Source: Thermoanaerobaculum sp.
GTDB taxonomy: Bacteria > Acidobacteriota > Thermoanaerobaculia > Multivoradales > UBA5704
DNA length: 64,000 nucleotides
Direction: 5' to 3'
Assembly (NCBI GenBank): GCA_021154885.1
Contig: JAJKHS010000063.1
Coordinates: 1-64,000, forward strand
Below the pieces are notes generated by a model. That model was not told where the DNA came from, did no database searches, and was given only the letters and a program-made list of their open reading frames with translations. Positions within the stretch are counted from its first letter, which is position 1; every line of letters starts with the position of its first letter. This document shows positions 1-64,000 of this stretch, one piece after another. The translations under genes and the position numbers were made by a program.

Positions 1-87
1 AAGCCTCTCATCGCGAAGGCGATAGACGCCGGGATCTGGTACAACCGCGAGCTCGTCAGGAGCTTCCTGGAGGCCGCCGGCGAGTGA
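1..87 (+). CDS. C-terminal end of a DUF3368-like PIN-domain toxin (partial)
   Basis: The reading frame is open from the window edge to a TGA at 85-87, giving 28 residues that begin KPLIAKAIDAGIW and end FLEAAGE. This resembles the C-terminal tail of DUF3368 proteins, PIN-like nucleases that act as toxins with small UPF0175-type antitoxins; those proteins typically end with a 'LR.AGF.is..L..e.L..AGE' pattern. The catalytic part lies outside the window, so the assignment rests on the tail alone. Toxin remnants and toxin-antitoxin genes are common elsewhere in this window, which fits. Confidence 0.4.
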   Translation, partial: KPLIAKAIDAGIWYNRELVRSFLEAAGE

Positions 88-239
88 ACAAGAAGGGCTC
101 ACCGCTTGGCGGCGGATGATAAATGCCTCAGTTCTGTCGGAGGTTGTGCTCCGGGCCCGCAACCGGCTCCGCCGGTTGCTCCGCTGGTGCCACCCCGTGA
201 CACTGGCAGCTTGGAGCCTCCTCATAGACGGCGAGCCCG

Positions 240-686
240 GTGGCGGACCTGTTCCGCTTGGAACGGAGCGCGAGCTGGGGGGACGTTCTCGTCGGAGTCG
301 AGCAACTTGAGGAACACGTAGGGCTCGACGAGCCGGGGTTGGCTCGGGCGTTCAATGGCTGGCTCGTAGAGGTGATCTTCCCCCGGCTGGGGGCACCTCC
401 GGACGAGATCCCCAAGGGACTGACTTTAAAGGAGCTGACAGCGATGCTAGCTGAACGAATTGACTCCTGGAACGAGGAACTGCGGGAGGAGAGCCGGCAG
501 CAAGGTCGGCAGGAGGGCCGGCAGGAAGGAGAGGCCAAGGCTCTGCTTCGGGTGCTCGAAAGGCGGTTCGGTCCGGTCGACCAAGCAACCCGGGATCGGG
601 TCGCCGCAGCAGATGCCGATCTCCTTCTGGAGTGGATCGACCGCTCCCAGACCGCTGACAGCCTTGCGGCCGTCTTCAGCGGCTAG
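240..686 (+). pseudogene. C-terminal fragment of an Rpn/DUF4351-family nuclease
   Basis: The 148 codons from a GTG at 240 encode only the C-terminal half of the Rpn (recombination-promoting nuclease, PD-(D/E)XK transposase-like) family. There is the helical region after the nuclease core (VADLFRLERS), a charged linker with repeated RQEGRQEG, and a DUF4351-like tail (LLRVLERRFGP). A TAG at 225-227 in the same frame blocks any N-terminal extension. The nuclease residues are absent, and residual similarity seems to continue in other frames between 110 and 230. Two intact relatives lie at 12484-14429. I read this as a decayed copy; a short functional C-terminal protein (as described for internal Rpn starts) is the alternative. 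Confidence 0.55.
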
Positions 687-757
687 TCTGGACGGTACGT
701 TCCGCGGCGAAGTCGAGCCGTTGCCAGCCCGATGGGAGCGGCAGCCACCGCGACGTG

Positions 758-1048
758 CTAGCTGCCCGGCTCCTCCGCCCCGATCGAGAAGATCCTCTCC
801 AGGTCGTAGCGAGAGAAGGCGCGGAAGGCGATCAGGGTCTCGGAGCGGACGATGCCGTCGATCTTCAGCATCTGACGGGTCACCGCGTCGGCAACCCCCT
901 CGTTGTCCCTCACCCGCGCAATCGCCACCAGATCGTATTGGCCGGCCACCGAATACACCTCGGTGATCCCCGGCAGGTCCACCAGCTTCTCCGCCACCTC
1001 GTTGACCTTCGCCTTCTCCACCACCAGCAGAATGACAGCACTGACCAT
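758..1048 (-). CDS. Lrp/AsnC-type ligand-binding (RAM) domain protein
   Basis: A 96-residue protein made only of the RAM/ligand-binding domain of the Lrp/AsnC family, with no helix-turn-helix. The central pattern (GITEVYSVAGQYDLVAIARV, then a hydrophobic LIAFRAFS strand) is typical of stand-alone AsnC C-terminal domain proteins, which bind amino acids or modulate full-length Lrp regulators through an octameric ring. I chose the ATG at 1046-1048 because GGAGGG lies about 9 bases upstream; an upstream start adding 12 residues (MGSTSGIPEGYL) is less likely. It is divergent from the M20 peptidase at 1174. The ligand cannot be told. Confidence 0.8.
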   Translation of the reverse strand: MVSAVILLVVEKAKVNEVAEKLVDLPGITEVYSVAGQYDLVAIARVRDNEGVADAVTRQMLKIDGIVRSETLIAFRAFSRYDLERIFSIGAEEPGS

Positions 1049-1173
1049 GAGATATCCCTCCGGGATGCCAGAAGTGGAGCCCACGGCTCCACGGCTTGAA
1101 CTCTACATCAGTGGCTCAGGCCTGAGGGGGACGATCGCGCGACGATCTCTGTTTGCGATACCCTTGCCCGGTC

Positions 1174-2436
1174 ATGGAAGACGCCTCTGCCGCCCTACCC
1201 GAACCGCTCTTCCAGCGCGCGGTCGGTCTCCTGCGGGAGCTGACCGCGATCTCCTCGCCCAGCGGCGACGCCGGCGGCCTCCACCAGATGGCGGAGCGCC
1301 TCGCCGGCGAGCTGCGGGAGCGCGGCCTCACGGCCGAAATCCGCGAGGAGCCATCCACGGAGGCGGGCCGGCCCCTGCCCGTCCTCTATGCCCGGGGTAA
1401 TCCGGGGACCGGCGCGTCCCGTGGCCCTCTCCTCCTCGTCGGCCATCTGGACACCGTCCTTGCCGCCACTCCGCCCCGCCTCGACGGGGACCGGCTGGTG
1501 GGCACCGGAGCCCTCGACATGAAGGGCGGCCTCGCCACGCTGGTGGGAGCGCTGGACCTCCTCCGCCATCGGGGGCAGGCGCCGCCGCCCGACCTCCTGC
1601 TGGTGGCCGTGCCGGACGAGGAGGTCGGCGGCGAGCTGTCGCGGGCCGTGGTCCGCCGCTGGGGCGAGACCGCCCGGGCCCTCTGGGTCCTGGAGCCGGG
1701 AGAGCCCGCCGGCGAGGCCGAGACGATCGTGGCCGGCCGCCGTGGCATGGTCCAGTGGCGCCTGGAGGTCCAGGGCACGGCCGCGCACTCCGGGCTCCAC
1801 TACTGGGAGGGACGCTCGGCCGTCACCGCCGCCGCCCGCTGGGCGCTGGAGGCCGAGCGCTATTCCCACGATCAGGGCGGCCCCACCGTGAACATCGGCC
1901 GCCTGGTGGCCGGAGATTCCAGCTTCGTGGACCACCTGGACACCGCCCACGCCCTCCTCGGCACCGAGCGCCAGCTCAACGTGGTGCCGGACCGGGCCGT
2001 GGCCGAGGGCGAGATGCGGTTCCTCCGCCCTGAGGACTGCGGCAGGATGCTCAAATACCTGCGCGAGCTGGCCGAGGACGTGGGCATCTTCAGCCGCACC
2101 ACCGTGACCTTCACCACGGGTCCCGAGATCCCACCCGTCAATCCCGAGGGTCCCCACGCCGCCCTCTGCCGGCGCGCCGTCGAGCTCGCCGCCGCCCGTG
2201 GCTGGCGCCTGGAGATCGAGACCGACCGCGGCGGCATCTCCTTCCCCAACTTCCTCCCCGACCCCAACCGCCTCCCCATCCTCGACGGCCTCGGCCCCGT
2301 CGGCAGCGGCATGCACACCCGCGACGAGTCCGTCAGCCTGGAGTCGCTGCGGCGGCGGATCGTGCTATTGGCGGATTTGCTGGCGGAGGATGGGTGCGGG
2401 GCTGAGCCAGGGCACCCCTACCGCAGCGGCCCCTGA
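1174..2436 (+). CDS. M20-family metallopeptidase (carboxypeptidase G2/ArgE-DapE type)
   Basis: A 420-residue cytoplasmic di-zinc hydrolase of the M20 family, which removes an N-acyl group or C-terminal amino acid from small substrates. The metal-ligand and catalytic motifs are in order: VGHLDTVL (His then Asp), GTGALDMKGG (bridging Asp), VPDEEVGG (catalytic Glu and a ligand Glu), and a late GSGMHTRDE that supplies the last His. The dimerisation lid follows HSGLHYWEG. I prefer the ATG at 1174 (MEDASAAL) over the in-frame TTG at 1153. Its 3' end overlaps the convergent secreted-protein gene by 19 bp. Beside a cyanophycin operon a role in dipeptide or acyl-amino-acid turnover is possible, but that is inference. 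Confidence 0.88.
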   Translation: MEDASAALPEPLFQRAVGLLRELTAISSPSGDAGGLHQMAERLAGELRERGLTAEIREEPSTEAGRPLPVLYARGNPGTGASRGPLLLVGHLDTVLAATPPRLDGDRLVGTGALDMKGGLATLVGALDLLRHRGQAPPPDLLLVAVPDEEVGGELSRAVVRRWGETARALWVLEPGEPAGEAETIVAGRRGMVQWRLEVQGTAAHSGLHYWEGRSAVTAAARWALEAERYSHDQGGPTVNIGRLVAGDSSFVDHLDTAHALLGTERQLNVVPDRAVAEGEMRFLRPEDCGRMLKYLRELAEDVGIFSRTTVTFTTGPEIPPVNPEGPHAALCRRAVELAAARGWRLEIETDRGGISFPNFLPDPNRLPILDGLGPVGSGMHTRDESVSLESLRRRIVLLADLLAEDGCGAEPGHPYRSGP

Positions 2437-2825
2437 GGAATCGCCTCGACCGTCGAGGTAATCCCCACCTTTTTCAAGGCGTTCGCGGCCGCGGGGATCG
2501 TCAGGTCGTCCACCATGAGGAGGAGATGGCCCCGCTCGGGGGACTTCGCCGTGAAGAACTCGATCCGGGCCTGGCGGAGGGCGTTCTGGGCCTTGACCAG
2601 GGCCGGCGAGTCGATCTTCAGCCCCCGCACCCGGAAAAAGCCGGCGTACTTGGCCCGCATGCACGCGTCGCCGGGATTGAGATAGAGGTCCTGGCACTCC
2701 ACGCTCTGAAAGAAATAACACTTCGCAGAGGCCTTGGTGCACACGATACTCGCCGCGAAGGATTCGGCGGCAAGCCCGCAGACGAGGAGCGCGGCGATCC
2801 CGAGCCATGCCAACCGGGTCTTCAT
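2418..2825 (-). CDS. Small secreted protein downstream of cphA1, unknown function
   Basis: A 135-residue protein with a clear signal peptide (MKTRLAWLGIAALLVCGLAAESFAA, cleavage likely after AFA/SFA-A) and a mature part of about 110 residues with four cysteines (two around IVCTKASAKC, then ECQ and DAC), so disulfides are likely outside the cytoplasm. The C-terminal half (HLLLMVDDLTIPAAANALKKVGI) is amphipathic and could be a small alpha/beta fold. Only 3 bp separate its ATG from the cphA1 stop, so it is probably co-transcribed as the last gene of cphB1-cphA1. I do not recognise the family. An exported protein in a cytoplasmic storage-polymer operon is odd. Confidence 0.7.
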   Translation of the reverse strand: MKTRLAWLGIAALLVCGLAAESFAASIVCTKASAKCYFFQSVECQDLYLNPGDACMRAKYAGFFRVRGLKIDSPALVKAQNALRQARIEFFTAKSPERGHLLLMVDDLTIPAAANALKKVGITSTVEAIPQGPLR

Positions 2826-2828
2826 GAT

Positions 2829-5579
2829 TCAGTCCTCATGCTCCCCCGCCCGCCGCTCGTCCGTGAGCACGGGCAGGGGCGGATCGTCCGGCGCGAAGAT
2901 GGGGATGGGCGACGGCATGGCCATCGGGGCGTTGCCGCCGGGGCGGCCGAAATTCACGATCTGTTGCCAGTCGCGCTCGAGGTCGTCGCCGAAGATCACC
3001 AGGAGGTCCCCCGGCTGGGCGGCCTCCAGGGCGCGCTGGACGGCGTCCTCCTCCTCGTAGACCTCGGGCGAGAGGCGCTCGGCCGGATAGCCGGCGGCGA
3101 GCAGACCCTGACGCAGGAGCTCGCCCGTCTCCCAGCGCCCGCGGCCGCGGCGGTTTTCGTCCTCTCGCAGAAGGATGAAATCGAAGGCCGGAGCGGCGGT
3201 GCGGGCGAGCTCGAGGATGTCCTCGTCGCGGCGGTCGCCGGCGGCGGCGAGGACGCCGATCCGCCGGCCGGTCACCTTCAGCTCGCGGATGGTGCGCACC
3301 ATGGCGGCCATGCCGTGGGGATTGTGGGCATAGTCGAGAAGCACGCGGAAGGAGTGCTCGTTGTAAAAATTCATCCGGCCCGGCGTCTGATAAAAGTCGG
3401 TGGTGAACGTGCGCAGGCCCTGGCGGATGTTCTCCAGGCTGATCCCCATGGCGTGAGCGATGGCCGTGGCGAACATGGCGTTCTGGACGTTGTGGATGGC
3501 GGCGCCTTCGACCGTGGCCGGGATCTGCCGCGCCCACAGCAGCGGGATGTGCTCCTCCCCTTCGTAGAGCACGATCATGGGGCCGTTCAAGCCCTCTTCC
3601 AGGGCCACCGCCCGCCCCTTGTTGCGGATGTGCCCGCGCACCAGCTCGTTCTCCCGCTGCAGGGTGACATAGATCGGCTTGCCCGGGCTCTCCGCGGCCA
3701 TCGCCGCCACCCGCTCGTCGTCGGCGTTGAGCACGCACCAGTCCTGGGCCACTTCGACCACCACCCGCTTGACCTCGGCCAGCTCGTCGAGGCTGTTGAT
3801 GCCGCCCATCCCCAGGTGATCGGAGGCGACGTTGAGCACGGCGCCCACCTTGCATTTGCGCCAGCCGAGCCCCGAACGCACGATGCCGCCGCGGGCCGTC
3901 TCCAGCACGGCGGCGTCGACCGACGGATCGCGCAGCACGAGATGGCTCGCCCAGGGGCCCGTCATGTCCCCTGCCACCGTCAGCTCGCCGTCGATGTAGA
4001 CGCCGTCGCTGGTGGTCATGCCCACGCAGTAGCCGGAGAGCTTGAGGATGTGACCCACCATGCGCGTCGTGGTGGTCTTGCCGTTGGTGCCGGTGATGGC
4101 GGCGATCGGGATGCGGTACGGCGTCCCCGGCGGAAAGAGCATGTCGATCACCGGCCCGGCCACGTCCCGCGGCTTGCCCTCCGTCGGGGCGGTGTGCATG
4201 CGGAAGCCGGGGGCGGCATTGACCTCCACGATCGAGCCGCCCGCCTCTTTATAACTGCGGGTGACGTCCGGCGAGATGAAGTCCACGCCGCCGACGTCGA
4301 GCCCCACGGCCTTGACCGCCCGCTCGGCCATGATGCGGTTGTCATAGTGAATGACATCCGTCTTGTCCACGGACGTACCGCCCGTCGAAAGATTGCCGGT
4401 CGAGCGCAGAGAGAAGACCTCTCCAGCGGGGAGCACGGACTGAACGTCGAGCCCGGCCGCTTCAAGCAGGCGCTCGGCCTGATGATCCAGCTCCAGGCGG
4501 GTGAGGACCTTCTCGTGGCCGATGCCGCGCCGCGGGTCCTGGTTGACGATCTCCACCAGCTCGGCCACTGTGTGCAGGCCGTCGCCCACCACGTGCCCCG
4601 GCACCCGCTGGGCCACCGCCAAAACCTTTCCATTCACCACCAGAATGCGGTAGTCGTGACCCTCCTGGAAGGTCTCGACAATCACCACCGACGAGTATTC
4701 ATAAGCTTTCTCGAAAGCGGTCCGCACCTGCCCGGGCGTCGTCAGATTGATCGATACCCCCTTGCCATGATTCCCGTCCAACGGTTTGACCACCACGGGA
4801 TAGCCGATCCGCTCGGCGGCTTCGACAGCGTCGTTGGGACCGCGCACCCGCTCCTGCCGGGGCACGGGCAGCCCCAGGTCAGAAAGGATTTGATTGGTCA
4901 GCCGCTTGTCCGAAGCGATCTCGACGGCGGTATGGCGGGTCTCGCTGGTGACGGTGGCCTGGATGCGCCGCTGGAACTTGCCGTGACCGAGTTGCACCAG
5001 CGACCGGTCGTTCAGGCGGATCCAGGGGACGCCCCGCTCCTCCGCGGCGCGCACCAGGGCGCCCGTCGAGGGTCCGAAGGCGCGGCGCTGGGCGAGGCGG
5101 ACGAGGTCCTCGAGCTCGGGCTGGAAGCTCCAGTCGCCGTCCAGGTACGCCTCCCGCTCCTGTGGCAGCAGATGGCGGATGAGGCGCACGCCCAGCTCGG
5201 CGGCCTCCAGCCCCACCACCTCCTCCTCGTAGCTGTAGATGACGTGGTACTCCCCTTTGGGGAGGCCGTGGCCGCGCGTCTTGCCATAGGAGACGGGAGT
5301 GCCGGCGAGGCACTGGAGCTCGATGGCGACGTGCTCCAGCACGTGGCCGAGCCAGGTGCCCTCGTCCTCCACCATGCGGCGCACGAAGCCGCCGGGCTCG
5401 CCATAGGAGCAGGTGTGCTCCCGCAGCGAGGGGATCGCCGCCAGAAGCCGGTCGACGAAGCCGGGGAGCCTGGCCGTGGGGAAGTCCTCGAGTTCGCCGA
5501 GGTCGACGCGCAGGCGGATGACTTTGCGCAGGGCGTAGAGGTTGGGGCCGCGGTAGACGCGCGTGTCCAGGATCTTCAT
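2829..5579 (-). CDS. cphA: Cyanophycin synthetase, copy 1
   Basis: Cytoplasmic enzyme that makes cyanophycin, a poly-aspartate backbone with arginine side chains, using ATP at two active sites. The N domain (about 1-160) begins MKILDTRVYRGPNLYAL. The ATP-grasp domain (about 210-470) has the loop PLDGNHGKGV near 265-275, FISPDV and VEVNAAPG. The Mur-ligase-like domain starts near 480 with the P-loop GTNGKTTTT at about 496 and ends with DYAHNPHGM. All three domains look intact. The length (916 aa) slightly exceeds the usual 870-900 because of a Pro/Met-rich tail of about 35 residues. Only 10 bp separate it from cphB1 upstream. It is paralogous to 14573-17269. Confidence 0.95.
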   Translation of the reverse strand: MKILDTRVYRGPNLYALRKVIRLRVDLGELEDFPTARLPGFVDRLLAAIPSLREHTCSYGEPGGFVRRMVEDEGTWLGHVLEHVAIELQCLAGTPVSYGKTRGHGLPKGEYHVIYSYEEEVVGLEAAELGVRLIRHLLPQEREAYLDGDWSFQPELEDLVRLAQRRAFGPSTGALVRAAEERGVPWIRLNDRSLVQLGHGKFQRRIQATVTSETRHTAVEIASDKRLTNQILSDLGLPVPRQERVRGPNDAVEAAERIGYPVVVKPLDGNHGKGVSINLTTPGQVRTAFEKAYEYSSVVIVETFQEGHDYRILVVNGKVLAVAQRVPGHVVGDGLHTVAELVEIVNQDPRRGIGHEKVLTRLELDHQAERLLEAAGLDVQSVLPAGEVFSLRSTGNLSTGGTSVDKTDVIHYDNRIMAERAVKAVGLDVGGVDFISPDVTRSYKEAGGSIVEVNAAPGFRMHTAPTEGKPRDVAGPVIDMLFPPGTPYRIPIAAITGTNGKTTTTRMVGHILKLSGYCVGMTTSDGVYIDGELTVAGDMTGPWASHLVLRDPSVDAAVLETARGGIVRSGLGWRKCKVGAVLNVASDHLGMGGINSLDELAEVKRVVVEVAQDWCVLNADDERVAAMAAESPGKPIYVTLQRENELVRGHIRNKGRAVALEEGLNGPMIVLYEGEEHIPLLWARQIPATVEGAAIHNVQNAMFATAIAHAMGISLENIRQGLRTFTTDFYQTPGRMNFYNEHSFRVLLDYAHNPHGMAAMVRTIRELKVTGRRIGVLAAAGDRRDEDILELARTAAPAFDFILLREDENRRGRGRWETGELLRQGLLAAGYPAERLSPEVYEEEDAVQRALEAAQPGDLLVIFGDDLERDWQQIVNFGRPGGNAPMAMPSPIPIFAPDDPPLPVLTDERRAGEHED

Positions 5580-5589
5580 CGGTCGCTTC

Positions 5590-6465
5590 TCATCTTTCGA
5601 TGGCGAGGAGGTCCGCCGCCGTCTGTTCAGCCGTCACTCCCTGCGGAGCCAGTGCCACCCGGCGGCGGGTATCGTAGCGGCAACCCCGGGTGAGGAAGTC
5701 TACTCGCAGACCCAGCATGGCGATGGGCTGACCACGGTGAATGGCGTGGCTGTCGGTGAACCGCAGCCCGGAGGCGTCCACCACCGTGACGCCGCCGGCG
5801 CCGAGGACGGTGAGCACGCCGTCCGCGGCGACCAGCGCCGCCGTGTCCTCGTCCACCCCCACGCCCAGCGGCTCGGGGTTGTAGGACAGGGCGGTGACGA
5901 GCCGGCCCATGCGGTCGCGGCGGCGGAAGTGCTGGTCGACGACGAGGTCGGGGGTGAAGCCGAGCCCCTGGGCCATCTGGACGAGCCGGCGGCGCGGCGT
6001 GCCGCCGCTCTCCCCCATGGAGATCATGTGCTGCGAGAGGACGGCCGCTCCGGCGCTGGTGCCGGCCACCACCATGCCCTCGGCGTGGCGGCGGCGCAGG
6101 AGCGCGGCGAGAGGCGTGCCACCCAGGGCCGAGGAGATGCGGAGCTGGCTGCCGCCGGTCATGAAGAAGCCGCTGGCATCCATCAACATGTCGAAGGCGT
6201 CGGGCCCCGCCTCCAGCGCGTCCTCGCGGGTACGGATGCGCAGCACCTCGACACGCCCGGCGTCGAGGCCATAGAAGAGGTCCGCATAGCGCTCCCCCGT
6301 CTCCGGATGCTCCGACGCCGTGGCCAGGACCACGATGCTGGCGTCCGGCCCCCCGGCCTCCGCCACGAACCGGCGCAGGACGAGCTTCTGCCGAACCTTG
6401 TCCTCGGCGCCGCCGATGGCCATCACCAGCCCCGGCCGGCTCGCCGCCGTCGAAACCGTCGTCAT
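5590..6465 (-). CDS. cphB: Cyanophycinase, copy 1
   Basis: A serine peptidase of family S51 that hydrolyses cyanophycin to beta-Asp-Arg dipeptides. The 291-residue protein has the nucleophile elbow GTSAGAA (Ser137), the preceding [12 protein letters not shown] segment, [12 protein letters not shown] and [10 protein letters not shown], all hallmarks of cytoplasmic CphB. I chose the ATG at 6463-6465 because AGAGGAGAG lies just upstream on the minus strand; the frame stays open for another 44 codons but that part looks non-coding. It is first in the cphB1-cphA1-secreted-protein operon. Having synthesis and degradation in one transcript implies turnover, perhaps controlled post-translationally. 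Confidence 0.93.
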
Positions 6466-6612
6466 GCACTCTCCTCTACCTGCGCGCCCCGTGGAGCGCA
6501 GCCCTGTCCGCCAAGGTTCAGGTGCCAGAAGGCGGGGGGAATGGTAGCATGGCCGGGTTGCCGCATGGCCCTGCCAAAATCTGCTGTAGAATGGCAAAGG
6601 AGGACCATCCGA

Positions 6613-6768
6613 TTGGAAACCACTCTCGTCCTCAAGCCCATCCCCAAAGGCTCGCCTCTCCTCCTCAAGGACGGCATCCTCGTTTTTACCGGCGAGGTGG
6701 AAGGGGACGTCGAAGCAGCGCTTCGGCGCGATCGGGAGGCACGCTCCAGAAAGCTGATAGGCTCTTAG
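6613..6768 (+). CDS. Small protein, possible antitoxin-tail-like, unknown
   Basis: A 51-residue protein starting at TTG 6613, chosen because a strong ribosome-binding site AAAGGAGG (6596-6603) sits 9 bases upstream. The end ([29 protein letters not shown]) resembles the C-terminal tails of some AbrB/VapB antitoxins ('vLV..G...GD...a...rEeR...L'), but there is no DNA-binding domain. The next gene, a DUF433 antitoxin, starts 12 bp downstream on the same strand, so the two are probably co-transcribed. Function unknown; family assignment is a guess. Confidence 0.5.
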
Positions 6769-6779
6769 GAGACCTGGAC

Positions 6780-7031
6780 ATGGAGCTGCGGCATCACCAG
6801 TTCGATCGCATCAGCTTCAATCCAGAAAAGTGCTTCGGCAAAGCCTGCATTCGCGGACTGCGCATGCCGGTCTCCTCGCTCCTCGCCTACCTGAGCTCGG
6901 GCATGACGATTGAGGAGATCCTCTCCGAATGGCCGGAGCTTGAACTGGAGGATCTCTATCAGGCGCTGGCCTATGCTGCGAGCGCGGTCGAGGAGAGGAT
7001 CATCCCCTTGGAAGAGCCTGTCCTGTCTTGA
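6780..7031 (+). CDS. DUF433-domain antitoxin
   Basis: An 83-residue protein with the DUF433 signature: a short strand ([22 protein letters not shown]) followed by a helix-turn-helix-like pair ([33 protein letters not shown]). DUF433 proteins are DNA-binding antitoxins that pair with DUF5615 PIN-like nucleases. AGGAG at 6767-6771 provides the ribosome-binding site. The stop codon overlaps the TTG start of the next frame in the arrangement TTGA, the usual coupling to the toxin gene. Here that toxin is truncated (7028-7150), so this antitoxin may be an orphan. Confidence 0.82.
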
Positions 7032-7150
7032 GATTCCTCCTGAACATGAACGTCCCCAGATTGGTGGGCCGGCTTCGCGAGCTCGATGGCCCCCTGCGGC
7101 TGACCGGGCACAGCCTGGGCCTTGACACAGCCGGGATTCTTCAGGCCTGA
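7028..7150 (+). pseudogene. Truncated DUF5615 PIN-like toxin remnant
   Basis: Starting at TTG 7028 (overlapping the DUF433 stop), the frame reads [19 protein letters not shown], which matches the N-terminus of DUF5615 PIN-like toxins ('mkfLlDmnvp..l...L...G'). The first catalytic Asp (LLD) is replaced by Asn (LLN). The frame stops after 40 residues, whereas DUF5615 proteins run about 110-120. The remaining sequence up to the convergent NACHT gene shows no continuation. This is a dead toxin whose antitoxin survives. Confidence 0.6.
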
Positions 7151-7170
7151 AGACCCGCGGGAGTTGAACG

Positions 7171-10100
7171 TCAAGAGCGAAGGAACTCTTTTCTGAAGAT
7201 CTCCGGGATCCTGAGACCCGACAGCGCTGACACGTCGGACACCGCCGTCCTGGAGAGAGCAACCCGCAAGCCGCTCAGACCCGACAGCGCTGACACGTCG
7301 GACACCGGCGTCCCGAAGAGATCAAGATTCTGCAAGCCGCTCAGACGCGACAGCGCGGACACGTCGGACACCCGCGTCCCGGAGAGAAAAAGAGTCTCCA
7401 AGCCGCTCAGACCCGACAGCGCTGACACGTCGGACACCACCGTCCCTCCGAGATCAAGTACCCGCAAGCCGCTCAGACCTGACAGCGCTGACACGTCGGA
7501 CACCGCCGTCCCGGAGAGATCAAGCAACTCCAAGCCGCTCAGACCCGACAGCGCAGACACGTCGGACACCGCCGTCCCGGAGAGAGCAAGCACCCGCAAG
7601 CCGCTCAGACCCGACAGCGCGGACACGTCGGACACCGCCGTCCCGGGGAGATAAAGCTCCTGCAAGCCGCTCAGACCCGACAGCGCGGACACGTCGGACA
7701 CCGCCGCCCCTGTGAGATCAAGTACCCGCAAGCCGCTTAGGCCGGACAATGGACTGAGATCAGAAATCTGCGATCGAACTCCAGCAGATAAACTCTTCCC
7801 TTCCAGGAGTTGCTCTTGAATGGCTTTTAGAGATAGGGGATTGACTGCCTGGCAGAGCTCGGATACCACCGAGGCTCGTCGATCCTCGAGATATCCTTCC
7901 AAGAGAGCCCGAGCACGTGGAGTTCCGATCAGGCGAAGGGCGCGCACACAGGCTGCGGCTTCTCGGGCTCTCAGCGCTCTCTTGAATTTCAGAAACGGGA
8001 CTGCCATCTCCCCAGCCCTCGCCAGCGCCTCAGCGTCCGCAATGCTTTTCGGCGGAAGGTACTTGCTGGCGATCTCGTCAAGCTCCTTCTCAATCTGCCG
8101 GCTGACGAAGAGCGAGCCCCCTCGGGCCTGAAGCGCGAGGAGCTGATAGCCACGGCTTTCAGGAGTCTTCCCCGCCTCGGCGGCGCGGACCAGCAAGCGG
8201 CGGATGACTTCCTCGGCGAAGTCCCGCCGCGTCGTCGCCACGGCGAACAACACGACCCTCTGCCAGGTGGAGTCGAGGGCATGCTCGGCCAGAATACCAG
8301 CATCTCCAGAGCTTGCGAACCGCTCTCCCGCCAGGTACTCCTTGAACGTGTTGTGGATGAAATCAAGGTGGCCCGGTTTGGTTTCGCGGAGCATGCCGCT
8401 GCGCTCGACCAGAGTCGAACAAACGACCTCCGCATTGTCCGCGGATTGTCCGGCCAGCGAGCGAAGCGCCTCACCCACCTTTTCCTGCGCTCGCTCTGTG
8501 GTAATGGTCGATTCGCCGTTCAAGACCATCGAGTGGGCGATCTCCTGCACGATGATGCGCTTTTGCGGATAGCTCAGGCTCCGATAGGGCTCGGGAAACT
8601 CGGACAGATCGAGGCCGCTCTCCCGCTCCCGCCGATGCAACAAGACATGGCAGAGAGACTCACAGAGCTCCGATTGGCTCTCCGGGAGCCTCTGGCCTCG
8701 GTCCCGGTGCAAGGCGCAGATCATGGCGCAGAGGAGAGGGTTCGTGGCGAGCCGGGCGACGGGCGGATTTTCGGGAAGCTGCTGCTTCAGCTCGGCGGCC
8801 AACCGGGGCAGATCAGCGGCGGGCTTGCCCAACCGGCCCAGCTCGATCGCCACGGCTTCGTGCCATTTGTCGATGAAGCGGGACCGGTCCAACTCGGACA
8901 TAGGGTTCACCCGGGCTTCACGGAACCCAAGAGGGCTGAGCCAGTCGGGAGGGACCGCTTCGGGCCGGCTGCTGACCAGGAAGAGGTTTTTCGGATAGGC
9001 GTTGACGATGGCTTCGATCTCCCGCCGGACGGTTTCGCGATGGAGATTGGGAATCTCGTCGATGCCGTCGATGAGGAGAAGCCCGCGGCCGGCGAGTAGG
9101 ACGGAGCGGACCCAGGCGACCGGAGGAGAGCCGATCTCCTTCGCGAGCATTGTGGGGAAGTGCTCCGGCGATGGCAACTTACCGCCTTTACAATCTCTTA
9201 GGCGCAGCAGGAAGGGGAGTTTGAAAAGCCACATTGGTAGACCGCCAGCTTCCTTCGATTCGGAAGGAAGACCAGCAGAGCCAGCTCTAAGAGCAGGCCA
9301 TTTCTCTACGATCCTTGTCAGCCATCCGCCTGACCTACCCTCCAAGAAGAGCCGGCCCTCCGCCATGGAACCTGAGAAGCCTTCACAAATATGAAGGAAG
9401 TCATGAGAACTGAGGTTTTTGAGAGAGTAGAATAAACCTTGAGCTGCCTGGATCGCAGTCCAGCGGAAAAGCGTGCTCTTCCCGCTCCCCGCCTCTCCAC
9501 GGATCAGGAGCCGGCCGGTCTCTTCATCCAGGCTCGACAAGACCGTTCCCACCGGAACAGGCACGGCGTCTTGGTCCCTCGAACCAGAGGTCGTATCAAG
9601 GCTGAGAGATACGTATGCGACTGAAAGAGATTGTCGTTTCGATTCGGGAGCGAGGTCGGCACCGAAGAGCTCCAAATAGTCGAGATTTCGTCCGATTGCC
9701 AGCCGATAGTCGAGCTCATACTGCCGACTCTCAGAATCGCTCGCCTGAAGCGCGACCCACTCCTCGATTCGCTTGACGCTCTTCGCGGTCTCACCGACCA
9801 TGTCCTCCAGGCGGGAGAGCCGCTGTAAGCTCTCCTTGACCTGAGTCACCTCAAAGCGAGGCAGCTTCGCCGCGATCTCCACGACGTAGCGCACGATCTC
9901 GCCTAGTGCGCGGTCGTACAGCTCCTCCTCCGAGTTGGAGAACTGGCCACCAGGCAAAGGGTGGAGATGCTTGAGCTCGGCCTGGAGCTTCGCAGGGTCC
10001 AGATCGCGGCCAAGAAAGAACTCGGCAGAGATCTTGCCGTCCAGCGTGCCGCTGAGTTGGAAAATGACCGCCTCCACGCTGACTTGGTCGCGCTGGAACT

Positions 10101-10320
10101 CGTGCTCGAAGAGAGGCTCGAGCTGGGCCGCGATCCGCTCGCCGATCCTCTCGAACTGGCGCTTGGCCTCCTGGCGATCCAGAAAGCTCTCGATCCTCCC
10201 CTTAGCGACCTCGAGGAGGTCGTCGCCGATGGCCTCAGCGGGATCGCGAAGGTAGGACTTGAGGAGGATCTTCCCCAGGCGGGTGCCGAGCTTGACGACG
10301 AGGATCTCGGTAAGTGTCAT
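7171..10320 (-). CDS. NACHT NTPase with C-terminal leucine-rich repeats (NLR-like, probable defence protein)
   Basis: A 1049-residue STAND NTPase. Residues 1-210 are helical and charged, like the helical N-terminal domains of bacterial NACHT proteins. The NACHT module has the P-loop RGEAGSGKST (about 272-281) and Walker B LLLIDGIDEI (about 410-420), followed by winged-helix and helical regions (FIHNTFKEYLAGE near 660). Residues about 855-1045 are eight to nine 22-residue leucine-rich repeats of the pattern SDVSALSGLSGLxxLxLxGTxV. Bacterial NACHT proteins are known antiphage NLR-like sensors; the LRRs would be the sensing part. GGAG lies about 10 bases before the ATG. No separate effector gene is adjacent, so the N-terminal domain is the presumed effector. 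One repeat (RVALSRTAV) lacks a residue. Confidence 0.85.
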   Translation of the reverse strand: MTLTEILVVKLGTRLGKILLKSYLRDPAEAIGDDLLEVAKGRIESFLDRQEAKRQFERIGERIAAQLEPLFEHEFQRDQVSVEAVIFQLSGTLDGKISAEFFLGRDLDPAKLQAELKHLHPLPGGQFSNSEEELYDRALGEIVRYVVEIAAKLPRFEVTQVKESLQRLSRLEDMVGETAKSVKRIEEWVALQASDSESRQYELDYRLAIGRNLDYLELFGADLAPESKRQSLSVAYVSLSLDTTSGSRDQDAVPVPVGTVLSSLDEETGRLLIRGEAGSGKSTLFRWTAIQAAQGLFYSLKNLSSHDFLHICEGFSGSMAEGRLFLEGRSGGWLTRIVEKWPALRAGSAGLPSESKEAGGLPMWLFKLPFLLRLRDCKGGKLPSPEHFPTMLAKEIGSPPVAWVRSVLLAGRGLLLIDGIDEIPNLHRETVRREIEAIVNAYPKNLFLVSSRPEAVPPDWLSPLGFREARVNPMSELDRSRFIDKWHEAVAIELGRLGKPAADLPRLAAELKQQLPENPPVARLATNPLLCAMICALHRDRGQRLPESQSELCESLCHVLLHRRERESGLDLSEFPEPYRSLSYPQKRIIVQEIAHSMVLNGESTITTERAQEKVGEALRSLAGQSADNAEVVCSTLVERSGMLRETKPGHLDFIHNTFKEYLAGERFASSGDAGILAEHALDSTWQRVVLFAVATTRRDFAEEVIRRLLVRAAEAGKTPESRGYQLLALQARGGSLFVSRQIEKELDEIASKYLPPKSIADAEALARAGEMAVPFLKFKRALRAREAAACVRALRLIGTPRARALLEGYLEDRRASVVSELCQAVNPLSLKAIQEQLLEGKSLSAGVRSQISDLSPLSGLSGLRVLDLTGAAVSDVSALSGLSGLQELYLPGTAVSDVSALSGLSGLRVLALSGTAVSDVSALSGLSGLELLDLSGTAVSDVSALSGLSGLRVLDLGGTVVSDVSALSGLSGLETLFLSGTRVSDVSALSRLSGLQNLDLFGTPVSDVSALSGLSGLRVALSRTAVSDVSALSGLRIPEIFRKEFLRS
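7205..7750 (-). repeat. 66-bp tandem repeats encoding the LRRs
   Basis: About eight direct repeats of 66 bp (seen on the plus strand as AAGCCGCTCAGACCCGACAG followed by a shared ACACGTCGGACACCGCCGTCC stretch) encode the 22-residue LRR units of the NACHT protein. Variation is concentrated in the solvent-exposed 'xxLxLx' positions while the GTxVSDVSALSGLSGL part is nearly invariant at DNA level. The last full unit has lost one codon. This is a recombination-prone array, not a CRISPR. Confidence 0.85.
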
Positions 10321-10444
10321 TCCAGGGCTCCCAATCTATAATCGGACCGAACGCTCGCCAAGCGGTGGTCCCGAGCGGCTGGCTGTTCGCCTCGGTGACG
10401 AGCGCCCCGCTTTGCAGGTCATCCGCCTCGCGGCTCAGGAATTA

Positions 10445-10702
10445 GAGGTTACCCCATCCGCGAGTGAGGCCACCCCATCCGCGAGTGAGGCCACCCAATC
10501 CGCGAGTGAGGCCACCCAATCCGCGAATGAGGTCACTCCATCCGCGAGTTGAGGCACCCAATCCGCGAGTGCGGCCACCTCATCCAGGAATGAGGTCTCT
10601 CCATCCCCGAGTGCGGCCACCTCATCCGCGAATGAGATCTCTCCATCCCCGAGTGTGGTCACCTCATCCGCGAATGAGGTCTCTTCATCCGCGAGTTGAG
10701 TC
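10445..10702. repeat. 21-bp minisatellite with hairpin-forming units
   Basis: About twelve tandem units of 21 bp with consensus around ATCCGCGAGTGAGGCCACCCC. In the right half alternate units form perfect hairpins: ACCTCAT-6 nt-ATGAGGT at 10577-10596 and 10661-10680, and a near-perfect one at 10619-10638, spaced exactly 42 bp. Because 21 is a multiple of 3, both strands read as heptapeptide repeats (EATPSAS on plus, LADGVAS on minus), but neither frame has a convincing start or homology. It fills most of the 450-bp space between the NACHT gene and the Mur ligase; I see nothing else there except a GGCCGCGCGGCC palindrome at 10723-10734. Confidence 0.85.
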
Positions 10703-10771
10703 TTCAGCAGCTCTAGTGTATCGGCCGCGCGGCCTCTGGTGTACTCTCCTCCACCCGCTCGGGAAACCGCG

Positions 10772-12487
10772 ATGAAGCTTCTCGACTCACGACGGCTGAC
10801 GGGACCCAACCTCCTCCTCGACCGGGCAGGGGCGGTGCTCGAGGTGTCGCTGGCGCCGGAGGAGGCGGAAGCGGCCGTGGCGGCCTGGCGGGAGAACGTC
10901 CGCCGCATGCTGGGGTCTGTCGGCTGGCCGGGGGAGGAGATCGCCGTACGGCCTTTTCCGGGTGGCGCGAGCCTGGCGATCTCGGCGCCGATCGACTCCC
11001 TTTACCCCGCCACTGAAGTCAACGAGTGGGCCTGGGCCGCGGCCGAGGCGGTCGTGAAGGGCGCGCCGGCACCGGATTTAGAGGAAGCGACGGAGGGGCT
11101 GCGGGCGATGATCGCCAGAGAGGTGAATCCGCCTCTGCTCGCTCTGCGCGATGCCGCGGCGGCCCACGGAGTCTCCTTCCTGTGGGACGACCACTACGCT
11201 TCGGTGGGCCTGGGGACGGGATCGATCACCTGGCCGGTCTGGCCGGCGGAGGCGCTGCCCGATCCCGCGACGGTCGACTGGAGCGCCATCCACGATGTCC
11301 CGGTGTTGATGGTGACGGGGACGAACGGCAAGACCACGACGGTGCGCCTGCTGGGTGCCATCGCCGCCGCGGCGGGCAAGGTGTCAGGCCTCACCTCCAC
11401 GGATCACATCGAGGTGGGCGGCGAGGTGGTGGACCGCGGGGACTTCTCCGGCCCCGGCGGCGCCCGCATCCTGCTGCGCGACCGGCGGGTGGAGATCGCC
11501 ATCCTGGAGACGGCCCGGGGCGGCATGCTGCGCCGGGGCCTCGCCGTGACCGGCGCGGAGGCCGCCCTGGTCACCAACATCGCCGCCGACCATCTGGGTG
11601 AGCTCGGGGTCTTCGACCTGCCCACGCTGGCCGAGGCCAAGCTGGTGATCGCCCAGGCGGTGAAACCGGGTGGCCGGATCGTCCTCAACGCCGACGACCC
11701 CGAGTTGCTGACGGCGGCCGACAGGCTCGCGCGGCCCATCACCTGGTTCAGCCTCGATCCGGCGAATCCACGGATACAGTCCCACCTCGCCGCCGGGGGC
11801 GACGCCTGCTTCCTGAAGGACGGCGTCCTGATGCTGGCTCGCGGGGGCGAGCGGACGGCGGTGATCCGCGTCCATGAGATTCCGCTGACCCTGGGCGGCG
11901 CCGCCCGGCACAATGTGGCGAATGCATTGGGGGCGCTCGGCCTTGCCGCGGCGGCCGGGCTGCCGGTGGCGGCCATCGCCGAGGGGCTCCGCAGCCTGAC
12001 GAGCAATCTCGGCCGCGCCGTGTCGATGGAGCTGGGCGGCGTTCACGTTCTCCTCGACTACGCGCACAACCCCCATGGCATGGCCGCCCTCGTGGACCTC
12101 GCGAGGAGTCTTCCGGGGAAGCGGCGGCTCCTCGTCTTGGGTCAGGCCGGGGACCGGGACGACGAGGCGATCCGCGAGCTGGCCCGCGCCGCCTGGCCCT
12201 TACGCTCGGACCGGATCGTCGTCAAGGAGCTGCCGGAGATGTTGCGCGGCCGCGGCCCCGGCGAGGTCCCCACCGTGCTGAGGGACGAGTTTCTGCGGCT
12301 CGGGGCCTCGCCCGAGAGGATTTCCATCGCGAAAACGGAGCTGGAAGGGATTCGTGACGCCCTGGCCTGGGCCCGGCCGGGGGATCTGCTGGTCCTCCTC
12401 GCCCACACCCAGAGGGATGAGGTGCTCGGCCTGGTCGACCGCCTGATCCAGACAGGGTGGCAGGCGGGGGAGCCGTTGCCGGACTAG
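10772..12487 (+). CDS. Cyanophycin-synthetase-like Mur ligase lacking the ATP-grasp domain
   Basis: A 571-residue protein. Residues 1-170 (starting MKLLDSRRLTGPNLLL) look like a shortened version of the CphA N domain. The ligase domain has the P-loop GTNGKTTT at about 182-189, ILETARGGMLRRGL, NIAADHLG, VLNADDPE and VLLDYAHNPHGM, all closest to the CphA M domain, which adds arginine to aspartate side chains. The approximately 260-residue ATP-grasp (aspartate-adding) domain between the N and M parts of CphA is missing. It could ligate an amino acid to a preformed backbone or another Mur-type acceptor. I start at ATG 10772; the open frame extends 11 codons further. Its 3' end overlaps the convergent Rpn gene by 4 bp. 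Confidence 0.85.
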   Translation: MKLLDSRRLTGPNLLLDRAGAVLEVSLAPEEAEAAVAAWRENVRRMLGSVGWPGEEIAVRPFPGGASLAISAPIDSLYPATEVNEWAWAAAEAVVKGAPAPDLEEATEGLRAMIAREVNPPLLALRDAAAAHGVSFLWDDHYASVGLGTGSITWPVWPAEALPDPATVDWSAIHDVPVLMVTGTNGKTTTVRLLGAIAAAAGKVSGLTSTDHIEVGGEVVDRGDFSGPGGARILLRDRRVEIAILETARGGMLRRGLAVTGAEAALVTNIAADHLGELGVFDLPTLAEAKLVIAQAVKPGGRIVLNADDPELLTAADRLARPITWFSLDPANPRIQSHLAAGGDACFLKDGVLMLARGGERTAVIRVHEIPLTLGGAARHNVANALGALGLAAAAGLPVAAIAEGLRSLTSNLGRAVSMELGGVHVLLDYAHNPHGMAALVDLARSLPGKRRLLVLGQAGDRDDEAIRELARAAWPLRSDRIVVKELPEMLRGRGPGEVPTVLRDEFLRLGASPERISIAKTELEGIRDALAWARPGDLLVLLAHTQRDEVLGLVDRLIQTGWQAGEPLPD

Positions 12488-13392
12488 GCGAGGCCCATCT
12501 CTTCGAGGGAATGGGCGGTCAGAATCCGCTTGGCGAGCCGGGTGAGCCGCTGGAACGAGCTGATCTCTTCCACTTGCCGGCGCGTGCTCTCCGGAAGCGG
12601 TCCAAACCGCTCCGTGAGCTGCAACAGGAGAATCTCCCGCACTCCCTCTCCACGTCCCTTGACAATTCCCTCTATACGTCCCTTGTCCTCCAGCTTCTCC
12701 GACCAAGTCATCGTCACGGCTCGTACCTCCTTGTTCTCCCTTCGGGAGTGAAGAGCCTCGAACTCCGCCACCTCCCACGGCTCCAATTGTAGATAGTTTT
12801 CCACGCAGTCGACAAGTAGGAACGGATCGATCCTGCTCTTCAGCCCGGCAATCCGACGCAGGCAGGCCATCTTCAGCTCGGCACGGCTCCAGGAGCCGGG
12901 GTCCATGAGGGCCGCGAGAGCCCAGGCCAGGGTCTCGGGACGGGCGAGGTACTCCGCGGCGCTGCAGCCCTCGAGGCCGAAGGAGATGTACCGGAGCTCC
13001 GGGAAGTCCGGACCGAGACCGCTCTCCCGGGTCTTCAGGCAGACGCCGGGGTGGCCTCGCTTCAGGTAGATCACAATCGTCAGCACCGGCATGTCGTACC
13101 GGGCCTGGATCTGGATACGGTAGCGCCAGAGGCGCAGCTCCATCCTCGGGCTGGCCCGCGCCTCGATCTCGACGTGGATCAGAAGCGGGCTCCCAGCGGT
13201 CGTGCGGACACGGACGAGCAGGTCGAGTTCGCGCCTGCGGCCGTGCGGACCTTCGGCGAAGAGCTCCTTGTCCAGGAGCTCGGGCGCCGACAGGTCCAGC
13301 CGTTCCAGCGCCTGCGGCGCGACCAGGCGCAGGAAGTCTTCGAGGAATACACGCAGCAGTTGCTTGAAGATCTTGTCGTGTTGGGTGGCCAT
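12484..13392 (-). CDS. Rpn-family PD-(D/E)XK nuclease/DUF4351 protein, copy A
   Basis: A 302-residue protein of the recombination-promoting nuclease/putative transposase family. The N-terminal nuclease domain starts MATQHDKIFKQLLRVF, with catalytic elements in RRRELDLLVRV (Asp) and LIHVEIEA (E-x-E). The C-terminus is a DUF4351-like helical domain (LLLQLTERFGPLP). I start at ATG 13390-13392, where family similarity begins, although the frame is open for 43 more codons. It is nearly identical to the next gene upstream (13557-14429), but carries a 12-13-residue longer linker (LEDKGRIEGIVKGRGEG) before DUF4351. Rpn proteins stimulate RecA-independent recombination or act as nucleases in defence; the role here is unknown. 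Confidence 0.82.
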   Translation of the reverse strand: MATQHDKIFKQLLRVFLEDFLRLVAPQALERLDLSAPELLDKELFAEGPHGRRRELDLLVRVRTTAGSPLLIHVEIEARASPRMELRLWRYRIQIQARYDMPVLTIVIYLKRGHPGVCLKTRESGLGPDFPELRYISFGLEGCSAAEYLARPETLAWALAALMDPGSWSRAELKMACLRRIAGLKSRIDPFLLVDCVENYLQLEPWEVAEFEALHSRRENKEVRAVTMTWSEKLEDKGRIEGIVKGRGEGVREILLLQLTERFGPLPESTRRQVEEISSFQRLTRLAKRILTAHSLEEMGLA

Positions 13393-13556
13393 GGCGATCC
13401 CGGGAGCCGAGATCGCCGTCCATCGGCGCTCTCCCTCCGCCCATAAAGACGGAAAAAGCAGGGCCGATCTTGCAAGTGCCCGCCGGGCTTGGGTTTGCGA
13501 GGGGAGTTTCGAGCTATTCAAGGGGTGACTGAATCACCCCTCAGGCCGCTGACGAC

Positions 13557-14429
13557 TTAGGCGAGGCCCATCTCTTCGAGGGAGTGGGCGGTCAGAATCC
13601 GCTTGGCGAGCCGGGTGAGCCGCTGGAAGGAGCTGATCTCCTCCACTTGGCGCCTCGTGCTCTCCGGGAGAGGCCCAAACCGTTCCGTGAGCTGGACCAG
13701 GAGAAGGTCCTTCTGGCCTTTCGCGTTTTGCTTCTCCGACCATGTCATCGCCACGGTTCGTACCTCCTTGTTCTCTCTTCGGGAGTGAAGAGCCTCAAAC
13801 TCCGCCACCTCCCGCGCATCCAATTGTAGATAGTTTTCGACGCAGTTGACAAGCAGGAAGGGGTCGATCCGCCGTCTCAGCCCGGCAATCCGACGCAGGC
13901 AGGCCATCTTCAGCTCGGCACGGCTCCAGGAGCCGGGGTCCATGAGGGCCGCGAGAGCCCAGGCGAGGGACTCGGGGCGGGCCAGGTACTCCGCCGCGCT
14001 GCAGCCCGCGAGCCCGAAGGAGAAATACCGAAGCTCCGGGAAGTCAGGGCCGAGATCACTCTCCCGAGTCTCCAGGCAGACGCCCGGGCGGCCTCGTTTC
14101 AGATAGACCACGATCGTCAGGACCGGCGTGTCGTACCGGGCCTGGATCTGGTTGCGGTAGCGCCAGAGACGCAGCTCCATCCTCGGGCTGGCTCGCGCCT
14201 CGATCTCGACGTGGATCAGAAGCGGGCTCCCAGCGGTCGTATGGACGCGGACGAGCAGGTCGAGCTCGCGCCGGCGGCCGTGTGGACCTTCGGCGAACAG
14301 CTCCTTGTCCAGGAGCTCGGGCGACGACAGGTCCAGCCGTTCCAGCGCCTGCGGCGCAACCAGGCGCAGGAAGTCTTCGAGGAATACGCGCAGCAGTTGC
14401 TTGAAGATCTTGTCGTGTTGGGTGGCCAT
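13557..14429 (-). CDS. Rpn-family PD-(D/E)XK nuclease/DUF4351 protein, copy B
   Basis: A 290-residue tandem paralogue of the gene at 12484-13392, roughly 90% identical by eye over the nuclease domain. It keeps RRRELDLLVRV and LIHVEIEA, and has the same DUF4351-like tail ending LEEMGLA. It differs by a shorter linker (QNAKGQKD) before the C-terminal domain. I use ATG 14427-14429 by alignment with copy A. The duplicated segment extends upstream of both starts into the leader and the intergenic region, so the copies arose by recent duplication of a segment about 1 kb long. It stands 144 bp upstream (in plus coordinates, left) of the cphA2 3' end. Confidence 0.82.
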   Translation of the reverse strand: MATQHDKIFKQLLRVFLEDFLRLVAPQALERLDLSSPELLDKELFAEGPHGRRRELDLLVRVHTTAGSPLLIHVEIEARASPRMELRLWRYRNQIQARYDTPVLTIVVYLKRGRPGVCLETRESDLGPDFPELRYFSFGLAGCSAAEYLARPESLAWALAALMDPGSWSRAELKMACLRRIAGLRRRIDPFLLVNCVENYLQLDAREVAEFEALHSRRENKEVRTVAMTWSEKQNAKGQKDLLLVQLTERFGPLPESTRRQVEEISSFQRLTRLAKRILTAHSLEEMGLA

Positions 14430-14572
14430 GGCGATCCCGGGAGCCGAGATCGCCGCCCATCGGCGCTCTCCCTCCGCCCCATGAAGACGGAAAAAGCAGG
14501 GCCGATCTTGCAAGTGCCCGCTGGGCGTAGGTTTGCGAGGGGGGTTTCTGGCTATTCAAGAGGTGACTGAAT

Positions 14573-17269
14573 TCAGCCCACGGCCCGGCGCCGCGGCCGG
14601 CGGGCCATCGCGTCGTCCTCTTCCCGCTCCTCTTTCTTGAAGCCCACGATCAGGTCCCAGCAGCGGGAGAGCTGCTCACCGAAGATAACCACGAGGTCGC
14701 CCGGCCGGGCAGCTGACAGGGATTTCAGGACCGACTCCTCCTCGCTGTAGACCCCGGGGACGATCCGCTCGGGGGGCGCGCCGGCGGCGAGGAGGCCACG
14801 GCGGAGGAGCTCCCCCACCTCGCCGGGACGGCGACCCCGCAGGTCGTCGTCCTCGCGGAGGAAGACGAGGTCGAAGGCCCGGGCCGCGGCGGCGGCGAGG
14901 GCCAGGACGTCCTCGTCGCGGCGGTCGCCCGGCGCGGCGATCACCCCGATACGACGGCCGGGCACCGCCAGCTCGCGGACCATGCGCGCCACCGCCTCCA
15001 TGCCGTGGGCATTGTGCGCGTAGTCGAGGAGCACCCGGAAGGGATGCTCGTTGTAGAAGTTGAGCCGTCCCGGGGTTTTGGCGAAATCCATCGAGAAGGT
15101 CCGCAGGCCCTGGCGGATGGACTCGGCGCCGATCCCCAGGCCGACGGCGATGGCGGCGGCGAACATCGCGTTCTGGATGTTGTGCTGCGCCTTCCCTTCC
15201 AGGGTGGCGGGGATCTGGCGCGCCCAGAGCAGCGGCACCGGCTCCTCCCCTTGATAGAGCACGAGGAGGCGACCGTTGAGCCCCGGCTCCAGCGTCACGG
15301 CCTGGCCGCGGTTGCGGATGTGGCGCCGCACGCGCTCGTTGCCCGGGTCCATGGTCACCCAGATGGGCTCGCCCGGGCTGTGCTCGGCCATGCGTGCCAC
15401 CCGCTCGTCGTCGGCGTTGAGCACGCAGAAGTCCTCCGCCACCTCGACCACCACCTGCTTGACCCGCGCCAGGTCGTCCAGGCTCTGAATGCCTCCCAGT
15501 CCCAGATGGTCGGCGGCGACGTTGAGCACGGCGCCGACGTTGCACCGCCGCCAGCCGAGGCCCGAACGGACGATGCCACCCCGCGCCGTCTCCAGCACGG
15601 CGGCATCGACCGAGGGATCGCGCAGCACGAGCTGGCTCGACCAGGGGCCCGTCATGTCGCCGCGGACGGTGAGCTTGCCGTCGATGTAGACGCCGTCCGT
15701 GGTCGCCATCCCAACCGTATGGCCGGCGAGCTTCAGGACGTGCCCCACCATGCGGGTCGTCGTGGTCTTGCCGTTGGTGCCGGTGATGGCCGCCATGGGG
15801 ATGCGCGACGGGACGCCCGGTGGGAAGAGGCCGTCGATCATCGGGCCAGCCACGTCCCGGGGTTTGCCCTCGGTGGGAGCGAGGTGCATGCGCAGCCCCG
15901 GGGCGGCGTTGACCTCCACGATCACTCCCCCCACGTCGCGGAAGCTGCGCGAGACGTCGGGCGAGATGAAATCGATCCCGGCCACGTCGAGGCCGAGAGC
16001 GGAGACGGCCCGCTCGGCCATGATCCGGTTGTCCTCGTGCAGGACGTCGGTCTTGTCGATCGCCGTGCCGCCCGTGGAGAGGTTCGCGGTTGAGCGCAGA
16101 TAGACCTCCCGGCCCTCGGCAGGAACCGAATCGAGGGTCAGGCCGGCGGCCGCGAGCAGCCGCAGGGCCTGATCGTCCAGCTCCAGGCGGGTGAGCACCT
16201 TCTCGTGACCCACGCCCCGCCGGGGATCGCGATTGACGATCTCCACCAGCTCGAGCACCGTATGGAGGCCGTCGCCGACCACGTGGCCGGGGACCCGCTG
16301 GGCCGCCGCCACCACCTTTCCGCCCACCACCAGGATGCGATAGTCATTGCCGGTCTGGAAGGTCTCGACGATGACGCCGCACGACTCCTCCAGGGCTTTC
16401 CCGAAAGCGGCCCGGACCTCGTCCGCCGTCTTGAGGCCGGTGGCGACGGCGTGGCCGTGGGAGCCGTCCAGCGGCTTGACCACCACGGGATAGCCCAGCC
16501 AGTCCGCCTCCTCGACGGCCTCCTCGGCGTCGACGACCACGGACTGCCGCGGCACCGGCAGGCCGAGCTGCTCCAGGATGCGCTGCGTCAGCCGCTTGTC
16601 GGAGGCGATCTCGACGGCGATGTGGCGCGTTTCGCTGGTGACGGTGGCCTGAATGCGCCGCTGATACTTGCCGTGGCCGAGTTGCACCAGCGACGCGTCG
16701 TTGAGGCGGATCCAGGGGATGCCCCGCTCCTCGGCGGCCTTCACCAGGGCGGCGGTCGAGGGACCCAGAGCCCGGCGCTGGGTCAGCCGCACCAGCGCCT
16801 CGAATTCGGCCGCGAAATCGAACGGCGCGGGGTCATGGGCCTCCAACTCCGGCGGCAGGAGATGGTGGATGAGGCGCCGGGCGAAGCGGCCGGCGGCGAC
16901 ACCCACGGACTCCTCACAGAAGCTGTAGACGACGTGGTACTGGCCTCGCGGCAGGCCGTGGCTGCGCGTCTTGCCGAAGGTCACGGGCGTGCCCACCAGG
17001 CACTGCAGCTCGAGGGCCACGTGCTCCAGCACGTGCCCCAGCCATGTGCCCTCGTCCTCGGTCATCCGGCGCACGAAGCCGCCGGGCTCGCCGTAGGAGC
17101 AGGTGTGCTCGGAGAGCGTCGGGATCAGCTCCACCAGCCGGGCGGCGAAGCCCGGCAGCTTGACAGTGGGGAACCACTCCAGCTCGCCGAGGTCCAGACG
17201 CAGACGGATGACGGGCCAGAGGGCGTAGAGGTTGGGGCCGCGATAGATCCGGGTCTCGAGGACTTTCAT
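14573..17269 (-). CDS. cphA: Cyanophycin synthetase, copy 2
   Basis: An 898-residue three-domain CphA with the N domain (MKVLETRIYRGPNLYAL), ATP-grasp domain, and Mur-ligase domain with GTNGKTTTT at about 495 and DYAHNAHGM near 765. Compared with copy 1 the ATP-grasp loop reads PLDGSHGHAV instead of PLDGNHGKGV, and the ligase motif has DYAHNAHGM instead of DYAHNPHGM, so the two copies may differ in activity or substrate. Otherwise the domain layout is the same and the C-terminal tail is shorter. It follows cphB2 on the same strand after a 103-bp gap, so it is a diverged repeat of the cphB-cphA operon. Confidence 0.93.
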   Translation of the reverse strand: MKVLETRIYRGPNLYALWPVIRLRLDLGELEWFPTVKLPGFAARLVELIPTLSEHTCSYGEPGGFVRRMTEDEGTWLGHVLEHVALELQCLVGTPVTFGKTRSHGLPRGQYHVVYSFCEESVGVAAGRFARRLIHHLLPPELEAHDPAPFDFAAEFEALVRLTQRRALGPSTAALVKAAEERGIPWIRLNDASLVQLGHGKYQRRIQATVTSETRHIAVEIASDKRLTQRILEQLGLPVPRQSVVVDAEEAVEEADWLGYPVVVKPLDGSHGHAVATGLKTADEVRAAFGKALEESCGVIVETFQTGNDYRILVVGGKVVAAAQRVPGHVVGDGLHTVLELVEIVNRDPRRGVGHEKVLTRLELDDQALRLLAAAGLTLDSVPAEGREVYLRSTANLSTGGTAIDKTDVLHEDNRIMAERAVSALGLDVAGIDFISPDVSRSFRDVGGVIVEVNAAPGLRMHLAPTEGKPRDVAGPMIDGLFPPGVPSRIPMAAITGTNGKTTTTRMVGHVLKLAGHTVGMATTDGVYIDGKLTVRGDMTGPWSSQLVLRDPSVDAAVLETARGGIVRSGLGWRRCNVGAVLNVAADHLGLGGIQSLDDLARVKQVVVEVAEDFCVLNADDERVARMAEHSPGEPIWVTMDPGNERVRRHIRNRGQAVTLEPGLNGRLLVLYQGEEPVPLLWARQIPATLEGKAQHNIQNAMFAAAIAVGLGIGAESIRQGLRTFSMDFAKTPGRLNFYNEHPFRVLLDYAHNAHGMEAVARMVRELAVPGRRIGVIAAPGDRRDEDVLALAAAAARAFDLVFLREDDDLRGRRPGEVGELLRRGLLAAGAPPERIVPGVYSEEESVLKSLSAARPGDLVVIFGEQLSRCWDLIVGFKKEEREEDDAMARRPRRRAVG

Positions 17270-17372
17270 GACGTGAACGGGCCTCCCGAGGGAGAGTTGC
17301 TGAAGAAGCCTGGGCTCGATTCACGCGAGGAAACGTGAGCAATCGGTGTGCCAATGAAAGAAAACGTCGAGG

Positions 17373-18314
17373 TCACTCGCCGTCGTCTTCGGAGCCGACG
17401 GACACCTCTTCGGTATGCACCGGCGGCCGCACGGGCGCGCGGCGCTCCATGGGATCCGCGAGATGGATCATGTGCGGCGGCGGCGCGATGCCGATGCGGC
17501 GGTTCAGGTCATAGCGGCAGCCGGTGGTGAGGAAGTCGAGCTTCAAACCCATCATGGCGACGGGCTGACCACGGTGGATGGCGTGGCTGTCGGTGAAGCG
17601 CATCTGCGAGGCATCGACCACCATCACCGCCCCGGCGCCCAGGACGGACAGCTCGCCGGCGCCGCTGCTCCCGCTGATGATTGCGGCCGTGTCCTCGTCG
17701 ATCCCCACGCCCAGGGGCTCCGGGTTGTAGGAAAGGGCCGTCAGCAGGCGGCCGAGGCGGTCGCGGCGCCGGAAGTGCTGATCGATGATCAGATTCGGCG
17801 CCAGGCCCAGCCCCTTGGCGAGATGGACGAGCCGGCGGCGCGGCGTCGAACCGCTCTCCCCCAGGGCGATCATGTGCTCGGAGAGCAGGGCCGCGCCGGC
17901 GCTGGTGCCGGCGACCACCATGCCGGCGGCGTGGCGGCGGCGGATGGTCTCGGCGATCTCCGTGCCGCCCAGGGCCGAGGAGAGCTTGAGCTGGCTGCCG
18001 CCGGTGATGAACAGGCCGGTGGCGTACTCCAGCAGGTCGTGGGCGTCCGAGCCCGCCTCGACGGCGTCGGCACGGGTCTCGATCTTCAGCACCTCGACGT
18101 TCTCGGCCCGCAACGCGAGGAACAGGTCGGCGTAGCGGTCGCCCGTCTCGGGCGACTCCGAGGCCGTGGCCAGCACCACGATGCTGGCATCGGCGCTGCC
18201 GGCGGCCTCCAGGAAGTAGTTGAGGACGACGCGCTCGCGCGTCTTGTCCTCGGCGCCGCCGATGGCGATCAGCAGGCCGGGCTGGGTGGCGTGAGGGGCG
18301 GGCAGGATCTCCAT
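17373..18314 (-). CDS. cphB: Cyanophycinase, copy 2
   Basis: A 313-residue S51-family cyanophycinase, paralogue of 5590-6465. The nucleophile elbow GTSAGAA gives Ser138; the FITGGSQLKLSS segment, [12 protein letters not shown] and GIDEDTAAII are intact. It has a longer C-terminal tail (RAPVRPPVHTEEVSVGSEDDGE) that is acidic and probably disordered. The ATG at 18312-18314 follows GGAGGAGA on the minus strand; the 30 codons upstream are unlikely to be translated. It degrades cyanophycin to beta-Asp-Arg and probably forms an operon with cphA2. Confidence 0.92.
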   Translation of the reverse strand: MEILPAPHATQPGLLIAIGGAEDKTRERVVLNYFLEAAGSADASIVVLATASESPETGDRYADLFLALRAENVEVLKIETRADAVEAGSDAHDLLEYATGLFITGGSQLKLSSALGGTEIAETIRRRHAAGMVVAGTSAGAALLSEHMIALGESGSTPRRRLVHLAKGLGLAPNLIIDQHFRRRDRLGRLLTALSYNPEPLGVGIDEDTAAIISGSSGAGELSVLGAGAVMVVDASQMRFTDSHAIHRGQPVAMMGLKLDFLTTGCRYDLNRRIGIAPPPHMIHLADPMERRAPVRPPVHTEEVSVGSEDDGE

Positions 18315-18485
18315 GGCCAATCTCCTCCGCAAAAAGGATACCAGCCGGGCGCTGGTGGGCTCTGCCTTCCGGCTCCAATCCCCAGGTATGTTTCCTGCTG
18401 GCATGTTTCGTGCTACATAACGCGGAAAGATGCAGAAAGATCGGCATGACAGAACGTGCCGGTCCAGGTGCGGGAGGGATTGAAG

Positions 18486-18809
18486 ATGCGTGACGTGATC
18501 CTACAGCCCGTCTCCCGGGACCAGATCGAGGAGCTTGCCGCCGGACGGCTCCGGCACACCGAGCGCCGGCACATCGTCCGACAGCTCCTGGCCCAGGCCG
18601 CCCAGGCCTCGGAGCCCGTCCTACCCGGCCGCCGGCTCGTGCAGCCGGTGGCGGAGGGGAGCTATGAGAAAGCTCTGGACCGGGCCTTCGAACGCGCCTG
18701 CCGGCTCTACGAGCGGCTCGGCGGAGGGAATCCCGGCGGGGCGTTCGACACACCCATGGAGCTGAGCGCCAGCTATTCCGCGTCCGTCCCTGCGGGCCGC
18801 AGGATGTAG
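18486..18809 (+). CDS. Degenerate anti-sigma/zf-HC2-like small protein
   Basis: A 107-residue protein starting at ATG 18486, which has GGGAGGG 7 bases upstream. The N-terminal half (SRDQIEELAAGRLRHTERRHIVRQLLAQA) follows the helix pattern of zf-HC2-like domains ('s.e.leal..G.l...e...iv.HLL.gC..C'), but the His and both Cys are missing. The following YEKALDRAFERACRLYERL matches the helix found after such fingers in TPR proteins of this kind (compare 27898 and 54917). The last 12 codons overlap the convergent regulator gene. It may be a truncated relic or a non-zinc small protein. Confidence 0.55.
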   Translation: MRDVILQPVSRDQIEELAAGRLRHTERRHIVRQLLAQAAQASEPVLPGRRLVQPVAEGSYEKALDRAFERACRLYERLGGGNPGGAFDTPMELSASYSASVPAGRRM

Positions 18810-19465
18810 CCGACGCCGCTCACCGTCACCAGGTAGCGGGGCTGGGCGGCGTCCGCCTCGATCTTCTGGCGCAGGCGGTGGACGAGCTGCTTCAAGAGCT
18901 GGCGATCCCCCGCGCCGCGCGAGCCCCAGACGTGGGCGAGCAGCCGTTCCGATGGCAGCGTGTGGCCGGCGTTGGCGAGGAGGATCTGGAGCAGCCGCAG
19001 CTCCAGCCGCGTCAGGCGCACCGGCTCCCGGCCCGCCACCGACACCGCCGCCACCTCCAGGTCCAGCGTCAGGTCTCCCGCTGCCAGGGGCGCGGGCTTC
19101 TCCACTCCTCCCCGCCGCAGCAGGGCCCGCACCCGGGCGAGCAGGGTGCGGGGGCTGAACGGTTTGGTGAGGTAATCGTCCGCGCCCAGGTCCAGGGCCT
19201 GCACCTGATCCTCCTCGGCGTTGCGCACCGTCAGCATCATGATGGGGATCGACGAGCCGGCCGCGCGGATCCGTCGGCAGACCTCGAGACCCGAGAGGCG
19301 CGGCAGGTTGACGTCGAGGATCGCCAGCGACGGCGCCTCCCGCTCGAAGGCGGCCAGCGCCGCGGGGCCGTCCGCCGCCTCCACTACCAGGTAGCCCGCC
19401 TGGCGCAGGGCGTAGCCGATCAGCCCCGCCAGCTCCAGGTCGTCGTCGACCACGAGAATCTTCAT
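18773..19465 (-). CDS. OmpR/PhoB-family response regulator
   Basis: A 230-residue two-component regulator. The receiver domain has the acidic pair VVDDD at 5-9, phospho-acceptor Asp in LAILDVNLPR (about 52), Thr in MMLTVRN, and Lys in YLTKPFSP. The C-terminal winged helix ends with VHRLRQKIEADAAQPRYLVTVSGVGY. The ATG at 19463-19465 overlaps the TGA of the histidine kinase by 4 nt (ATGA), so the two are translationally coupled. It is the last gene of a run that begins with sulfate transport genes, so sulfur limitation is the first signal to test. Its 3' end overlaps the convergent 18486 gene by 37 bp. Confidence 0.92.
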   Translation of the reverse strand: MKILVVDDDLELAGLIGYALRQAGYLVVEAADGPAALAAFEREAPSLAILDVNLPRLSGLEVCRRIRAAGSSIPIMMLTVRNAEEDQVQALDLGADDYLTKPFSPRTLLARVRALLRRGGVEKPAPLAAGDLTLDLEVAAVSVAGREPVRLTRLELRLLQILLANAGHTLPSERLLAHVWGSRGAGDRQLLKQLVHRLRQKIEADAAQPRYLVTVSGVGYILRPAGTDAE

Positions 19466-21555
19466 GCTGCCGTTCCCTCCACCGCTCTCTGGCGCGGGAG
19501 GACGACCCGCATCCGGGTCCCCCTGCCGCCTGCCCTCAAGCCCGCTTCGACCGTGCCGCCGTGCCGCTCCACGATGGAGCGCACGATCCACAGCCCCAGC
19601 CCCATGCCGCTCGTCTCCGGCTCCTCCCCCTCGCCGGCCCGGCGCACGAACCGGCCGAACAGGGCGCCATCGCCCGAGTCCACGGGGAACCCCGGCCCTT
19701 CGTCCTCCACCCACAGGCAGACGGTGCCCTCCTCCACCGCGCCGCCCACACGGACCGCGGAACCCGGGGGGCCGAACTTGTTGGCGTTGGCGAGGAGGTT
19801 GACGAACACCTGGATCAGCCGCGGCGCATCCCCCCGCACCGCCGGCAGCGGATAGGGGAGGTCCACCTCGATGGACTGGCCGCGCTGGGCGAGGAGGGGC
19901 GCGGTCATCTCCACCGCATCCTCGATCACTTCGTCCAGGGCCACTGGCCGGCTGCGGATCGAGTCCTGCCCCGACTCGATGCGCACGCTCTCCAGCAGGT
20001 TGTCGATGAGCTGAGTCAGGCGCAGGCTCCCGCGCTCCAGCGACAGGACGAGGTCCCGGGTCTCACCTTCCAGACCGCCGGGGGACTGGAGGAGCCGGTC
20101 GCGCAGCAGCTCGATCGAGGCGAGCTGGGCCGAGAGCGGGGTGCGGAGCTCGTGGGAGACGTTGGCCAGCACGGCGTCGCGCTGACGGCGGGCGGCCTCC
20201 ACGTCGGTCTCGTCGCGGATCACCTGGAACTGCTGCGCCTCGGCCGGCGGGGCGCTGGCGATGACCACGGCGCGCTGCCCGCCGTCGCGGAGCTGCAGGT
20301 ACTCCGTGGCGCTGGCGCCGCCGCGAAAGCGGGCATGAACGATGGGGCAGCTCTCCTCGCAGGGCCGCACGCCGTCCCGCCCGCGGGGATTGAGCACGTC
20401 GCCGCAGAAACGCCCCAGGGCCTCTTCGCGACGGACGCCCAGCAGCGCCGCCGTCTGCGGATTGAGATAGGTGATGCGGCGGTCGCGGTCGACGCTGAAC
20501 ACCCCCTCGGTGATGCCGGTGAGGATGGCCTCGCCTTCGGCCTGGCGGCGGCGCAGCTCGGAGGTGACCTGGAGGAGCCGGCGGCGCATCTCCTCCATGG
20601 TGGCGGCGAGCATTCCCAACTCGGCGCCGGGGGCGCGGGGCGCCGGTGTCGAGAGGTCGCCCCGGCCGATGCGGGCGGCGGCGGCCGTGAGGGCCTCGAC
20701 CGGACGGGTGAGGCGCCGGCTCACGGCCCATCCTGACAGTGTCGCGAGCGCCGCCACCAGCAGCGCCAGCAGGAGCAGGTTGCGCACCAGGCGGGCCAGG
20801 GAGCCGGCCACCGTATCCCGCGGCAGCCCGGTCTCGACCAGCGCCGCCACCTCGCCGGAAGGGGTGCGCAGGGGTCGCACGGAGACGTAGCGGTCGGCCT
20901 TCTTCAGCAGCCCGGAGCCCGGCTCGCCGCTGGCCAGCACCTCCGCCCGCAGCGGCATGCGAGGATCGTCAGGATCGGCCAGAGCCCGCTCGGGATCGAG
21001 GATCGCCACCGGCAATCCCACCTGCGCCTCGATCTGATGGGCGAACGGCGCGTCGAGGACGAGGGCCGCCGCCGCGGACGACTCCGGCAGGGACGCCAGG
21101 GGCGAGGCTGCGGCCAGCAGAAGGGAGCCGTCCGGAAGCCGGGTGACGAAGGAGCTCCCCTCCGCACCGGCGCGGCGCACGATCGTCTCCCAGGGGAGCG
21201 GTGCGCCGCCGGCGGCGAAGATGCGGCCGTGGCTGAAAATCACCACACCCGAAAGGTGGCTGGTGCCGCGGAAGCGGTCCAGGAACGCGGTCATTCCGGG
21301 CAAGTCCCGCTCCCCCAGCAGGCGCTTCACCGTCGGTCGCTCGGCCAGCAGATGGGCGGAGGTGGCGACGTCCCGCGCCGACCGCTCCACCGCCTCCTGC
21401 GCGCTCGCCCCCGCCAGGTTCACCCGCGCCAGGGCCTGCTCCTGGGCGAACCGCTCGATCAGCCCCACCGCCGCCACCGCCACCGCCACCACGGCGATGA
21501 GGACGAGGCCGGCGTTGAGGCCGATGAGGAGGGTGCTGAGGGAGAGGCGGCGCAT
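19462..21555 (-). CDS. Membrane-bound PAS sensor histidine kinase
   Basis: A 697-residue kinase. Transmembrane segment 1 is at about 10-32; an extracytoplasmic sensor region runs to about 240; transmembrane segment 2 (LLLLALLVAALATLSGWAV) is followed by HAMP. A PAS domain (about 345-450) contains three cysteines (FCGDVL, RPCEESCPIV), which could bind metal or sense redox. HisKA has VSHELRTPL with His at about 468, and the ATPase domain has NLLANANKFG, DEGPGF and GMGLGLWI. Located 60 bp after cysW and coupled to the downstream regulator. The neighbours suggest sensing of sulfate or a sulfur compound, but the sequence does not prove the ligand. Confidence 0.92.
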   Translation of the reverse strand: MRRLSLSTLLIGLNAGLVLIAVVAVAVAAVGLIERFAQEQALARVNLAGASAQEAVERSARDVATSAHLLAERPTVKRLLGERDLPGMTAFLDRFRGTSHLSGVVIFSHGRIFAAGGAPLPWETIVRRAGAEGSSFVTRLPDGSLLLAAASPLASLPESSAAAALVLDAPFAHQIEAQVGLPVAILDPERALADPDDPRMPLRAEVLASGEPGSGLLKKADRYVSVRPLRTPSGEVAALVETGLPRDTVAGSLARLVRNLLLLALLVAALATLSGWAVSRRLTRPVEALTAAAARIGRGDLSTPAPRAPGAELGMLAATMEEMRRRLLQVTSELRRRQAEGEAILTGITEGVFSVDRDRRITYLNPQTAALLGVRREEALGRFCGDVLNPRGRDGVRPCEESCPIVHARFRGGASATEYLQLRDGGQRAVVIASAPPAEAQQFQVIRDETDVEAARRQRDAVLANVSHELRTPLSAQLASIELLRDRLLQSPGGLEGETRDLVLSLERGSLRLTQLIDNLLESVRIESGQDSIRSRPVALDEVIEDAVEMTAPLLAQRGQSIEVDLPYPLPAVRGDAPRLIQVFVNLLANANKFGPPGSAVRVGGAVEEGTVCLWVEDEGPGFPVDSGDGALFGRFVRRAGEGEEPETSGMGLGLWIVRSIVERHGGTVEAGLRAGGRGTRMRVVLPRQRAVEGTAA

Positions 21556-21589
21556 GGGAATTCAGCTTAGCTCGACTCGACACAATCGA

Positions 21590-21606
21590 TCCAACAAGCT
21601 GTTGGA
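21590..21606. promoter_or_regulatory. Inverted repeat between cysW and the histidine kinase
   Basis: TCCAACA-AGC-TGTTGGA is a perfect 7-bp inverted repeat with 3-nt spacer, 35 bp upstream of the kinase ATG. It is too short and lacks a T-run for a good terminator, so it could be a regulator-binding site for an internal promoter of the two-component pair. No experimental support. Confidence 0.25.
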
Positions 21607-21615
21607 CTGTTCTCC

Positions 21616-22452
21616 CTACCGCCCCGTCCGCCACTCGATCGCGCTCTTGATCGCCAGCGTCACCAGTGCCAGCAGGGCCAGCAGGGAGGCGACGGCGAAG
21701 GCGGCGGAGAACTGGTATTCGTTGTAGAGGATCTCGACGTGCAGGGGCATGGTGTTGGTCAGCCCGCGCACGTGCCCGGAGACCACGGAGACGGCGCCGA
21801 ACTCGCCCATTGCCCGGGCATTGCAGAGCACCACGCCATACAGCAGCCCCCAGCGGATCTTCGGCAGGCTCACCCTGAAGAAGGTCTGCCAACCCGAAGC
21901 GCCCAGGGTCAGCGCCGCCTCCTCTTCGTCGCTCCCCTGGGCCTGCATCAGGGGAATCAGCTCGCGGGCCACCATCGGCGAGGTCACGAACATCGTCGCC
22001 AGCACGATGCCGGGCACGGCGAAGATGATCTTCAGATCATGGCTCTGAAGCCACGGCCCGAAGAAGCCGTGGGCCCCGAAGAGGAGCACGAACATCATGC
22101 CCGAGATCACTGGCGAAACGGAGAATGGCAGGTCGATCAAAGTGATCAACACGTTCTTGCCACGGAAGCGGAATTTGGCGATGGCCCAAGCCGCCGCGAG
22201 GCCGAAGAGGAAGTTGACGGGCACGGCGATGAACGCCACCAGCAGCGTCAGCCGCACCGCCGCCAACGCCACCGGCTCTCTGATCGCTGCAAGATAGGTG
22301 GCCACCCCGTCCTTGAACGCCTCGTAGAAGACCAGGACGAGAGGCACGAACAGAAAGAACCCGAGGAATGCGAGCGCTGTACCGATCAGCAGCCCGCGGA
22401 CCCACCGCGGCTCGTTCAACGCCCGCGGCCTTCCGGCTCTCGGGACGCTCAT
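21616..22452 (-). CDS. cysW: Sulfate/thiosulfate ABC transporter permease CysW
   Basis: A 278-residue inner-membrane permease with six predicted transmembrane segments and the binding-protein-dependent transport loop [24 protein letters not shown] near the C-terminal half, plus the CysW-like [13 protein letters not shown]. It forms the transmembrane channel with CysT. The start ATG at 22450-22452 overlaps the cysT stop by 4 nt (ATGA). Shorter N-terminus and [12 protein letters not shown] rather than [11 protein letters not shown] distinguish it from CysT. Confidence 0.92.
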
Positions 22453-23294
22453 GAGCCCTCCGCAGCCCGCAGCCGCTTGTTGCGCCGCCAGGCCAGGAAA
22501 TTGATCAGGAACAACAGGGAGAACGAGGCGATCAGGAACACCATGGCGATGGCGGTCGCGCCCGCGTAATCGTACTGCTCCAGCTTGATCATGATCAGCA
22601 GCGGCGTGATCTCGGAGCGCATCGGCATGTTGCCGGCGATGAAGATCACCGAGCCGTACTCCCCCAAGGCGCGCGCGAAGGCGAGCACGAAGCCGGTGAC
22701 TGCCGCCGGCACCAGCTCGGGGAGGATCACCCGCCGGAACGTCTGCCAGCGGCCGGCGCCCAGGCTGGCCGCCGCCTCCTCCACCTCCGGATCGAGGTCG
22801 GCCAGCACCGGCTGCACCGTCCGCACCACGAAGGGGAGGCCGATGAAGGTGAGCGCCACCACCACCCCCAGCGGCGTGTAGGCTACCTGAATGCCCAACG
22901 GATCGAGCCAGCGGCCCATCCAGCCGTTCTTGGCGTAGACCGTGGCCAGCGCAATACCGGCCACGGCCGTGGGCAGGGCGAAAGGCAGGTCCACGAAGGC
23001 GTCGATCAGCCGCCGGCCGGGAAAGCTGTAGCGCTCCAGCACCCAGGCCACGAGCAGGCCGAAAAGGACGTTGATCGACGCGGCGATGAACGACGCCCCC
23101 AGGCTCAGCCGGTAAGCGGCCAGCGCCCGCGGACCGGCGACCGCCGCCCAGAACTGGCTCCAGGTCATCGTCGCCGTCTTCAGGAAGACGGTCGACAGCG
23201 GAATCATCACCATCAGGCCGAGGTAGAGCAGCGTGAAGCCCAGCGCCAGGCCGAACCCCGGCAGAGGGCTTCCCCCTCGCAGGTGCCGGCTCAC
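22449..23294 (-). CDS. cysT: Sulfate/thiosulfate ABC transporter permease CysT (CysU)
   Basis: A 281-residue permease with six transmembrane helices, the EAA loop ([25 protein letters not shown]) and the CysT signature [14 protein letters not shown]. It starts at GTG 23292-23294 directly after the TAG of the binding-protein gene, and overlaps cysW by 4 nt, so the three are one translational unit. Substrate is assigned from similarity of the whole operon to CysPTWA/Sbp systems. Confidence 0.92.
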
Positions 23295-24308
23295 CTACCG
23301 GCCGGCTCCGTAGATCTGGTCGAACACGCCGCCGTCGTCGAAGTGGGTCTTCTGCGCCCTGGTCCAGCCGCCGAAAACCTGATCGATGGTGAATAGCGTC
23401 ACCTGTGGAAACTGCTTGGCGTACCGGGCGGCCACCGCATCGTTGCGAGGCCGGTAAAAGTGTCTGGCGGCGATCTCCTGTCCCTCGGGTGTGTAGAGGT
23501 ATTCGAGGTAGGCTTTGGCAACCGCCGCCGTCTTGTGCTTGTTGGCGACCTTGTCAACCACCGCCACCGGCGGCTCGGCGAGGATGCTCGACGACGGCGC
23601 CACCACCTGGAACGCGCCCTTCTCCCCCATCTCGCGCACTGCCAGCAGGGCCTCGTTCTCCCAGGCGATGAGCACGTCGCCGATCCCCCGCTCGACGAAC
23701 GTCACGGTAGCGCCGCGGGCGCCGGTGTCGAGGATGGGAACGTTCTTGTAGAGGCGGCTGACGAAATCCCTGGCTTTCGCTTCACTGCCGTACTTCTTCT
23801 GTGCCCACCCCCAGGCCGCCAGGTAGTTCCAGCGGGCGCCGCCGGAGGTCTTGGGATTGGGGGAGATGACCGCGACACCGGGCTTCACGAGGTCGTCCCA
23901 ATCCTTGATCTTCTTCGGATTCCCCTTGCGCACCAGGAAGACGATGGTCGAGGTGTAGGGCGAGCTGTTGTTGGGCAGCCGGGTCTGCCAGTTTTTCGGC
24001 GTCAAGCCGGAATTGGCGACGGCGTCGACGTCATACGCCAGGGCCAGGGTGACGACGTCGGCCTCCAGGCCGTCGATCACCGACCGCGCCTGCTTGCCCG
24101 AGCCGCCGTGCGACTGCTGGACGGCGACGTCCTGCCCTGTCTTGCCCTTCCAGTATTTGGCGAAGGCGCCGTTGACGTCCTGGTAGAGCTCGCGGGTGGG
24201 ATCGTAGGAGACGTTGAGCAGCTTGACCTGTGCCATGGCAGGCCCCGCCGCGGACGCCAGACCCAGCGTGAGGACGAATAGTCGGAGAAGAAAGGGTGTT
24301 TTCATCAT
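23295..24308 (-). CDS. sbp: Periplasmic sulfate-binding protein
   Basis: A 337-residue secreted solute-binding protein. The signal peptide ends at about ...GPAMA-Q. The mature part begins [22 protein letters not shown], the Sbp/CysP hallmark, followed by [29 protein letters not shown] and [15 protein letters not shown], which contact the sulfate anion. AAGGA lies 7 bases before the first of two ATGs (24308, 24305). It delivers sulfate or thiosulfate to CysT/CysW. Upstream is the porin, so outer-membrane entry and periplasmic capture are encoded together. Confidence 0.93.
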
Positions 24309-24323
24309 GGATCGTTCCTTTTC

Positions 24324-25718
24324 TCAGAACTGAATCTGGAAGCGGCTGAAGAAGAGCTTCTCGTCCTCGCGATCTCCGGTGCTGAAGCCGCCGACGAACT
24401 TCGTCCGCTCGTAGTCGAAAAGCAGCCGCACGTTCCGGTTCAAGTACCAGTTGAGCCCCGCCGCCATTGCCTTCTCTGACCGGATGGCGGTCGCCGGGTT
24501 GGCGAAGAGGGGGAAGGTGGCGTCGTCGACGTCCAACTTGCTGTAGCGCACCTTCACCTCCCAGGCGCCCCAGGTGTGGGCCGACGGATCAAAGTTGACC
24601 TTGGGGTTGACCGAGCGGTAGGTGGGCTCGCCGCCGGCGATCACCCAGGAGGCCGCCGCCTGCCAGGAGCGGTGGTCCAGATCCCGGCTGACGAGGCCTC
24701 GCGTCACGTTCTGGCGAGACGACACGTACTCGGCCAGGAAGCCGAAGGGGCCGCTGTAGAGGTAGGCCTGGGGGACGATGCGCACGTGGCGGCCGCCGGC
24801 GATCGTGGTATTCGCGGCCGTGCCATCCGCGCGGTAGGCGAAAACCGTCGCCTGCCCCGGCGAGCGATACGACGGCAGGCCGGGAGAGGCGGCCGTGCCC
24901 GTGTGGTTGCCGGACGTTCCGGCGACGCCGAAGCCCAGGTTCTTCAAGGGGCCGCCGCTCTGGATGAAGGGTTGGAAGAAGAGGCGCGCCGCCACGTCCT
25001 TCTCGCTGTTGGTGTCGGCGTCGGCAATGCCGCCGTCCACGACGCCGTTGAACACCCCCACCTGGTAGCTGGCGACGCCGCTTGCGAGGTCGCCGGCGAC
25101 CTGCACCCCGAGGTCGCGGTTGGGCACCAGGTTGGTGGGCAGGGCGCGCTCGACGAACAGGAGGTCGGCGCCCGACTGCAGCCGCTCGAGACCCACCGGC
25201 GGCTTGAACTTGCCGGCACGGACGCGGAAGGCGGGGCTGAACCTCCCCTCCACGTAGGCGTCCTGAAGCACGGTCTGACCGGCGCCGAAGTCCGGCATGA
25301 TGCGGAAGTCGAAGATCTTCGCCACCGTCCCTTCGAGGATGGGGCGCACCCGGCGCAGGATGAAGGTGTCGACGGTCGACCTCTGCTTCTCGTCGAGGAA
25401 AAAGCGGCTGTCGAGCTGGGCGTAACCGCCGATCCTGAGCCGATAGGCGCCGTCGGCGGACTTGATGGAAAAGCCGTTCTTGTCCGCCGTCACGCCACCG
25501 GCGTTCTTCGCCTTCTCCGCGGCGGCTTCTTGATCGAGTTGATTGAGCTCGATCTTGCGGTTTAGGACGCGGATCTTCTGGTCCAGCTCCTCGATTTTCT
25601 GATCGGTCGTCTGGGGTGTCGGGGGCTGCTCCTGCGGCGCCTGCGGGTCCTGGGCCCGGGCGCCCACCGGCAGGAACACCAGCAGCGCGCAGCCCAGCCA
25701 GAAACGAACGTGCTTCAT
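24324..25718 (-). CDS. OprO/OprP-type outer-membrane porin
   Basis: A 464-residue protein with a signal peptide (cleavage near GARA-QD), an N-terminal coiled coil (TTDQKIEELDQKIRVLNRKIELNQLDQEAA, about 38-66) that suits trimer formation, and a beta-barrel of the phosphate-selective porin O/P family (IGGYAQLDSRFF near 95, RVRPILEGTVAKIFDFRIMPDFG, and a C-terminal FFSRFQIQF ending in Phe). Such porins pass anions. In a sulfate operon it probably admits sulfate or organosulfate rather than phosphate; that is inferred from context. AGAGGAG precedes the ATG. Confidence 0.9.
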   Translation of the reverse strand: MKHVRFWLGCALLVFLPVGARAQDPQAPQEQPPTPQTTDQKIEELDQKIRVLNRKIELNQLDQEAAAEKAKNAGGVTADKNGFSIKSADGAYRLRIGGYAQLDSRFFLDEKQRSTVDTFILRRVRPILEGTVAKIFDFRIMPDFGAGQTVLQDAYVEGRFSPAFRVRAGKFKPPVGLERLQSGADLLFVERALPTNLVPNRDLGVQVAGDLASGVASYQVGVFNGVVDGGIADADTNSEKDVAARLFFQPFIQSGGPLKNLGFGVAGTSGNHTGTAASPGLPSYRSPGQATVFAYRADGTAANTTIAGGRHVRIVPQAYLYSGPFGFLAEYVSSRQNVTRGLVSRDLDHRSWQAAASWVIAGGEPTYRSVNPKVNFDPSAHTWGAWEVKVRYSKLDVDDATFPLFANPATAIRSEKAMAAGLNWYLNRNVRLLFDYERTKFVGGFSTGDREDEKLFFSRFQIQF

Positions 25719-25752
25719 TGCAATCTCCTCTGGAAAAAAGGAAGGACCGGCT

Positions 25753-27654
25753 TCACGACGACGCCTCCGGCGAGCGGACGATGAGCAGCGGCAGGCCGGG
25801 GAGCTCGGGCAGCAGCCGGCCGACGACCCCCTTGAGCTCGATCTCGCCGTCCTTGCCCGGCAGCGGCGAGCCCACCACCAGCAGGTCGTGCCCGCCGTCC
25901 CGGAGCTGGCCGAGGATCTCCGCCCGCACCCCGCCGTAGCGAATGCGAGTGGTGACCGGAATCCCCATCCGCGCCAGGGTGCGGGCGCTGCTGGCGAGGA
26001 AGCGCTCCGTCTGGGCGCCGTCGTCGAGACGCGCCGCCTCGGGAAGCACGGTCAGGATGGTGGCCTCGGCCCGCAGATGCCGGGCGAGGCGGCCGGCGAA
26101 GGAGACGTCCGCCTTGCCCGGCTCGCCCACGGCGACGCAGATCAGCCAGCGTTCCGGCGCCCGCCCGGGAGCCTCCGGCGGCACCAGCAGCAGATGATGC
26201 TGGCCGGCGGAGATCACGTCCTCGGCCAGCTTCAGGCCGTCCCGCGGCGCCGTGCCCAGCACCACGAGGTCGCACGGCCGGCGCGACGTCTCCTCGGCCA
26301 CGGCCGCGGGTGTCGCCTCCCCGCTCGTCCGGCTCTCCAGGCTCGCCACACCCGAGCCGAGCTGCTCGCGGGCCTCCTGGAGGCGGCGGTCGGCCTCCTC
26401 CCCCGGCTCGGTGCCCGGCGCCAGCACGGCGACCCGGGCATGGGCCAGGCGGGCCAGCTCGCCGCCCAGGGCGAGCGCCGCCCGCGACGGCGCGGAGCCG
26501 TCGGTCAGCAGCAGGAAGCGCAGGCCGGGGTGGACCAGGGCGTGCACCCGCCGCACGCCGACCCAGGTGGTGTCCCCCGTCTGCAGGGGGAAGCGCCGGG
26601 CCTGGTCCTGCGATCTCGTCGCCTCGATCCAGATGGAATCGCTGCCGAAGTGGACCACGGGCGCGATGGCCCGCACCCCGGGCAGGGCGGGCAGCCGCAG
26701 GCGCAGACGCTCGAAGGAGCCGATGAAGGCGCGCTGATCCACCACCGCCTGGCCGAGCAGCGGAAAGCTCGCCTCCTCGGCCGAGTCGCGCACCGCCACG
26801 TCCTCCGGCCGGAAGAGCACCTGTACCCGGCGGGCGGCGGTGGTGTCCACAATGTCTGCCGACCTCGGCTCGGCGTGCGTGCCGAGCGGGAAGCACACCG
26901 GCCCCACCCGCACGCCCTGCGGAGTCGCTTCCCCCACCAGCAGGTTGGCGGTGCCCAGGAAGGTGGCCACGAACTCCGTCTCCGGCCGCAGGTACAGCTC
27001 CTCGGGCGGTCCGGCCTCCAGCAGGCGGCCGAAGGAGAGCACCGCCAGCCGGTCCGCCAGCTCGAAGGCCTCCTCCTGGTCGTGGGTGACGAAGAGCGTG
27101 GTGACGCCGAGCTCGCGCTGGATCTCGCGAATGGTGCGCCGCAGGTCCGCCCGCACCTTGGCGTCCAGGGCGCCGAACGGCTCGTCGAGGAGCAGCACCT
27201 CCGGCTGATGGGCCAGGGCGCGGGCCAGGGCCACCCGCTGCTGCTGGCCGCCCGAGAGCTGGCGCGGCATGCGGCCGCCCAGCCCCGCGAGCCCCACCAG
27301 CTCCAGCAGCTCGTCGCGCCGCCGCCGCCGCGCCGTCTTCGGCGTGCCGCGCACCGCCAGGGCGAACTCGACGTTCTCCGCCACCGAGAGGCTGGGGAAC
27401 AGGGCGTAGCTCTGAAAGACGAAGCCCACCCCGCGCCGGGCCGGCGGCAACTCGGTGACGTCCCGGCCGTGGAGCATCACCCGGCCGGCGTCCACCTCGG
27501 TCAGGCCGGCGATCATCCGCAGCAGCGTGCTCTTGCCGCTCCCGGAGGAGCCCAGCAGCACGAACAGCTCGCCGTCCCCCACGGTGAGCGAGACGGCGTT
27601 GACCACCGGATGACCGGCGTAGCGCTTGGTCAGGTCCTCGAGCACGATCGACAA
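25753..27654 (-). CDS. cysA: Sulfate ABC transporter ATPase fused to two universal-stress-protein domains
   Basis: A 633-residue fusion. Residues 1-235 are the CysA-type ATPase: P-loop GSSGSGKST at about 35-43, signature [12 protein letters not shown], Walker [12 protein letters not shown], and switch His in [14 protein letters not shown]-like regulatory domain (about 240-345) follows with LFRPEDVAV. Residues about 350-490 ([34 protein letters not shown]) and 495-633 ([25 protein letters not shown], ending [10 protein letters not shown]) are two UspA-like domains. CysA proteins are normally about 330-360 aa without them. I start at TTG 27654 because GGGAGGAG is 9 bases upstream; the ATG at 27684 is the alternative. 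It is first in the sulfate operon. Confidence 0.9.
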
Positions 27655-27743
27655 GGGAACGGCCTCCTCCCGGCACGGGCTCATCGCCCCGCCGATGCCC
27701 CGCCAATATCCCGCCAACAGAGGGCGAGAATAGGGATGGCGGG

Positions 27744-27754
27744 TGACACTGTCA
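27744..27754. promoter_or_regulatory. Palindrome TGACACTGTCA in the divergent cysA/TPR intergenic region
   Basis: An 11-bp perfect palindrome (central C) lies 90 bp upstream of the cysA start and about 144 bp upstream of the divergent 27898 gene; a further GGTGACA half-site-like word occurs at 27764-27770. It is a possible operator for the sulfate operon. The rest of this 240-bp gap shows no clear -35/-10 pair by eye. Confidence 0.2.
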
Positions 27755-27897
27755 GTCGAAAGGCGGTGACAAAAGCTCCGCTCTCTGGAACCTGTCCGAC
27801 TTCGCCGCCATTTTCCTGCTGCGGCGTTGTCACTATTTCGGCTCTTGCGGCAACTAGAACTATGAGGGGACTTTGCAATGACTCTCAGGAGGGTAAC

Positions 27898-28716
27898 GTG
27901 GACTACCTTGAGGATATGGATGAGGGGGTTTCCCCCGCCGACGTGGACCACCTGCTCAGGCTTTCCCGACAGGACTCCCGCAACGTGATCCGCCAGATGC
28001 TGGCGGTCGTACCTGAGCGACCCGCGGCCGGACAGGAGCGCGGCCCGCGGCCCCCCGTCCGGACGGACGGGGAGGGAGTGCGCTACGACGAGGCGTTCCG
28101 CCGCACCGAGCACGTGCTCTCCGAGGCCCACGACCGGGTCCGGCGGGAGCGGGGGCTCGCGATCGTCCAGTGGGCGACGCTGGAAGGGCACCCCCCGACG
28201 CGCCAGCTTGTGATGGTGCGCAACGACGAGCGGCTCCACCACTGGGGGCTCTACGACCTCCTGCTGGAGAAGAGCCGCGGGGCGGCTCCCCGGGACGCCG
28301 GCGCCGCCATGAGCCTGGCCGAGATGGCCCTCGCCGTGGCCGAGCGGCTGTCGCCCGAGATCTACGGCGAGGAGCGTCTCGCCGACTTCAAGACCACCGC
28401 GCTCGCCGCCCTGGGCGACGCCCGCCGTACCGCCGGCGACCTCGCCGGCTCCCGCCTCGCCTTCAGTCAGGCTCGCATTCAACTGGAGATGGGCACCGGC
28501 GACCTCATGGAGGAGGCCAACCTCCTGGGCGCGCTGACCAACCTCCTCTGCGACCTGGGAGAGTACGGCAAGGCCGCCAGCTCCCTCGAACGGGCCACCG
28601 CCCTCTACCACCGTCTGGGGGACGACCGCCTCGACGGCGCCAGAATCCCCTGGCCGGCGGAGGAGGAGGGGCAGCAGCAGCACGAAGAGGAGAGCTGGGC
28701 GCGGGGAGGCGGATAG
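27898..28716 (+). CDS. TPR-like protein with degenerate zf-HC2-type N-terminus, apparently truncated
   Basis: A 272-residue protein. The first 45 residues (VSPADVDHLLRLSRQDSRNVIRQMLAV) follow the helix pattern of zf-HC2-like domains without the zinc ligands, and YDEAFRRTEHVLSEAHDRV follows as in related proteins. Residues about 135-255 contain tetratricopeptide-like helices (LAALGDARRTAGDLAGSRLAFSQARIQLE, then ALTNLLCDLGEYGKAASSLERATALYHRLGD). It ends abruptly in a low-complexity tail (EEEGQQQHEEESWARGGG), whereas the relative at 54917 is 448 aa, so a frameshift has probably removed the C-terminal TPRs. The GTG at 27898 has AGGAGGG 5 bases upstream; ATG 27862 is an alternative. Confidence 0.72.
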   Translation: MDYLEDMDEGVSPADVDHLLRLSRQDSRNVIRQMLAVVPERPAAGQERGPRPPVRTDGEGVRYDEAFRRTEHVLSEAHDRVRRERGLAIVQWATLEGHPPTRQLVMVRNDERLHHWGLYDLLLEKSRGAAPRDAGAAMSLAEMALAVAERLSPEIYGEERLADFKTTALAALGDARRTAGDLAGSRLAFSQARIQLEMGTGDLMEEANLLGALTNLLCDLGEYGKAASSLERATALYHRLGDDRLDGARIPWPAEEEGQQQHEEESWARGGG

Positions 28717-28766
28717 GGTCAGATCTCAAGCGAGGCCAGAGAGGGGGCGGTATACACTTCCCCGCC

Positions 28767-29867
28767 ATGCGTCCCGTCCTCCTCTCCAGTCTCCTGCTGA
28801 TCGTCCTCGCCCTGATCGTCCTGCTCCTCGCCGGCTGCTCCTCCTATCGCTCGTTCGCCGAGATCCGCCGCGAGGTTCCGCAGAGCCAGTTCGTCCGCGT
28901 GGGTGACCAGCTCGTGCACGTCGAGCAGGCGGGCGAGGGCGAAGCCGTGGTGCTCCTCCATGGCTTCGGCGCCTCCACCTACCTCTGGCGGAAAGTGATA
29001 CCGGCGCTCGCCGCGTCCCACCGGGTGGTGGCGGTCGACCTCAACGGTTTTGGCTACACCCAGCGGCCGCAGGACCCGGCAGCCTACACGCGCGAGGGGC
29101 AGACGGCCCTGGTGCTGGGAGTGATGGACGCCCTGGGGATCGACCGCGCCCACGTCGTCGGCCACTCCTACGGCGGCGGCCTCTCGCTCTTCCTGGCCTC
29201 GCGCCACCCGGAGCGCTTCCGCACTCTCATCCTGGTGGACAGCTCGGCCCCCACCTACCCCGAGGACCGGCGCAGCCGCATCGCCTCGCTCCGCACCCTG
29301 TCCAACTTCTTCGTCCGCGTCGTGGCGCTACGGCCCAATATGGTCCGCCGCTCCCTCCAGCACTCCTACTACGATCCCTCCCAGGTCACCCCCGAGCTGG
29401 TGGAGGCCTACCTGGACCGCCTGCTCGTCCAGGGCGCGGACGATGCCTTCTACGGCCTCACCGTCCCCCGCCTCGCGCCGGGTCCCAAGGTGGAGCTGGA
29501 CCAGATTCACCTCCCCACCCTCGCCGTCTGGGGCGCCGAGGATCAGTTGATCTCCCTCGCCTCCGGCCAGCGCGCGGTGGCGCGCATCCCTGGCTCCGAA
29601 TTCGTGGTGATCGAAAGGTGCGGCCACCTGCCGATGGAGGAGAGGCCGGAGGAGCTCCTGAAGGCGGTGTTGCCGTTTCTGGAGCGGCATCGGGACGGCC
29701 CCTCCGGGGCCGGACCCTCACTCCCCCAACCCCCTCTCTCCCAGCCTCCCCCCCTTCCGCCGGGAGAGAGGGGGCTTGAAGAGGGTCTTGTTTCTTCTTC
29801 TTCAGACAAACCACTCCCTCTTCTCCCGGAGGACGGGGGGGAGGCTGGGAGAAGAGGGCCGGGGTGA
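28767..29867 (+). CDS. Alpha/beta hydrolase lipoprotein with an inverted-repeat-encoded tail
   Basis: A 366-residue protein with a lipobox (LIVLLLAGC, Cys at about 19), so it is probably membrane-anchored outside the inner membrane. The hydrolase core has the oxyanion motif LLHGFGAS, nucleophile elbow VVGHSYGGGL (Ser), acid in VWGAEDQLI (Asp), and catalytic His in ERCGHLPMEERPEEL. The natural domain ends near FLERHRD. The last approximately 50 residues, rich in Pro, Gly and Ser, are encoded by a dispersed inverted-repeat element (29732-29858) and are probably not part of the fold. Substrate unknown. The TGA overlaps the start of the methyltransferase gene. Confidence 0.85.
   Translation: MRPVLLSSLLLIVLALIVLLLAGCSSYRSFAEIRREVPQSQFVRVGDQLVHVEQAGEGEAVVLLHGFGASTYLWRKVIPALAASHRVVAVDLNGFGYTQRPQDPAAYTREGQTALVLGVMDALGIDRAHVVGHSYGGGLSLFLASRHPERFRTLILVDSSAPTYPEDRRSRIASLRTLSNFFVRVVALRPNMVRRSLQHSYYDPSQVTPELVEAYLDRLLVQGADDAFYGLTVPRLAPGPKVELDQIHLPTLAVWGAEDQLISLASGQRAVARIPGSEFVVIERCGHLPMEERPEELLKAVLPFLERHRDGPSGAGPSLPQPPLSQPPPLPPGERGLEEGLVSSSSDKPLPLLPEDGGEAGRRGPG
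29732..29858. repeat. Double-hairpin inverted-repeat (REP/MITE-like) element
   Basis: Two hairpins: CCCTCTCTCCC (29732-29742) pairs with GGGAGAGAGGG (29762-29772), and CCCTCTTCTCCC (29816-29827) pairs with GGGAGAAGAGGG (29847-29858). The whole first hairpin is also an approximate reverse complement of the second (both contain AGCCTCCCCCCC or its complement). This resembles small nonautonomous palindromic elements. It lies within the 3' end of the hydrolase reading frame and ends 9 bp before the methyltransferase ATG. Confidence 0.8.
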
Positions 29868-31024
29868 TGAGGGCCATCGGCCTGATCGCCACCTGCGTCC
29901 TCGGCCTGGAGGAGATCCTGGAGGGGGAGCTGCGCGCCCTGGAAGCCCAGGACGTCGAGCGCCAGCGCGGCGCCGTGGCCTTCACCGGCACCTGGGAGGA
30001 CTGCTGGCGCGCCAACTGGCGGCTGCGCACGGCCAACCGGGTCCTCGTCGAGCTGGGTACCTGGGAGGCGCCGGACGGCCCCGCTCTCGCCGCCGGCGCC
30101 CGAGCCCTCGCCGGCGGCCGCTCCCCCGCCCGGGTACGCCGCGGAGCGATCGACGTCGCCTCGCTTCTCCACCCCGACCGCAGCTTCGTCATCCAGGCGA
30201 CTTCGACGGCCTCCGTCGTGCGCGACACCCGCTGGGCCGCCCTCTCCGTCAAGGATGGGCTGGTGGACGGCCAGCGCGACCGCTGGGACCGGCGCTCGGA
30301 CGTGGACCGCGAGGACCCCGACCTCCACCTGCGCCTGCGTCTCCTCCGCGACCGCGCCACCCTCCTCCTCGACACCTCGGGCGAGCCCCTGGACCGCCGC
30401 GGTTACCGCGCCGTCACCACCGCGGCCCCGGTGCGCGAGCAGCTCGCCGCCGCCTGCGTCCTGGCCTCGGGCTGGGACGGCCGCGGCCCGGTGGTGGACC
30501 CCATGTGCGGCTCCGGCACCCTGCTCGTCGAAGCCGCCTGGTTCGCCCTCGGCTGGCCTCCGGGCCGCCTGCGCCGCCACTGGGCCTTCGAGCGCCTCCC
30601 CGGCTACGACCCCGCGGCCTTCACCGCCGTGCTCCAGGAGCCCATTCCCACCCCGGGACCGAACGTCCGCCTTCACGGCAACGACGAATCCGCCGAGGCC
30701 CTGCGCGGCGCCCGGGCCAACCTGGAGCAGGCCAACCTCCTGGACCGCGCCACCCTCACCCGCGGCGGCGCCGCCGCCTTCGAGCCTCCTCCCGGCCCCG
30801 GCCTCGTCCTGGTCAATCCGCCCCACGGCGAGCGCCTGGGCACCGACGCCGTCCGCTGGCGCGCTCTGGGCGACCTGCTCAAGCAGCGCTACAAAGGGTG
30901 GAAGGCCGCCGTCCTCGCCGGCGGCGAAGACCGCGGCAAGCACATCGGCCTCCGCCCCCGGCGGCGGATACCGGTGATGAACGGGCCCCTCGAGGGGCGG
31001 ATCCTGCTCTTCGACCTGTACTGA
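29867..31024 (+). CDS. THUMP-type class I SAM-dependent RNA methyltransferase (RlmL N-terminal type)
   Basis: A 385-residue protein. The N-terminal part (about 1-160) is a ferredoxin-like/THUMP RNA-binding region beginning MRAIGLIATCVLGLEEILEGEL. The methyltransferase domain has the motif PVVDPMCGSGTLLVEAA (about 210-225, SAM binding) and the catalytic NPPHGERLG (about 320), where His replaces the usual Tyr of NPPY. This matches the family of 23S rRNA m2G methyltransferases (RlmL/YcbY N-terminal half, RlmK absent). It acts on RNA in the cytoplasm; exact target not determinable. ATG 29867 overlaps the hydrolase TGA (TGATG); a GTG at 29864 is in frame. Confidence 0.88.
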   Translation: MRAIGLIATCVLGLEEILEGELRALEAQDVERQRGAVAFTGTWEDCWRANWRLRTANRVLVELGTWEAPDGPALAAGARALAGGRSPARVRRGAIDVASLLHPDRSFVIQATSTASVVRDTRWAALSVKDGLVDGQRDRWDRRSDVDREDPDLHLRLRLLRDRATLLLDTSGEPLDRRGYRAVTTAAPVREQLAAACVLASGWDGRGPVVDPMCGSGTLLVEAAWFALGWPPGRLRRHWAFERLPGYDPAAFTAVLQEPIPTPGPNVRLHGNDESAEALRGARANLEQANLLDRATLTRGGAAAFEPPPGPGLVLVNPPHGERLGTDAVRWRALGDLLKQRYKGWKAAVLAGGEDRGKHIGLRPRRRIPVMNGPLEGRILLFDLY

Positions 31025-31131
31025 CAGGGATCTTGGGAAGGCGAGGCTTCAGAGTCCGGGGCCTGGGCAGGCTCCGGGAGACGGGGACCGTGAATCGTCA
31101 TCCGAGGACGGTATCCGCGGGTCCGCGAGGC

Positions 31132-31587
31132 TCAGAGGCTGCGCTTCTTGGCCCGCAGACCGCGCCGGCTGCCGCCCTCTTTGCGGGGCTTGAAGTTGCC
31201 GCGGTTGAAGCCACCGCCGAAGCCGCTGCTGTCGTCGCCGCCGCTGGGAGCGAAGTTGAAATCGCCGCCGCGGGGGCCGCCACCGCCACCGTAGCCACCG
31301 CCCCCGCCGCCATAGCCGCCGCCGCGGGGACCGCCGGGCGTGCGCTCGCGGGCTTCGTTGACGTTCAGGGCGCGGCCCTGGAACTCGTAGCCGTTGAACT
31401 CCTTGACCGCCTTCTCGGCCTCCTCGTCGCTGCTCATCTCGACGAAGCCGAAACCACGGGAGCGACCGGTGGCCCGGTCCATCATGACCGTTGCCGACTC
31501 GATCGTGCCGGCCTGGCCGAACAGCGTCCGCAGGTCGTCGTCCGTGGTTTTGAAGTTGAGGTTTCCGACGAAAAGCTTCTTTCCCAT
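31132..31587 (-). CDS. RRM-domain RNA-binding protein with glycine-rich tail
   Basis: A 151-residue protein with one RNA recognition motif (1-80) containing RNP2 KLFVGNL and RNP1 GRSRGFGFVEM, followed by a glycine-rich region (YGGGGGGYGGGGG) and a basic end (RRGLRAKKRSL). Bacterial proteins of this kind resemble cyanobacterial Rbp and are often cold- or stress-induced; they bind U/G-rich single-stranded RNA. AGGAG lies 10 bases before the ATG, in a long leader of about 100 nt that could be regulatory. It follows the CRTAC1 operon on the same strand but probably has its own promoter. Confidence 0.93.
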   Translation of the reverse strand: MGKKLFVGNLNFKTTDDDLRTLFGQAGTIESATVMMDRATGRSRGFGFVEMSSDEEAEKAVKEFNGYEFQGRALNVNEARERTPGGPRGGGYGGGGGGYGGGGGPRGGDFNFAPSGGDDSSGFGGGFNRGNFKPRKEGGSRRGLRAKKRSL

Positions 31588-31693
31588 TCTCTTGTCGCTC
31601 CTGGCCTGACGAGGCCCTATTCCGTTCTCGAGGGCGGTTGAGTCTCTGGCCGCGCAGCGACAAAGACGGACGCCTCCCCTGTGAGGACTCTAA

Positions 31694-31723
31694 AAGATAG
31701 CAGAGGATCAAGGTTCCCGCAAA
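31694..31723 (-). promoter_or_regulatory. Candidate sigma-70-type promoter of the RRM gene
   Basis: On the minus strand TTTGCG (31723-31718) and TATCTT (31699-31694) are separated by 18 bp, about 110 bp upstream of the RRM start codon. The match to -35/-10 consensus is partial, but this AT-richer patch stands out in a GC-rich region and lies directly after the upstream operon ends. Confidence 0.3.
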
Positions 31724-31743
31724 GGGTTTGACGAGGGGAACGC

Positions 31744-34700
31744 TCAAGGCTCGAGCGGCACCGCCCGCGTCAGCCACCGCGCGACGTAGTGCCGCAGCTC
31801 CGGCGTGTCCGGGAAGGGATCGCCGTAGCGCCGCATGGCGCGGAACGGGAGGGGCTCGACGTGCCGCGCCTCCCAGGTGTTGCGGTCGGCGTCCTTGTCC
31901 CAGCCCTGGCTCTGGAGGAAGACGGTACGGGTCCAGCCTGGCGGGATGGGCGGCAGGCCGCCGGCGGCGAATTCGAGGGCGATCTCGTCGCCGGGGCCCA
32001 TCACCACCGAGCGGTCGTCCGCCGCCGCCAGCAGCTCGCCCACGTCGCCATAGCGGGTGTAATGGCCGGCGAGCGGCAGCCAGGGGGACTCCGGCGTCAC
32101 CCGGCCGTAGTCGTAGCCGTGAGGCCCGTTGGGGGACCGGCGAACGAGAGCCGAGAAGCCCCGGTAGCGCAGCTCGGCCTGCCGGGGCAGGAGGCGAGCG
32201 CGGACTTGAGGAATCTTGTCGGTCACGTCCGCCCGCTCCTGGGTCCAGGCGATCCGGTCCCAGGCCAGCCAGAGAGAGGTGACGATGCGCAACCGGTGAG
32301 CGCCCAGCGGCAACGGCGGCGTGTCCATCACCAGGGTCTTGGTCTTGCCGGCCGGAAAGCCCATGGCGGGAACCAGGATCCGCCAGCCGCCGGCCGTCTC
32401 CACCTCCAGCCGGGGCGGCAGGTAGGGGAGGTCCGGCCGCTGGGCCACGGCGAGGTTCAGGCTGGCGTCCGCGGGGAAGATCCAGCCGTCGAGGAAGAGC
32501 CGGATGGGGGCACCCGGCGCAGCCCCGAGATCGCCGAGGTCGAACGTGAAGGTCCACGGGCGGGCCACCCCCTGATACGGGCTGGGCTCGTAGCCCGAAG
32601 CATAGACCTCGTCGCGGGCGCGGACGCGGGCCGTGACGTCCTCGCCCCTCCCGTCCCAGGCCGCGGCCACCGGGCGGAGACCGCGGGCGGCCAGCACGCC
32701 CACGGGCTGACGCTCCCCGGGCACCACCTTGAGACGGCTCGCCACCTCCACGTCCGCCGGGTGGTCCACCACCCAGAGCCGCACGGCGTCGAAGTAGGCG
32801 GCCTCCCACAGCTCTTCGGTGACGCGCAGGCGGTAAACGCCGTCCACCGGCCGAGCGCCGTCCACCCGCACCAGCTCGTCGGGATCAGCGCCGGCGTAGA
32901 CGCCGGGCGCGACGGGCAGGCCGATGGGCGCGTTCCATAAGAGGTCGGTCACGAAGTCGAAGCGCTGGCCCGTCCAGGCGTAGAGGAAGGGACAGCTCCC
33001 CTTGAGGAGCTGCTCCTCCACCACCCGCTGGTCGACGCCGGGTTGCAGCCGGTCCTGGGGGACGCCGTTGGTCCACACCACCCGCAGCACGTCCGCCGCG
33101 CGCAGTCTGCCGAGGCCGAAGTGGGTGATCCCCGCCGCCGCCTCGCGGAATTGATAGGCCGTGCCGGCCCGCACCTCCAGCACCGCGCCCAGCCCCTGGA
33201 GGTTGTTCTTGCCGCTCCCCGTGGTGAGAGCCCGGAGGCGCACGTCGAGCCAGTGATTCCTGTTGCCTCCCTCGTTGGCCAGGCGGTGGAGCCCGCTCTC
33301 CCCCGCCGCCACCAGGTCGAGGTCGCCGTCGCCGTCCAGGTCGGCCGCCGTCAGGGCAGTGGCGGACGGCGGTCCGCCCTCGACGGCGAGCGGCTGGAAA
33401 GTGGGCGCGGCCGAGGTGCCCCGCTGGCCGAGGACGACGACACCTCCGGGGCCGGCCGCGGCGAGGTCGAGCCGGCCGTCGTTGTCGGCGTCGAAGGCGA
33501 GGACGGCCGTGAAGGGCCTCCCTTGAGGCAACCCCGGCACTGGCCAGGGAGCGAAACGGCCGCCGCCCAGGTTGTGCCAGAGGGCGAGGCCGCCCTCGCC
33601 GGCGGTGATCAGGTCGGGCCAGCCGTCGTTGTCGAGGTCGGCGGCGGCCAGGGCTTCGGCCGGACCCGCCGCGGCGAGACCGGCCGCGGCGGTGACGTCC
33701 ACGAACCGCCCCTGGCGCCGGTTGTCGAGCACGGCGATCCCCCCGCCATGCGCCACGATCAGGTCGAGGTCGCCGTCGCGGTCGAGGTCGCTCGCCACTA
33801 CGGCCCGAATGGCCCGAATCCCCGCGAGGGTCGGAGCAGGAAACGCCTGCTTCCCCACCGCCTCCAGCGGACCCTGGAGGGCGTTGCGATAGAGCTCAAG
33901 CCCGCGACCACCCAATACGAGATCGAGGTCGCCGTCGATGTCGAAGTCGAGCACGGCGCCGGCTGCGCCGGAGGCGGTGGCCAGGCCGGCCGCGGCCGTG
34001 GCGTCCTCGAAGCCGCCGTCCCCCTTTCCCCGCCAGAAGACGGCGCGCTGCGGCCCGTAGCCCACGAGGTCGAGGTGGCCGTCGTTGTCCAGGTCGGCGG
34101 CGAGCAGGCCGGTGATGCCCGCGGCGTCCGGTCCGGGCACGGCTGCCCAGCCCTTGGCCGCGAGGCGAATCTCCAGCCGGGGGAACCGGGGCGGGCCCTC
34201 CGCGGCGGGACCGGCCGCCACCCGCACCAGGTCCGGCCGGTCGTCGCCGTCGAAATCGCCTACCGCCAGGGCGCGGCCCAGCGTCGGATCGGCAGCCAGC
34301 GCCGTGGCCGCGAAGCGCACCGGCACGGGATCGCCCCAGGAGGCCGGCGGCGGCTCGGCGGCGAACCTCTCGACGGGGAGGCCCTGGACGTTGGGAGCGA
34401 GCTCCTTCAGGTCCCGCTGATAGACCGGCGTGGGCTTCAGGGCGTTCTCCAGCCGCAGGGCCGGCACCCGGCCTGAGGCCACGTTCCCGGACTCCAGGGC
34501 GGCCAGCACGGCGGCCAGGGCGGCGGCCGGCACGGGCGGCGCCGGATCGAGGAGCTCGCGGACGCGCAGGAACGCCTGCGTGGCTGCCGCCCGGTCGCCG
34601 GCGGCGATGGCCCGCTGGCCGCTTTGCAGGAGGACCACGACGCTCTCGGGCCGCAGCCTCTGGAGGGCCTTCAAGGCTGCGCCGAGAGCCGCCTCTGCCG

Positions 34701-35178
34701 CGGGACCGGTGAGGCCGGCGGCCTGGTGATAGAGGGCGTATTGGACGTCGACGCGGTCCGGTGCCGCCGTCGCGGCCTGGCGGTAGGCGGCGAGGGCCTC
34801 CGCGTCCTCGCCCGTCCACCGCAGGACGTCCCCGCGAAGGGCCAGCAGGTCGGCCCGGCCTGGAGCCTTGGCGAGGGCCTTGGCGATCCAGCTCCGGGCC
34901 TCCTCGCTCTTCTGCTGGCGCAGGGCCGCGATGGCGAGGTTGGCGTCGGGGAGCGGATCGGCCGGCGTCAAGGAGAGGAGCCGGCGGAAGGTCTCCGCGG
35001 CCTGTGCGGGCTGCTCGTTCTCGAGCTGCGCCAGACCGAGGTTGCGCAACGTGGCGGCCGTCTCCGCCGGAGCTGGAGACGGCGCAGCCGCCGAGGCAAT
35101 CGCGGCAGTCGCGGAAATCGCGGAAATGGCCGCGAAGGCCAGGGCGAGGACGAGGAGACGGCGGAGCACTCTCGGCAT
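31744..35178 (-). CDS. Large secreted TPR plus FG-GAP/ASPIC-UnbV protein
   Basis: A 1144-residue exported protein. The signal peptide (MPRVLRRLLVLALAFAAISA) contains a triplet-repeat-like AISAISATAAIASA. TPR-like helices cover about 40-200. From about 290 there are many FG-GAP/VCBS calcium-binding blades (FDGDDRPDL, LDNDGHLDL, IDGDLDLVL, LDRDGDLDL, LDNDGWPDL, LDGDGDLDL), forming a beta-propeller. An ASPIC/UnbV-type module (FGLGRLRAADVLRVVWTNGVPQ) follows. The last 350 residues (from QLLKGSCPFLYAWTGQRFDFVTDLLWNAP) form an additional domain typical of large CRTAC1-like proteins. It starts one base after the stop of the TPR gene. Role unknown, probably cell-surface binding or assembly. Confidence 0.85.
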   Translation of the reverse strand: MPRVLRRLLVLALAFAAISAISATAAIASAAAPSPAPAETAATLRNLGLAQLENEQPAQAAETFRRLLSLTPADPLPDANLAIAALRQQKSEEARSWIAKALAKAPGRADLLALRGDVLRWTGEDAEALAAYRQAATAAPDRVDVQYALYHQAAGLTGPAAEAALGAALKALQRLRPESVVVLLQSGQRAIAAGDRAAATQAFLRVRELLDPAPPVPAAALAAVLAALESGNVASGRVPALRLENALKPTPVYQRDLKELAPNVQGLPVERFAAEPPPASWGDPVPVRFAATALAADPTLGRALAVGDFDGDDRPDLVRVAAGPAAEGPPRFPRLEIRLAAKGWAAVPGPDAAGITGLLAADLDNDGHLDLVGYGPQRAVFWRGKGDGGFEDATAAAGLATASGAAGAVLDFDIDGDLDLVLGGRGLELYRNALQGPLEAVGKQAFPAPTLAGIRAIRAVVASDLDRDGDLDLIVAHGGGIAVLDNRRQGRFVDVTAAAGLAAAGPAEALAAADLDNDGWPDLITAGEGGLALWHNLGGGRFAPWPVPGLPQGRPFTAVLAFDADNDGRLDLAAAGPGGVVVLGQRGTSAAPTFQPLAVEGGPPSATALTAADLDGDGDLDLVAAGESGLHRLANEGGNRNHWLDVRLRALTTGSGKNNLQGLGAVLEVRAGTAYQFREAAAGITHFGLGRLRAADVLRVVWTNGVPQDRLQPGVDQRVVEEQLLKGSCPFLYAWTGQRFDFVTDLLWNAPIGLPVAPGVYAGADPDELVRVDGARPVDGVYRLRVTEELWEAAYFDAVRLWVVDHPADVEVASRLKVVPGERQPVGVLAARGLRPVAAAWDGRGEDVTARVRARDEVYASGYEPSPYQGVARPWTFTFDLGDLGAAPGAPIRLFLDGWIFPADASLNLAVAQRPDLPYLPPRLEVETAGGWRILVPAMGFPAGKTKTLVMDTPPLPLGAHRLRIVTSLWLAWDRIAWTQERADVTDKIPQVRARLLPRQAELRYRGFSALVRRSPNGPHGYDYGRVTPESPWLPLAGHYTRYGDVGELLAAADDRSVVMGPGDEIALEFAAGGLPPIPPGWTRTVFLQSQGWDKDADRNTWEARHVEPLPFRAMRRYGDPFPDTPELRHYVARWLTRAVPLEP

Positions 35179-35179
35179 T

Positions 35180-36850
35180 CTATGGCGAACCCTGCGCCCG
35201 GCAGGGCTCGCCGTGCTCGTAGAGCGCGAGGCACCGCTGCCGGCGCTGCCGGTCCGGCGAGTCCGGCCCGGGGCTGGCGAGGGCCCGTCGCTGGTGATCC
35301 GCGGCTTCGGCGAAGCGGCCGAGCTCGCCGAGGGCGAGGGCCAGCGCCTCCTCCCGCTCGGCCGTCGGACCGGCGGCGAGCAGGCGCTGGGCGATTCCCA
35401 GGGCCTTGGCACCGTCGCGGACCTCCGGCCGGGACGACGCGGCGAGCACCCGCACCAGGAGCTGGGCGAGCGGCTCGCTGTCCGGCAGGCGGGCGAGCCC
35501 CTCCTCCAGGCAGGCCCGGGCCTCGGCGTCGCGGCCGGCGCGGAGCAGGGCGCTCGCCTGGGCGAGGCGCGGCGCCGCCTCTCCCGGTGCGGCGGCGACC
35601 ACGGCGGCCAGCTCGGCGGCGGCTTCGGCGTGACGACCCAGGGCGGAGAGGGTCTGGGCATGCTGGAACCGGGCCACCGGATCCTCCGGGCTCAGCTTCA
35701 GCAGCCGCTCGTAGGCGTCGAGCGCCCGGGCGGGCTCGCCGGCCGCGGCCAGGGCCTGCCCCAGGTTGAAGAGGGCGTCCCGGGACTCCGGATCGAGGCG
35801 GACGGCGGTCTCCAGGTGCTCGATCGCCTCCCGCCCCGCGCCCCGCGCCGCCAGCATCGTCCCCAGGTTGTAGTGGGCGCGTACGTTGGCCGGTTCCAGC
35901 TCGATGGCCTTGCGGTAGCTCCGCTCGGCGCCGGCCGGATCCCGCAGGCCCGCGAGCGCCACGCCGTAGCCGACCCAGAGCGTGCCATCCCGGGGGTCGG
36001 TCTCCAGGGCCTTGCGGAAGGCCTCGGCCGCCTCGGCGAAGCGCCTGGCACGCAACGCCGTGGTGCCGGCCACCACGAGCTGGCGGCTGCCGGCGCCGAG
36101 CGCGGCCACCTGCTCCAGCAGCGGATCGGGGAAGGTGACCCGGCCGTCGCCGTACCCCGCGAGGGCCGACCGCGCGTCGTCGAGCCGCCCCAGCCTGCGA
36201 TAGGCCAGCGCCAGGGGAGAGCGGACCTCCGAGGCGCCGGGCTGGCTCGCGAGCACGGCTTCGAAGTGTCCGGCCGCGACGCGGGCGTCGCCGTTGGCGA
36301 GCGCCACCCGGCCGAGGCCGAAGTGGGCCGCCGCCGCGGCGCCGGCGAGGGGCAGGGCGGCCTCGAACGCCTGGCGCGCGGCCTCCGTCTGTCCGAGCTG
36401 GAGCCGCACCTCGCCGAGGCGGATCAGGGTGGCCGGATCGCCCGGCCGCAGCTCCAGGGCACGGCCGAGGCGCCCCTCGGCGGCCGCGAAATCGCCCGTC
36501 ACCTGGAGCATGGCGCCAAGGGTGTAGGCCCAGCGGGGATCGGCGGGAGCGAGTCGCGCGGCGTTCTCGAAACAGGCCCGGGCCGCCGCGTTGAGCTTGT
36601 AGAGCGCGTACAGCCGGCCGCACCGGCCAAAGGCCTCGGCCAGCTCCGACGAGGACGAGGACGATCCGGCGGGAAGCCGCTGGATCGCCTCCTCCAGGGT
36701 CCGCCGCGCCGCTTCGAGCTGCTCGCGGACGGCGGGCTCCATCGCCGAGGTGTCCACTGCCGGGATCGCCTGAATCGCCGGAATCGCCCGGGGAGCCGGC
36801 GGAGCCGCGAGCAGGCCGGTCAGCAGCAGGGCAGGGAGGGCCAGGATCAC
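35180..36850 (-). CDS. Secreted tetratricopeptide repeat protein
   Basis: A 556-residue protein with a short signal peptide (VILALPALLLTGLLAAP) and about 12-13 tandem TPRs across residues 55-540 (for example AHYNLGTMLAARGAGREAIEHLETAVRLDP and ALFNLGQALAAAGEPARALDAYERLLKLSP). It starts at GTG 36848-36850, overlapping the TGA of the upstream CRTAC1 gene in a GTGA arrangement; translation coupling is likely. Its stop is one base before the ATG of the next gene. TPRs are protein-binding scaffolds; in this operon the obvious partners are the three FG-GAP/ASPIC proteins. Confidence 0.85.
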   Translation of the reverse strand: MILALPALLLTGLLAAPPAPRAIPAIQAIPAVDTSAMEPAVREQLEAARRTLEEAIQRLPAGSSSSSSELAEAFGRCGRLYALYKLNAAARACFENAARLAPADPRWAYTLGAMLQVTGDFAAAEGRLGRALELRPGDPATLIRLGEVRLQLGQTEAARQAFEAALPLAGAAAAAHFGLGRVALANGDARVAAGHFEAVLASQPGASEVRSPLALAYRRLGRLDDARSALAGYGDGRVTFPDPLLEQVAALGAGSRQLVVAGTTALRARRFAEAAEAFRKALETDPRDGTLWVGYGVALAGLRDPAGAERSYRKAIELEPANVRAHYNLGTMLAARGAGREAIEHLETAVRLDPESRDALFNLGQALAAAGEPARALDAYERLLKLSPEDPVARFQHAQTLSALGRHAEAAAELAAVVAAAPGEAAPRLAQASALLRAGRDAEARACLEEGLARLPDSEPLAQLLVRVLAASSRPEVRDGAKALGIAQRLLAAGPTAEREEALALALGELGRFAEAADHQRRALASPGPDSPDRQRRQRCLALYEHGEPCRAQGSP

Positions 36851-38592
36851 GGTACCGCGGCTCCGCTCCCCTCGCGCAAGGTCGTGTAGGTCCCCGCCGG
36901 CACGTCCTTGAAGGCCTCGACCCGGCCGCTCGGCCAGTGCACCACCACCCGCTCGACCTGCGGCGTGTCGCCGAGGCCGAAGAGGACCCGCGGATCGTTG
37001 GCGGAGGCGTAGCTGCCATCGGTGCGCACCCGGCGCCAGAGCGGGGGCTTCCCCAGGCGGCGCAGCTCCACCCGGGCGCCCAGCGCGTCGCGGCCGGGCT
37101 TGCCGGTCAGCAGCCGCAGCCCCAGCCACGGCCGCCGATTGCCGAGCTGATTGATCAGCACGCGCGCCGGGCCGTCGTTGTTGCTCACCACGACGTCGGT
37201 GTCGCCGTCGTTGTCGAGGTCGCCGAAGGCGGCGCCGCGGCTGACCTCCGGAATGGCGAAGACGGCGCCCGCCGGCTTGCCGACCTCCTCGAAGCGGCCG
37301 TTGCCCAGGTTGTGGAAGAGCTGTTTCTCCTGGCGCAACGGCAGGGGGTCCCCGGCCCGCGCCTGCTCCTCGATCTTCTTGACGGCGCCGTTGACCACCA
37401 GGAGGTCGAGCAGCGAGTCGTTGTCGTAGTCGAGCCAGGCCATACCGAAGCCCGTGAGCTTCCAGGAGGGGGTCTGCAGGCCGCTCGCCCGCGACACGTC
37501 CTCGAAGAGCCCGGTGCCGTCGTTGCGGTAGAGGGTGATGCCCTCGCCCGTCAGGTTGTCCATCACCAGGTCCTCGTCGCCGTCGCCGTCGTAGTCGCCG
37601 GCGTCCACGCCCATGCTGGCCTGCGGCCGGCCCTCGCCGCTCACGCCGGCGCCGGCGAGCAGGGCGTCGTTCTTGAAAGTGCCGTTGCGCTGATTGATCC
37701 AGAGCTGGTTCGGGGTCTCGTCGTTGGCCACGTAGAGGTCGATCCAGCCGTCGCCGTTGAAGTCGGCGGTGCTGACGCCGAGCGCCGGGCCGTACTCGGC
37801 GGCGATCCCCGCCTTGGCGGTGACGTCCTCGAACGTGCCGTCGCCGCGGTTGTGCAGCAGACGGCCGGGCACGGCGTCGGCCGGCACCGGGCCGCAATAG
37901 TCGGGGGCGCCGGCCGGAGTGCGGCACGGCCTGGCGGTCTCGAACGAGAACTTCAGGTAGTTGCCGACGAAGAGGTCGAGCCAGCCGTCGCGGTCGTAGT
38001 CGAAGAAGGCGGCGGGCACGCTCCAGCGCGGATCGTCGGCCCCGGCCTTGAGCGTGACCTCGGTGAAGGTGACCCGGCCGGCGGCGTCGCGGCCGTTGTT
38101 GTGCCAGAGCTGGTTCGAGCCCAGGCAGGTGACGTAGAGGTCGGTCCAGCCGTCGTTGTCGAAATCGCCGGCGGCCACCCCTATGCCCCCCCTGCAAGAC
38201 TCGCCGAGGCGCAGGCCGCTCTCCGCCGTCACGTCGGTGAAATGGAGCGTGCGCTCGCCATGGGGTCCCACCACGAGGTCATTACGATAGAGCCGGTGGT
38301 TGAGAACGGCGGCGGGCTTCGCCGCCTGAGGACCTGCCTGAGGACCAAGCGGGCCGCCCTGGACGAAGAAGACGTCCAGGTCGCCGTCGTCGTCATAGTC
38401 GAAAAGGGCGACGCCGGAGCCCATGATCTCCGGCGTGTACAGCCGTCCGGACATGCCGTTGACGTGGACGAAGTCCACCCCCAGCTCCTTCGCCCGGTCC
38501 ACGAAGACCTCCTCCGGAGCGGCCTTGGGCGGCGCCGCCGGAGGGGCCGCCGGAAAGAGGAAGAGGAGGAGCGCGCCGAGCAGACTGCGCAT
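36847..38592 (-). CDS. CRTAC1-family secreted FG-GAP/ASPIC-UnbV protein
   Basis: A 581-residue exported protein with a signal peptide (MRSLLGALLLFLFPAAP). FG-GAP/VCBS repeats with DxDxDG calcium loops recur (FDYDDDGDLDVFF, FDNDGWTDLYV, YDRDGWLDLFV, FNGDGWIDLYV, YDGDGDEDLVM, LDNDGDTDVVV), each followed by a 'QLWHNNG/LLHNRGDGTF' strand. The C-terminal ASPIC/UnbV domain (ALGARVELRRLG, then FGLGDTPQVERVVVHWPSGRVE) is complete. The family is homologous to vertebrate CRTAC1 and common in Acidobacteriota and Planctomycetes; function is unestablished. The ATG directly follows the stop of the upstream paralogue. Confidence 0.92.
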   Translation of the reverse strand: MRSLLGALLLFLFPAAPPAAPPKAAPEEVFVDRAKELGVDFVHVNGMSGRLYTPEIMGSGVALFDYDDDGDLDVFFVQGGPLGPQAGPQAAKPAAVLNHRLYRNDLVVGPHGERTLHFTDVTAESGLRLGESCRGGIGVAAGDFDNDGWTDLYVTCLGSNQLWHNNGRDAAGRVTFTEVTLKAGADDPRWSVPAAFFDYDRDGWLDLFVGNYLKFSFETARPCRTPAGAPDYCGPVPADAVPGRLLHNRGDGTFEDVTAKAGIAAEYGPALGVSTADFNGDGWIDLYVANDETPNQLWINQRNGTFKNDALLAGAGVSGEGRPQASMGVDAGDYDGDGDEDLVMDNLTGEGITLYRNDGTGLFEDVSRASGLQTPSWKLTGFGMAWLDYDNDSLLDLLVVNGAVKKIEEQARAGDPLPLRQEKQLFHNLGNGRFEEVGKPAGAVFAIPEVSRGAAFGDLDNDGDTDVVVSNNDGPARVLINQLGNRRPWLGLRLLTGKPGRDALGARVELRRLGKPPLWRRVRTDGSYASANDPRVLFGLGDTPQVERVVVHWPSGRVEAFKDVPAGTYTTLREGSGAAVP

Positions 38593-40560
38593 TTATTTCC
38601 GGGGGTTCCGCGGCTGCTCCGTGACGTCGAGCGTGCGGCCGGAGGCGATGGGCCCCGCGACCGTCTGCTTGATGCCGGACGGCCAGTCCACCTCGACGCG
38701 ATCGGCCTGCGTCGCGTCCCCGAGCCCGAAATAGAGCGGCAGGATGCTGTGCGACAGGTAGCCGGAGGAGCCGTCCATGAATTGCGTGTACGTCTTGCCC
38801 CCAGTGATAACCCGTACCGTGGCGCCGAGGCCGTTGCGGTTCGAGGTCCTGCCAATGAGGCGGACCTGGAGGTAGTGGACCGGCCGCTTCTGCGCCAGAT
38901 CGCTCACCAGGACCTGCGGCCTGGCGTTGAACTCCTGGGTGACGACGTCCAGATCGCCGTCGCCGTCGAGGTCGAAGATCACCGAGGAACGGGTGCCGAG
39001 CGTACCGGTGACGGTGACGCGGCCGGTGCGCCCCTGGCAGAGCTTGTGGGCCTTGTCCTCCCCCGAGCAGTCGAGGGTGAACCAGGGCTGGCGGGTCTTC
39101 CCGCCGCGGCGCGGCTCGATGCCCAGCAGGAGCTCGGCGTCGAGGAAACCCGTCCCCTGGTTGTTGATCATCAGCGAGTTGACGCCGTAGCGGAAGGGAT
39201 AGTTCATGCTGGCCGTGATCAGGACGTCCTGCCAGCCGTCGGCGTTGAGGTCGCCCACGCTCACGCCCCAGGGCCAGTAGTTCTCCAGCCCGAGGTCGGC
39301 CGAGATCTCCTTGAACGTGCCGTTGCCCAGGTTCTTCCAGAAGGCGTTGCCGAAGATGTGGTTCTCCGGGTGATCGAAGAACTTCTCCGCGCCTTTGAAA
39401 AGGAATTTGACCTTCTCGTCCTCGGGAGCGACCTCCTTGACCATGTCCGAGTGCATGTCGGTCACGAACAGGTCCAGGTTGCCGTCGTTGTCGTAATCGA
39501 ACGACTTGATGCCCATGGCGCCCCAGGGGGTCTTGGGAAAGAATTCGCGCGTGCGGTCCACGAACCGCTTGCCTCCCTGGTTCTCCCAGTAGTGGTTGTC
39601 CCCCTGCATGTTGAGGACGTAGAGATCGGGGAAGCCGTCGTGATTGAAGTCGACCAGGCTGGCGTCGCCGCTCCACGAGCCGTCGAGGAGCCCCAGGGCC
39701 GCGGAGACGTCCTGGAAACGGTTGCCGCCGAGGTTGTGATAGAGGACACTGCGCTCCGTACGGTCCGGATGGAGGTGACCGGAGAACGCATCCGCCATGG
39801 CGAGGTAGTAGCCTCCCCGCCCCTTCACCTCGGTCGTGTACTTGCCGACGTTGACGAGGAAGAGGTCGAGCAGACCGTCGCCGTCGTAGTCCAGGAACAC
39901 CGCGGCCGAGGAGTGGCCGGAGTAGTTGACGCCGGCCGCCTTCGAGATGTCCTTGAAGTGGCCCTTGCCGTCGTTCTCGAACAGGAAGTTGCCATGGCGC
40001 ACCGTGGTCACGTAGAGGTCCTGGTCGCCGTCGTTGTCGACGTCGGCGAAGGAGGCGGAGACCGAGATCATGCCGGGCAGGCCCACGCCGGCCTCGGCGG
40101 TGACGTTGCGGAACTTGCCGCCTCCCAGGTTCTTCCACAGCTCGTTGCCGCCCAACTGGCTGGTGAAGTAGAGGTCCACGAGCCCGTCGCCGTCCACGTC
40201 CGCGGCGGCGACGCCGTTGCCGTGATCGTAGTGGGCCGCCTTGTACGTCTTGCCGGCGTCGTCCACGATCTGGTTGACGAACGTGATGCCGCTCTCCTCG
40301 ACGCGATCGGTGAATTTGAAGTCGATGGGGACCTTGAACCGGTCCGCGGTCGCCCGCTGCGCCTGCGCGCGCGCTTCCAGGGTCTGCGCGCCCACGTCGA
40401 CGGGCGGCACGTCGATCACCGTGCCGTCCGTGCCTGGAGCCGGCGCGCCCTGGGGCGGCGCTCCATGCTCATGCGGCTGCTGTCCGAGCGAGGCCAGGGC
40501 CACCCCGAGGGCGAAGAGAGGGACGAGGATCAAGCGAAGGAGGAGAGAGTGCTTTTTCAT
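38593..40560 (-). CDS. CRTAC1-family secreted FG-GAP/ASPIC-UnbV protein, first in operon
   Basis: A 655-residue exported protein. The signal peptide is MKKHSLLLRLILVPLFALGV; a short linker contains HEHGAPPQ. The propeller has VCBS blades with VDGDGLVDLYF, VDNDGDQDLYV, YDGDGLLDLFL, FNHDGFPDLYV and YDNDGNLDLFV, and the C-terminal ASPIC/UnbV domain contains GLGATVRVITGG, FGLGDATQADRVEVDWPSGIKQ. I start at ATG 40558-40560; the frame is open 14 codons further. It is the first gene of a four-gene minus-strand operon (40560 to 31744) whose members abut or overlap. Confidence 0.9.
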   Translation of the reverse strand: MKKHSLLLRLILVPLFALGVALASLGQQPHEHGAPPQGAPAPGTDGTVIDVPPVDVGAQTLEARAQAQRATADRFKVPIDFKFTDRVEESGITFVNQIVDDAGKTYKAAHYDHGNGVAAADVDGDGLVDLYFTSQLGGNELWKNLGGGKFRNVTAEAGVGLPGMISVSASFADVDNDGDQDLYVTTVRHGNFLFENDGKGHFKDISKAAGVNYSGHSSAAVFLDYDGDGLLDLFLVNVGKYTTEVKGRGGYYLAMADAFSGHLHPDRTERSVLYHNLGGNRFQDVSAALGLLDGSWSGDASLVDFNHDGFPDLYVLNMQGDNHYWENQGGKRFVDRTREFFPKTPWGAMGIKSFDYDNDGNLDLFVTDMHSDMVKEVAPEDEKVKFLFKGAEKFFDHPENHIFGNAFWKNLGNGTFKEISADLGLENYWPWGVSVGDLNADGWQDVLITASMNYPFRYGVNSLMINNQGTGFLDAELLLGIEPRRGGKTRQPWFTLDCSGEDKAHKLCQGRTGRVTVTGTLGTRSSVIFDLDGDGDLDVVTQEFNARPQVLVSDLAQKRPVHYLQVRLIGRTSNRNGLGATVRVITGGKTYTQFMDGSSGYLSHSILPLYFGLGDATQADRVEVDWPSGIKQTVAGPIASGRTLDVTEQPRNPRK

Positions 40561-40630
40561 GGCGATTTTCCCGGCGCGCAAGTATACGCCACCGTTCCCC
40601 AACGTTTAGACGGTAGACTCCGCGACTGCC

Positions 40631-42115
40631 ATGCAGCCCGGACGCGAACGCCAGCTCGTCACCGCCGCCATCCTGCTGGGGATGTTCCTGGCCGCTCTGG
40701 AGGCCACGGCCGTGGCCACGGCGGTGCCCACCGCCGTGGGCGAGCTGGGGGGCGTCTCCCACTATAGCTGGGTGTTCTCGGCCTACCTGCTCACCTCCAC
40801 GACCACCGTGCCGCTGTTCGGCAAGCTGGCCGATCTCTTCGGCCGCAAGCGCATCTATCAGATCTCGGTGGCGTTCTTCCTCCTGGGCTCCGCCCTCTCG
40901 GGCCTCTCCCGCTCCTTCGCCCAGCTCGTGATCTTCCGCGCCATCCAGGGGCTCGGCGCCGGCGGGGTGCAGCCGGTGGCCATCACCATCACCGGCGACA
41001 TCTACACCCTGGAGGAGCGGGGCCGGATCCAGGGGATCTTCTCCGGCGTCTGGGCCCTGTCGAGCCTGCTCGGGCCGCTGCTGGGGGGGCTGATCACGGA
41101 CGCCCTCTCCTGGCGCTGGATCTTCTACATCAACGTCCCCTTCGGCCTGCTGTCGGCCTGGCTGCTCCAGATCTGGCTGCGGGAGGAGACGCCCCGGCGG
41201 CAGCACAAGCTCGACGTCCTGGGCACCGTGAGCCTGACGGCGGCCGTCACCCTGCTGCTGCTGGCCCTGCTGGAGGGACCGAGCGCCTGGGGCTGGGGCG
41301 ACGTCCGCACCCTCGGCCTGCTCGCCGGCTCCCTCATCTGTCTCGCCGTCTTCTTCTGGCAGGAGCGGCGCGCCCCCGAGCCCATGCTCCCCCTGGACCT
41401 CTTCCGCAACCGGCTGATCGCCGTCTCCAGCGCCGGCAATACCCTGGTGGGCGTCCTGCTCTTCGCACTCACCGCCTACGTGCCCATGTTCGGCCAGGGG
41501 GTGCTGGGCGGCTCGGCGGTGGACGCCGGCACGATCCTCGCGCCGATCCTCATCGGCTGGCCGATCGCCTCCACCATCGCGGGCAGGATGTTGATGCGGG
41601 TCGGCTACCGCTCCATGTCGCTGGGCGGCAGTGTGCTGATCGTCGCGGGCTCGGCGCTCCTCGCCCTCACGGGCCCCGGCACCGGCCGCGCTCCGGTCAT
41701 GCTGGCGATGATGATCGTCGGCCTGGGCCTCGGCTTCACCTCCATGCCCTACCTGCTGGGCGTACAGAACGCCGTGCCCTGGCAGCGCCGGGGGGTGGCC
41801 ACCAGCTCCGTGCAGTTCTTCCGCTGCATCGGCGGCGCCGTGGCGGTGGCTGCCCTGGGGGCGCTGCTCAATTCCCGCCTCCAGTCCGTGGCCGGCCCGG
41901 GCGTGAGCGCCGACGCCATGCTCGACCCGGCCCTGCGCGCCCATCTCGATCCCGCCACCCTCCACCGGCTCACCGGGGCGCTGCTCCACGGCCTTCAGGG
42001 CGTGTTCGTGGCCCTCGCCGGATTCGCCGTGGCGGGCCTCCTGATCGCCCTGCTCTTCCCTCGCGGCTCCACCCGCTCGCTCACCCACCAGGAGAGCCCG
42101 GTGGCGGAGGTCTGA
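40631..42115 (+). CDS. MFS drug/proton antiporter, DHA2 (EmrB/QacA) family
   Basis: A 494-residue inner-membrane transporter with about 14 transmembrane segments. DHA2 features are visible: FLAALEATAVATAVPTAVGEL in helix 1 (family motif D1 with Glu in place of Asp), LFGKLADLFGRKRIYQ (motif A) and RAIQGLGAGGVQPVA (motif B with the Arg), then GPLLGGLITDALSWRWIFYINVPFG (motif C and its extension). It exports drugs or metabolites using the proton gradient. It is divergent from the CRTAC1 operon with a 70-bp gap; substrate not predictable. Confidence 0.92.
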   Translation: MQPGRERQLVTAAILLGMFLAALEATAVATAVPTAVGELGGVSHYSWVFSAYLLTSTTTVPLFGKLADLFGRKRIYQISVAFFLLGSALSGLSRSFAQLVIFRAIQGLGAGGVQPVAITITGDIYTLEERGRIQGIFSGVWALSSLLGPLLGGLITDALSWRWIFYINVPFGLLSAWLLQIWLREETPRRQHKLDVLGTVSLTAAVTLLLLALLEGPSAWGWGDVRTLGLLAGSLICLAVFFWQERRAPEPMLPLDLFRNRLIAVSSAGNTLVGVLLFALTAYVPMFGQGVLGGSAVDAGTILAPILIGWPIASTIAGRMLMRVGYRSMSLGGSVLIVAGSALLALTGPGTGRAPVMLAMMIVGLGLGFTSMPYLLGVQNAVPWQRRGVATSSVQFFRCIGGAVAVAALGALLNSRLQSVAGPGVSADAMLDPALRAHLDPATLHRLTGALLHGLQGVFVALAGFAVAGLLIALLFPRGSTRSLTHQESPVAEV

Positions 42116-42143
42116 TAGGCTGAAACGTCAGGGGGGAATGACG

Positions 42144-42626
42144 ATGGCGATCCAGGTCGGGGAGAAGCTCCCCAATGTGAAACTGCAGACCGTCCGCGAC
42201 GGCGTCTTCGAGAGCGTCTGGACGGAGGATTTCTTCAAGGGGAAGACGGTGGTGCTCTTCGCCGTGCCCGGAGCCTTCACCTCGGTCTGCTCGGACCACC
42301 ACCTGCCCGGCTACATCGAGCTGGCCGATTACCTCAAGTCGCGCGGCGCGGATGTCGTGGCCTGCACGGCGGTCAACGACGTCGAGGTGCTCACCGCCTG
42401 GCTCAAGGCCCAGCGGGTGGGCGACAAGATCGTACCGCTGGCCGACGGCAACGGCGACCTCGCCCGGGCGCTGGGGCTGGAGCTCGACGCCCGCGGCTTC
42501 GGCATGGGTATCCGCTCGCAGCGCTACGCCGCCGTGGTCAAGGATGGCGTCCTCACCGCCCTCAACGTCGACGCCCCGGGCGAAGTGGCCCGCAGCAGCG
42601 CGGCGGTGATTCTGCAGTCGCTGTGA
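42144..42626 (+). CDS. Peroxiredoxin (Prx5-type)
   Basis: A 160-residue cytoplasmic thiol peroxidase that reduces hydroperoxides. The peroxidatic Cys (about 49) is in PGAFTSVCS; family members usually have PGAFTPTCS, so Pro-Thr is changed to Ser-Val next to the active site. The downstream SLRSQRYAAVVKDGV and the C-terminal EVARSSAAVIL are typical of the Prx5/type II peroxiredoxin group. No clear resolving Cys is seen at the usual place; C95 (VVACTAV) may serve. I chose ATG 42144 because GGGGGG lies 7 bases upstream; ATG 42138 is too close. Confidence 0.9.
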   Translation: MAIQVGEKLPNVKLQTVRDGVFESVWTEDFFKGKTVVLFAVPGAFTSVCSDHHLPGYIELADYLKSRGADVVACTAVNDVEVLTAWLKAQRVGDKIVPLADGNGDLARALGLELDARGFGMGIRSQRYAAVVKDGVLTALNVDAPGEVARSSAAVILQSL

Positions 42627-42731
42627 AGCAAGGGACTTCAGGGACAGCAGGGACTTCAAGGACAAGAGAGAATCCGCCGAGATCGGGCCTTCTTCGTCCC
42701 TGAAGTCCCTGCTGTCCCTGAAGTCCCTGCT
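42627..42731. repeat. 9-bp-periodic hairpin element, copy 1
   Basis: The left arm (42627-42663) reads AGCAAGGGACTTC then AGGGACAGCAGGGACTTCA; the right arm (42696-42731) is its near-perfect reverse complement (GTCCCTGAAGTCCCTGCTGT and so on), so about 36 bp can pair around a 32-nt loop. Each arm has a 9-bp period (GGGACnnCA). It lies between the convergent peroxiredoxin and NFACT genes and starts right after the first gene's stop, so it could terminate both transcripts. Related copies lie at 43258-43364, 52889-52995 and 60845-60936. Confidence 0.85.
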
Positions 42732-42754
42732 CTGGCCTCCTACCGCGCAGACTC

Positions 42755-43198
42755 CTAATCCATGTTTGCAAGATCCGGCCGCCAGGGCGACGCCTGGACG
42801 CTGCGGTAGCGGTCGAGGAGCACCTTGCCGGGCGGGAAGCCGCGGGGCTTGCTCACGTCCTCGCAGCGGCAGAGGTGGACGGCCACCCGCCCGCCCTTGC
42901 GCGCCTTGCTGTAGCCGGCGGCGAGCGCGGCGGCGAGCTGCTCGGTCTCCTTCGGCAGGCGGTCCATCCCCCCGGGGTTGCGCACCACGACGTGCGAGCC
43001 TGACTCCGCCGCCACGTGCAGCCAGAAGTCGCGCGGGCTCCCCAGCTTGAAGGTCAGCACGTCGTTGTCCTCGGCCGTCCGCCCCACCAGCACGGTGAGA
43101 CCGTCCGGCGACACGAACCGCCGCGCCACGGACCGCCCCTGCCACGTCCCGTTTTCGGGATCGGGGAGTGGGGGGACTTTGCGGTTCGAGCGAGGCAT
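42755..43198 (-). CDS. NFACT-R (RqcH-like RNA-binding) domain protein
   Basis: A 147-residue protein consisting of the NFACT-R domain (DUF814): ARRFVSPDGLTVLVGRTAEDNDVLTFKLG, DFWLHVAAESGSHVVVRNP and ARKGGRVAVHLCRCEDVSKPRG. In full-length RqcH/NEMF proteins this domain binds tRNA or RNA at the ribosome; stand-alone versions occur in many bacteria and are of unknown role in translation quality control. I start at ATG 43196-43198; the in-frame upstream extension is within the hairpin element 2 region and is unlikely to be translated. Confidence 0.88.
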   Translation of the reverse strand: MPRSNRKVPPLPDPENGTWQGRSVARRFVSPDGLTVLVGRTAEDNDVLTFKLGSPRDFWLHVAAESGSHVVVRNPGGMDRLPKETEQLAAALAAGYSKARKGGRVAVHLCRCEDVSKPRGFPPGKVLLDRYRSVQASPWRPDLANMD

Positions 43199-43257
43199 GG
43201 CGTGTATGCGGCTGAAGCCCTCCGAGAGCGCCTCGGAAGGCAGCGCTGGATGGCAGG

Positions 43258-43364
43258 AAGACAGGGACAGCAGGGACCGCAAGGAGAGCAGGGACAAGAA
43301 CACCGTAGCCGAGCCTGAAGCTTTCTCGTCCCTGCTGTCCCTGGTGTCCCTGCTGTCCTTGTCT
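43258..43364. repeat. 9-bp-periodic hairpin element, copy 2
   Basis: Left arm 43261-43297 (ACAGGGACAGCAGGGACCGC, AGGAGAGCAGGGACAAG) and right arm 43327-43364 (CGTCCCTGCTGTCCCTGGTG, TCCCTGCTGTCCTTGTCT) form an imperfect long hairpin with 9-bp period. It fills the gap between the FKBP gene (its 3' end at 43388) and the NFACT gene start. The segment between its right arm and the FKBP stop (TTCTGCCGCGCCTCC) resembles a similar segment beside copies 1 and 3. Confidence 0.8.
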
Positions 43365-43387
43365 TCGGCCTTCTGCCGCGCCTCCCC

Positions 43388-44224
43388 CTACGGCTTCGTA
43401 ATCTCGATCAAATCCAAGTCGAATACCAGCATCCCCTCCGGCTTGCCGGGAGCTCCCCGGTAGGCGAGGTTCTTGGGGATCCAGAAGCGGCGGGACTCGC
43501 CGGCGGTCATGAGCTGCAAGCCCTCCGTCCATCCCGGGATCACCTTGGTCAGCTCGAAGGTGGCCGGGGTGCCCTTGGCATAGGAGGACTCGAACATCTT
43601 GCCATCCGTCGTCCAGCCCGTGTAGTGCACGCGGACGATGCTGTCCCGCTTGGGGTGCAGCGTCCCGGTGCCGGGCTTCAGTACCTTCCAGGCGAGGCCG
43701 GATTCGGAATGCTGAGCGTCGGCCGGCGGCGCGGCCACGTCCGGCGGCGCCTCCGGCACGCGCAGGATATCCAACAGCTCGACGTCGAAGACCAGCATCC
43801 CCTGCGGCTTGTCGGGATGCCCCTCGTACGCCAGCCTGGCGGGAATCCACAGCCGCCGCTTCTCCCCCACCACCATCAGCCCCACCCCTTCTATCCAGCC
43901 GGCGATCATCCGGTTCAGAGGGAACACCGCCGGCCGGCCGCGGGCCACCGAGGAGTCGAACATCTTGCCGTCCGTCGACCATCCCGTGTAGTGCACCTTC
44001 ACCTTGTCGGTGGGCACCGGGTGCTCCGTGCCCGTGCCGGGCTGGAGGACCTTGCTGGCGAGGCCGCTCGCCGTCACCTGGGCGTCGGCCGGGGGCGCCG
44101 CCACGTCGGGGGGCGCGGGGAGCACCTTGTCCGGCCGGAGAGCCACGCCCGGCGGGGCCGCGGCGAGCGGCAACGAACCGAGGAGGAGCACCGGGAAGAT
44201 GGGGAGGATTCGTCGGGTTCTCAT
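43388..44224 (-). CDS. Secreted protein with two FKBP-type peptidyl-prolyl isomerase domains
   Basis: A 278-residue protein with a signal peptide (MRTRRILPIFPVLLLGSLPLAAA) and two FKBP domains at about 55-155 and 175-276. Each has the VHYTGWxTDGKMFxSS strand, the central GW-E-G (WIEGVGLMVVGEKRRLWIPARLAYEG; WTEGLQLMTAGESRRFWIPKNLAYRG) and a closing GMLVFDVELLDI/GMLVFDLDLIEI. The linkers before both domains repeat APPDVAAPPADAQ, pointing to internal duplication. It would catalyse proline isomerisation of exported proteins in the periplasm. It diverges from the M16 operon. Confidence 0.92.
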   Translation of the reverse strand: MRTRRILPIFPVLLLGSLPLAAAPPGVALRPDKVLPAPPDVAAPPADAQVTASGLASKVLQPGTGTEHPVPTDKVKVHYTGWSTDGKMFDSSVARGRPAVFPLNRMIAGWIEGVGLMVVGEKRRLWIPARLAYEGHPDKPQGMLVFDVELLDILRVPEAPPDVAAPPADAQHSESGLAWKVLKPGTGTLHPKRDSIVRVHYTGWTTDGKMFESSYAKGTPATFELTKVIPGWTEGLQLMTAGESRRFWIPKNLAYRGAPGKPEGMLVFDLDLIEITKP

Positions 44225-44392
44225 AAGCGGTAAGCTACCGCGCCGGCAACGTCTGGAGCAACCTGGAGCAATTCGGGATCAACCCGGGATCAACTCCAAA
44301 CTTTCCCCAGGTTGCAACGTAGGCGAAAATACGGGAAGCTGGTCCCCGGTATCTGGTCCTGATATCGGCCAACCATTACAAAGGAGATTCGG

Positions 44393-45796
44393 ATGCTGAA
44401 AGCGCTCATCGCCGGTCTCGCCGGGTTCGCCCTCCTGGCGCTGACCCCTCCGGCGAAGGCGGCGGATGCCCTCAAGGTGACGCCGCCGACGCTGCAAATC
44501 CAGCCACACAAGCTCGCCAATGGGCTGCAGGTGCTCCTCTATGAGGACCACTCGGCGCCCGTGGTGAACGTCCAGTTGTGGTACCACGTCGGCTCCAAGG
44601 ACGAGAAGAAGGGGCGTAGCGGCTTCGCCCACCTCTTCGAGCACATCATGTTCAAGGGCTCCGAGAACATTCCGCTGGAGGAGTTCAAGAACCTCGTCAG
44701 CTCCATCGGCGGCCGCTACAATGCCACCACCGACTTCGACCGCACGCTCTACTGGGAGACCATCCCCGCCAACTACCTGGAGCGCATCCTCTGGATGGAG
44801 GCCGACCGCATGCGGGCGCTCGACATCTCGGAGGCGAACTTCAAGTCCGAGCGCGACGTGGTCAAGGAGGAGCGCCGGCTGCGGGTGGAGAACCCCCCCT
44901 TCGGCCGGCTCTTCGAGGTCGTGCTGGACAAGTCCTACACCACCCACCCCTACCGCATCCTGCCCATCGGCAGCATGGCCGACCTCGACGCCGCCACCCT
45001 CCAGGACGTGCGCGACTTCCACGCCACCTACTATGTGCCCAACAACGCGACCCTGGTCATCGCCGGCGACTTCGACCCGGCCCAGGCCCTGAAGTGGATC
45101 GAGACCTACTTCGGCCCCATCCCCCAGGGGAAGCCGATCCCGCGCGAGATCCCCAAGGAGCCGGCGCAGACGGCCGAGCGCCGCACCACCGACTACGGCG
45201 CGAACACCCCCCTGCCGGCCGTGGTGCTCAGCTACCACGTGCCGCAGGCCGGCCACCCCGACGCCTATGCCCTGGAGGTGGCGAGCAGCATCCTCTCCGG
45301 CGGCGAGAGCTCGCGGCTGTACAAGCGGCTGGTCTATGACAAGCAGATCGCGGTGGCCGCCGGCGGCCAGACCGTGCTGCTGGAAGATCCGGGCGTCTTC
45401 TTCTTCTTTTCCATCCTCCAGGCCGGGCAGAAGCCCGACGACGCCGAAAAGGAGCTGCAGGCCGAGGTGGACCGCCTGAAGAACCAGCCGGTCACCGCCG
45501 AGGAGCTGGCGAAGGCCAAGAACCAGCTCATCTCGGGCCTCATCTTCGGCCGCCAGACCGACCAGGACAAAGCGAGCGCCATCGGCTACGCCGGCGTCAT
45601 CCTCGGCGACGTCTCGCTGGTCAATCACCAGCTCGCCCTCTACCAGAAGGTCTCCGCCGACGACGTCCAGCGCGCGGCGAAAGCCTACTTCGCCCCCGAG
45701 AACCGCACCGTGGTCTACATGCTCCCCGAGGCCATGCGCCAGGGAGCGAAAGAGGGAGCGAAGGACGCCGCCCCAAGCGAGGTGAAGAAGCCATGA
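44393..45796 (+). CDS. M16-family zinc protease (active subunit)
   Basis: A 467-residue exported protease (signal peptide cleaved near AKA-AD). It has the inverted zinc motif HLFEH (His80, Glu83, His84) in FAHLFEHIMFKGS and the downstream Glu in VVKEERRLRVENPPFGRL. The second half (about 230-440) is the paired non-catalytic M16 domain. It starts with a strong AAAGGAG 8 bases upstream of the ATG. Its stop overlaps the start of the partner gene (ATGA at 45793-45796). Such pairs (active plus inactive subunit) degrade peptides in the periplasm. Confidence 0.93.
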   Translation: MLKALIAGLAGFALLALTPPAKAADALKVTPPTLQIQPHKLANGLQVLLYEDHSAPVVNVQLWYHVGSKDEKKGRSGFAHLFEHIMFKGSENIPLEEFKNLVSSIGGRYNATTDFDRTLYWETIPANYLERILWMEADRMRALDISEANFKSERDVVKEERRLRVENPPFGRLFEVVLDKSYTTHPYRILPIGSMADLDAATLQDVRDFHATYYVPNNATLVIAGDFDPAQALKWIETYFGPIPQGKPIPREIPKEPAQTAERRTTDYGANTPLPAVVLSYHVPQAGHPDAYALEVASSILSGGESSRLYKRLVYDKQIAVAAGGQTVLLEDPGVFFFFSILQAGQKPDDAEKELQAEVDRLKNQPVTAEELAKAKNQLISGLIFGRQTDQDKASAIGYAGVILGDVSLVNHQLALYQKVSADDVQRAAKAYFAPENRTVVYMLPEAMRQGAKEGAKDAAPSEVKKP

Positions 45797-47955
45797 GAAA
45801 ACAGATCCTCCCCACGCTTACCGCCGCCGCCCTGCTGCTGGCGGCGGCCCTCCCGGGTGTCGCGGGCGCGCAGACGGACGCCAAGCCTGAGACCCGCAAG
45901 CGGGTCACACCACCGCCAGCCGGCCCGGCCAAAGAGGTCCACTTCCCCGCCTTTCAGGAGAAGACCCTGGCCAACGGCCTGCGTGTCGTGGTCATCGAGC
46001 AGCACAAGCAGCCCCTGGTCTCGCTGCGCCTGGTGGTCAAGGGCGGCCGCTCCTACGAGCCGGAAGGGAAGTCCGGCCTCGCGGAGGCCACCGCCCTGCT
46101 GCTCACCAAGGGCACCGCCAGCCGCTCGGCGCAGCAGATCGCCCAGACCATCGACTTCGTGGGCGGCAACGTCAGCGCCAACGCCGGTCTCGAGTCCGGC
46201 TACGCCACCGCCGGCGTCACCTCCGACCAGCTCGACCTCGGGTTCGACCTGCTCTCCGACGTCGTCCTCCACCCCACCTTCCCGCAGGACGAGGTCGAGC
46301 GCTGGCGCCGTCAGGCCCTGAGCGCCCTGCAGATCCAGCAGCAGACCGCCTCCTACCTGGCGAGCCGGGCCGTCGAGCGCCTGGTCTTCGGCAACCACCC
46401 CTATGGCCGCCCCGCGAGCGGCACCCCCGAGTCGCTGCGCGGTCTGACGCGCGACGACTTCGTGGCCTACCACAAGGGCCACTACGTCCCCAACGGCTCC
46501 TTTCTGGCCGTGGTGGGCGACGTCAAGCCGGCCGACGCCTTCGCCCGCGCCGAGCGCGCCTTCGGCGGCTGGGCCAAGGGCGCGGACCTCACCCTGCCGC
46601 AGGTGGCACCGCCGCGCTACGAGCGCAACCGCATCGTGGTCGTCGACAAGCCCGACGCCGTGCAGACCGAGATCCGTGTGGCACAGGTGGCCATCCCCTA
46701 CCGCGATCCCGACCTGTTCACCGCCGAGGTCTACAGCTCGGTGACCGGCGGCAGCCCCGCCGCCCGCCTCTACGAGGAGATCCGCAAGAAGCGCGGCCTT
46801 TCCTACGGCGCCCAGAGCTTCTTCGTGGAGGGCACCCAGCCCGGCTTCTTCGAGGCCAGCACCTTCACCAAGACCGAGACCTCGGCCGAGGCCCTGAAGG
46901 TGGCCCTCGACGTGCTGCGCGATCTGCAGAAGGAGCCCGTCCCGGCCAGCGAGCTCGATCCGGCCAAGACCTACATCACCGGCGCTTTTCCGCTGGAGAT
47001 CGAAACCGCCGACGGTATCGCCGACAAGGTCCTGGAAGCGATGAAGTACGGCTACGGCCGCGACTTTCTGGAGACCTACGACGACAAGATCTCCGCCGTC
47101 ACCGCCGCCGACGTCCAGCGCTTCGCCAGGGAGCGAATCCACCCGGAGCGCATGTCGATCGTCCTGGTGGGCAACGCCTCCGCCTTCACCGACGCGCTCA
47201 AGAAGACGTTCCCCGATGTCGACGTGGTCCCCGTGGCCGACCTCGACCTGACGCGCAACGACCTGCGCAAGCCCAAGGCGGCGGCGACCGCCCCGGCGGC
47301 GGCCGATCCGAAGGCCCTGGACCTCCTGCGCCAGGCCCAGGCGGCTCTCGGCGGCAAGGCGTTCGTCGAGCAGAAGACGCAGATCGCCAAGGGCAGCGCC
47401 ACCATGAGCCCGCCCGGCGCGCCGCAGCCCATCGCCATCCCCACGCTGGTCTCCTACCGCCAGTATCCTGACGCCGAGCGCACGGAGATGACCACCGCCA
47501 TGGGCGCCATGGTGCAGGCCTACGACGGCACCAGGGGCTGGACGCAGATGGGCCCCCAGACGATCGACGACGCCAGAGGCCAGATGAAGGAGCGCCACAG
47601 CTATGGCTACGACCTCCTCCGCAAGGTGGGCCAGCCGGGCTACACCGCTCATGCGCTGCCGGACGAGCCGGTGGCCGGCAAGCCCGCTCACGTCGTCGAG
47701 CTCGCCGACGCGCAGGGGCACACCACCCGCTTCTACCTCGACCCGGGGACGAACCAGGTGCTCAAGTCCGCCTACGAGACCAACGGCCAGAAGGTCGAAA
47801 CCGCCTACTCCGACTACCGCGACGTCAACGGCGTCAAGGTCCCCTTCAAGACCGACGTCAGCCAGGACGGCACGCCGGTCCTGAAGGTGGAGCTCTCCGA
47901 GGTGCAGGTCAACGCGCCGGTGGATGCGGGGTTGTTCAAGAAGCCGGGAGCGTAA
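45793..47955 (+). CDS. M16-family protein, inactive partner with extra C-terminal domain
   Basis: A 720-residue exported protein with a signal peptide (ending GVAGA-Q). The two M16 domains span about 45-480, but the place of the zinc motif reads SGLAEATALLLTKG, without HxxEH, so it cannot bind the catalytic zinc. Residues about 500-720 (KALDLLRQAQAALGGKAFVEQKTQIAKG to VQVNAPVDAGLFKKP) form an extra beta-rich domain like lipoprotein-carrier or outer-membrane-lipoprotein-sorting folds. It is translationally coupled to the active subunit by a 4-nt overlap and probably forms a heterodimer with it. Confidence 0.9.
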   Translation: MRKQILPTLTAAALLLAAALPGVAGAQTDAKPETRKRVTPPPAGPAKEVHFPAFQEKTLANGLRVVVIEQHKQPLVSLRLVVKGGRSYEPEGKSGLAEATALLLTKGTASRSAQQIAQTIDFVGGNVSANAGLESGYATAGVTSDQLDLGFDLLSDVVLHPTFPQDEVERWRRQALSALQIQQQTASYLASRAVERLVFGNHPYGRPASGTPESLRGLTRDDFVAYHKGHYVPNGSFLAVVGDVKPADAFARAERAFGGWAKGADLTLPQVAPPRYERNRIVVVDKPDAVQTEIRVAQVAIPYRDPDLFTAEVYSSVTGGSPAARLYEEIRKKRGLSYGAQSFFVEGTQPGFFEASTFTKTETSAEALKVALDVLRDLQKEPVPASELDPAKTYITGAFPLEIETADGIADKVLEAMKYGYGRDFLETYDDKISAVTAADVQRFARERIHPERMSIVLVGNASAFTDALKKTFPDVDVVPVADLDLTRNDLRKPKAAATAPAAADPKALDLLRQAQAALGGKAFVEQKTQIAKGSATMSPPGAPQPIAIPTLVSYRQYPDAERTEMTTAMGAMVQAYDGTRGWTQMGPQTIDDARGQMKERHSYGYDLLRKVGQPGYTAHALPDEPVAGKPAHVVELADAQGHTTRFYLDPGTNQVLKSAYETNGQKVETAYSDYRDVNGVKVPFKTDVSQDGTPVLKVELSEVQVNAPVDAGLFKKPGA

Positions 47956-47970
47956 GGCTGGCGTACTTTC

Positions 47971-48008
47971 AGCAGGACGCCCCGGCCAGGCTCGGCGGGG
48001 CGGCTGCT
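47971..48008. terminator. Bidirectional intrinsic terminator
   Basis: AGCAG-GA-CGCCCCG, an 11-nt loop, CGGGGCG-G-CTGCT form a stem of 7 plus 5 bp with a short internal mismatch, located between the convergent M16 and DUF2283 genes. On the plus strand it runs into TTTCAGGCCTTCTTCTTTG, which is moderately T-rich. Confidence 0.55.
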
Positions 48009-48009
48009 T

Positions 48010-48336
48010 TCAGGCCTTCTTCTTTGCCGGCCGCCTCCGCGTTGGCACGGCAGAGGCCCGCGACTCCGCCTCTCCCGGAAGAGCTGGGAGCCCTGCCGTG
48101 CGGGACGAGGCCTCCAGAATGGTGATTCCCACCAGTTCCTTGCCCTGGTAGCGGAGCAGAAGACCCTCGTCGGTCATCCTGGTGTCCTTCGCCTTCTGAG
48201 GGCGCCGGAAGCTGATGTACAGGATGTCGGCCTCCTTGTCATAGTCCACCGAAAAATGCTCCATCGGGAACTTCAGGAGAAGCGGTACGGCTTCGGTTAC
48301 GGTCTGGACCGTCTGTGGCTCTAAGCTCGCTTCCAT
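48010..48336 (-). CDS. DUF2283-domain protein (probable antitoxin-like)
   Basis: A 108-residue protein with the DUF2283 pattern: YDKEADILYISF, then a strand with GLLLRYQGKELVGITILEAS. The tail is basic (RRRPAKKKA). DUF2283 proteins are small and often encoded beside toxin-like proteins. Here the gene upstream on the same strand overlaps by 16 bp and encodes a small possible nuclease, so the two may form a toxin-antitoxin pair; that is inference. GAAGGAAGG precedes the ATG at 48334-48336. Confidence 0.8.
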   Translation of the reverse strand: MEASLEPQTVQTVTEAVPLLLKFPMEHFSVDYDKEADILYISFRRPQKAKDTRMTDEGLLLRYQGKELVGITILEASSRTAGLPALPGEAESRASAVPTRRRPAKKKA

Positions 48337-48620
48337 ATCGCCTTCCTTCGGTCGATGGTGCGACTGAAATAGGCCGTGATGATGAATCCATCGGTGCGCG
48401 AGACCTTGCGGTAGACGACGCACAGGTGGCGCTGCCGACCGTAGCTGCGAACCGCGATCAGGGAGCCTTTGTAGCCCGGTACAATGATGTCAGGACTGGC
48501 CACGGTCTCCAAGACCTCATCGTAGTAGCCTGCCACCTCATCATGATTCTCAACGACGTGAAGCCACCTCTCCGCGGTAAGGCGGATGGGCACGCCGTCA
48601 ATCGACTCGGTGACCTCCAC
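48321..48620 (-). CDS. Small possible toxin paired with DUF2283
   Basis: A 99-residue protein, starting at GTG 48618-48620. The sequence PIRLTAERWLHVVENHDEVAGYYDEVLETVASPDIIVPG with a later LCVVYRKVSRTDGFIITAYFS resembles small alpha/beta proteins annotated as phage-derived RelE/barnase-like nucleases (PBECR-type), in which His and Glu on the first helix and later basic residues matter. The family call is tentative. It overlaps mazF by 23 bp and the DUF2283 gene by 16 bp, so all four minus-strand genes (mazE, mazF, this, DUF2283) form one unit. Confidence 0.6.
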   Translation of the reverse strand: MEVTESIDGVPIRLTAERWLHVVENHDEVAGYYDEVLETVASPDIIVPGYKGSLIAVRSYGRQRHLCVVYRKVSRTDGFIITAYFSRTIDRRKAIWKRA

Positions 48621-48966
48621 GTGGCAGCTTCTCGCGGTCCGTGCTCCAGAGGACATCGTAGCACGCGCTGCCGGCTGCCGCACCGGAGCGCAGGTTGAAA
48701 CGCAGACCGGGTGAGGCCTGGGGAGGAGGCACATCGTAGACGTTGGCCACCGAAGCCTTCGGCAATCCCGTCGCTTGTCGGGAGAGCTGAACGTTGCCCG
48801 GCAGGTCCGCCAGGTGGAGACGGCTGGTCAGAGGCACGACGAGAAACGAGCGGACCCGAGGCTCTCGCACGGCATTGCTCTGGACGACGACGGCCGGCCT
48901 GCGCTTATCCACCCGCACCCACCAGACTTCGCCCCGGCCAGGCAGGGGTTCACCAGTCGTCGTCAC
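48598..48966 (-). CDS. mazF: MazF/PemK-family endoribonuclease toxin with in-frame insertion
   Basis: A 122-residue toxin. Its core GRGEVWWVRVDKRRPAVVVQSNAVR, VRSFLVVPLTSRL and LPKASVANV fits MazF (mRNA-cleaving), with the RPAVVVQ and VVPLTS strands characteristic. The normal continuation after SVANV is a short strand and TDREKL; here 26 extra residues (PPPQASPGLRFNLRS and more) separate them because of a 78-bp insertion flanked by ACATCGTAG repeats. The start is GTG 48964-48966, overlapping the antitoxin gene by 17 bp. The insertion may have disabled the toxin. No catalytic assignment was possible beyond the fold motifs. Confidence 0.8.
   Translation of the reverse strand: MTTTGEPLPGRGEVWWVRVDKRRPAVVVQSNAVREPRVRSFLVVPLTSRLHLADLPGNVQLSRQATGLPKASVANVYDVPPPQASPGLRFNLRSGAAAGSACYDVLWSTDREKLPRGGHRVD
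48653..48739. repeat. 78-bp insertion in mazF with 9-bp direct repeats
   Basis: ACATCGTAG occurs at 48653-48661 and again at 48731-48739, bracketing a 69-bp segment. Removing one repeat plus the segment restores an uninterrupted MazF reading (VANVYDVLWSTDREKL). The 78-bp length keeps the frame. The repeats look like a target-site duplication, or a product of slippage between repeats. Confidence 0.7.
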
Positions 48967-49195
48967 GGTACTCCTCGGCCATCCGAGCTTGCTGGTATTG
49001 CCGCCAGTGCCCCTCGTCGTCGGCAACGTCCCAACCGTGTTGGTCGATGTACCGCCGGACCTGCGCCTGTACCTGCTCCGCCTCGAGCAGGCTGGCCAGC
49101 AAACCGGACCGGGTGGTGCCGCGACGCTGCGCTTCTTCGTCGGCAAAAGCCAGGAGATTCGCGGGCAGGGAGACTCCGACCTTCATGCGCGGCAT
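48950..49195 (-). CDS. MazE-like ribbon-helix-helix antitoxin
   Basis: An 81-residue protein. The N-terminus MKVGVSLPANLLAFADEEAQRRGTTRSGLLASLLEAE is a CopG/MetJ-type ribbon-helix-helix (strand then two helices). The acidic C-terminal tail (EYRDDDW) would wrap the toxin. It is paired with the MazF-type toxin downstream, overlapping by 17 bp. A palindrome ATACCGCGGTAT lies 17 bp upstream of the ATG and is a plausible self-binding operator. Confidence 0.85.
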   Translation of the reverse strand: MPRMKVGVSLPANLLAFADEEAQRRGTTRSGLLASLLEAEQVQAQVRRYIDQHGWDVADDEGHWRQYQQARMAEEYRDDDW

Positions 49196-49211
49196 GGTAT
49201 CACAGGCGGGA

Positions 49212-49223
49212 ATACCGCGGTAT
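49212..49223. promoter_or_regulatory. Palindromic operator candidate upstream of mazEF
   Basis: ATACCGCGGTAT is a perfect 12-bp palindrome (extended GGAATACCGCGGTATCCC with one mismatch) located 17 bp upstream of the antitoxin start. Ribbon-helix-helix antitoxins bind such palindromes to repress their own operon. Confidence 0.45.
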
Positions 49224-49248
49224 CCCCATCTTCCTACCGGCTCGGTGA

Positions 49249-49791
49249 CTAGAGTCTCGACACGATCTTCGACGCCAGAACCTTTTCCTGCGCGAGCCCG
49301 TGATCTGGCAAGCGGTCGATCTTGGGACCGTTCAACACGAGGAGAAATCCTTTGCTCCCCTTGCGGACGTAAAGGAGAGAGCCGTTTGAGCCATTCAGGT
49401 TCAGCGCTTCATCGCCTACGCCAGATACCGACGCGGGAACACTGCGGCTGGTGGCCGCTGTTTTCATCGCTTCCCATTCGCCCACGGTCAGAGCGGCGCC
49501 GGCCGAGAAGTCCTCCGCGGAGCGCGTGCACATCCCCAGAGTGCCGTCTTCCGCGGTTTTCGGAAGCGCTTGCCCCACGGCGACCTCAGCCTCTGGCTGT
49601 GGCATCAATTCACAGGCCTTGATCGGTGAACCGGCAGGACTGCCGGCCTTGGCGGGGCCGGACTTGCCGGCCTCGGTGACGCCTTGTGCCGGCTTGTCGA
49701 CCCCGCACGCACCAAGCGTCACCGCCGTCACTAAAACAGCAGTCCACAGCACCGCCTTCAAATGGGAGTATGATGTAATAAGCTTTCGCAT
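49249..49791 (-). CDS. Lipoprotein, DUF3558-like
   Basis: A 180-residue lipoprotein with a lipobox LGAC (Cys at about 29). The mature part begins with a low-complexity linker (PAQGVTEAGKSGPAKAGSPAGSPI) and then a CELM-type segment (IKACELMPQPEAEVAVGQALP), C-containing (GMCTRS), ending with a hydrophobic strand (GSLLYVRKGSKGFLLVLNGP). This pattern (two conserved cysteines around a 'CxLL/M...A...G' segment) is DUF3558-like, membrane-anchored and of unknown function. It stands alone between two toxin-antitoxin modules. Confidence 0.72.
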   Translation of the reverse strand: MRKLITSYSHLKAVLWTAVLVTAVTLGACGVDKPAQGVTEAGKSGPAKAGSPAGSPIKACELMPQPEAEVAVGQALPKTAEDGTLGMCTRSAEDFSAGAALTVGEWEAMKTAATSRSVPASVSGVGDEALNLNGSNGSLLYVRKGSKGFLLVLNGPKIDRLPDHGLAQEKVLASKIVSRL

Positions 49792-49991
49792 GATCCTCCT
49801 TCAGGAACGCTGCATCCGAGGCTCACGACCTGTGAGGGATCAGTGTCGAATTTTCTACAGTAGACCCCGCTGTCATTTTTGTCAAACGGCTATGAATCGA
49901 CGTTGTCCGGGAAGGCGATCCTCGCCACCGGTGCACGTGTGCCAGGGGTCGCCCAGGAATCAAAGACCGCGTCCCTCAGCAGTCGACATCC

Positions 49992-50008
49992 GTAGCACGA
50001 TGTGCTAC
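49992..50008. promoter_or_regulatory. Operator-like inverted repeat upstream of vapBC
   Basis: GTAGCAC-GAT-GTGCTAC is a perfect 7-bp inverted repeat with a 3-nt spacer, ending 9 bp before the vapB ATG at 50018. Phd/VapB antitoxins typically bind inverted repeats overlapping their own promoter, so this is a likely autoregulatory site. Confidence 0.5.
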
Positions 50009-50017
50009 CGTTGGAAA

Positions 50018-50272
50018 ATGGCTGAATCCATCACTCAACGCGAGCTCCGCAACGACAGCGGCGAGATCATGCGCCGGCTCGACCAGGGAGAGTCCTTCGT
50101 CATCACTCGCAACGGTGTGCCGGTAGGCGAGCTCACTCCCCTGCGGCGCCACCGATTCGTGCCAGCGGCGGCAGTCGTTGCCATCTTCAGGAATGCGCCC
50201 GCCATCGACCCTGGCCGCTTCCGTGCCGATGTCGATGCGTGGGCTGGCCAGGACGTTTTACCCGATGCCTGA
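50018..50272 (+). CDS. vapB: Phd/YefM-family antitoxin (VapB)
   Basis: An 84-residue antitoxin. The N-terminal domain (ESITQRELRNDSGEIMRRLDQGESFVITRNGVPVGELTP) is the Phd/YefM fold that binds operator DNA; the C-terminal segment (FRADVDAWAGQDVLPD) would bind the PIN toxin. The ATG at 50018 follows a GTAGCAC inverted repeat. Its last 8 bp overlap the toxin start codon, a typical translational coupling. Confidence 0.9.
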   Translation: MAESITQRELRNDSGEIMRRLDQGESFVITRNGVPVGELTPLRRHRFVPAAAVVAIFRNAPAIDPGRFRADVDAWAGQDVLPDA

Positions 50273-50675
50273 CCGGCGGCCTGCTCGCGGGATCCTCGAC
50301 ACCTCGGTGGTCATCGACCTCGAACACATCGAGCCTTCACGGCTTCCGATCGAGGTTGCCGTAAGCGCCATCACGATGGCCGAGCTTGCCGCCGGTCCGC
50401 ACGCCACACCAGACCCCGAAGAGCGGGCGCGCCGCCAGGACCGGCTCCAGCGCGCGGAAGCCGCATTCGATCCTCTGCCCTTCGACGCCGAGGCGGCACG
50501 CGCTTACGGGAGGGTTTATTCCGCTGTGGTAGCCGCGGGACGCAAGGCGAGAGGGGCTCGTGCCATCGACCTCCTCCTTGCAGCGGCCGCGTGCGCTGCC
50601 GGCCTGCCGCTCTACACCCGCAACCCGGACGATTTCCGCGCGCTCGGCGGTCTCGTCGAGGTCGTAGCCGTGTGA
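50265..50675 (+). CDS. vapC: PIN-domain toxin (VapC)
   Basis: A 136-residue ribonuclease toxin. The acidic catalytic residues are in place: Asp in ILDTSVVID (about 12), Glu in TMAELAAG, Asp in ARAIDLLLAAAA, and the final LYTRNPDDF typical of the PIN C-terminus. VapC toxins cleave tRNA or rRNA loops when antitoxin is lost. Start ATG 50265 overlaps vapB by 8 bp. Confidence 0.92.
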   Translation: MPDRRPARGILDTSVVIDLEHIEPSRLPIEVAVSAITMAELAAGPHATPDPEERARRQDRLQRAEAAFDPLPFDAEAARAYGRVYSAVVAAGRKARGARAIDLLLAAAACAAGLPLYTRNPDDFRALGGLVEVVAV

Positions 50676-50695
50676 GCCCACCTCGGCGTACGGCG

Positions 50696-51499
50696 ATGAA
50701 CAATCCCTATCTCGATCTGACCGAGGAGCTCAACCGTGGCCGCCTGCGGACCCTCCTCAGCTCGGGCCAGGCGGTGGTCGTCCATCGGCTGGCCATCATG
50801 AGCAAGGACGGCGACTGGATCCTGCGCGAGGATGCTGAAGCCGCCGAGCATGTGCTGGAGGTGCTTTCTGAGCACGGCGCGCGCTACCGCTTCGGAGCGC
50901 CCCTGGACCTGCGCTGGCTTGCCGGAGGCTGGAGCTCCCACCTCGAGCTCCGCCGGGAGGTTTTGCGGATACGAACCGACTTCGTCACCCGACCGCCGCG
51001 GATCGCGCCGGAGCAGTTGGCTCAAATGTGGGAGGAGGCTCAGGCAACGGGCGATGACGTCGTCCGCGTGGAGCCCTTGGCCGCGATGAAGCTGACGAAC
51101 CGGGACAAGGACTACGCTGTCGTGGGTGAGCTGGCTCGCTTGATGACCGATCCTCGCTCCCAGCTCCGGTACTCCCGCAGCAGCCGCGACCTGATCAAGC
51201 TCGCCGAAGAGCACCCTGAAGCGCTGGCGGAGGCGACGCGGCAGAGACCGCTCCTGGCCCGCATCGGCGAAGGCAGAGAGGCTCTGGAGGAAGCTCTCGA
51301 CCGCGAACGCCGGGCCCTCATCCGCGCCAACGAGGAAAGACTGGCCCGGTACATGGCTGCCTCCGAAGACTGGGCCAAAATCTGGCCGGAGGTTCAGCGC
51401 CAGATCGAGGGCCTGTCCTTGCCGGAGGCGCATCGCCTGGTGGTTTCTCGCGCCGAAGGGGTCCTTCCTTTCGAGCCGGCCCAAGGAGCTGACTCATGA
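50696..51499 (+). CDS. Putative nucleotidyltransferase-like protein, unknown cassette part 1
   Basis: A 267-residue soluble protein. Residues 1-100 (LNRGRLRTLLSSGQAVVVHRLAIMSKDGDWIL, then RYRFGAPLDLRWLAGGWSSHLEL and LRIRTDFVTRPPRI) resemble nucleotidyltransferase-like domains in which a G-[GS] motif, Asp-x-x-W and later Asp serve as metal ligands. Residues 190-250 are a long charged helix. It starts 20 bp after vapC stops and overlaps the next gene by 4 nt (ATGA). I do not recognise a named family; a defence or toxin role is possible from position. Confidence 0.65.
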   Translation: MNNPYLDLTEELNRGRLRTLLSSGQAVVVHRLAIMSKDGDWILREDAEAAEHVLEVLSEHGARYRFGAPLDLRWLAGGWSSHLELRREVLRIRTDFVTRPPRIAPEQLAQMWEEAQATGDDVVRVEPLAAMKLTNRDKDYAVVGELARLMTDPRSQLRYSRSSRDLIKLAEEHPEALAEATRQRPLLARIGEGREALEEALDRERRALIRANEERLARYMAASEDWAKIWPEVQRQIEGLSLPEAHRLVVSRAEGVLPFEPAQGADS

Positions 51500-51768
51500 C
51501 CGATCTTCGCGACGAATTCCTGAGCGAGGAGGATCTCGATCTGCGCAACCTTTCGCAGGATGAGCTCATCGCCTACTGGAACCTCTGGCTCGAACAGGCC
51601 CAGGCCACGAACGATCTCGACGAGGCTCTGTACTCCCACGGCGTCTTCGAACGCGATCCGGCGGTGGCGGGGAAAAACCGGGAACCTTCAAGCGCCGCGC
51701 CGGCACGATCTCGATCGGAAGCGCCTTCACCTGGCCGAGGCGTTCCTCCGCCTGCGCCTCCCCGGTGA
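51496..51768 (+). CDS. Small partner of the 50696 protein, C-terminus altered
   Basis: A 90-residue protein that begins TDLRDEFLSEEDLDLRNLSQDELIAYWNLWLEQAQATNDLDEALYSHGVF, a helical, acidic sequence. Its ATG overlaps the stop of the preceding gene by 4 nt. After SHGVFERDP the sequence turns into a Pro/Arg-rich read-through (SSAAPARSRSEAPSPGRGV) that is antisense to the vapC remnant, so the native end has probably been lost at a deletion junction near 51,660-51,700. Function unknown; it likely forms a complex with the upstream protein. Confidence 0.6.
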   Translation: MTDLRDEFLSEEDLDLRNLSQDELIAYWNLWLEQAQATNDLDEALYSHGVFERDPAVAGKNREPSSAAPARSRSEAPSPGRGVPPPAPPR

Positions 51769-51943
51769 GTTGGAGGAGACGATAGAAGACCTCGCCGAGA
51801 TTGACCACGTTCAGCAGCAGGCGGAGATTGCCGCTTTGAGCGCGGCGGAGATAGCGGCGCATCGCCGTAGCGCCGGGTTCCTCGGCTCGCAGGAATGCCA
51901 GGATCGCCCAGGAATCAACGACCGCGACGTTGCCAACGCTCAT
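51566..51943 (-). pseudogene. Truncated PIN-domain toxin (VapC remnant)
   Basis: The N-terminal two thirds of a PIN toxin are recognisable: VVDSWAILAFLRAEEPG with the first Asp, and VVNLGEVFYRLLQ with the Glu. After LPIEIVPARR (about residue 82) the sequence becomes antisense to the plus-strand 51496 gene, and the third and fourth acidic residues are missing. The usual length is about 130. The partner antitoxin (51915-52193) is intact and overlaps by 29 bp, so only the toxin is broken, by a deletion near 51,690-51,700. Confidence 0.75.
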
Positions 51944-52193
51944 CCGCTTCGATTTCGGCCCGGTGCTCGGCTTCGAGGTCCGCGACGGGATTCCCCGGGA
52001 GATCCTTCAAGCAGCTATAGAGGACATCAATGGAGTCCTCGGCCTCGAGCGGAGTCAGGCGCGCGGCACCATCGCCCATGATCTCGACGGCGAGTTGAGT
52101 ACCCGACGTCCACCGGAGTTGCTCGCGGACGGGCTTGGGAATGACGACCTGACCCTTGCTGGTCACACGGGTTGCGGGCTTCATGAGCGTCAT
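51915..52193 (-). CDS. vapB: AbrB-family antitoxin (VapB)
   Basis: A 92-residue protein with an AbrB/MazE SpoVT domain: TRVTSKGQVVIPKPVREQLRWTSGTQLAVEI. The C-terminal tail (LEAEHRAEIEADERWQRRG) is charged as in toxin-binding regions. Overlaps the truncated VapC gene by 29 bp. With the toxin broken, it may now be an orphan repressor of its own operon. An internal start at 52184 (MKPATRV) is possible. Confidence 0.85.
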   Translation of the reverse strand: MTLMKPATRVTSKGQVVIPKPVREQLRWTSGTQLAVEIMGDGAARLTPLEAEDSIDVLYSCLKDLPGNPVADLEAEHRAEIEADERWQRRGR

Positions 52194-52195
52194 CT

Positions 52196-52885
52196 TACCA
52201 AGCCTGCTGGCCGAGGACGACGCGGAACGGACCCCTGAGGTCCTCCTGCGGCACCTCGTCGAGCAGTGCGGCGCCGAGACGGGCTTCGTCGTGGTCCGCG
52301 AGGACGGCTCCTACCAGCAGAAGCTCGAGGTCGGCGGCGAGCGCGGCCGGCGCAGCGACCTGAAGCGCCAGTTCAGCCGCACCCCCTCGTCCGTGAAGTG
52401 ATCGCCACCGGCGCCCTCCTCTACCTGCCCAACCTGATCGAGGATCCCCGCTTCGCCTCCGGCGAGTCGCCCAGCACGACTTCGAGGGGATCGTCACCCG
52501 CGATCCACGGATGATGGAGCTGCTGCGCGTCGTCGCCCAGGTCGCCGGAGCGGACGCCCCGATCCTCGTCCTCGGCGAGACCGGCACCGGCAAGGAGCTG
52601 ATCGCCCGCGCCCTGCACGTCAACAGCACGCGCCGCGGCCGGCCGTTCGTCACCGTCCATTGCTCCGCCCTGCCGGGCACGCTTCTCGAGTCCGAGCTCT
52701 TCGGCCACGTCGCCGGGGCCTTCACGGATGCGAAAAAGGATCGTCCCGGCTGCCTCGCCTCGGCTCACGGCGGCACGCTGTTCCTCGACGAGGTGGGCGA
52801 GATCCCCATCGAGGCGCAGGCCAAGCTGCTGCGCTTCCTCCAGTTCGGCGAGATCCAGCGCCTGGGGTCGGACGTGGCAGAAAAC
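52196..52885 (+). pseudogene. Decayed sigma-54-dependent transcriptional activator (GAF-AAA+)
   Basis: Three frames together reconstruct part of a sigma-54 activator. Frame 1 reads the GAF start (TPEVLLRHLVEQCGAETGFVVVREDG), frame 3 the next part (LVREVIATGALLYLPNLIEDPRFASGES), and frame 2 the AAA+ domain with GETGTGKELIARAL (Walker A), ESELFGHVAGAFTDAKK (GAFTGA-like loop, here GAFTDA) and GGTLFLDEVGEIP (Walker B). Shifts occur near the C-run at 52381-52389 and near 52475, where about 100 GAF residues also seem deleted. The frame ends at the hairpin element at 52889. No start, no C-terminal HTH: clearly non-functional. Confidence 0.85.
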
Positions 52886-52888
52886 CGA

Positions 52889-52995
52889 AGACAGGGACAG
52901 CAGGGACACCAGAGACAGCAGGAACGAAAAATCTCCGGTTTCGACTAATTTCATGTCCCTGCTGTCCCTGAAGTCCCTGCTGTCCTTGCTGTCCT
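52889..52995. repeat. 9-bp-periodic hairpin element, copy 3
   Basis: Left arm 52889-52925 (AGACAGGGACAGCAGGGACA, CCAGAGACAGCAGGAAC) and right arm 52954-52995 (GTCCCTGCTGTCCCTGAAGT, CCCTGCTGTCCTTGCTGTCC) with a loop near 52926-52953. It directly truncates the sigma-54 activator relic. The downstream flank (TCTGCCGCGCAGGCTCCTAG at 53020-53039) matches the flank of copy 1 (CCGCGCAGACTCCTAA). Confidence 0.8.
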
Positions 52996-53035
52996 GCACC
53001 AACGCTGCCTACGAGCTTTTCTGCCGCGCAGGCTC

Positions 53036-53235
53036 CTAGCCGTCCATCGGGTCTTTGACGACCGCGATGGCCGGGTCGACGACGATGTTGGCGGAACGCG
53101 TCAGTTTCTGATGGCTCACGGAGTCGCTAACATCAAGATCAAGGTCATAGCTGACTGCCTCTCGATGATGGCAGCGCAGCCCGATCCGGCAGTGCCGCGA
53201 CTCGAAGGCAGGCGCAATCGGCCGAAGGCAGGCTG
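53036..53235 (-). pseudogene. C-terminal remnant of an unknown protein
   Basis: On the minus strand a stretch ends SYDLDLDVSDSVSHQKLTRSANIVVDPAIAVVKDPMDG and a TAG at 53036-53038. This reads like the natural C-terminus of a beta-rich protein, but upstream (towards 53250) it runs into the minisatellite and no start or family is visible. It may be a fragment of a gene cut by the repeat region. I cannot name it. Confidence 0.35.
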
Positions 53236-53264
53236 TGGCAGACGGCTCATCGGACGTGGCGGGC

Positions 53265-53880
53265 GTCTTACCGCACACGCTTGACGAATCGCCGGACGTG
53301 GCAGGCGTGTCGCCGGGGATGGCAAGCGTTTTTCAGGACGTGGCAGATCTCAGATCGGGCATAGCAGGCGTCTCGCCGGGCGTGGCAGGCGTCTCACCGG
53401 GCGTGGCAGGCGTTTTACAGGACGTGGCAGGTCTCTCCCCGGGCGTGGCAGGCGTCACGCCGGGCATGGCAGGCGTTTTACAGGACGCGGCAGGCGTGTC
53501 GCCGGACGTGGCAGGCCTGTCACCGGGCATGGCAGGCGTTTCACCAGGCGTGGCAGGCGACGCGCCGAGCGTGGCAGACATCTCACCGGACGTGACCGAC
53601 GACTCGTCGGGAGTGACCGATATCTCGTCGGACATGGCAGACATCTCAAAGGGCATGCCCGGTCAACCGCCGGCCGTGTCCAGTGAACCGTCGGACGTGC
53701 CCGGTGAGGCGCCGGGAACGTCCGGTGAACCGTCGGACGTGCCCGATAAGACGCCGGGCGTGGCAGGCAAGACACCTGACGTGTCCGGCACGACGCCTGA
53801 CGTGTCGGGCAAGAGGTCGGGTGTGCCCGGCAAAACGCCGGGCGTGCCGGGCAACGCGCCCGGCGCAGCCGGGCTCGCAA
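53265..53880 (+). repeat. 21-bp minisatellite reading as heptapeptides
   Basis: About 25-30 units of 21 bp (for example GGCGTGGCAGGCGTCTCACCG) fill this space between the activator relic and the GNAT gene. On the plus strand they give heptapeptides GVSPGVA, GVLQDVA, GLSPGVA, later EPSDVPG and KTPGVAG, in a frame open over 53235-54038; on the minus strand TPGETPA. No ribosome-binding site or signal peptide supports translation. The array decays gradually to the right. It is the second 21-bp array in the window (the first is at 10445-10702). Confidence 0.8.
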
Positions 53881-53889
53881 CGACCCGCT

Positions 53890-54432
53890 TTAACACGCCT
53901 CTCTCTCCTCCGCGGCCCAGCTCTCCCGGTCGATGCCGTAGACCAGGTGCTCCTTCCCCAGGACCTCGGTCTGGCCTTGCAGCCTCTCGCCGAGGCGCTC
54001 GGCCACCCGGATGGAGGCGCGGTTCTCCGAAAGGATGAGGCTGAGGATGCGGTCCTTGTTCAGGACGGTGAAGGCGTGGGTCAAGGCGGCCCGGGCACCT
54101 TCCGTGGCGTAGCCGCGGCCCCAGCAGCGCCGCACGAGAGTCCAGGCGAGCTCGCAGCCTGGCCAGCCCTCCGGATCCGCGAAGCCGATCCGCCCGACGA
54201 ACGCGCCGGACTCCCTCTCCTCCACGGCCCACATGCCGTATCCCCGCAGCTTCCAGTGCCCCACCAGAAAGGCCAGGTGCCGCCAGGCCTGCTCGCGGCT
54301 GAATCGCACCAGAAGGTAGCGCGCCACCTCGGGGTCCGCGCACATCGCGGCGTACTCGTCGAAGTCGCTCCCCCGGAAAGGCCGCAGCCGCAGGCGCTCC
54401 GTCCCCAGGGTCGGAATGACCAGACCGTCCAT
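53890..54432 (-). CDS. GNAT-family N-acetyltransferase (RimJ/RimL type)
   Basis: A 180-residue cytoplasmic acetyltransferase. The N-terminus TERLRLRPFRGSDFDEYAAMCADPEVARYL and the acetyl-CoA-binding turn RRCWGRGYATEGARAAL (motif A, R-G-x-G-Y-A-type) plus LSENRASIRVAERLG are typical of the RimJ/RimL group that acetylate protein N-termini or small molecules. The ATG at 54430-54432 has GGAGGGAGGG just upstream. The minisatellite lies immediately after its 3' end. Confidence 0.9.
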   Translation of the reverse strand: MDGLVIPTLGTERLRLRPFRGSDFDEYAAMCADPEVARYLLVRFSREQAWRHLAFLVGHWKLRGYGMWAVEERESGAFVGRIGFADPEGWPGCELAWTLVRRCWGRGYATEGARAALTHAFTVLNKDRILSLILSENRASIRVAERLGERLQGQTEVLGKEHLVYGIDRESWAAEEREAC

Positions 54433-54588
54433 TCGCCCTCCCTCCGCCGAGAGATGATCCGCCGCCACTCTTCGATCATGTATTTCCATGCCTTGCCCTT
54501 CTACCCAGGCGAAGCAGACACTTCCCCATAGGGGCTCGCATCGCGAGCAATGCGGCTCGTGTATCCAAGCCCCTGAAAGGGAGAAGCT

Positions 54589-54789
54589 ATGCTTCGAGCC
54601 GTCCTGCTGGTTGTGTATCTCGCCGCAGCCCTCATCGCTACCCATCAACGGGGAAGCGGTTGGGGCCCACTCGGCGTCACCTCAGCGCCTGCCGAGACTG
54701 ATGGCCGAAGTGGTCTGGACCCTCTTGGCCTCACGTCCCAGCCTCCTCCTGAGACCGATCGCGGAAGTGGTTGGGACCCGCTCGGTTGA
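54589..54789 (+). CDS. Small secreted peptide with internal repeats
   Basis: A 66-residue protein starting at ATG 54589 with GGGAG about 7 bases upstream. The first 20 residues (MLRAVLLVVYLAAALIATHQ) form a signal peptide or membrane helix. The rest is two and a half copies of a 19-residue repeat: QRGSGWGPLGVTSAPAETD, GRSGLDPLGLTSQPPPETD, RGSGWDPLG. No family recognised. It lies 127 bp before a zinc-finger/TPR protein; small peptides of this 'GxGxDPxG' style look like secreted signals or peptide precursors, but this is speculative. Confidence 0.55.
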   Translation: MLRAVLLVVYLAAALIATHQRGSGWGPLGVTSAPAETDGRSGLDPLGLTSQPPPETDRGSGWDPLG

Positions 54790-54916
54790 GCTACCGCATA
54801 TGGAAGGGGGCGCTGATCGACTCCAGCTCCCCCGCCTTTTCAGCTATACTACCGAGATCGCATTTTAGTGTTCACCGGCCTAAGTCTATTTTTGCTGTGT
54901 TCAAGGGAAGCGCGAA

Positions 54917-56263
54917 ATGCTGGAAGGAAGGCATGAGAGCAGGGATGGCTTGGCTCGCCTGTTCCGGGGCGAAGCGACGCCTGCGGAGATAGAGCGGGTT
55001 GCGACACACTTGGTCGGCTGTAAGGAGTGCTGGAGCCTTGCCATCAGAGCCATTGCAGACCAGGAGTCCGCCGGCTCGCTCAGCAGCGCTGGCCCGCTCA
55101 AGGCCGTGGTGGAGCTTTACCGTCTGGAGCAGGGGCGATTGGAAGAAGGGCTGGTTGCCCAGGCGGCCTGGATCGAGATTCGGTCCTTGGGCCTGAAGAC
55201 CAGGCGAGACAAAGTGAGGCTCACGAGATCACTCCACACGTTCGGCTTCCTGGAAACCCTGTTGACCGAAGCCCGAGGAGGCTTACCTCCCAAGGAAAGC
55301 GAAGAGCTTGCCTACCTTGCTCTGATCGTAACCCAGCAACTCCCCGCCAAATACACGCCCGCGATGAAGAGCGATTTCGCGGCGGAGTGTTGTGCAGAGA
55401 TCGCGAATGCCCGCCGGCGCGCTGCAAACTGGCCCTCGGCAAGAGAGGCTCTCAAAAAGGGAACCGAGTACGTCAGCAGAGGCTCAGGAAATCCCGCCGT
55501 TGAGGGCCAGTTGCTGTGTGTGAGCGCCGCGCTGGAGGCCGATCTGGGATTTCCGGCGAGAGCCGGCGAGCTTCTTCACAAAGCAGTTCGGCTTTTCGAA
55601 ACCGCCGCGAACTGGTCTCTGGTCAGCAGGGCTCTGGTGCAACTGGCATTCATTCTCACCGATGCCGACCCCAAAGAAGGTCTTCGAGTCGCCAACCAAG
55701 CCCTGGCCCTGATCCCTCCCGCCAATCAGCGACTTACTCTGTTCGCTGAAAACGTACGAGTCGATTGTCTGATTGCGCTGGGGGCACATCGCGAGGCTTT
55801 GCTTCGTTTTCAGGCTCTGAAGGACCTTCATGAACAATTTCTCGAGCCGTTCATCCAGTTAAGACGGCGATTCACCGCCGCGCGCCTTCTAGAAAGCCTG
55901 GGTCAATTGAAGAGAGCCGAGAAGATTTTTTACGAGGTTATAGCTGGTGATCTTGAGCACGGCTTAGTGAAAGACCTCTTTCTAGACTTGGTCTATCTCT
56001 TCGGCGCCTACCTCAGATACGGAGATGCGGCAGGAGCCTTGGCCGTCTGTCGCCGCGCAGTGAATGAGTTGTCTCTTCTGGAGGATGAAGATGGCAGCGG
56101 CAAGGCTGCTCGCGAGCAGATGCGTACTGTCTGGCTGAAACTGCAAGCCGGTATTCAGGACGGAACTGTCAATGCAGGTGCCGTGACAGTCATGCGTGAG
56201 TACATCAAAACCCACTGGCGAGCTCCCGCAGCCGAGTTGCCGAGTTTCAAGGCTCTCAAGTAG
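54917..56263 (+). CDS. Zinc-finger (zf-HC2-like) plus TPR protein
   Basis: A 448-residue cytoplasmic protein. The N-terminal module (LARLFRGEATPAEIERVATHLVGCKECWSLA) has the full HxxxCxxC zinc motif of anti-sigma zf-HC2 domains. The remainder is alpha-helical and contains TPR-like repeats (for example YVSRGSGNPAVEG, GELLHKAVRLFETAANWSLVSRALVQLAFI, ALLRFQALKDLHEQFLEPFI) across about 95-430. It is the complete relative of the degenerate members at 18486 and 27898. It may sense or sequester a partner, for example a sigma factor, but no sigma gene lies next to it. AAGGGAAG precedes the ATG. It ends 8 bp inside the convergent ChaN gene. Confidence 0.8.
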   Translation: MLEGRHESRDGLARLFRGEATPAEIERVATHLVGCKECWSLAIRAIADQESAGSLSSAGPLKAVVELYRLEQGRLEEGLVAQAAWIEIRSLGLKTRRDKVRLTRSLHTFGFLETLLTEARGGLPPKESEELAYLALIVTQQLPAKYTPAMKSDFAAECCAEIANARRRAANWPSAREALKKGTEYVSRGSGNPAVEGQLLCVSAALEADLGFPARAGELLHKAVRLFETAANWSLVSRALVQLAFILTDADPKEGLRVANQALALIPPANQRLTLFAENVRVDCLIALGAHREALLRFQALKDLHEQFLEPFIQLRRRFTAARLLESLGQLKRAEKIFYEVIAGDLEHGLVKDLFLDLVYLFGAYLRYGDAAGALAVCRRAVNELSLLEDEDGSGKAAREQMRTVWLKLQAGIQDGTVNAGAVTVMREYIKTHWRAPAAELPSFKALK

Positions 56264-57473
56264 ACCGCCGCAGAGCCACCCGCATCTCCTTCGTCTGCCC
56301 TCCCCGTTTCACTGCCAGCACCGCCTCGTCGCCCCACCGCTTTCCAGCCACCAGACGATTCAGGGTCTCCTTGTCCGGCACGGGCGTCCCATCGAGGGAG
56401 ACGATCACGTCACCCACTTGGACTCCGGCCTTTTCGGCGGGGGTTTTCTCGGAAACGAGGATGACCTTCAAAGCCTTCTCTCCTTCGACGGGATTGGTGG
56501 AGAGGCCGAGGGAGGGATAGATCGGATCGCTCTGCGCCGGCAGGCCCCATATGAAATCAGCGTAGGAGGCCTGGACGGTCTTGACGTCGTGGCCCTCCTC
56601 GTCGCGGACGGTCACCGGGACGATCGTCGCGATCCTGCCGTCGAAGTGGCGGGCGGCCTGGCGCTGGATGCCGAGGCCGTAGACGACGTGGCCGGAGCCC
56701 ACGAGGACGACCATGAGGGTCTCCGGCCCGCCGTGCTCTTTGAGCACTTTGACGGAATTGAAGGCCATCGTGGCGTCCCAGGTGGCCTGGGCGGCGAGCA
56801 TCGAGTCCACCTGCGCGTCGGTCATACTGGAGTGAAGCGAATCGCCGCCGCCTTCGAAGAACGACTTGAACAGCGTGCGGTGATCGGCGCTCGATGTGTC
56901 GATATCCGTGGGAATGTGGGCCGCCTCTTCGGACGTCAGGTTTTTGAAACCTTTCTTTCGCACCGCGGTGACGACGTCGCGGGGCGCGTTGACGGCAAAG
57001 ATGCGCAGCTTGTGATCACGGGCAAAAAGGAAGATGTCCCGATAATAAAGCCAGTTGTAGCCCCAGTTCTCATACCAGCGCGAGGTTTGGAGGAACTGCT
57101 CCTCGGTGAGTTGGCCGTCCACCCAACTGTCGAGGAACCGCTGCTCGGTGTAAGGGTACATCTCCAGCCCTACGAATACCGGCCGGCCGGCGCGCACCAG
57201 CTCCTGGACGACGCGCAGCTCGCAGCGGTGATAATCCATGTCCGTATGGCTCTCCCCCACCAGCAGCAGGCGCACTCCGGCGAGCCGCTTCGGCAGCTCG
57301 GCGGGCGTGATGACCTCGCCGCTGCGGGTGTCCGTGACGCCGTCGAGCACCAGCGTCGCCGTCTTGTCCTTGCGGGCCGGATCGCCGACGGCGAGGTGGA
57401 GGGTGCGCTCCTGGGCGTGAAGGGCGGGGGCGAGGAGGAGGGCGAGGAGAATGATGACGGCTTTGGTTTTCAT
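56256..57473 (-). CDS. Secreted ChaN-like protein with C-terminal PDZ domain
   Basis: A 405-residue protein with a signal peptide (MKTKAVIILLALLLAPALHA). The middle domain (about 60-300) is ChaN/Tiki-like: VRLLLVGESHTDMDYHRCELRVVQELVRAG, VFVGLEMYPYTEQ, SRWYENWGYNWLYYRDIF, and late VVLVGSGHVVYGLGI; the Glu-Ser-His and Gly-x-Gly-His motifs are those that bind metal or haem in that superfamily. The last 100 residues (LKVILVSEKTPAEKAGVQVGDVIVSLDGTPV) are a PDZ domain, an unusual addition. Likely periplasmic, with a hydrolase or haem-binding function. Confidence 0.85.
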   Translation of the reverse strand: MKTKAVIILLALLLAPALHAQERTLHLAVGDPARKDKTATLVLDGVTDTRSGEVITPAELPKRLAGVRLLLVGESHTDMDYHRCELRVVQELVRAGRPVFVGLEMYPYTEQRFLDSWVDGQLTEEQFLQTSRWYENWGYNWLYYRDIFLFARDHKLRIFAVNAPRDVVTAVRKKGFKNLTSEEAAHIPTDIDTSSADHRTLFKSFFEGGGDSLHSSMTDAQVDSMLAAQATWDATMAFNSVKVLKEHGGPETLMVVLVGSGHVVYGLGIQRQAARHFDGRIATIVPVTVRDEEGHDVKTVQASYADFIWGLPAQSDPIYPSLGLSTNPVEGEKALKVILVSEKTPAEKAGVQVGDVIVSLDGTPVPDKETLNRLVAGKRWGDEAVLAVKRGGQTKEMRVALRRST

Positions 57474-57483
57474 CGAGGTACCT

Positions 57484-58161
57484 TCAGGAAACCGGAGGAA
57501 ACCAGGAGGAGATCGCCTTGGCGATTCTCGCGAGCGCTGCCTCTCTTTTGAGGGCCTGGAGCGAGACCCTTTCCCCGATCCTGATATAGAGATCAGGAGA
57601 TCTGCGGAGGCGTACGAGGCGAACCAGGGCCTCGAACAGCTCTTTCGGATGGCGAGCCAGGGCAGCATCGAAGTCGTCAGGAATCCGCAGCCGCGGAGCC
57701 AATCTTCTTGACTCTTCGAGGATGGCGGCATCGCCTGGAGGAGGAGTCCGGCGGGGCTCGGCGACCACCCGTTTAATCTTCTGCCAGGCCGGTTTTCGAA
57801 AGGCGATCTCCAACTCGGGATCGAAAGCCACGGCGAGGATCCGATCCTCTGGGATGCCGGCATCGGCCAGCCTCCTTAACGCCAAGCTCTCGACGACTTC
57901 ATGGGGCCGAGCTTCATATCCGGAGCCTTGATGATCCCAGACGATCAAGAATCGGCAGTCCGTCCTAAAGAATGGAGCCAGCGGCCCCTCAGGCTCTCGC
58001 CACACGGTGTCGCGCCGAGGGTCTCGGAGACTCCGCCAGCGAAAGGGACGCGTGCAGTCCCGCCCCGTCTGCCCGCGCTCAATAAGGCCCTCGAAAAGTT
58101 TCTGCATCTCCAGATCAGAGAACAGGGCCACCAGATCGTACGGCGGCTCCTGGACGATCAC
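57484..58161 (-). CDS. TOPRIM-like/DUF4276-like partner of the AAA ATPase
   Basis: A 225-residue protein starting at GTG 58159-58161, overlapping the TGA of the ATPase in a GTGA arrangement. It contains an acidic start (LVALFSDLEMQKLFEGLIERG), then RFLIVWDHQGSGYE and ILAVAFDPELEIAF, the Glu, DxD/H and E-type residues of TOPRIM-like nuclease domains related to DUF4276. The C-terminal third is helical. OLD-like ATPase plus TOPRIM pairs are recurrent antiphage modules. The family assignment is moderate; a named system cannot be given. Confidence 0.7.
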   Translation of the reverse strand: MIVQEPPYDLVALFSDLEMQKLFEGLIERGQTGRDCTRPFRWRSLRDPRRDTVWREPEGPLAPFFRTDCRFLIVWDHQGSGYEARPHEVVESLALRRLADAGIPEDRILAVAFDPELEIAFRKPAWQKIKRVVAEPRRTPPPGDAAILEESRRLAPRLRIPDDFDAALARHPKELFEALVRLVRLRRSPDLYIRIGERVSLQALKREAALARIAKAISSWFPPVS

Positions 58162-59384
58162 GCGAGGACCCCGGTCACGAAGAGATCCGCAAGATTGACG
58201 TGACCAGTCCACTCTTGAAGCTCAGGAACTTCGGTAGCCCGTCGGACGATCGCGTAGCCCTGGGAGGCGCGCCGGAAGACGAGGACGTGTTCGAGATCGG
58301 TCTGCGCCAGAAAGATCGGCGAGTGCGTAGCACATAGGATTTGAGAGTTCGCCAGAGGATGCGAGAGGGCTTCGTGTACGATCTGGATTGCCAGCGGGTG
58401 GAGCCCGTTCTCCGGCTCTTCAATGAGATACGTTTCCGGATTCTCCTCGGTGGCGGCGTAGCTCACCAGAGTCAACGCCATCAGGCGAAGAGTCCCGTCC
58501 GAAAGCATCCAGGAAGGGACTGGCTCCCGATGCTGCCCTGCGAAAACGACTCTGAGAACCAGGGATCTGTCCTCCGGGCGCTCCCAGACATCGACCGATT
58601 CCAAGCCTTCCACGGCAGTCCCCACGTGTCGCACCCATTGCTCGAACAGCACGGGATCACGCAGCCGAAGGGCGTGGATCACGCGCGCCAGGTTCGAGCC
58701 GTCGGGGTAGAGTGTGGTCGCCTCCCCAGGCGAGGACACTCCCCGCATCGCGTTCGCGTCCAGTTGGAGGGACCATATTCTCTCCTCCAGGAGGTCCCGT
58801 CCGGCGAGCGACAGGGGGAAGAGGTCCGGGTCTCCCAAAAGGCTGCCGAGGGCTGCCTCTCCGGCCCCCACACGGAACGGGTATTCCTTTCTGCCAGTCT
58901 CTGCGCGAAAAAGGACCGTGCCGTCTTCTGACTTGCTGATCACTCGCTTCCATCGCCTTGGGATCTCTCCATTGCCATGGACCAGCGAGAAGTCTCCTTC
59001 ATCCCATCGCGGCGCCTCCGGGTTTCCTATGGACGGCAGAAGGAAGAGGTTTTCTCGCAGCACCTGGAGGCCGAGCTCGTGGGTGATGCCGATCTCAATC
59101 TCGTATCGAAGCCGGCGCTCCCGCGCATCGGATTCTGGCACCGACAACTCGACAGCCAGAGAGATGGGTTCGGCGGGATCAAAACAGAGATCGTAGAAGC
59201 TTGCAGCAGCTAATTCAACAGGGTGACGCACGCCGTATTTCGCTACATCTCTTAGGAACTGAAGAGAGCCCAGGAAGGTCGACTTTCCCGTGGCGTTTTG
59301 CCCCACCAGGACCTGATAGGGCTGCAGCGCCACGGAGTTGGACCGCAGCATGCGAAAATTCTTGGCCTGAAGGAGTTGGATCAT
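58158..59384 (-). CDS. AAA (AAA_21/OLD-like) ATPase of a two-gene defence-like module
   Basis: A 408-residue ABC-like ATPase. The P-loop GQNATGKST is at about 28-36 (after MIQLLQAKNFRMLRS, a typical 'NF' strand); near the C-terminus are the signature-like LSDGTLRLMALTL, Walker B YLIEEPENGLHP, and the His-switch ILCATHSPIFLAQ. This matches the single-ATPase AAA_15/AAA_21 proteins that pair with TOPRIM nucleases. It directly precedes and overlaps the TOPRIM-like gene by 4 nt. It may sense phage or DNA ends; role inferred. Confidence 0.87.
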   Translation of the reverse strand: MIQLLQAKNFRMLRSNSVALQPYQVLVGQNATGKSTFLGSLQFLRDVAKYGVRHPVELAAASFYDLCFDPAEPISLAVELSVPESDARERRLRYEIEIGITHELGLQVLRENLFLLPSIGNPEAPRWDEGDFSLVHGNGEIPRRWKRVISKSEDGTVLFRAETGRKEYPFRVGAGEAALGSLLGDPDLFPLSLAGRDLLEERIWSLQLDANAMRGVSSPGEATTLYPDGSNLARVIHALRLRDPVLFEQWVRHVGTAVEGLESVDVWERPEDRSLVLRVVFAGQHREPVPSWMLSDGTLRLMALTLVSYAATEENPETYLIEEPENGLHPLAIQIVHEALSHPLANSQILCATHSPIFLAQTDLEHVLVFRRASQGYAIVRRATEVPELQEWTGHVNLADLFVTGVLA

Positions 59385-59432
59385 ACCGTCCTCTGGCCAA
59401 GTCTATCTCAAAGTATCGGATAGACTTAGACC

Positions 59433-60842
59433 GTGCCTCCCGCCCTCCTCGCCGCCCTCCGCCACGACATTCCCAGCGCCGGCGTCGGCTTCATCCTCCT
59501 CGGTCTGGGCCTCGCGGCGGGGGCCGTGGCTTTCGCGCGGCGGCGGACGGGCGATCCGACGCTGCTCTACTTCTCGATCTTCACCACTCTCTACGCCGTG
59601 CGGCTGCTCTGCGACCTGGAGGCGACGAAGCTCCTGTACGCGCCGCCTCAGCCGGCCTGGGACAAGCTGATCCTGATCCTGAGCTATCTCATGCCGGTGC
59701 CGGGAGGGCTCTTCTTCGAGCGGCTGATGCCGCCCGGCCGGCTGCGGTGGGTCCGCCTCTTCTGGCAGGTCATGGCGGTGCTGGCGGCGGTCGCCATTCC
59801 CGTGGAGATCGCCTCGCCCGCTCCGGGTGCCATGCTCGGCCCCTACCACGTCCTGGTGCTGGCCGGCGTCGCGACCGTCCTCGTCAACGTGTTCTGGCCC
59901 GACCGGGAGAGGACGCCGGACCAGCTGCTCCTGCGGGCGAGCTTCCTCGTCTTCATCGCCTTCGCGATCTACGAAAATCTCCGCGGCATGGGATTGACGC
60001 CCTGGACCGGGAACGTGGAGCATTTCGGATTCCTGTTCTTCGTCTGCGGCCTGGGGACGGTGGCGGCCCGGCGCGTCTTCGGCGATCAGCAGCGGCTGAC
60101 CGAGATCCGCCAGGAGCTCGCGACGGCGCGGCGCATTCAGGAGTCGATCCTGCCGGGGGAGCCGCCGCGGATCGCCGGGCTCGACCTCGCCTCCCGGTAC
60201 GTCTCAGCGACCGAAGTGGCAGGGGATTTCTACGAATTCATTCCGGCCGAGGGGCGGCGTCTGGGCATCCTGGTGGCGGACGTCTCCGGCCACGGTGTGC
60301 CCGCGGCCCTGGTGGCCTCGATGCTGAAGGTGGCGGTGGCGGCTCAAGGCTCCCACGTCGCGAGCCCGGGCCGGGTGCTCTCGGAGGTCAACGCCATCTT
60401 TCACGGCAAGCTCAAGAACCAGTTCATCACCGCCCTTTACGTCTACCTGGACCTGGAGGCCGGCAGCCTCACCGCGGCCAGCGCCGGCCATCCGCCACCG
60501 CTGGTATGGCGGCGCTCCTCGGGACAGGTCGAGGAGTTGCCGCCGGGCGGCGTCGTCCTCGGCCGCCTGCGCCGCGCCGCCTATCCCGAGGTCGCCGTGC
60601 CCCTCTCACCCGGCGACCGCGTCCTGCTGTTCACGGACGGCATTCCCGAAGCGCTGAGCCCCGGCGGTCAAATGTTCGGGGAAGAGCGGCTCCGGGAGGT
60701 CCTCGCCGCCCACGCCTCCCAACCTGCCGAAACCACGGCCGAGGCGATCGTCGCCCAGGTCGCCGCCTGGACGGGCCGGAGCTCGGGGTTCGACGACGAT
60801 CTCACGCTGGTGGTGGCGGGAGTCGAGCCAACTGGTGCATGA
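59433..60842 (+). CDS. Membrane-bound SpoIIE-family PP2C phosphatase
   Basis: A 469-residue protein. Residues 1-210 contain about six or seven hydrophobic helices (a 7TM-type sensor domain). Residues 230-469 are a SpoIIE/RsbU-type Ser/Thr phosphatase: ATEVAGDFYEFIPAEGRRLGILVADVSGHGVPAALVASMLK (metal Asp and GHG), then VLLFTDGIPEAL and GFDDDLTLVV (metal Asp). It probably dephosphorylates an anti-anti-sigma factor in a stress-signal pathway. It starts at GTG 59433 in the short gap after the divergent ATPase gene. Confidence 0.9.
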   Translation: MPPALLAALRHDIPSAGVGFILLGLGLAAGAVAFARRRTGDPTLLYFSIFTTLYAVRLLCDLEATKLLYAPPQPAWDKLILILSYLMPVPGGLFFERLMPPGRLRWVRLFWQVMAVLAAVAIPVEIASPAPGAMLGPYHVLVLAGVATVLVNVFWPDRERTPDQLLLRASFLVFIAFAIYENLRGMGLTPWTGNVEHFGFLFFVCGLGTVAARRVFGDQQRLTEIRQELATARRIQESILPGEPPRIAGLDLASRYVSATEVAGDFYEFIPAEGRRLGILVADVSGHGVPAALVASMLKVAVAAQGSHVASPGRVLSEVNAIFHGKLKNQFITALYVYLDLEAGSLTAASAGHPPPLVWRRSSGQVEELPPGGVVLGRLRRAAYPEVAVPLSPGDRVLLFTDGIPEALSPGGQMFGEERLREVLAAHASQPAETTAEAIVAQVAAWTGRSSGFDDDLTLVVAGVEPTGA

Positions 60843-60844
60843 GG

Positions 60845-60936
60845 CAAGGAATCAAAGGACTGCAAGGACTTCAAGGACACCAAGGACAGGGTCTCCTCGT
60901 CCTTGATGTCCCTGGTGTCCTTGATGTCCTTGCTCT
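60845..60936. repeat. 9-bp-periodic hairpin element, copy 4
   Basis: Left arm 60845-60890 (AAGGAATCAAAGGACTGCA, AGGACTTCAAGGACACCAAG) and right arm 60899-60936 (GTCCTTGATGTCCCTGGTGT, CCTTGATGTCCTTGCTC) with 9-bp period (AAGGACnnC). It lies directly between the stops of the convergent PP2C and TonB genes, so it may act as a bidirectional terminator. Confidence 0.8.
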
Positions 60937-60937
60937 G

Positions 60938-61717
60938 CTACCGCTGGATGGTGAAGTTCACCGTCAGCGTGAAATACACCTTCACCGGCCGGCCGTCGAG
61001 CAGCGCGGGCTTGAAGCGCCACTGCTGGATGGCTTCGAGGGCGGCCTTGTCCAGTCCCATGGGCAGGCCGCGGATCAGCCGCTCGTTGGTCACCCGGCCC
61101 TGTTCGTCGATCACGGCCTCCACGATCACCGTCCCCTGGACCCCCGCCGTGCGCGCGATCTCCGTGTAGCGGGGCTGGACCTGGTGGACGACCTCCGGCT
61201 TCGTCATGCCGAAGGAGAGGCGGATGGGCGAGGTGTCGACCGGTGCGCTGGGCTCCACCGCCGGGCCGACCGGACCGTCGCCGTGCCCCGGACCGGGGGG
61301 GCAGCCCGGGCAGTCGCCATTCCCGGGGCCGGGTCCCAGGTAGGGGTCGTCGCCCGTGGCCGGACCCGTGGGGACGAGGGGAGGCGTCGTGTCGGCCGTG
61401 GCCGGCGCCGGCGGCTTCTCGGGGATGGTCTTCAGGTCCGGCTGCATGAGCTGTTTCGTCGTCTGCGGCGCCGTCTGCTTCTTCTGCTCCGGCTGGGGCT
61501 TGGGTTTCGGTCCGCCACCGCCGCCGTCCGGAGGCGGCAGGGTCACGACGAAGACGTCGGCGAGCTGAGGGTCCGGCACCGTGCCGACGTTCCAGTAGCT
61601 GGCGAGGGCGAAGGCGGTCAGGCCCGCCACGTGGAGGCCGACGGCGATGGGCAGGGAGAGCCAGCGGCGCCGGGGGCTCGGCTGCGCTTCAAGGTCGATG
61701 AGAGAGTGCTCGAACAT
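60938..61717 (-). CDS. tonB: TonB-family energy transducer
   Basis: A 259-residue protein with one N-terminal transmembrane helix (WLSLPIAVGLHVAGLTAFALASYW, about 20-43), a proline-rich periplasmic linker, and a C-terminal TonB domain (VQPRYTEIARTAGVQGTVIVEAVIDEQGRVTNERLIRGLP, KAALEAIQQWRFKPALLDGRPVKVYFTLTVNF). It transfers inner-membrane energy to outer-membrane receptors. No exbBD or receptor is nearby in this window. The start at 61715-61717 (MFEHSLIDLE) is the obvious one. Confidence 0.92.
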   Translation of the reverse strand: MFEHSLIDLEAQPSPRRRWLSLPIAVGLHVAGLTAFALASYWNVGTVPDPQLADVFVVTLPPPDGGGGGPKPKPQPEQKKQTAPQTTKQLMQPDLKTIPEKPPAPATADTTPPLVPTGPATGDDPYLGPGPGNGDCPGCPPGPGHGDGPVGPAVEPSAPVDTSPIRLSFGMTKPEVVHQVQPRYTEIARTAGVQGTVIVEAVIDEQGRVTNERLIRGLPMGLDKAALEAIQQWRFKPALLDGRPVKVYFTLTVNFTIQR

Positions 61718-61886
61718 GATCCACCTCCAGGTCCCGGATTCGGTTGTCCTCGCAATGGTCCCCGCCTTGTGGCGAGGGGTCGTTCGGAGCGCTCCTGTAT
61801 GGATTAGAGGGGGGAGGCGGGGAATTGGTTCCAGGGAGCAGGGTCAGCCTCGCCCCGGAATTGAACTCCCGGCCTACGCGCTTGCT

Positions 61887-62005
61887 TAGGGTAGGGGCGG
61901 GTCTGGAGGGGTGGGAGGGGGCTCGACCCGCCCTGCAACGGCGAGATCGTCTTCCCCAGGGCGGGTCGAGCCCCCAACCTGCCGTCCAGACCCGCCCCTA
62001 CCCTA
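61887..62005. repeat. Long inverted-repeat (REP/MITE-like) element
   Basis: Arms of about 49 bp: TAGGGTAGGGGCGGGTCTGG ... CTCGACCCGCCCTG (61887-61935) and CAGGGCGGGTCGAG ... CCAGACCCGCCCCTACCCTA (61957-62005) are reverse complements with a few mismatches (GTGGGAGGGGG versus CCCCCAACCTGCC), around a 21-nt loop. It looks like a nonautonomous palindromic element. The rest of the 418-bp gap between tonB and the NYN gene (61718-61886, 62006-62135) shows no gene. Confidence 0.85.
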
Positions 62006-62135
62006 GGCATCGAGGCCAAAGTTAGCGCCTATGGCCCGGGGTGGTGAGGGGCCGAGGCTCCTGATATCTTTGCCGGGCGACGACGCCGGCCCATGCCAGG
62101 CGCCGCGCCGAACAGATCTTTCATTGGAGGTTGGA

Positions 62136-63806
62136 ATGCCCGATTCTCATCCGAGCCCGACGCACTTGCGGTCGGCGCTCTTCGTCGACTTCGACAACAT
62201 CTATCTCGGCCTGCAGCGCGAAGACCCGGTGGCCGCCGAGCAGTTCGCCACTGATCCCGGCCGCTGGCTGCTCTGGCTGCAGGACAAGCTCCCCCACCAC
62301 GACGCCGAAGGGCGCCGGCGGATGATCCTCTTCCGCCGCTGCTATCTCAACCCCTCGCAGTTCGGCCGCTTCCGCCCCTACTTCACCCGCTCGGCCTTCG
62401 AGGTCGTGGACTGCCCGCCGCTGACCAGCGGCGGCAAGACCAGCGCCGACATCCACATGGTGATGGACATCCTCGACACGCTGAGCCATCCGACGCGCTT
62501 CGACGAGTTCATCCTGCTCTCGGGCGATGCCGACTTCACGCCGGTGCTGCTGCGCCTCTCGAAACACGACCGGCGCAGCGCCGTGCTGGCCATCGGCCCG
62601 GCGTCGGTGGCCTACAAGGCGGCCTGCGACCTGCTGATCGACCAGGACACCTTCCTGGAGGACGCCATCGGCGCGACGCCGGGCCAGGCCACGCGCGCTG
62701 CTTCGGGCCCCTCCGCCACCTCGGCGATGGGCGAGCTGCTGCGCCGCATCGCCGACAAGGTCTACGAGCGGGCGAGCGCCAGCGGCGAGCTGGTGGCGAC
62801 CGAGCTGCCGCCCATCTTCCGCGAGTTCCCGGAGTTCACGGCGAGCACCAACTGGCTGGGCTTCAACAGCCTGCGCAACATGACCATGGGGGTGATCCAG
62901 ACGCGGCAGGACCTGGCCATGCTGGACGGCGATCCCTGGCGGGTGGGACTGGTGACGGAGGACGAGGCGGTGGCGGCCGACCCGGGGCCCGGGCCCGCCG
63001 AGCAGGGCCGCCCCACGCCGGTGCCGCGCTTCCTCCCTCCCGCGGACCGCAACCGGCTGATCGAGGAGGTCCTCGCTCATGTCCGCTCGGTGGTGGACGC
63101 CTCGGATTCGGCGGTGCCCATGGCGCGGGCGGCGCAGATGGTGATCAGCCGCTTCGGCGAGCAGGTGCTCTCCACCCGCTGGGCGGGCGCCGGCACCTTC
63201 CGCGACCTGCTGGAGGGGCGGGAGAACCCGGGCTTCGCCATCTCGGCCTTGAAGCCGGGCTACATCTACGACCCGGCCCGGCACCAGCTCCCCATCGACG
63301 GCCGGCCCGAGGAGCTGGTGGGAGATCCGGAGCTGAACTCGCTCGCCTACCGGGTGCACCAGCTCACCGACACGCCCTACCTGACGCGCGGCGACTACGC
63401 CCGGGTCTTCCGCCTCACCGCCGAGGAGGTCAGCGAGCACAGCTACTTCCTCACCCGCACCTCGAAGGCGGTGCGCGACCGCTGCATCGAGGAGGGCTCG
63501 CCCATCGCCCGCGCCAGCGTCAACTTCATCCTGCGCGGGATCACCTTCGGCGGCCACCGCTTCGGCCAGAACGGCCCGGAGGACCCGCTGGCCCTGGCCT
63601 CCTGCTTCTTCCGCAACGTCATCAGCCTCTGCGACAGCGCCGGCATCTCCCTCGATGCGAGCGAGATGCAGACGCTCTCCGACTGGATCCTCGGCGATCT
63701 GAAGCGGGAGGCCTCGGAGCGCGAGGAAGGCGAGGACGAGGAACGGGAGCCCGTGACAGTGGGAGCGCAGCCGGAGGGCGACGACGACGAGACCGCCGGT
63801 GGCTAG
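62136..63806 (+). CDS. NYN-domain protein (PIN-like RNase, LabA/DUF88 type)
   Basis: A 556-residue cytoplasmic protein. The N-terminal NYN/LabA domain (about 10-175) has Asp in SALFVDFDNIYLGL, Lys and Asp in GGKTSADIHMVMDIL, and Asp in FILLSGDADFTPVLLRL, the acidic site of metal-dependent PIN-like RNases. Later regions (ELLRRIADKVYERASASGELVATELPPIFREFPEF around 195-235, and PMARAAQMVISRFGEQVL) look like winged-helix/LOTUS-like RNA-binding modules, and the tail is acidic (EREEGEDEERE). A GGAGG 5 bases before the ATG supports the start. Probably involved in RNA turnover; targets unknown. Confidence 0.85.
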   Translation: MPDSHPSPTHLRSALFVDFDNIYLGLQREDPVAAEQFATDPGRWLLWLQDKLPHHDAEGRRRMILFRRCYLNPSQFGRFRPYFTRSAFEVVDCPPLTSGGKTSADIHMVMDILDTLSHPTRFDEFILLSGDADFTPVLLRLSKHDRRSAVLAIGPASVAYKAACDLLIDQDTFLEDAIGATPGQATRAASGPSATSAMGELLRRIADKVYERASASGELVATELPPIFREFPEFTASTNWLGFNSLRNMTMGVIQTRQDLAMLDGDPWRVGLVTEDEAVAADPGPGPAEQGRPTPVPRFLPPADRNRLIEEVLAHVRSVVDASDSAVPMARAAQMVISRFGEQVLSTRWAGAGTFRDLLEGRENPGFAISALKPGYIYDPARHQLPIDGRPEELVGDPELNSLAYRVHQLTDTPYLTRGDYARVFRLTAEEVSEHSYFLTRTSKAVRDRCIEEGSPIARASVNFILRGITFGGHRFGQNGPEDPLALASCFFRNVISLCDSAGISLDASEMQTLSDWILGDLKREASEREEGEDEEREPVTVGAQPEGDDDETAGG

Positions 63807-63812
63807 CCCGTC

Positions 63813-64000
63813 ATGAGCGGGGGGAGTTGGGAGACCGGGGAGGACGAGCTCCGCGCACTCCAGGCCCTCCCGGCCGCGGACCGGGCCATCCAGCTCGTGC
63901 AGCTCGTGGCCGACTGGGAGGAGGCCTGGGGGCTGAAGGACGAGCAGGGCTGGGTGGTGGCCAAGGCGACGGACGCCCTCCCCCTCTGGCCCCACCCCGA
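63813..64000 (+). CDS. DUF2750-like protein, N-terminal part
   Basis: The frame begins at ATG 63813, six bases after the NYN stop codon, and runs beyond the window. Its 62 visible residues (ELRALQALPAADRAIQLVQLVADWEEAWGLKDEQGWVVAKATDALPLWPHP) match the DUF2750 pattern 'WGL.D..GW........LP.WP'. Function of DUF2750 is unknown. Its close spacing suggests an operon with the NYN protein. Confidence 0.7.
   Translation, partial: MSGGSWETGEDELRALQALPAADRAIQLVQLVADWEEAWGLKDEQGWVVAKATDALPLWPHP

Follow-up and report, generated by a model that had tools for sequence, protein, structure and literature searches.

Four neighbouring genes (A to D), arranged head to tail on the minus strand from position 40560 to 31744 of the analysed stretch of 64,000 nucleotides (hereafter the window), encode propeller and tetratricopeptide repeat (TPR) proteins in an uncultured soil Acidobacterium. 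A recurrent propeller-TPR pair, made up of B and C, plus a separately conserved gene D accounts for the evidence better than a dedicated four-part complex. That the B-C products form exported, ligand-binding complexes outside the cytoplasm, with A as a further propeller of the locus and D independent, appears to us about evenly balanced between right and wrong. Bacterial CRTAC1-type proteins are numerous and, to our knowledge, have no assigned role; since a protein for co-purification with each propeller is indicated by its conserved partner gene (TPR or pentaheme-TPR), that role becomes testable.

Layout of the locus and its products

The four open reading frames and the contacts between them, as described in the sequence-only reading, were all confirmed (Table 1). 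Chance is an improbable source of these frames, given the full-length orthologs of D and the homologs of A, B and C across the order. The TAA of A abuts the ATG of B (38593/38592, 0 bases), GTGA is common to B and C (36847-36850, a 4-base overlap), and a single base (35179) lies between the stop of C and the ATG of D. Gene A begins with ATG at 40560, the alternative start of its reading frame being a TTG at 40602. No terminator-like site was found by scanning inside the A-D unit, and a consensus scan of the 70 bases that separate A from the divergently oriented MFS gene returned no sigma-70-type site. Within the window, no glycan enzyme, transporter or other clue to a substrate lies beside A-D.

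Table 1. Coordinates of genes A to D, of the segments of protein D and of the adjoining intergenic space
Feature	Position	Strand	Description
Gene A	38593..40560	-	655 aa; FG-GAP propeller with 7 DxDxDG-like loops, C-terminal ASPIC/UnbV, hydrophobic N-terminus
Gene B	36847..38592	-	581 aa; FG-GAP propeller, C-terminal ASPIC/UnbV
Gene C	35180..36850	-	556 aa; TPR protein, predicted exported; GTG start
Gene D	31744..35178	-	1144 aa; TPR, propeller, weak ASPIC and C-terminal region without annotation
D, residues 39-260	34399..35064	-	helical TPR-type solenoid (Pfam, model); TPR structures among PDB fold matches
D, residues 290-640	33259..34311	-	FG-GAP propeller with DxDxDG-like loops (Pfam, model, fold matches)
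D, residues 642-720	33019..33255	-	degenerate ASPIC; 23.4 bits
D, residues 722-1144	31747..33015	-	conserved all-beta region without known family
A/MFS intergenic space	40561..40630	.	70 bases, MFS gene divergent; sole A-D space long enough for a promoter

Searches against Pfam identified FG-GAP repeats together with an UnbV_ASPIC domain in A (4.6e-16) and B (2.3e-17), and TPR repeats only in C, whose matches are to generic TPR and TPR-protein models. Three ASPIC propellers had been claimed; A and B are such proteins, whereas in D the protein scan gave a strong FG-GAP match, a weak TPR match and no listed ASPIC domain, and the ASPIC match of D in the genome profile scan, which counted 8 such matches in the host genome, falls exactly on the Pfam cut-off. 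About seven DxDxDG-like loops are present per propeller in A, B and D. The assignment to the CRTAC1 type holds, as the solved CRTAC1 chain 9etn is both a match of B (1e-16) and the best PDB match of the predicted fold of D. Secretion, also proposed earlier, is likely for the A-D proteins, judging from the hydrophobic N-termini of the window proteins and from lipobox forms among homologs of B, C and D (both being pattern matches); the window's own C has no lipobox by this pattern, and some of its homologs have one.

Several other features of the window were recorded. Short 9-base tandem repeats (GTCCCTGAA / GTCCCTGCT) lie beside genes at 42696-42731 and 43328-43358, and the regions encoding the signal peptides of C and D likewise appear 9-base periodic by eye. 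An open reading frame for a cyanophycin-synthetase-like protein (N-terminal domain, ATP-grasp, Mur ligase) occupies 2829-5579 and adjoins a peptidase S51 frame at 5590-6465; by clustering, the frames at 14573-17269 and 17373-18314 resemble this pair, and a NACHT protein with an NNH1 domain and leucine-rich repeats (7171-10320) is encoded between the two. Positions 48000-55800 contain fewer open reading frames with a good coding score than the rest of the window.

The B-C pair and the question of a four-gene unit

Neighbourhoods were compared across 72 genomes of the order, many of them fragmented assemblies. Homologs of B occur in 67 of these genomes, with up to 18 per genome, and those of C in 58. 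Among the matches listed for four well-assembled genomes, 14 of the 18 C homologs have an ASPIC gene directly upstream on the same strand, at a distance of at most 335 bases, an adjacency expected by chance at about 0.001 each. A 4-base overlap identical to that between B and C of the window is found in half of the pairs compared (10/20). Over these 20 pairs, which were drawn from loci chosen for good matches, the distances of B and C are correlated (Mantel r 0.32, permutation p 0.0006), shared ancestry contributing to the correlation. The host genome itself harbours a second B-C pair on contig C142 (L064). For B and C, the coupling put forward in the sequence-only reading is thus borne out, since most of the order's genomes contain such a pair, with partners that co-diverge. 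Literature searches found no paper describing a propeller-TPR pair.

The four genes as a whole fare differently. Homologs of A (23/72 genomes, 54-63% identity) are in several cases located within 10 kb of a B-C pair, and yet no genome of the order besides the host carries A and D on one contig (72 searched, many of them fragmented). The complete A-B-C-D set was encountered in none of the relatives examined; the order of the foursome is seen only in the host genome, which agrees with the first part of what the sequence-only reading gave as a refutation, whereas the order of the B-C pair recurs. A congener (G001) has D and the MFS gene in synteny with the window, but A-B-C are absent between them and their place is taken by one TPR gene and one ASPIC gene, the latter 90% identical to another locus (C65) of the host genome; the A ortholog of the congener sits on a different contig. 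We therefore consider it highly improbable that A-D make up a single fixed operon for a stoichiometric four-part surface complex, the interpretation originally given to their contacts. The same-strand spacing of 0, -4 and 1 bases, the lack of an internal terminator-like site in our scan and the proximity of A homologs to B-C pairs would agree with such an operon, but in the mapped relatives D occurs away from the other three genes, A and D share no contig in any other genome searched, and a different gene set occupies the interval between D and the MFS gene in the congener. As a fixed complex, A-D was rejected on the neighbourhoods of relatives, this gene swap included. With no conserved foursome and a repeated B-C pair, it is the pair that constitutes the unit worth studying.

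In relatives, the neighbours of B-C pairs include receptors of the CarboxypepD_reg/Plug/OMP_b-brl_4 type as well as sulfatase-TPR and GDSL-TPR proteins. In two genomes, 10/24 OMP_b-brl_4 genes had an ASPIC gene at a distance of no more than 15 kb, versus 2.1 expected, half of the enrichment in G014/G068 coming from weak OMP matches (5/17 versus 1.5 with strong matches only); two further genomes gave 3/8 versus 0.85 and 4/13 versus 0.82. In the host genome, no ASPIC gene has an OMP_b-brl_4 (PF25183) gene within 40 kb, the nearest one on a common contig being more than 40 kb away. Pairing with a TonB-dependent receptor was consequently rejected as a general rule, as it is seen in relatives and absent in the host.

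Gene D, predicted folds and the pentaheme pair

Gene D is conserved independently, in single copy and for the most part on its own. One strong copy is present in about 50 of the 72 genomes of the order and two in none; full-length orthologs share 49-73% identity across the order, and a Thermoanaerobaculia record contains D at 50% identity. At the mapped D loci of relatives, A, B and C are absent beside D, and one conserved neighbour is the gene for DNA polymerase I (L043). A tree built from the C-terminal region gives full support to the D-proper group and places the window's D as sister to the G001 copy; the D family tree does not show the haem-linked D genes as one clade. In one family of the order (f9), D, B, C and the pentaheme gene described below are mostly missing together, which represents a single lineage and not independent evidence.

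The earlier description had omitted that D is a TPR-propeller fusion with a C-terminal region of 420 aa lacking a Pfam family. The model of the whole protein (mean pLDDT 85, pTM 0.70) displays a helical N-terminal solenoid, a propeller, an ASPIC domain and a beta-rich C-terminal region, the last of which reaches pTM 0.88 when modelled alone. This region contains invariant GSCP and GWxKDxDxN motifs, and its mean column identity is 56% versus 44% for the whole protein. It matched no Pfam family in 27 members and no PDB entry by sequence, and its fold matches in the PDB are weak, involving carbohydrate-binding (CBM-like) and jelly-roll folds; assigning it a function from solved relatives was for these reasons abandoned. 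Gene D thus defines a conserved region without any family model.

For the complete D model, the best fold match after CRTAC1 (9etn) is to integrin alpha and to PVL-type lectins that bind GlcNAc, and these three matches suggest a ligand-binding fold. On the explanation we favour, the locus would combine a recurrent exported pair, consisting of a seven-bladed CRTAC1-type propeller (B) and a TPR solenoid (C), with an additional propeller (A) and an independent D. B and C would be exported together, and the propeller of B would dock on the solenoid of C to yield an extracytoplasmic complex, with a ligand, for instance a peptide or glycan, bound on the propeller face and partner proteins on the TPR surfaces. 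TonB-dependent outer-membrane receptors are probably among these partners in some relatives. D could perform the role of B-C in a single chain and need not belong to an A-B-C assembly. A role in nutrient binding is what we infer from the fold and from the neighbours found in relatives. The union of TPR and ASPIC propeller in the single chain of D, and the pentaheme form of the pairing described below, likewise speak for a propeller-TPR complex; the distance of the host's ASPIC genes from any receptor gene and the lack of substrate clues beside A-D count against the favoured explanation.

The same likeness to integrin alpha and CRTAC1 would also suit adhesion or surface-coat proteins with integrin-like propellers and no dedicated substrate, the expansion of which would provide varied surface contacts. 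Many divergent paralogs per genome and the exchange of cassettes at the A-D locus are compatible with this scenario, which we nevertheless judge improbable, as it leaves the conserved 1:1 TPR partner, the co-divergence and the conserved pentaheme pairing unexplained.

This last pairing involves a protein of ~950 aa with five CXXCH motifs, a Cytochrome_C554 domain and TPR, encoded by one copy in most genomes of the order. An ASPIC gene directly follows the pentaheme/TPR gene at 29 of 37 loci, 14 of them with a 4-base overlap (L061:2747-7303 in G000:C100 is an example, with 36 further loci). D-family genes adjoin the pentaheme pair in records from Acidobacteriota, Gemmatimonadota and Planctomycetota, and are also located beside the pentaheme gene in G003, G016, G022 and G033; at L070:4953-19194 (G003, same family), four ASPIC genes in a row are accompanied by a D-like gene and the pentaheme gene. 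A published example from other bacteria has a CRTAC1 gene flanked by homologs of hydrazine synthase subunits (PMC12758564). These observations would be in line with propellers that partner, in a structural role, electron-transfer proteins outside the cytoplasm. The ancestral unit would then be a pentaheme/TPR cytochrome with an ASPIC propeller (and a D-type protein), and A-D would be haem-free derivatives still acting on redox partners. Against this, A-D possess no CXXCH motif and have no recognised multihaem gene as a neighbour, D-proper adjoins the pentaheme pair at just one mapped locus (L045, in convergent orientation), and haem-free TPR proteins partner most ASPIC genes of the order. We regard the redox explanation as unlikely for A-D, albeit a live rival to the propeller-TPR complex with a ligand.

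Taken more broadly, and quite tentatively, the data could point to an undescribed, widespread class of machines that act outside the cytoplasm and are built on an obligate partnership of ASPIC propeller and TPR. Such a class would come in three forms: a haem-free TPR form (B-C, many copies per genome), a pentaheme-TPR form (a single-copy core, putatively a redox complex) and the single-chain D with its candidate new C-terminal domain family.

Comparison with known systems

A first parallel is provided by the CRTAC1/ASPIC-UnbV (PF07593) FG-GAP proteins, with which A and B share the succession of propeller and ASPIC domain, and to which B is related by sequence and D by predicted fold. In vertebrate CRTAC1, an EGF-like domain follows ASPIC. 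No EGF family was detected by Pfam in A, B or D, and these proteins are therefore members of the CRTAC1 family and not CRTAC1 orthologs. They further differ in the obligate-looking pairing with a TPR gene and, for D, in the additional TPR and the 420-aa unannotated region. Expansion of ASPIC/UnbV paralogs is on record for Solibacter (PMC3174227), and Poribacteria contain ASPIC/UnbV in multiple copies (PMC3909097).

A second parallel is SusC/SusD, the nutrient-uptake pairs of Bacteroidota, SusD being itself a TPR-containing protein (PMC2954216). In both cases a predicted exported protein of TPR fold is encoded beside a ligand-handling partner, many paralogous copies exist per genome, and receptors are enriched nearby, here in relatives. 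Unlike in SusC/SusD, the partner of C is a propeller and not a barrel, and no receptor gene lies beside A-D or any ASPIC gene of the host. C produced no match to a SusD family profile in Pfam and was rejected as a SusD/RagB member.

The third comparison is with hydrazine-synthase-like clusters (PMC12758564). No multihaem gene was recognised beside A-D, and the pentaheme protein of the order is of another, TPR-bearing type; what the two systems have in common is a propeller gene kept beside multihaem proteins, annotated as CRTAC1 with FG-GAP repeats in those clusters and represented here by the pentaheme/TPR and ASPIC pair.

Follow-up and report, generated by a model that had tools for sequence, protein, structure and literature searches.

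Stand-alone relatives of MAD3 and MAD4: an OLD-type ATPase gene overlapping a gene for a putative TOPRIM effector in Thermoanaerobaculum sp.

The gene pair and its surroundings

The window analysed here, a whole stretch of 64,000 nucleotides of Thermoanaerobaculum sp. DNA, carries on its minus strand two overlapping genes. Their products are probably a sensor-like protein driven by ATP and a smaller partner resembling a nuclease, and the two genes probably represent a divergent member of a familiar virus-defence class. The first gene (58158..59384, minus strand) begins at an ATG and encodes a MAD3-like, OLD-type ABC ATPase of 408 amino acids, as assigned with NCBIfam MADS3, Pfam AAA_21 and AlphaFold2. 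The second (57484..58161, minus strand) begins at a GTG and encodes a MAD4-like protein of 225 amino acids with a predicted TOPRIM fold, a putative nuclease effector according to NCBIfam MADS4, AlphaFold2 and the list of structural matches. The stop codon of the ATPase gene and the start codon of its partner overlap in a GTGA (58158..58161, minus strand) that would allow translational coupling, and the same 4-nt overlap occurs in the related genomes G246 and G397; a putative Shine-Dalgarno-like AGAGGA (59389..59394, minus strand) lies ahead of the ATPase ATG. The original prediction had placed both genes and the GTGA overlap at these positions, and all of them stand. A longer reading frame (57484-58212) from an earlier GTG was listed for the second gene, but two points favour the GTG at 58161: the 4-nt coupled start (GTGA or ATGA) also occurs in the relatives from G397 and G246, and the MADS4 homology of the second protein starts at residue 9.

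In the two nearest relatives, identity to the window pair (MAD4-like/MAD3-like) is 66/64%, for the G397 copy, and 57/53%. Differences from the G397 copy at the first, second and third codon positions are 0.28/0.19/0.54 for the ATPase gene and 0.29/0.22/0.585 for the partner gene, which is the pattern of selected coding DNA and marks both, on this comparison of sequences, as conserved protein genes. The pair is no chance arrangement, since homologous adjacent pairs exist in other genomes and the codon-position differences are of the coding type. No sigma-70-like promoter was found in 56000-60000 of the window, Rfam gave no match in 55000-64000, and the window contains no tRNA.

The pair sits among ordinary genes (ChaN-PDZ, SpoIIE, TonB and NYN). 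No defence island is visible around it in the window, and a comparison of the 62 other open reading frames with PADLOC at E 1e-8 matched no family, a generic ABC-transporter match aside. The closest neighbour, a gene for a ChaN-like haem-uptake protein with a PDZ domain (56256-57473, minus strand), starts 10 bases downstream of the pair, but a functional link was rejected and the gene is probably a chance neighbour, since ChaN lies on other contigs, away from the pair, in the same-genus genomes G396 and G397. The TonB and NYN genes that flank the pair in the window also adjoin it in G397, whereas G396 has the SpoIIE-TonB-NYN block without the pair, and a profile search of that genome found no MAD4. 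At third codon positions, the pair diverges between the window and G397 about twice as much as the adjacent NYN gene does. This would be consistent with a replacement, or with separate arrivals at the same site, but is no more than suggestive because TonB is also fast. The pair has a G+C content of 0.59-0.635, compared with about 0.67-0.72 on the SpoIIE side. Among the other copies, the pair in L029 adjoins an Eco57I-type methylase and a helicase with a PLD domain, while the neighbours scanned at six further loci (L026, L028, L030, L033, L036 and L037) are ordinary genes or unassigned.

Two other reading frames of the window deserve separate mention. One (7171-10320, minus strand) encodes 1049 amino acids that, read by eye, contain a NACHT-type NTPase (GEAGSGKST) and C-terminal leucine-rich repeats; it is possibly a bacterial NLR-like defence protein, and it had no PADLOC match at E 1e-5. 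The other (53235-54035) is made of short repeats such as GVSPGVAG.

An OLD-type ATPase and a predicted TOPRIM fold

All the ABC-type motifs announced by the original prediction can be read in the ATPase: GQNATGKS, LSDGT, YLIEEPENGLHP and ATHSP, which we take to be Walker A, the signature, Walker B with the D-loop, and the switch histidine, respectively; E322 and E323 are the presumed Walker-B acids. Many of these motif columns are invariant among 16 relatives. The protein scores 81.6 bits against Pfam AAA_21, 340.2 bits over its whole length against NCBIfam MADS3 (cut-off 420), and 155 bits against HEC-01A, the nearest PADLOC model (residues 2-393 of 408). When a profile of the 16 relatives was compared with the PDB, the best sequence match was the Thermus OLD nuclease (E 8.2e-17), with PtuA and GajA next; the AlphaFold2 model (pLDDT 87.7) structurally resembles Rad50/SMC heads, PtuA and OLD. 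By this profile match, the protein is assigned to the OLD-type ABC ATPases.

The PADLOC mad3 model was not discriminating, as an ABC-transporter-like reading frame elsewhere in the window (25756-28683, minus strand) scored 107 bits against it, compared with 78.6 bits for the true MAD3-like gene. This model alone does not identify MADS, and the PADLOC ATPase models in general are loose and cross-match. The apparent second 'mad3' and a 'mad8' match in the window were the ATPase part of that same reading frame, and not a second copy.

For the partner, NCBIfam MADS4 gave 68.4 bits over residues 9-222 (cut-off 160), and nothing else notable emerged from Pfam or NCBIfam. The strings VWDHQGSG and VAFDPELE, on which a TOPRIM-like nature had been proposed, are present, and the predicted structure bears the proposal out. 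An AlphaFold2 model built from an alignment of 15 relatives (A1) has a mean pLDDT of 92.4 and shows four strands that alternate with helices, plus a tail that is helical. Its top structural match is the C-terminal region of BpOLD (Z 11.0, rmsd 4.3, 178 aligned), followed by the C-terminal region of XccOLD (Z 9.4-9.8), a chain of a PARIS complex (8.3), Thermus OLD (7.8), GajA (7.6) and retron Eco8 (6.8), against a background of unrelated lumazine synthases that reach Z 7.2. Since Foldseek alone returned no match with E < 0.001 for this model, the TOPRIM/OLD assignment draws on the OLD matches that lie above the lumazine synthase background and on the ATPase context. DUF4435, DUF4276 and RecR/primase-type folds are missing among the structural matches listed, which is uninformative. 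With these points in mind, the partner can confidently be given a predicted TOPRIM-type fold nearest to OLD nuclease C-terminal regions. The profile comparison of both proteins suggested at the outset thus worked for the ATPase, with Thermus OLD as the best PDB match; the partner profile gave chance matches only against the PDB.

In BpOLD, metal A is bound by E400, D455 and D457 and metal B by E404, T506 and E508, with K562 in addition (PMC6755086). Four residues of the partner, D76, E116, E118 and K173, are invariant in 15/15 rows of A1, and D16 is nearly invariant, with one exception in L037, a row that is frameshifted at its start. The order of residues along the predicted fold suggests that D76 corresponds to D455, E116/E118 to T506/E508, and K173 to K562, and that S15 or D16 occupies the E400 position; D76, E116, E118 and K173 are thus candidate catalytic residues. 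Of the OLD TOPRIM motifs, D76 is present, but Q78 takes the place of the second acid, and S15-D16 stands where the canonical VEG glutamate would be. At residue 78, the BpOLD D457 position, the 15 rows have E in 10, Q in 3 (window, G397 and G246), D in 1 and H in 1. Single substitutions in BpOLD such as D457A are described in the same study as without discernible effect (PMC6755086), so Q78 is no proof of inactivity. Alignment A1 left out L039 (a MAD4 match with no ATPase beside it) and L034 and L038 (broken TOPRIM gene) and kept L037 despite its frameshifted start; alignment A2 left out L038 and L039; six copies found later (L119-L124) are in neither alignment nor in the trees; and some rows of A1 and A2 begin a few residues ahead of the likely start.

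Relation to MADS and other named systems

The closest named relatives of the two proteins belong to MADS, reportedly the methylation-associated defence system of Maestri et al. 2024. Almost the full length of each window protein can be aligned with the corresponding NCBIfam model, MADS3 or MADS4, but both scores fall under the equivalog cut-offs (340 < 420; 68 < 160). The reference operon, on Piscinibacter plasmid NZ_CP136338.1 (L060), scores over cut-off for NCBIfam MADS1, 2, 3, 4, 5 and 7, and its genes have the same order and overlapping start as the window pair. The window pair, in contrast, has no mad1, mad2 or mad5-mad8 beside it and belongs to a separate deep clade. When the Piscinibacter MADS proteins (mad8 partial) were used in tblastn against the window and its flanks, mad3 matches alone were obtained. 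Against the 23 copies inspected, they matched mad3 and mostly mad4 too, and otherwise one generic kinase domain in L119 (mad6, 31% over 154 aa, ~4.5 kb from the pair) that was judged to be an ordinary protein kinase; no convincing MADS neighbour was seen in these 23 copies, the absence being weaker where flanks are short (a 4.9-kb contig in L027, a 7-kb contig in L040, and a pair at the contig end in L025).

MADS5 was over cut-off in 0/17 carriers and the MADS2 methyltransferase in 0/396 genomes of the phylum, the window's genome included in both cases, although for MADS2 the top 2 candidates per genome were scored, so that a weaker match might have escaped. Nor is there support for a complete MADS at another place in the window's genome, given that tblastn of the window and its flanks returned no MADS gene but mad3 and that MADS5 and MADS2 stayed under cut-off. 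By sequence, the two window proteins are diverged homologues of MAD3 and MAD4, two components of the eight-gene MADS, and the pair counts as a stand-alone cassette because no other MADS gene lies nearby and no convincing MADS neighbour occurs in the 23 copies. In one genome, sub-cut-off MADS5-like and MADS2-like matches (L068 and L111, G291:C10:40224-43528) lie next to each other, while the pair is on a different contig.

The pair also shares features with several other systems. With PARIS (AriA ABC ATPase plus AriB TOPRIM), it shares the split into two genes, and one PARIS-complex chain, inferred from its length to be AriB, is the partner's structural match at Z 8.3. However, the partner is closer to OLD C-terminal regions and, as the original prediction had it, lacks DUF4435: Pfam recognised this family neither in the window protein (searched up to E 10) nor in 15 relatives (up to E 1), and PARIS membership by this route was rejected because hhalign against the one DUF4435 protein in 60 genomes was also null. 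Like the OLD nucleases, Gabija GajA and retron OLD effectors, the pair combines an ATPase that is OLD-type by profile with a predicted TOPRIM fold nearest to BpOLD/XccOLD, but OLD classes 1-3 have the ATPase and TOPRIM in one polypeptide, while the window has two separate reading frames, and the partner has DxQ for DxD and no VEG motif.

For HEC-01, which is presumably the name of a two-gene PADLOC candidate, the outcome of the PADLOC scan was mixed: the ATPase matches HEC-01A over nearly its whole length at 155 bits, in a comparison for which PADLOC has no cut-off and ATPase models cross-match, but the partner matches HEC-01B weakly (15 bits, E 0.0038, the 47 residues 169-215), and 8/15 partner-family rows match that model at E 0.01. 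No experimental description of HEC-01 was found in the literature searched. For DUF4276 (PF14103), the window partner gave no match up to E 10, whereas 6/15 rows of the wider MAD4-like family match weakly (best 1.8e-5) and the profile-profile probability is 90.9, which points to a remote kinship; two DUF4276 matches occur elsewhere in the window's own genome (L078 and L084, G000:C56 and G000:C78).

The pair is thus within the broad OLD-ABC/TOPRIM kind, and the ATPase/TOPRIM layout proposed for it, PARIS- or OLD-like, is upheld by an OLD-like ATPase profile and a partner fold near OLD and the PARIS chain. An exact match to a named system was not obtained, as the pair scores too low for MADS by the NCBI thresholds and lacks the rest of that operon, and as its partner has no DUF4435, the family of AriB in PARIS. 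The proposal of a distinct type is supported only in part: the scores are below the NCBI cut-offs and other MADS genes are lacking, but the proteins do have named relatives, MAD3 and MAD4 in NCBIfam and HEC-01A for the ATPase in PADLOC.

Across the phylum, a protein search matched 15/396 genomes (one of them, L039, has no ATPase beside the match and hence no real pair), the MADS4 profile matched 19/396 at E 1e-8 and 14/396 over cut-off, and a scan of genome contigs found one relative, MAG J023, whose contig is that of G246. The two genes or their remains are adjacent in each of the 23 copies inspected, which come from 22 genomes (17 loci, L023-L038 and L040, plus six, L119-L124). The window, G397 and G246 form one deep clade in both gene trees (100/100), set off by long branches of 1.17 and 1.8 changes per column and with DxQ at the second TOPRIM motif, while the single true MADS copy groups with the stand-alone L040 copy, apart from the window clade, in these unrooted trees. 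Both genes are uninterrupted in 17/23 copies, the TOPRIM gene alone is broken in four (L034, L037, L123 and L124), the ATPase gene is broken with a nearly whole TOPRIM frame in one (L122), and both are damaged in one (L038); the numbers are small and draft-assembly errors are possible, but an excess of breakage in the TOPRIM gene over the ATPase gene would fit a toxic effector.

Searches for stand-alone pairs found no copy among the phages, viral contigs and plasmids covered: tblastn of plasmids with the TOPRIM protein gave nothing, viral contigs gave nothing with this protein or its profile, and phage records gave nothing with the ATPase at E 1e-10. Viral contigs contain seven weak ATPase relatives (24-31%) by profile, and plasmids searched with the G398 proteins contain one true MADS and one lone ATPase. 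On a Geoalkalibacter plasmid (NZ_CP010312.1; L073 10001-11224), a MAD3-like ATPase without an annotated MAD4-like partner adjoins an Eco57I-type methylase, a gene with a nuclease-related domain and a DNA methyltransferase.

A possible sensor-effector cassette and its alternatives

The analysis shows the gene pair, its families, predicted folds and conservation, and the absence of other MADS genes near it, while complex formation, nuclease activity, a substrate, a trigger and an antiphage role are inferences. The reading we consider somewhat more probable than its competitors combined is a stand-alone cassette of an OLD-family ABC ATPase and a separate, translationally coupled TOPRIM protein, homologous to MAD3-MAD4, in which the ATPase senses infection and licenses the TOPRIM nuclease effector in a PARIS-like manner. 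An ATPase oligomer would sense an infection signal and would hold or license the TOPRIM protein; once activated, this protein would cut nucleic acid, either host tRNA, the way PARIS does, or DNA, the way OLD and Gabija do, using metal ions on D76, E116/E118 and an acid near S15-D16, with K173 assisting; and the cleavage would halt phage growth.

PARIS is the precedent for such a split, as an AriA hexamer sequesters AriB, phage triggers free it and AriB cuts tRNA, and MADS is named in the same paper among the systems that pair an ABC ATPase with TOPRIM (PMC12409363). The sensor-effector reading is supported by the coupled genes, adjacent in 23/23 copies, by the OLD-like ATPase and the OLD/PARIS-like partner fold, and by the four invariant candidate residues, which follow one another as the metal sites and K562 do in BpOLD. 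A role in defence is supported by relatives that belong to the MADS operon, and a costly defence effector fits the patchy distribution (19/396), the absence from a same-genus genome that keeps the neighbours, and breakage mostly in the TOPRIM gene. The same reading is weakened by the null result with Foldseek alone, by Q78 in the clade and the missing VEG glutamate, by the lack of a defence island and by the lack of stand-alone copies in phages, viral contigs and plasmids.

A different course of events, to which we would give perhaps a minor share of our belief, is that the ATPase brings the TOPRIM protein to DNA and that invading DNA is nicked or degraded directly by an OLD/Gabija-like nuclease complex, with no release or tRNA-cleavage step. 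The closest folds of the partner are C-terminal regions of OLD proteins, for which DNA cleavage is described (PMC6755086), and the Rad50/SMC-, PtuA- and OLD-like ATPase model agrees with such a complex, but the two proteins are encoded separately, as in PARIS, and not in one chain, and no Gabija-kind helicase partner was recognised in the flanks tested with Pfam. It is improbable that the pair is the remnant of a MADS operon, kept temporarily or acting as a regulator while nuclease activity is lost or fading. Replacement of the second acid by Q78 in the window clade and broken TOPRIM genes in several relatives are what such decay would produce. In the three-genome clade, however, both genes are whole and constrained at the amino-acid level, stand-alone pairs occur across the phylum while MADS2 exceeds its cut-off in none of the 396 genomes, and D457A by itself left BpOLD without discernible change. 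We are just as sceptical of a role for the pair in house-keeping or the cell cycle, with no part in defence against phages: the ordinary surrounding genes would suit it, and a non-defence OLD-family ATPase is reported from an archaeon (PMC12796447), yet the pair is rare and patchy (15/396 by protein, 19/396 by profile), missing from a same-genus genome, and frequently broken, unlike a core function.

Beyond the sensor-effector cassette itself, a more speculative proposal, which we regard as doubtful, is that the stand-alone pair is an autonomous defence system older than MADS, and that MADS is an operon based on methylation that took in this ready-made module as its backup effector. The window clade would be a separate subtype, and its altered DxQ site would work on another substrate or use a single metal; proteins automatically named MAD3 and MAD4 in this phylum would then mostly belong to this other system. 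Recruitment of the pair into MADS is a possibility rather than a result, the trees being unrooted and containing one MADS copy. No account of the role of MAD3-MAD4 inside MADS was found in the literature searched, and no description of stand-alone MAD3-MAD4 pairs was found in the partly covered literature on MADS, HEC-01, DUF4276, PARIS and OLD-ABC, which does not establish their absence in print. One report describes TOPRIM-linked OLD-ABC pairs as a widespread module and as a backup effector of BREX (PMC12839542).

The NCBI MADS3 and MADS4 equivalog models fire on pairs outside MADS (14/396 genomes over the MADS4 cut-off against 0/396 for MADS2), so automatic counts of MADS from these two models alone could be inflated. 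Bacterial immunity makes recurrent use of pairs of an OLD-type ATPase and a TOPRIM protein as a building block, and the stand-alone two-gene version provides a minimal and testable form of the MAD3-MAD4 module.
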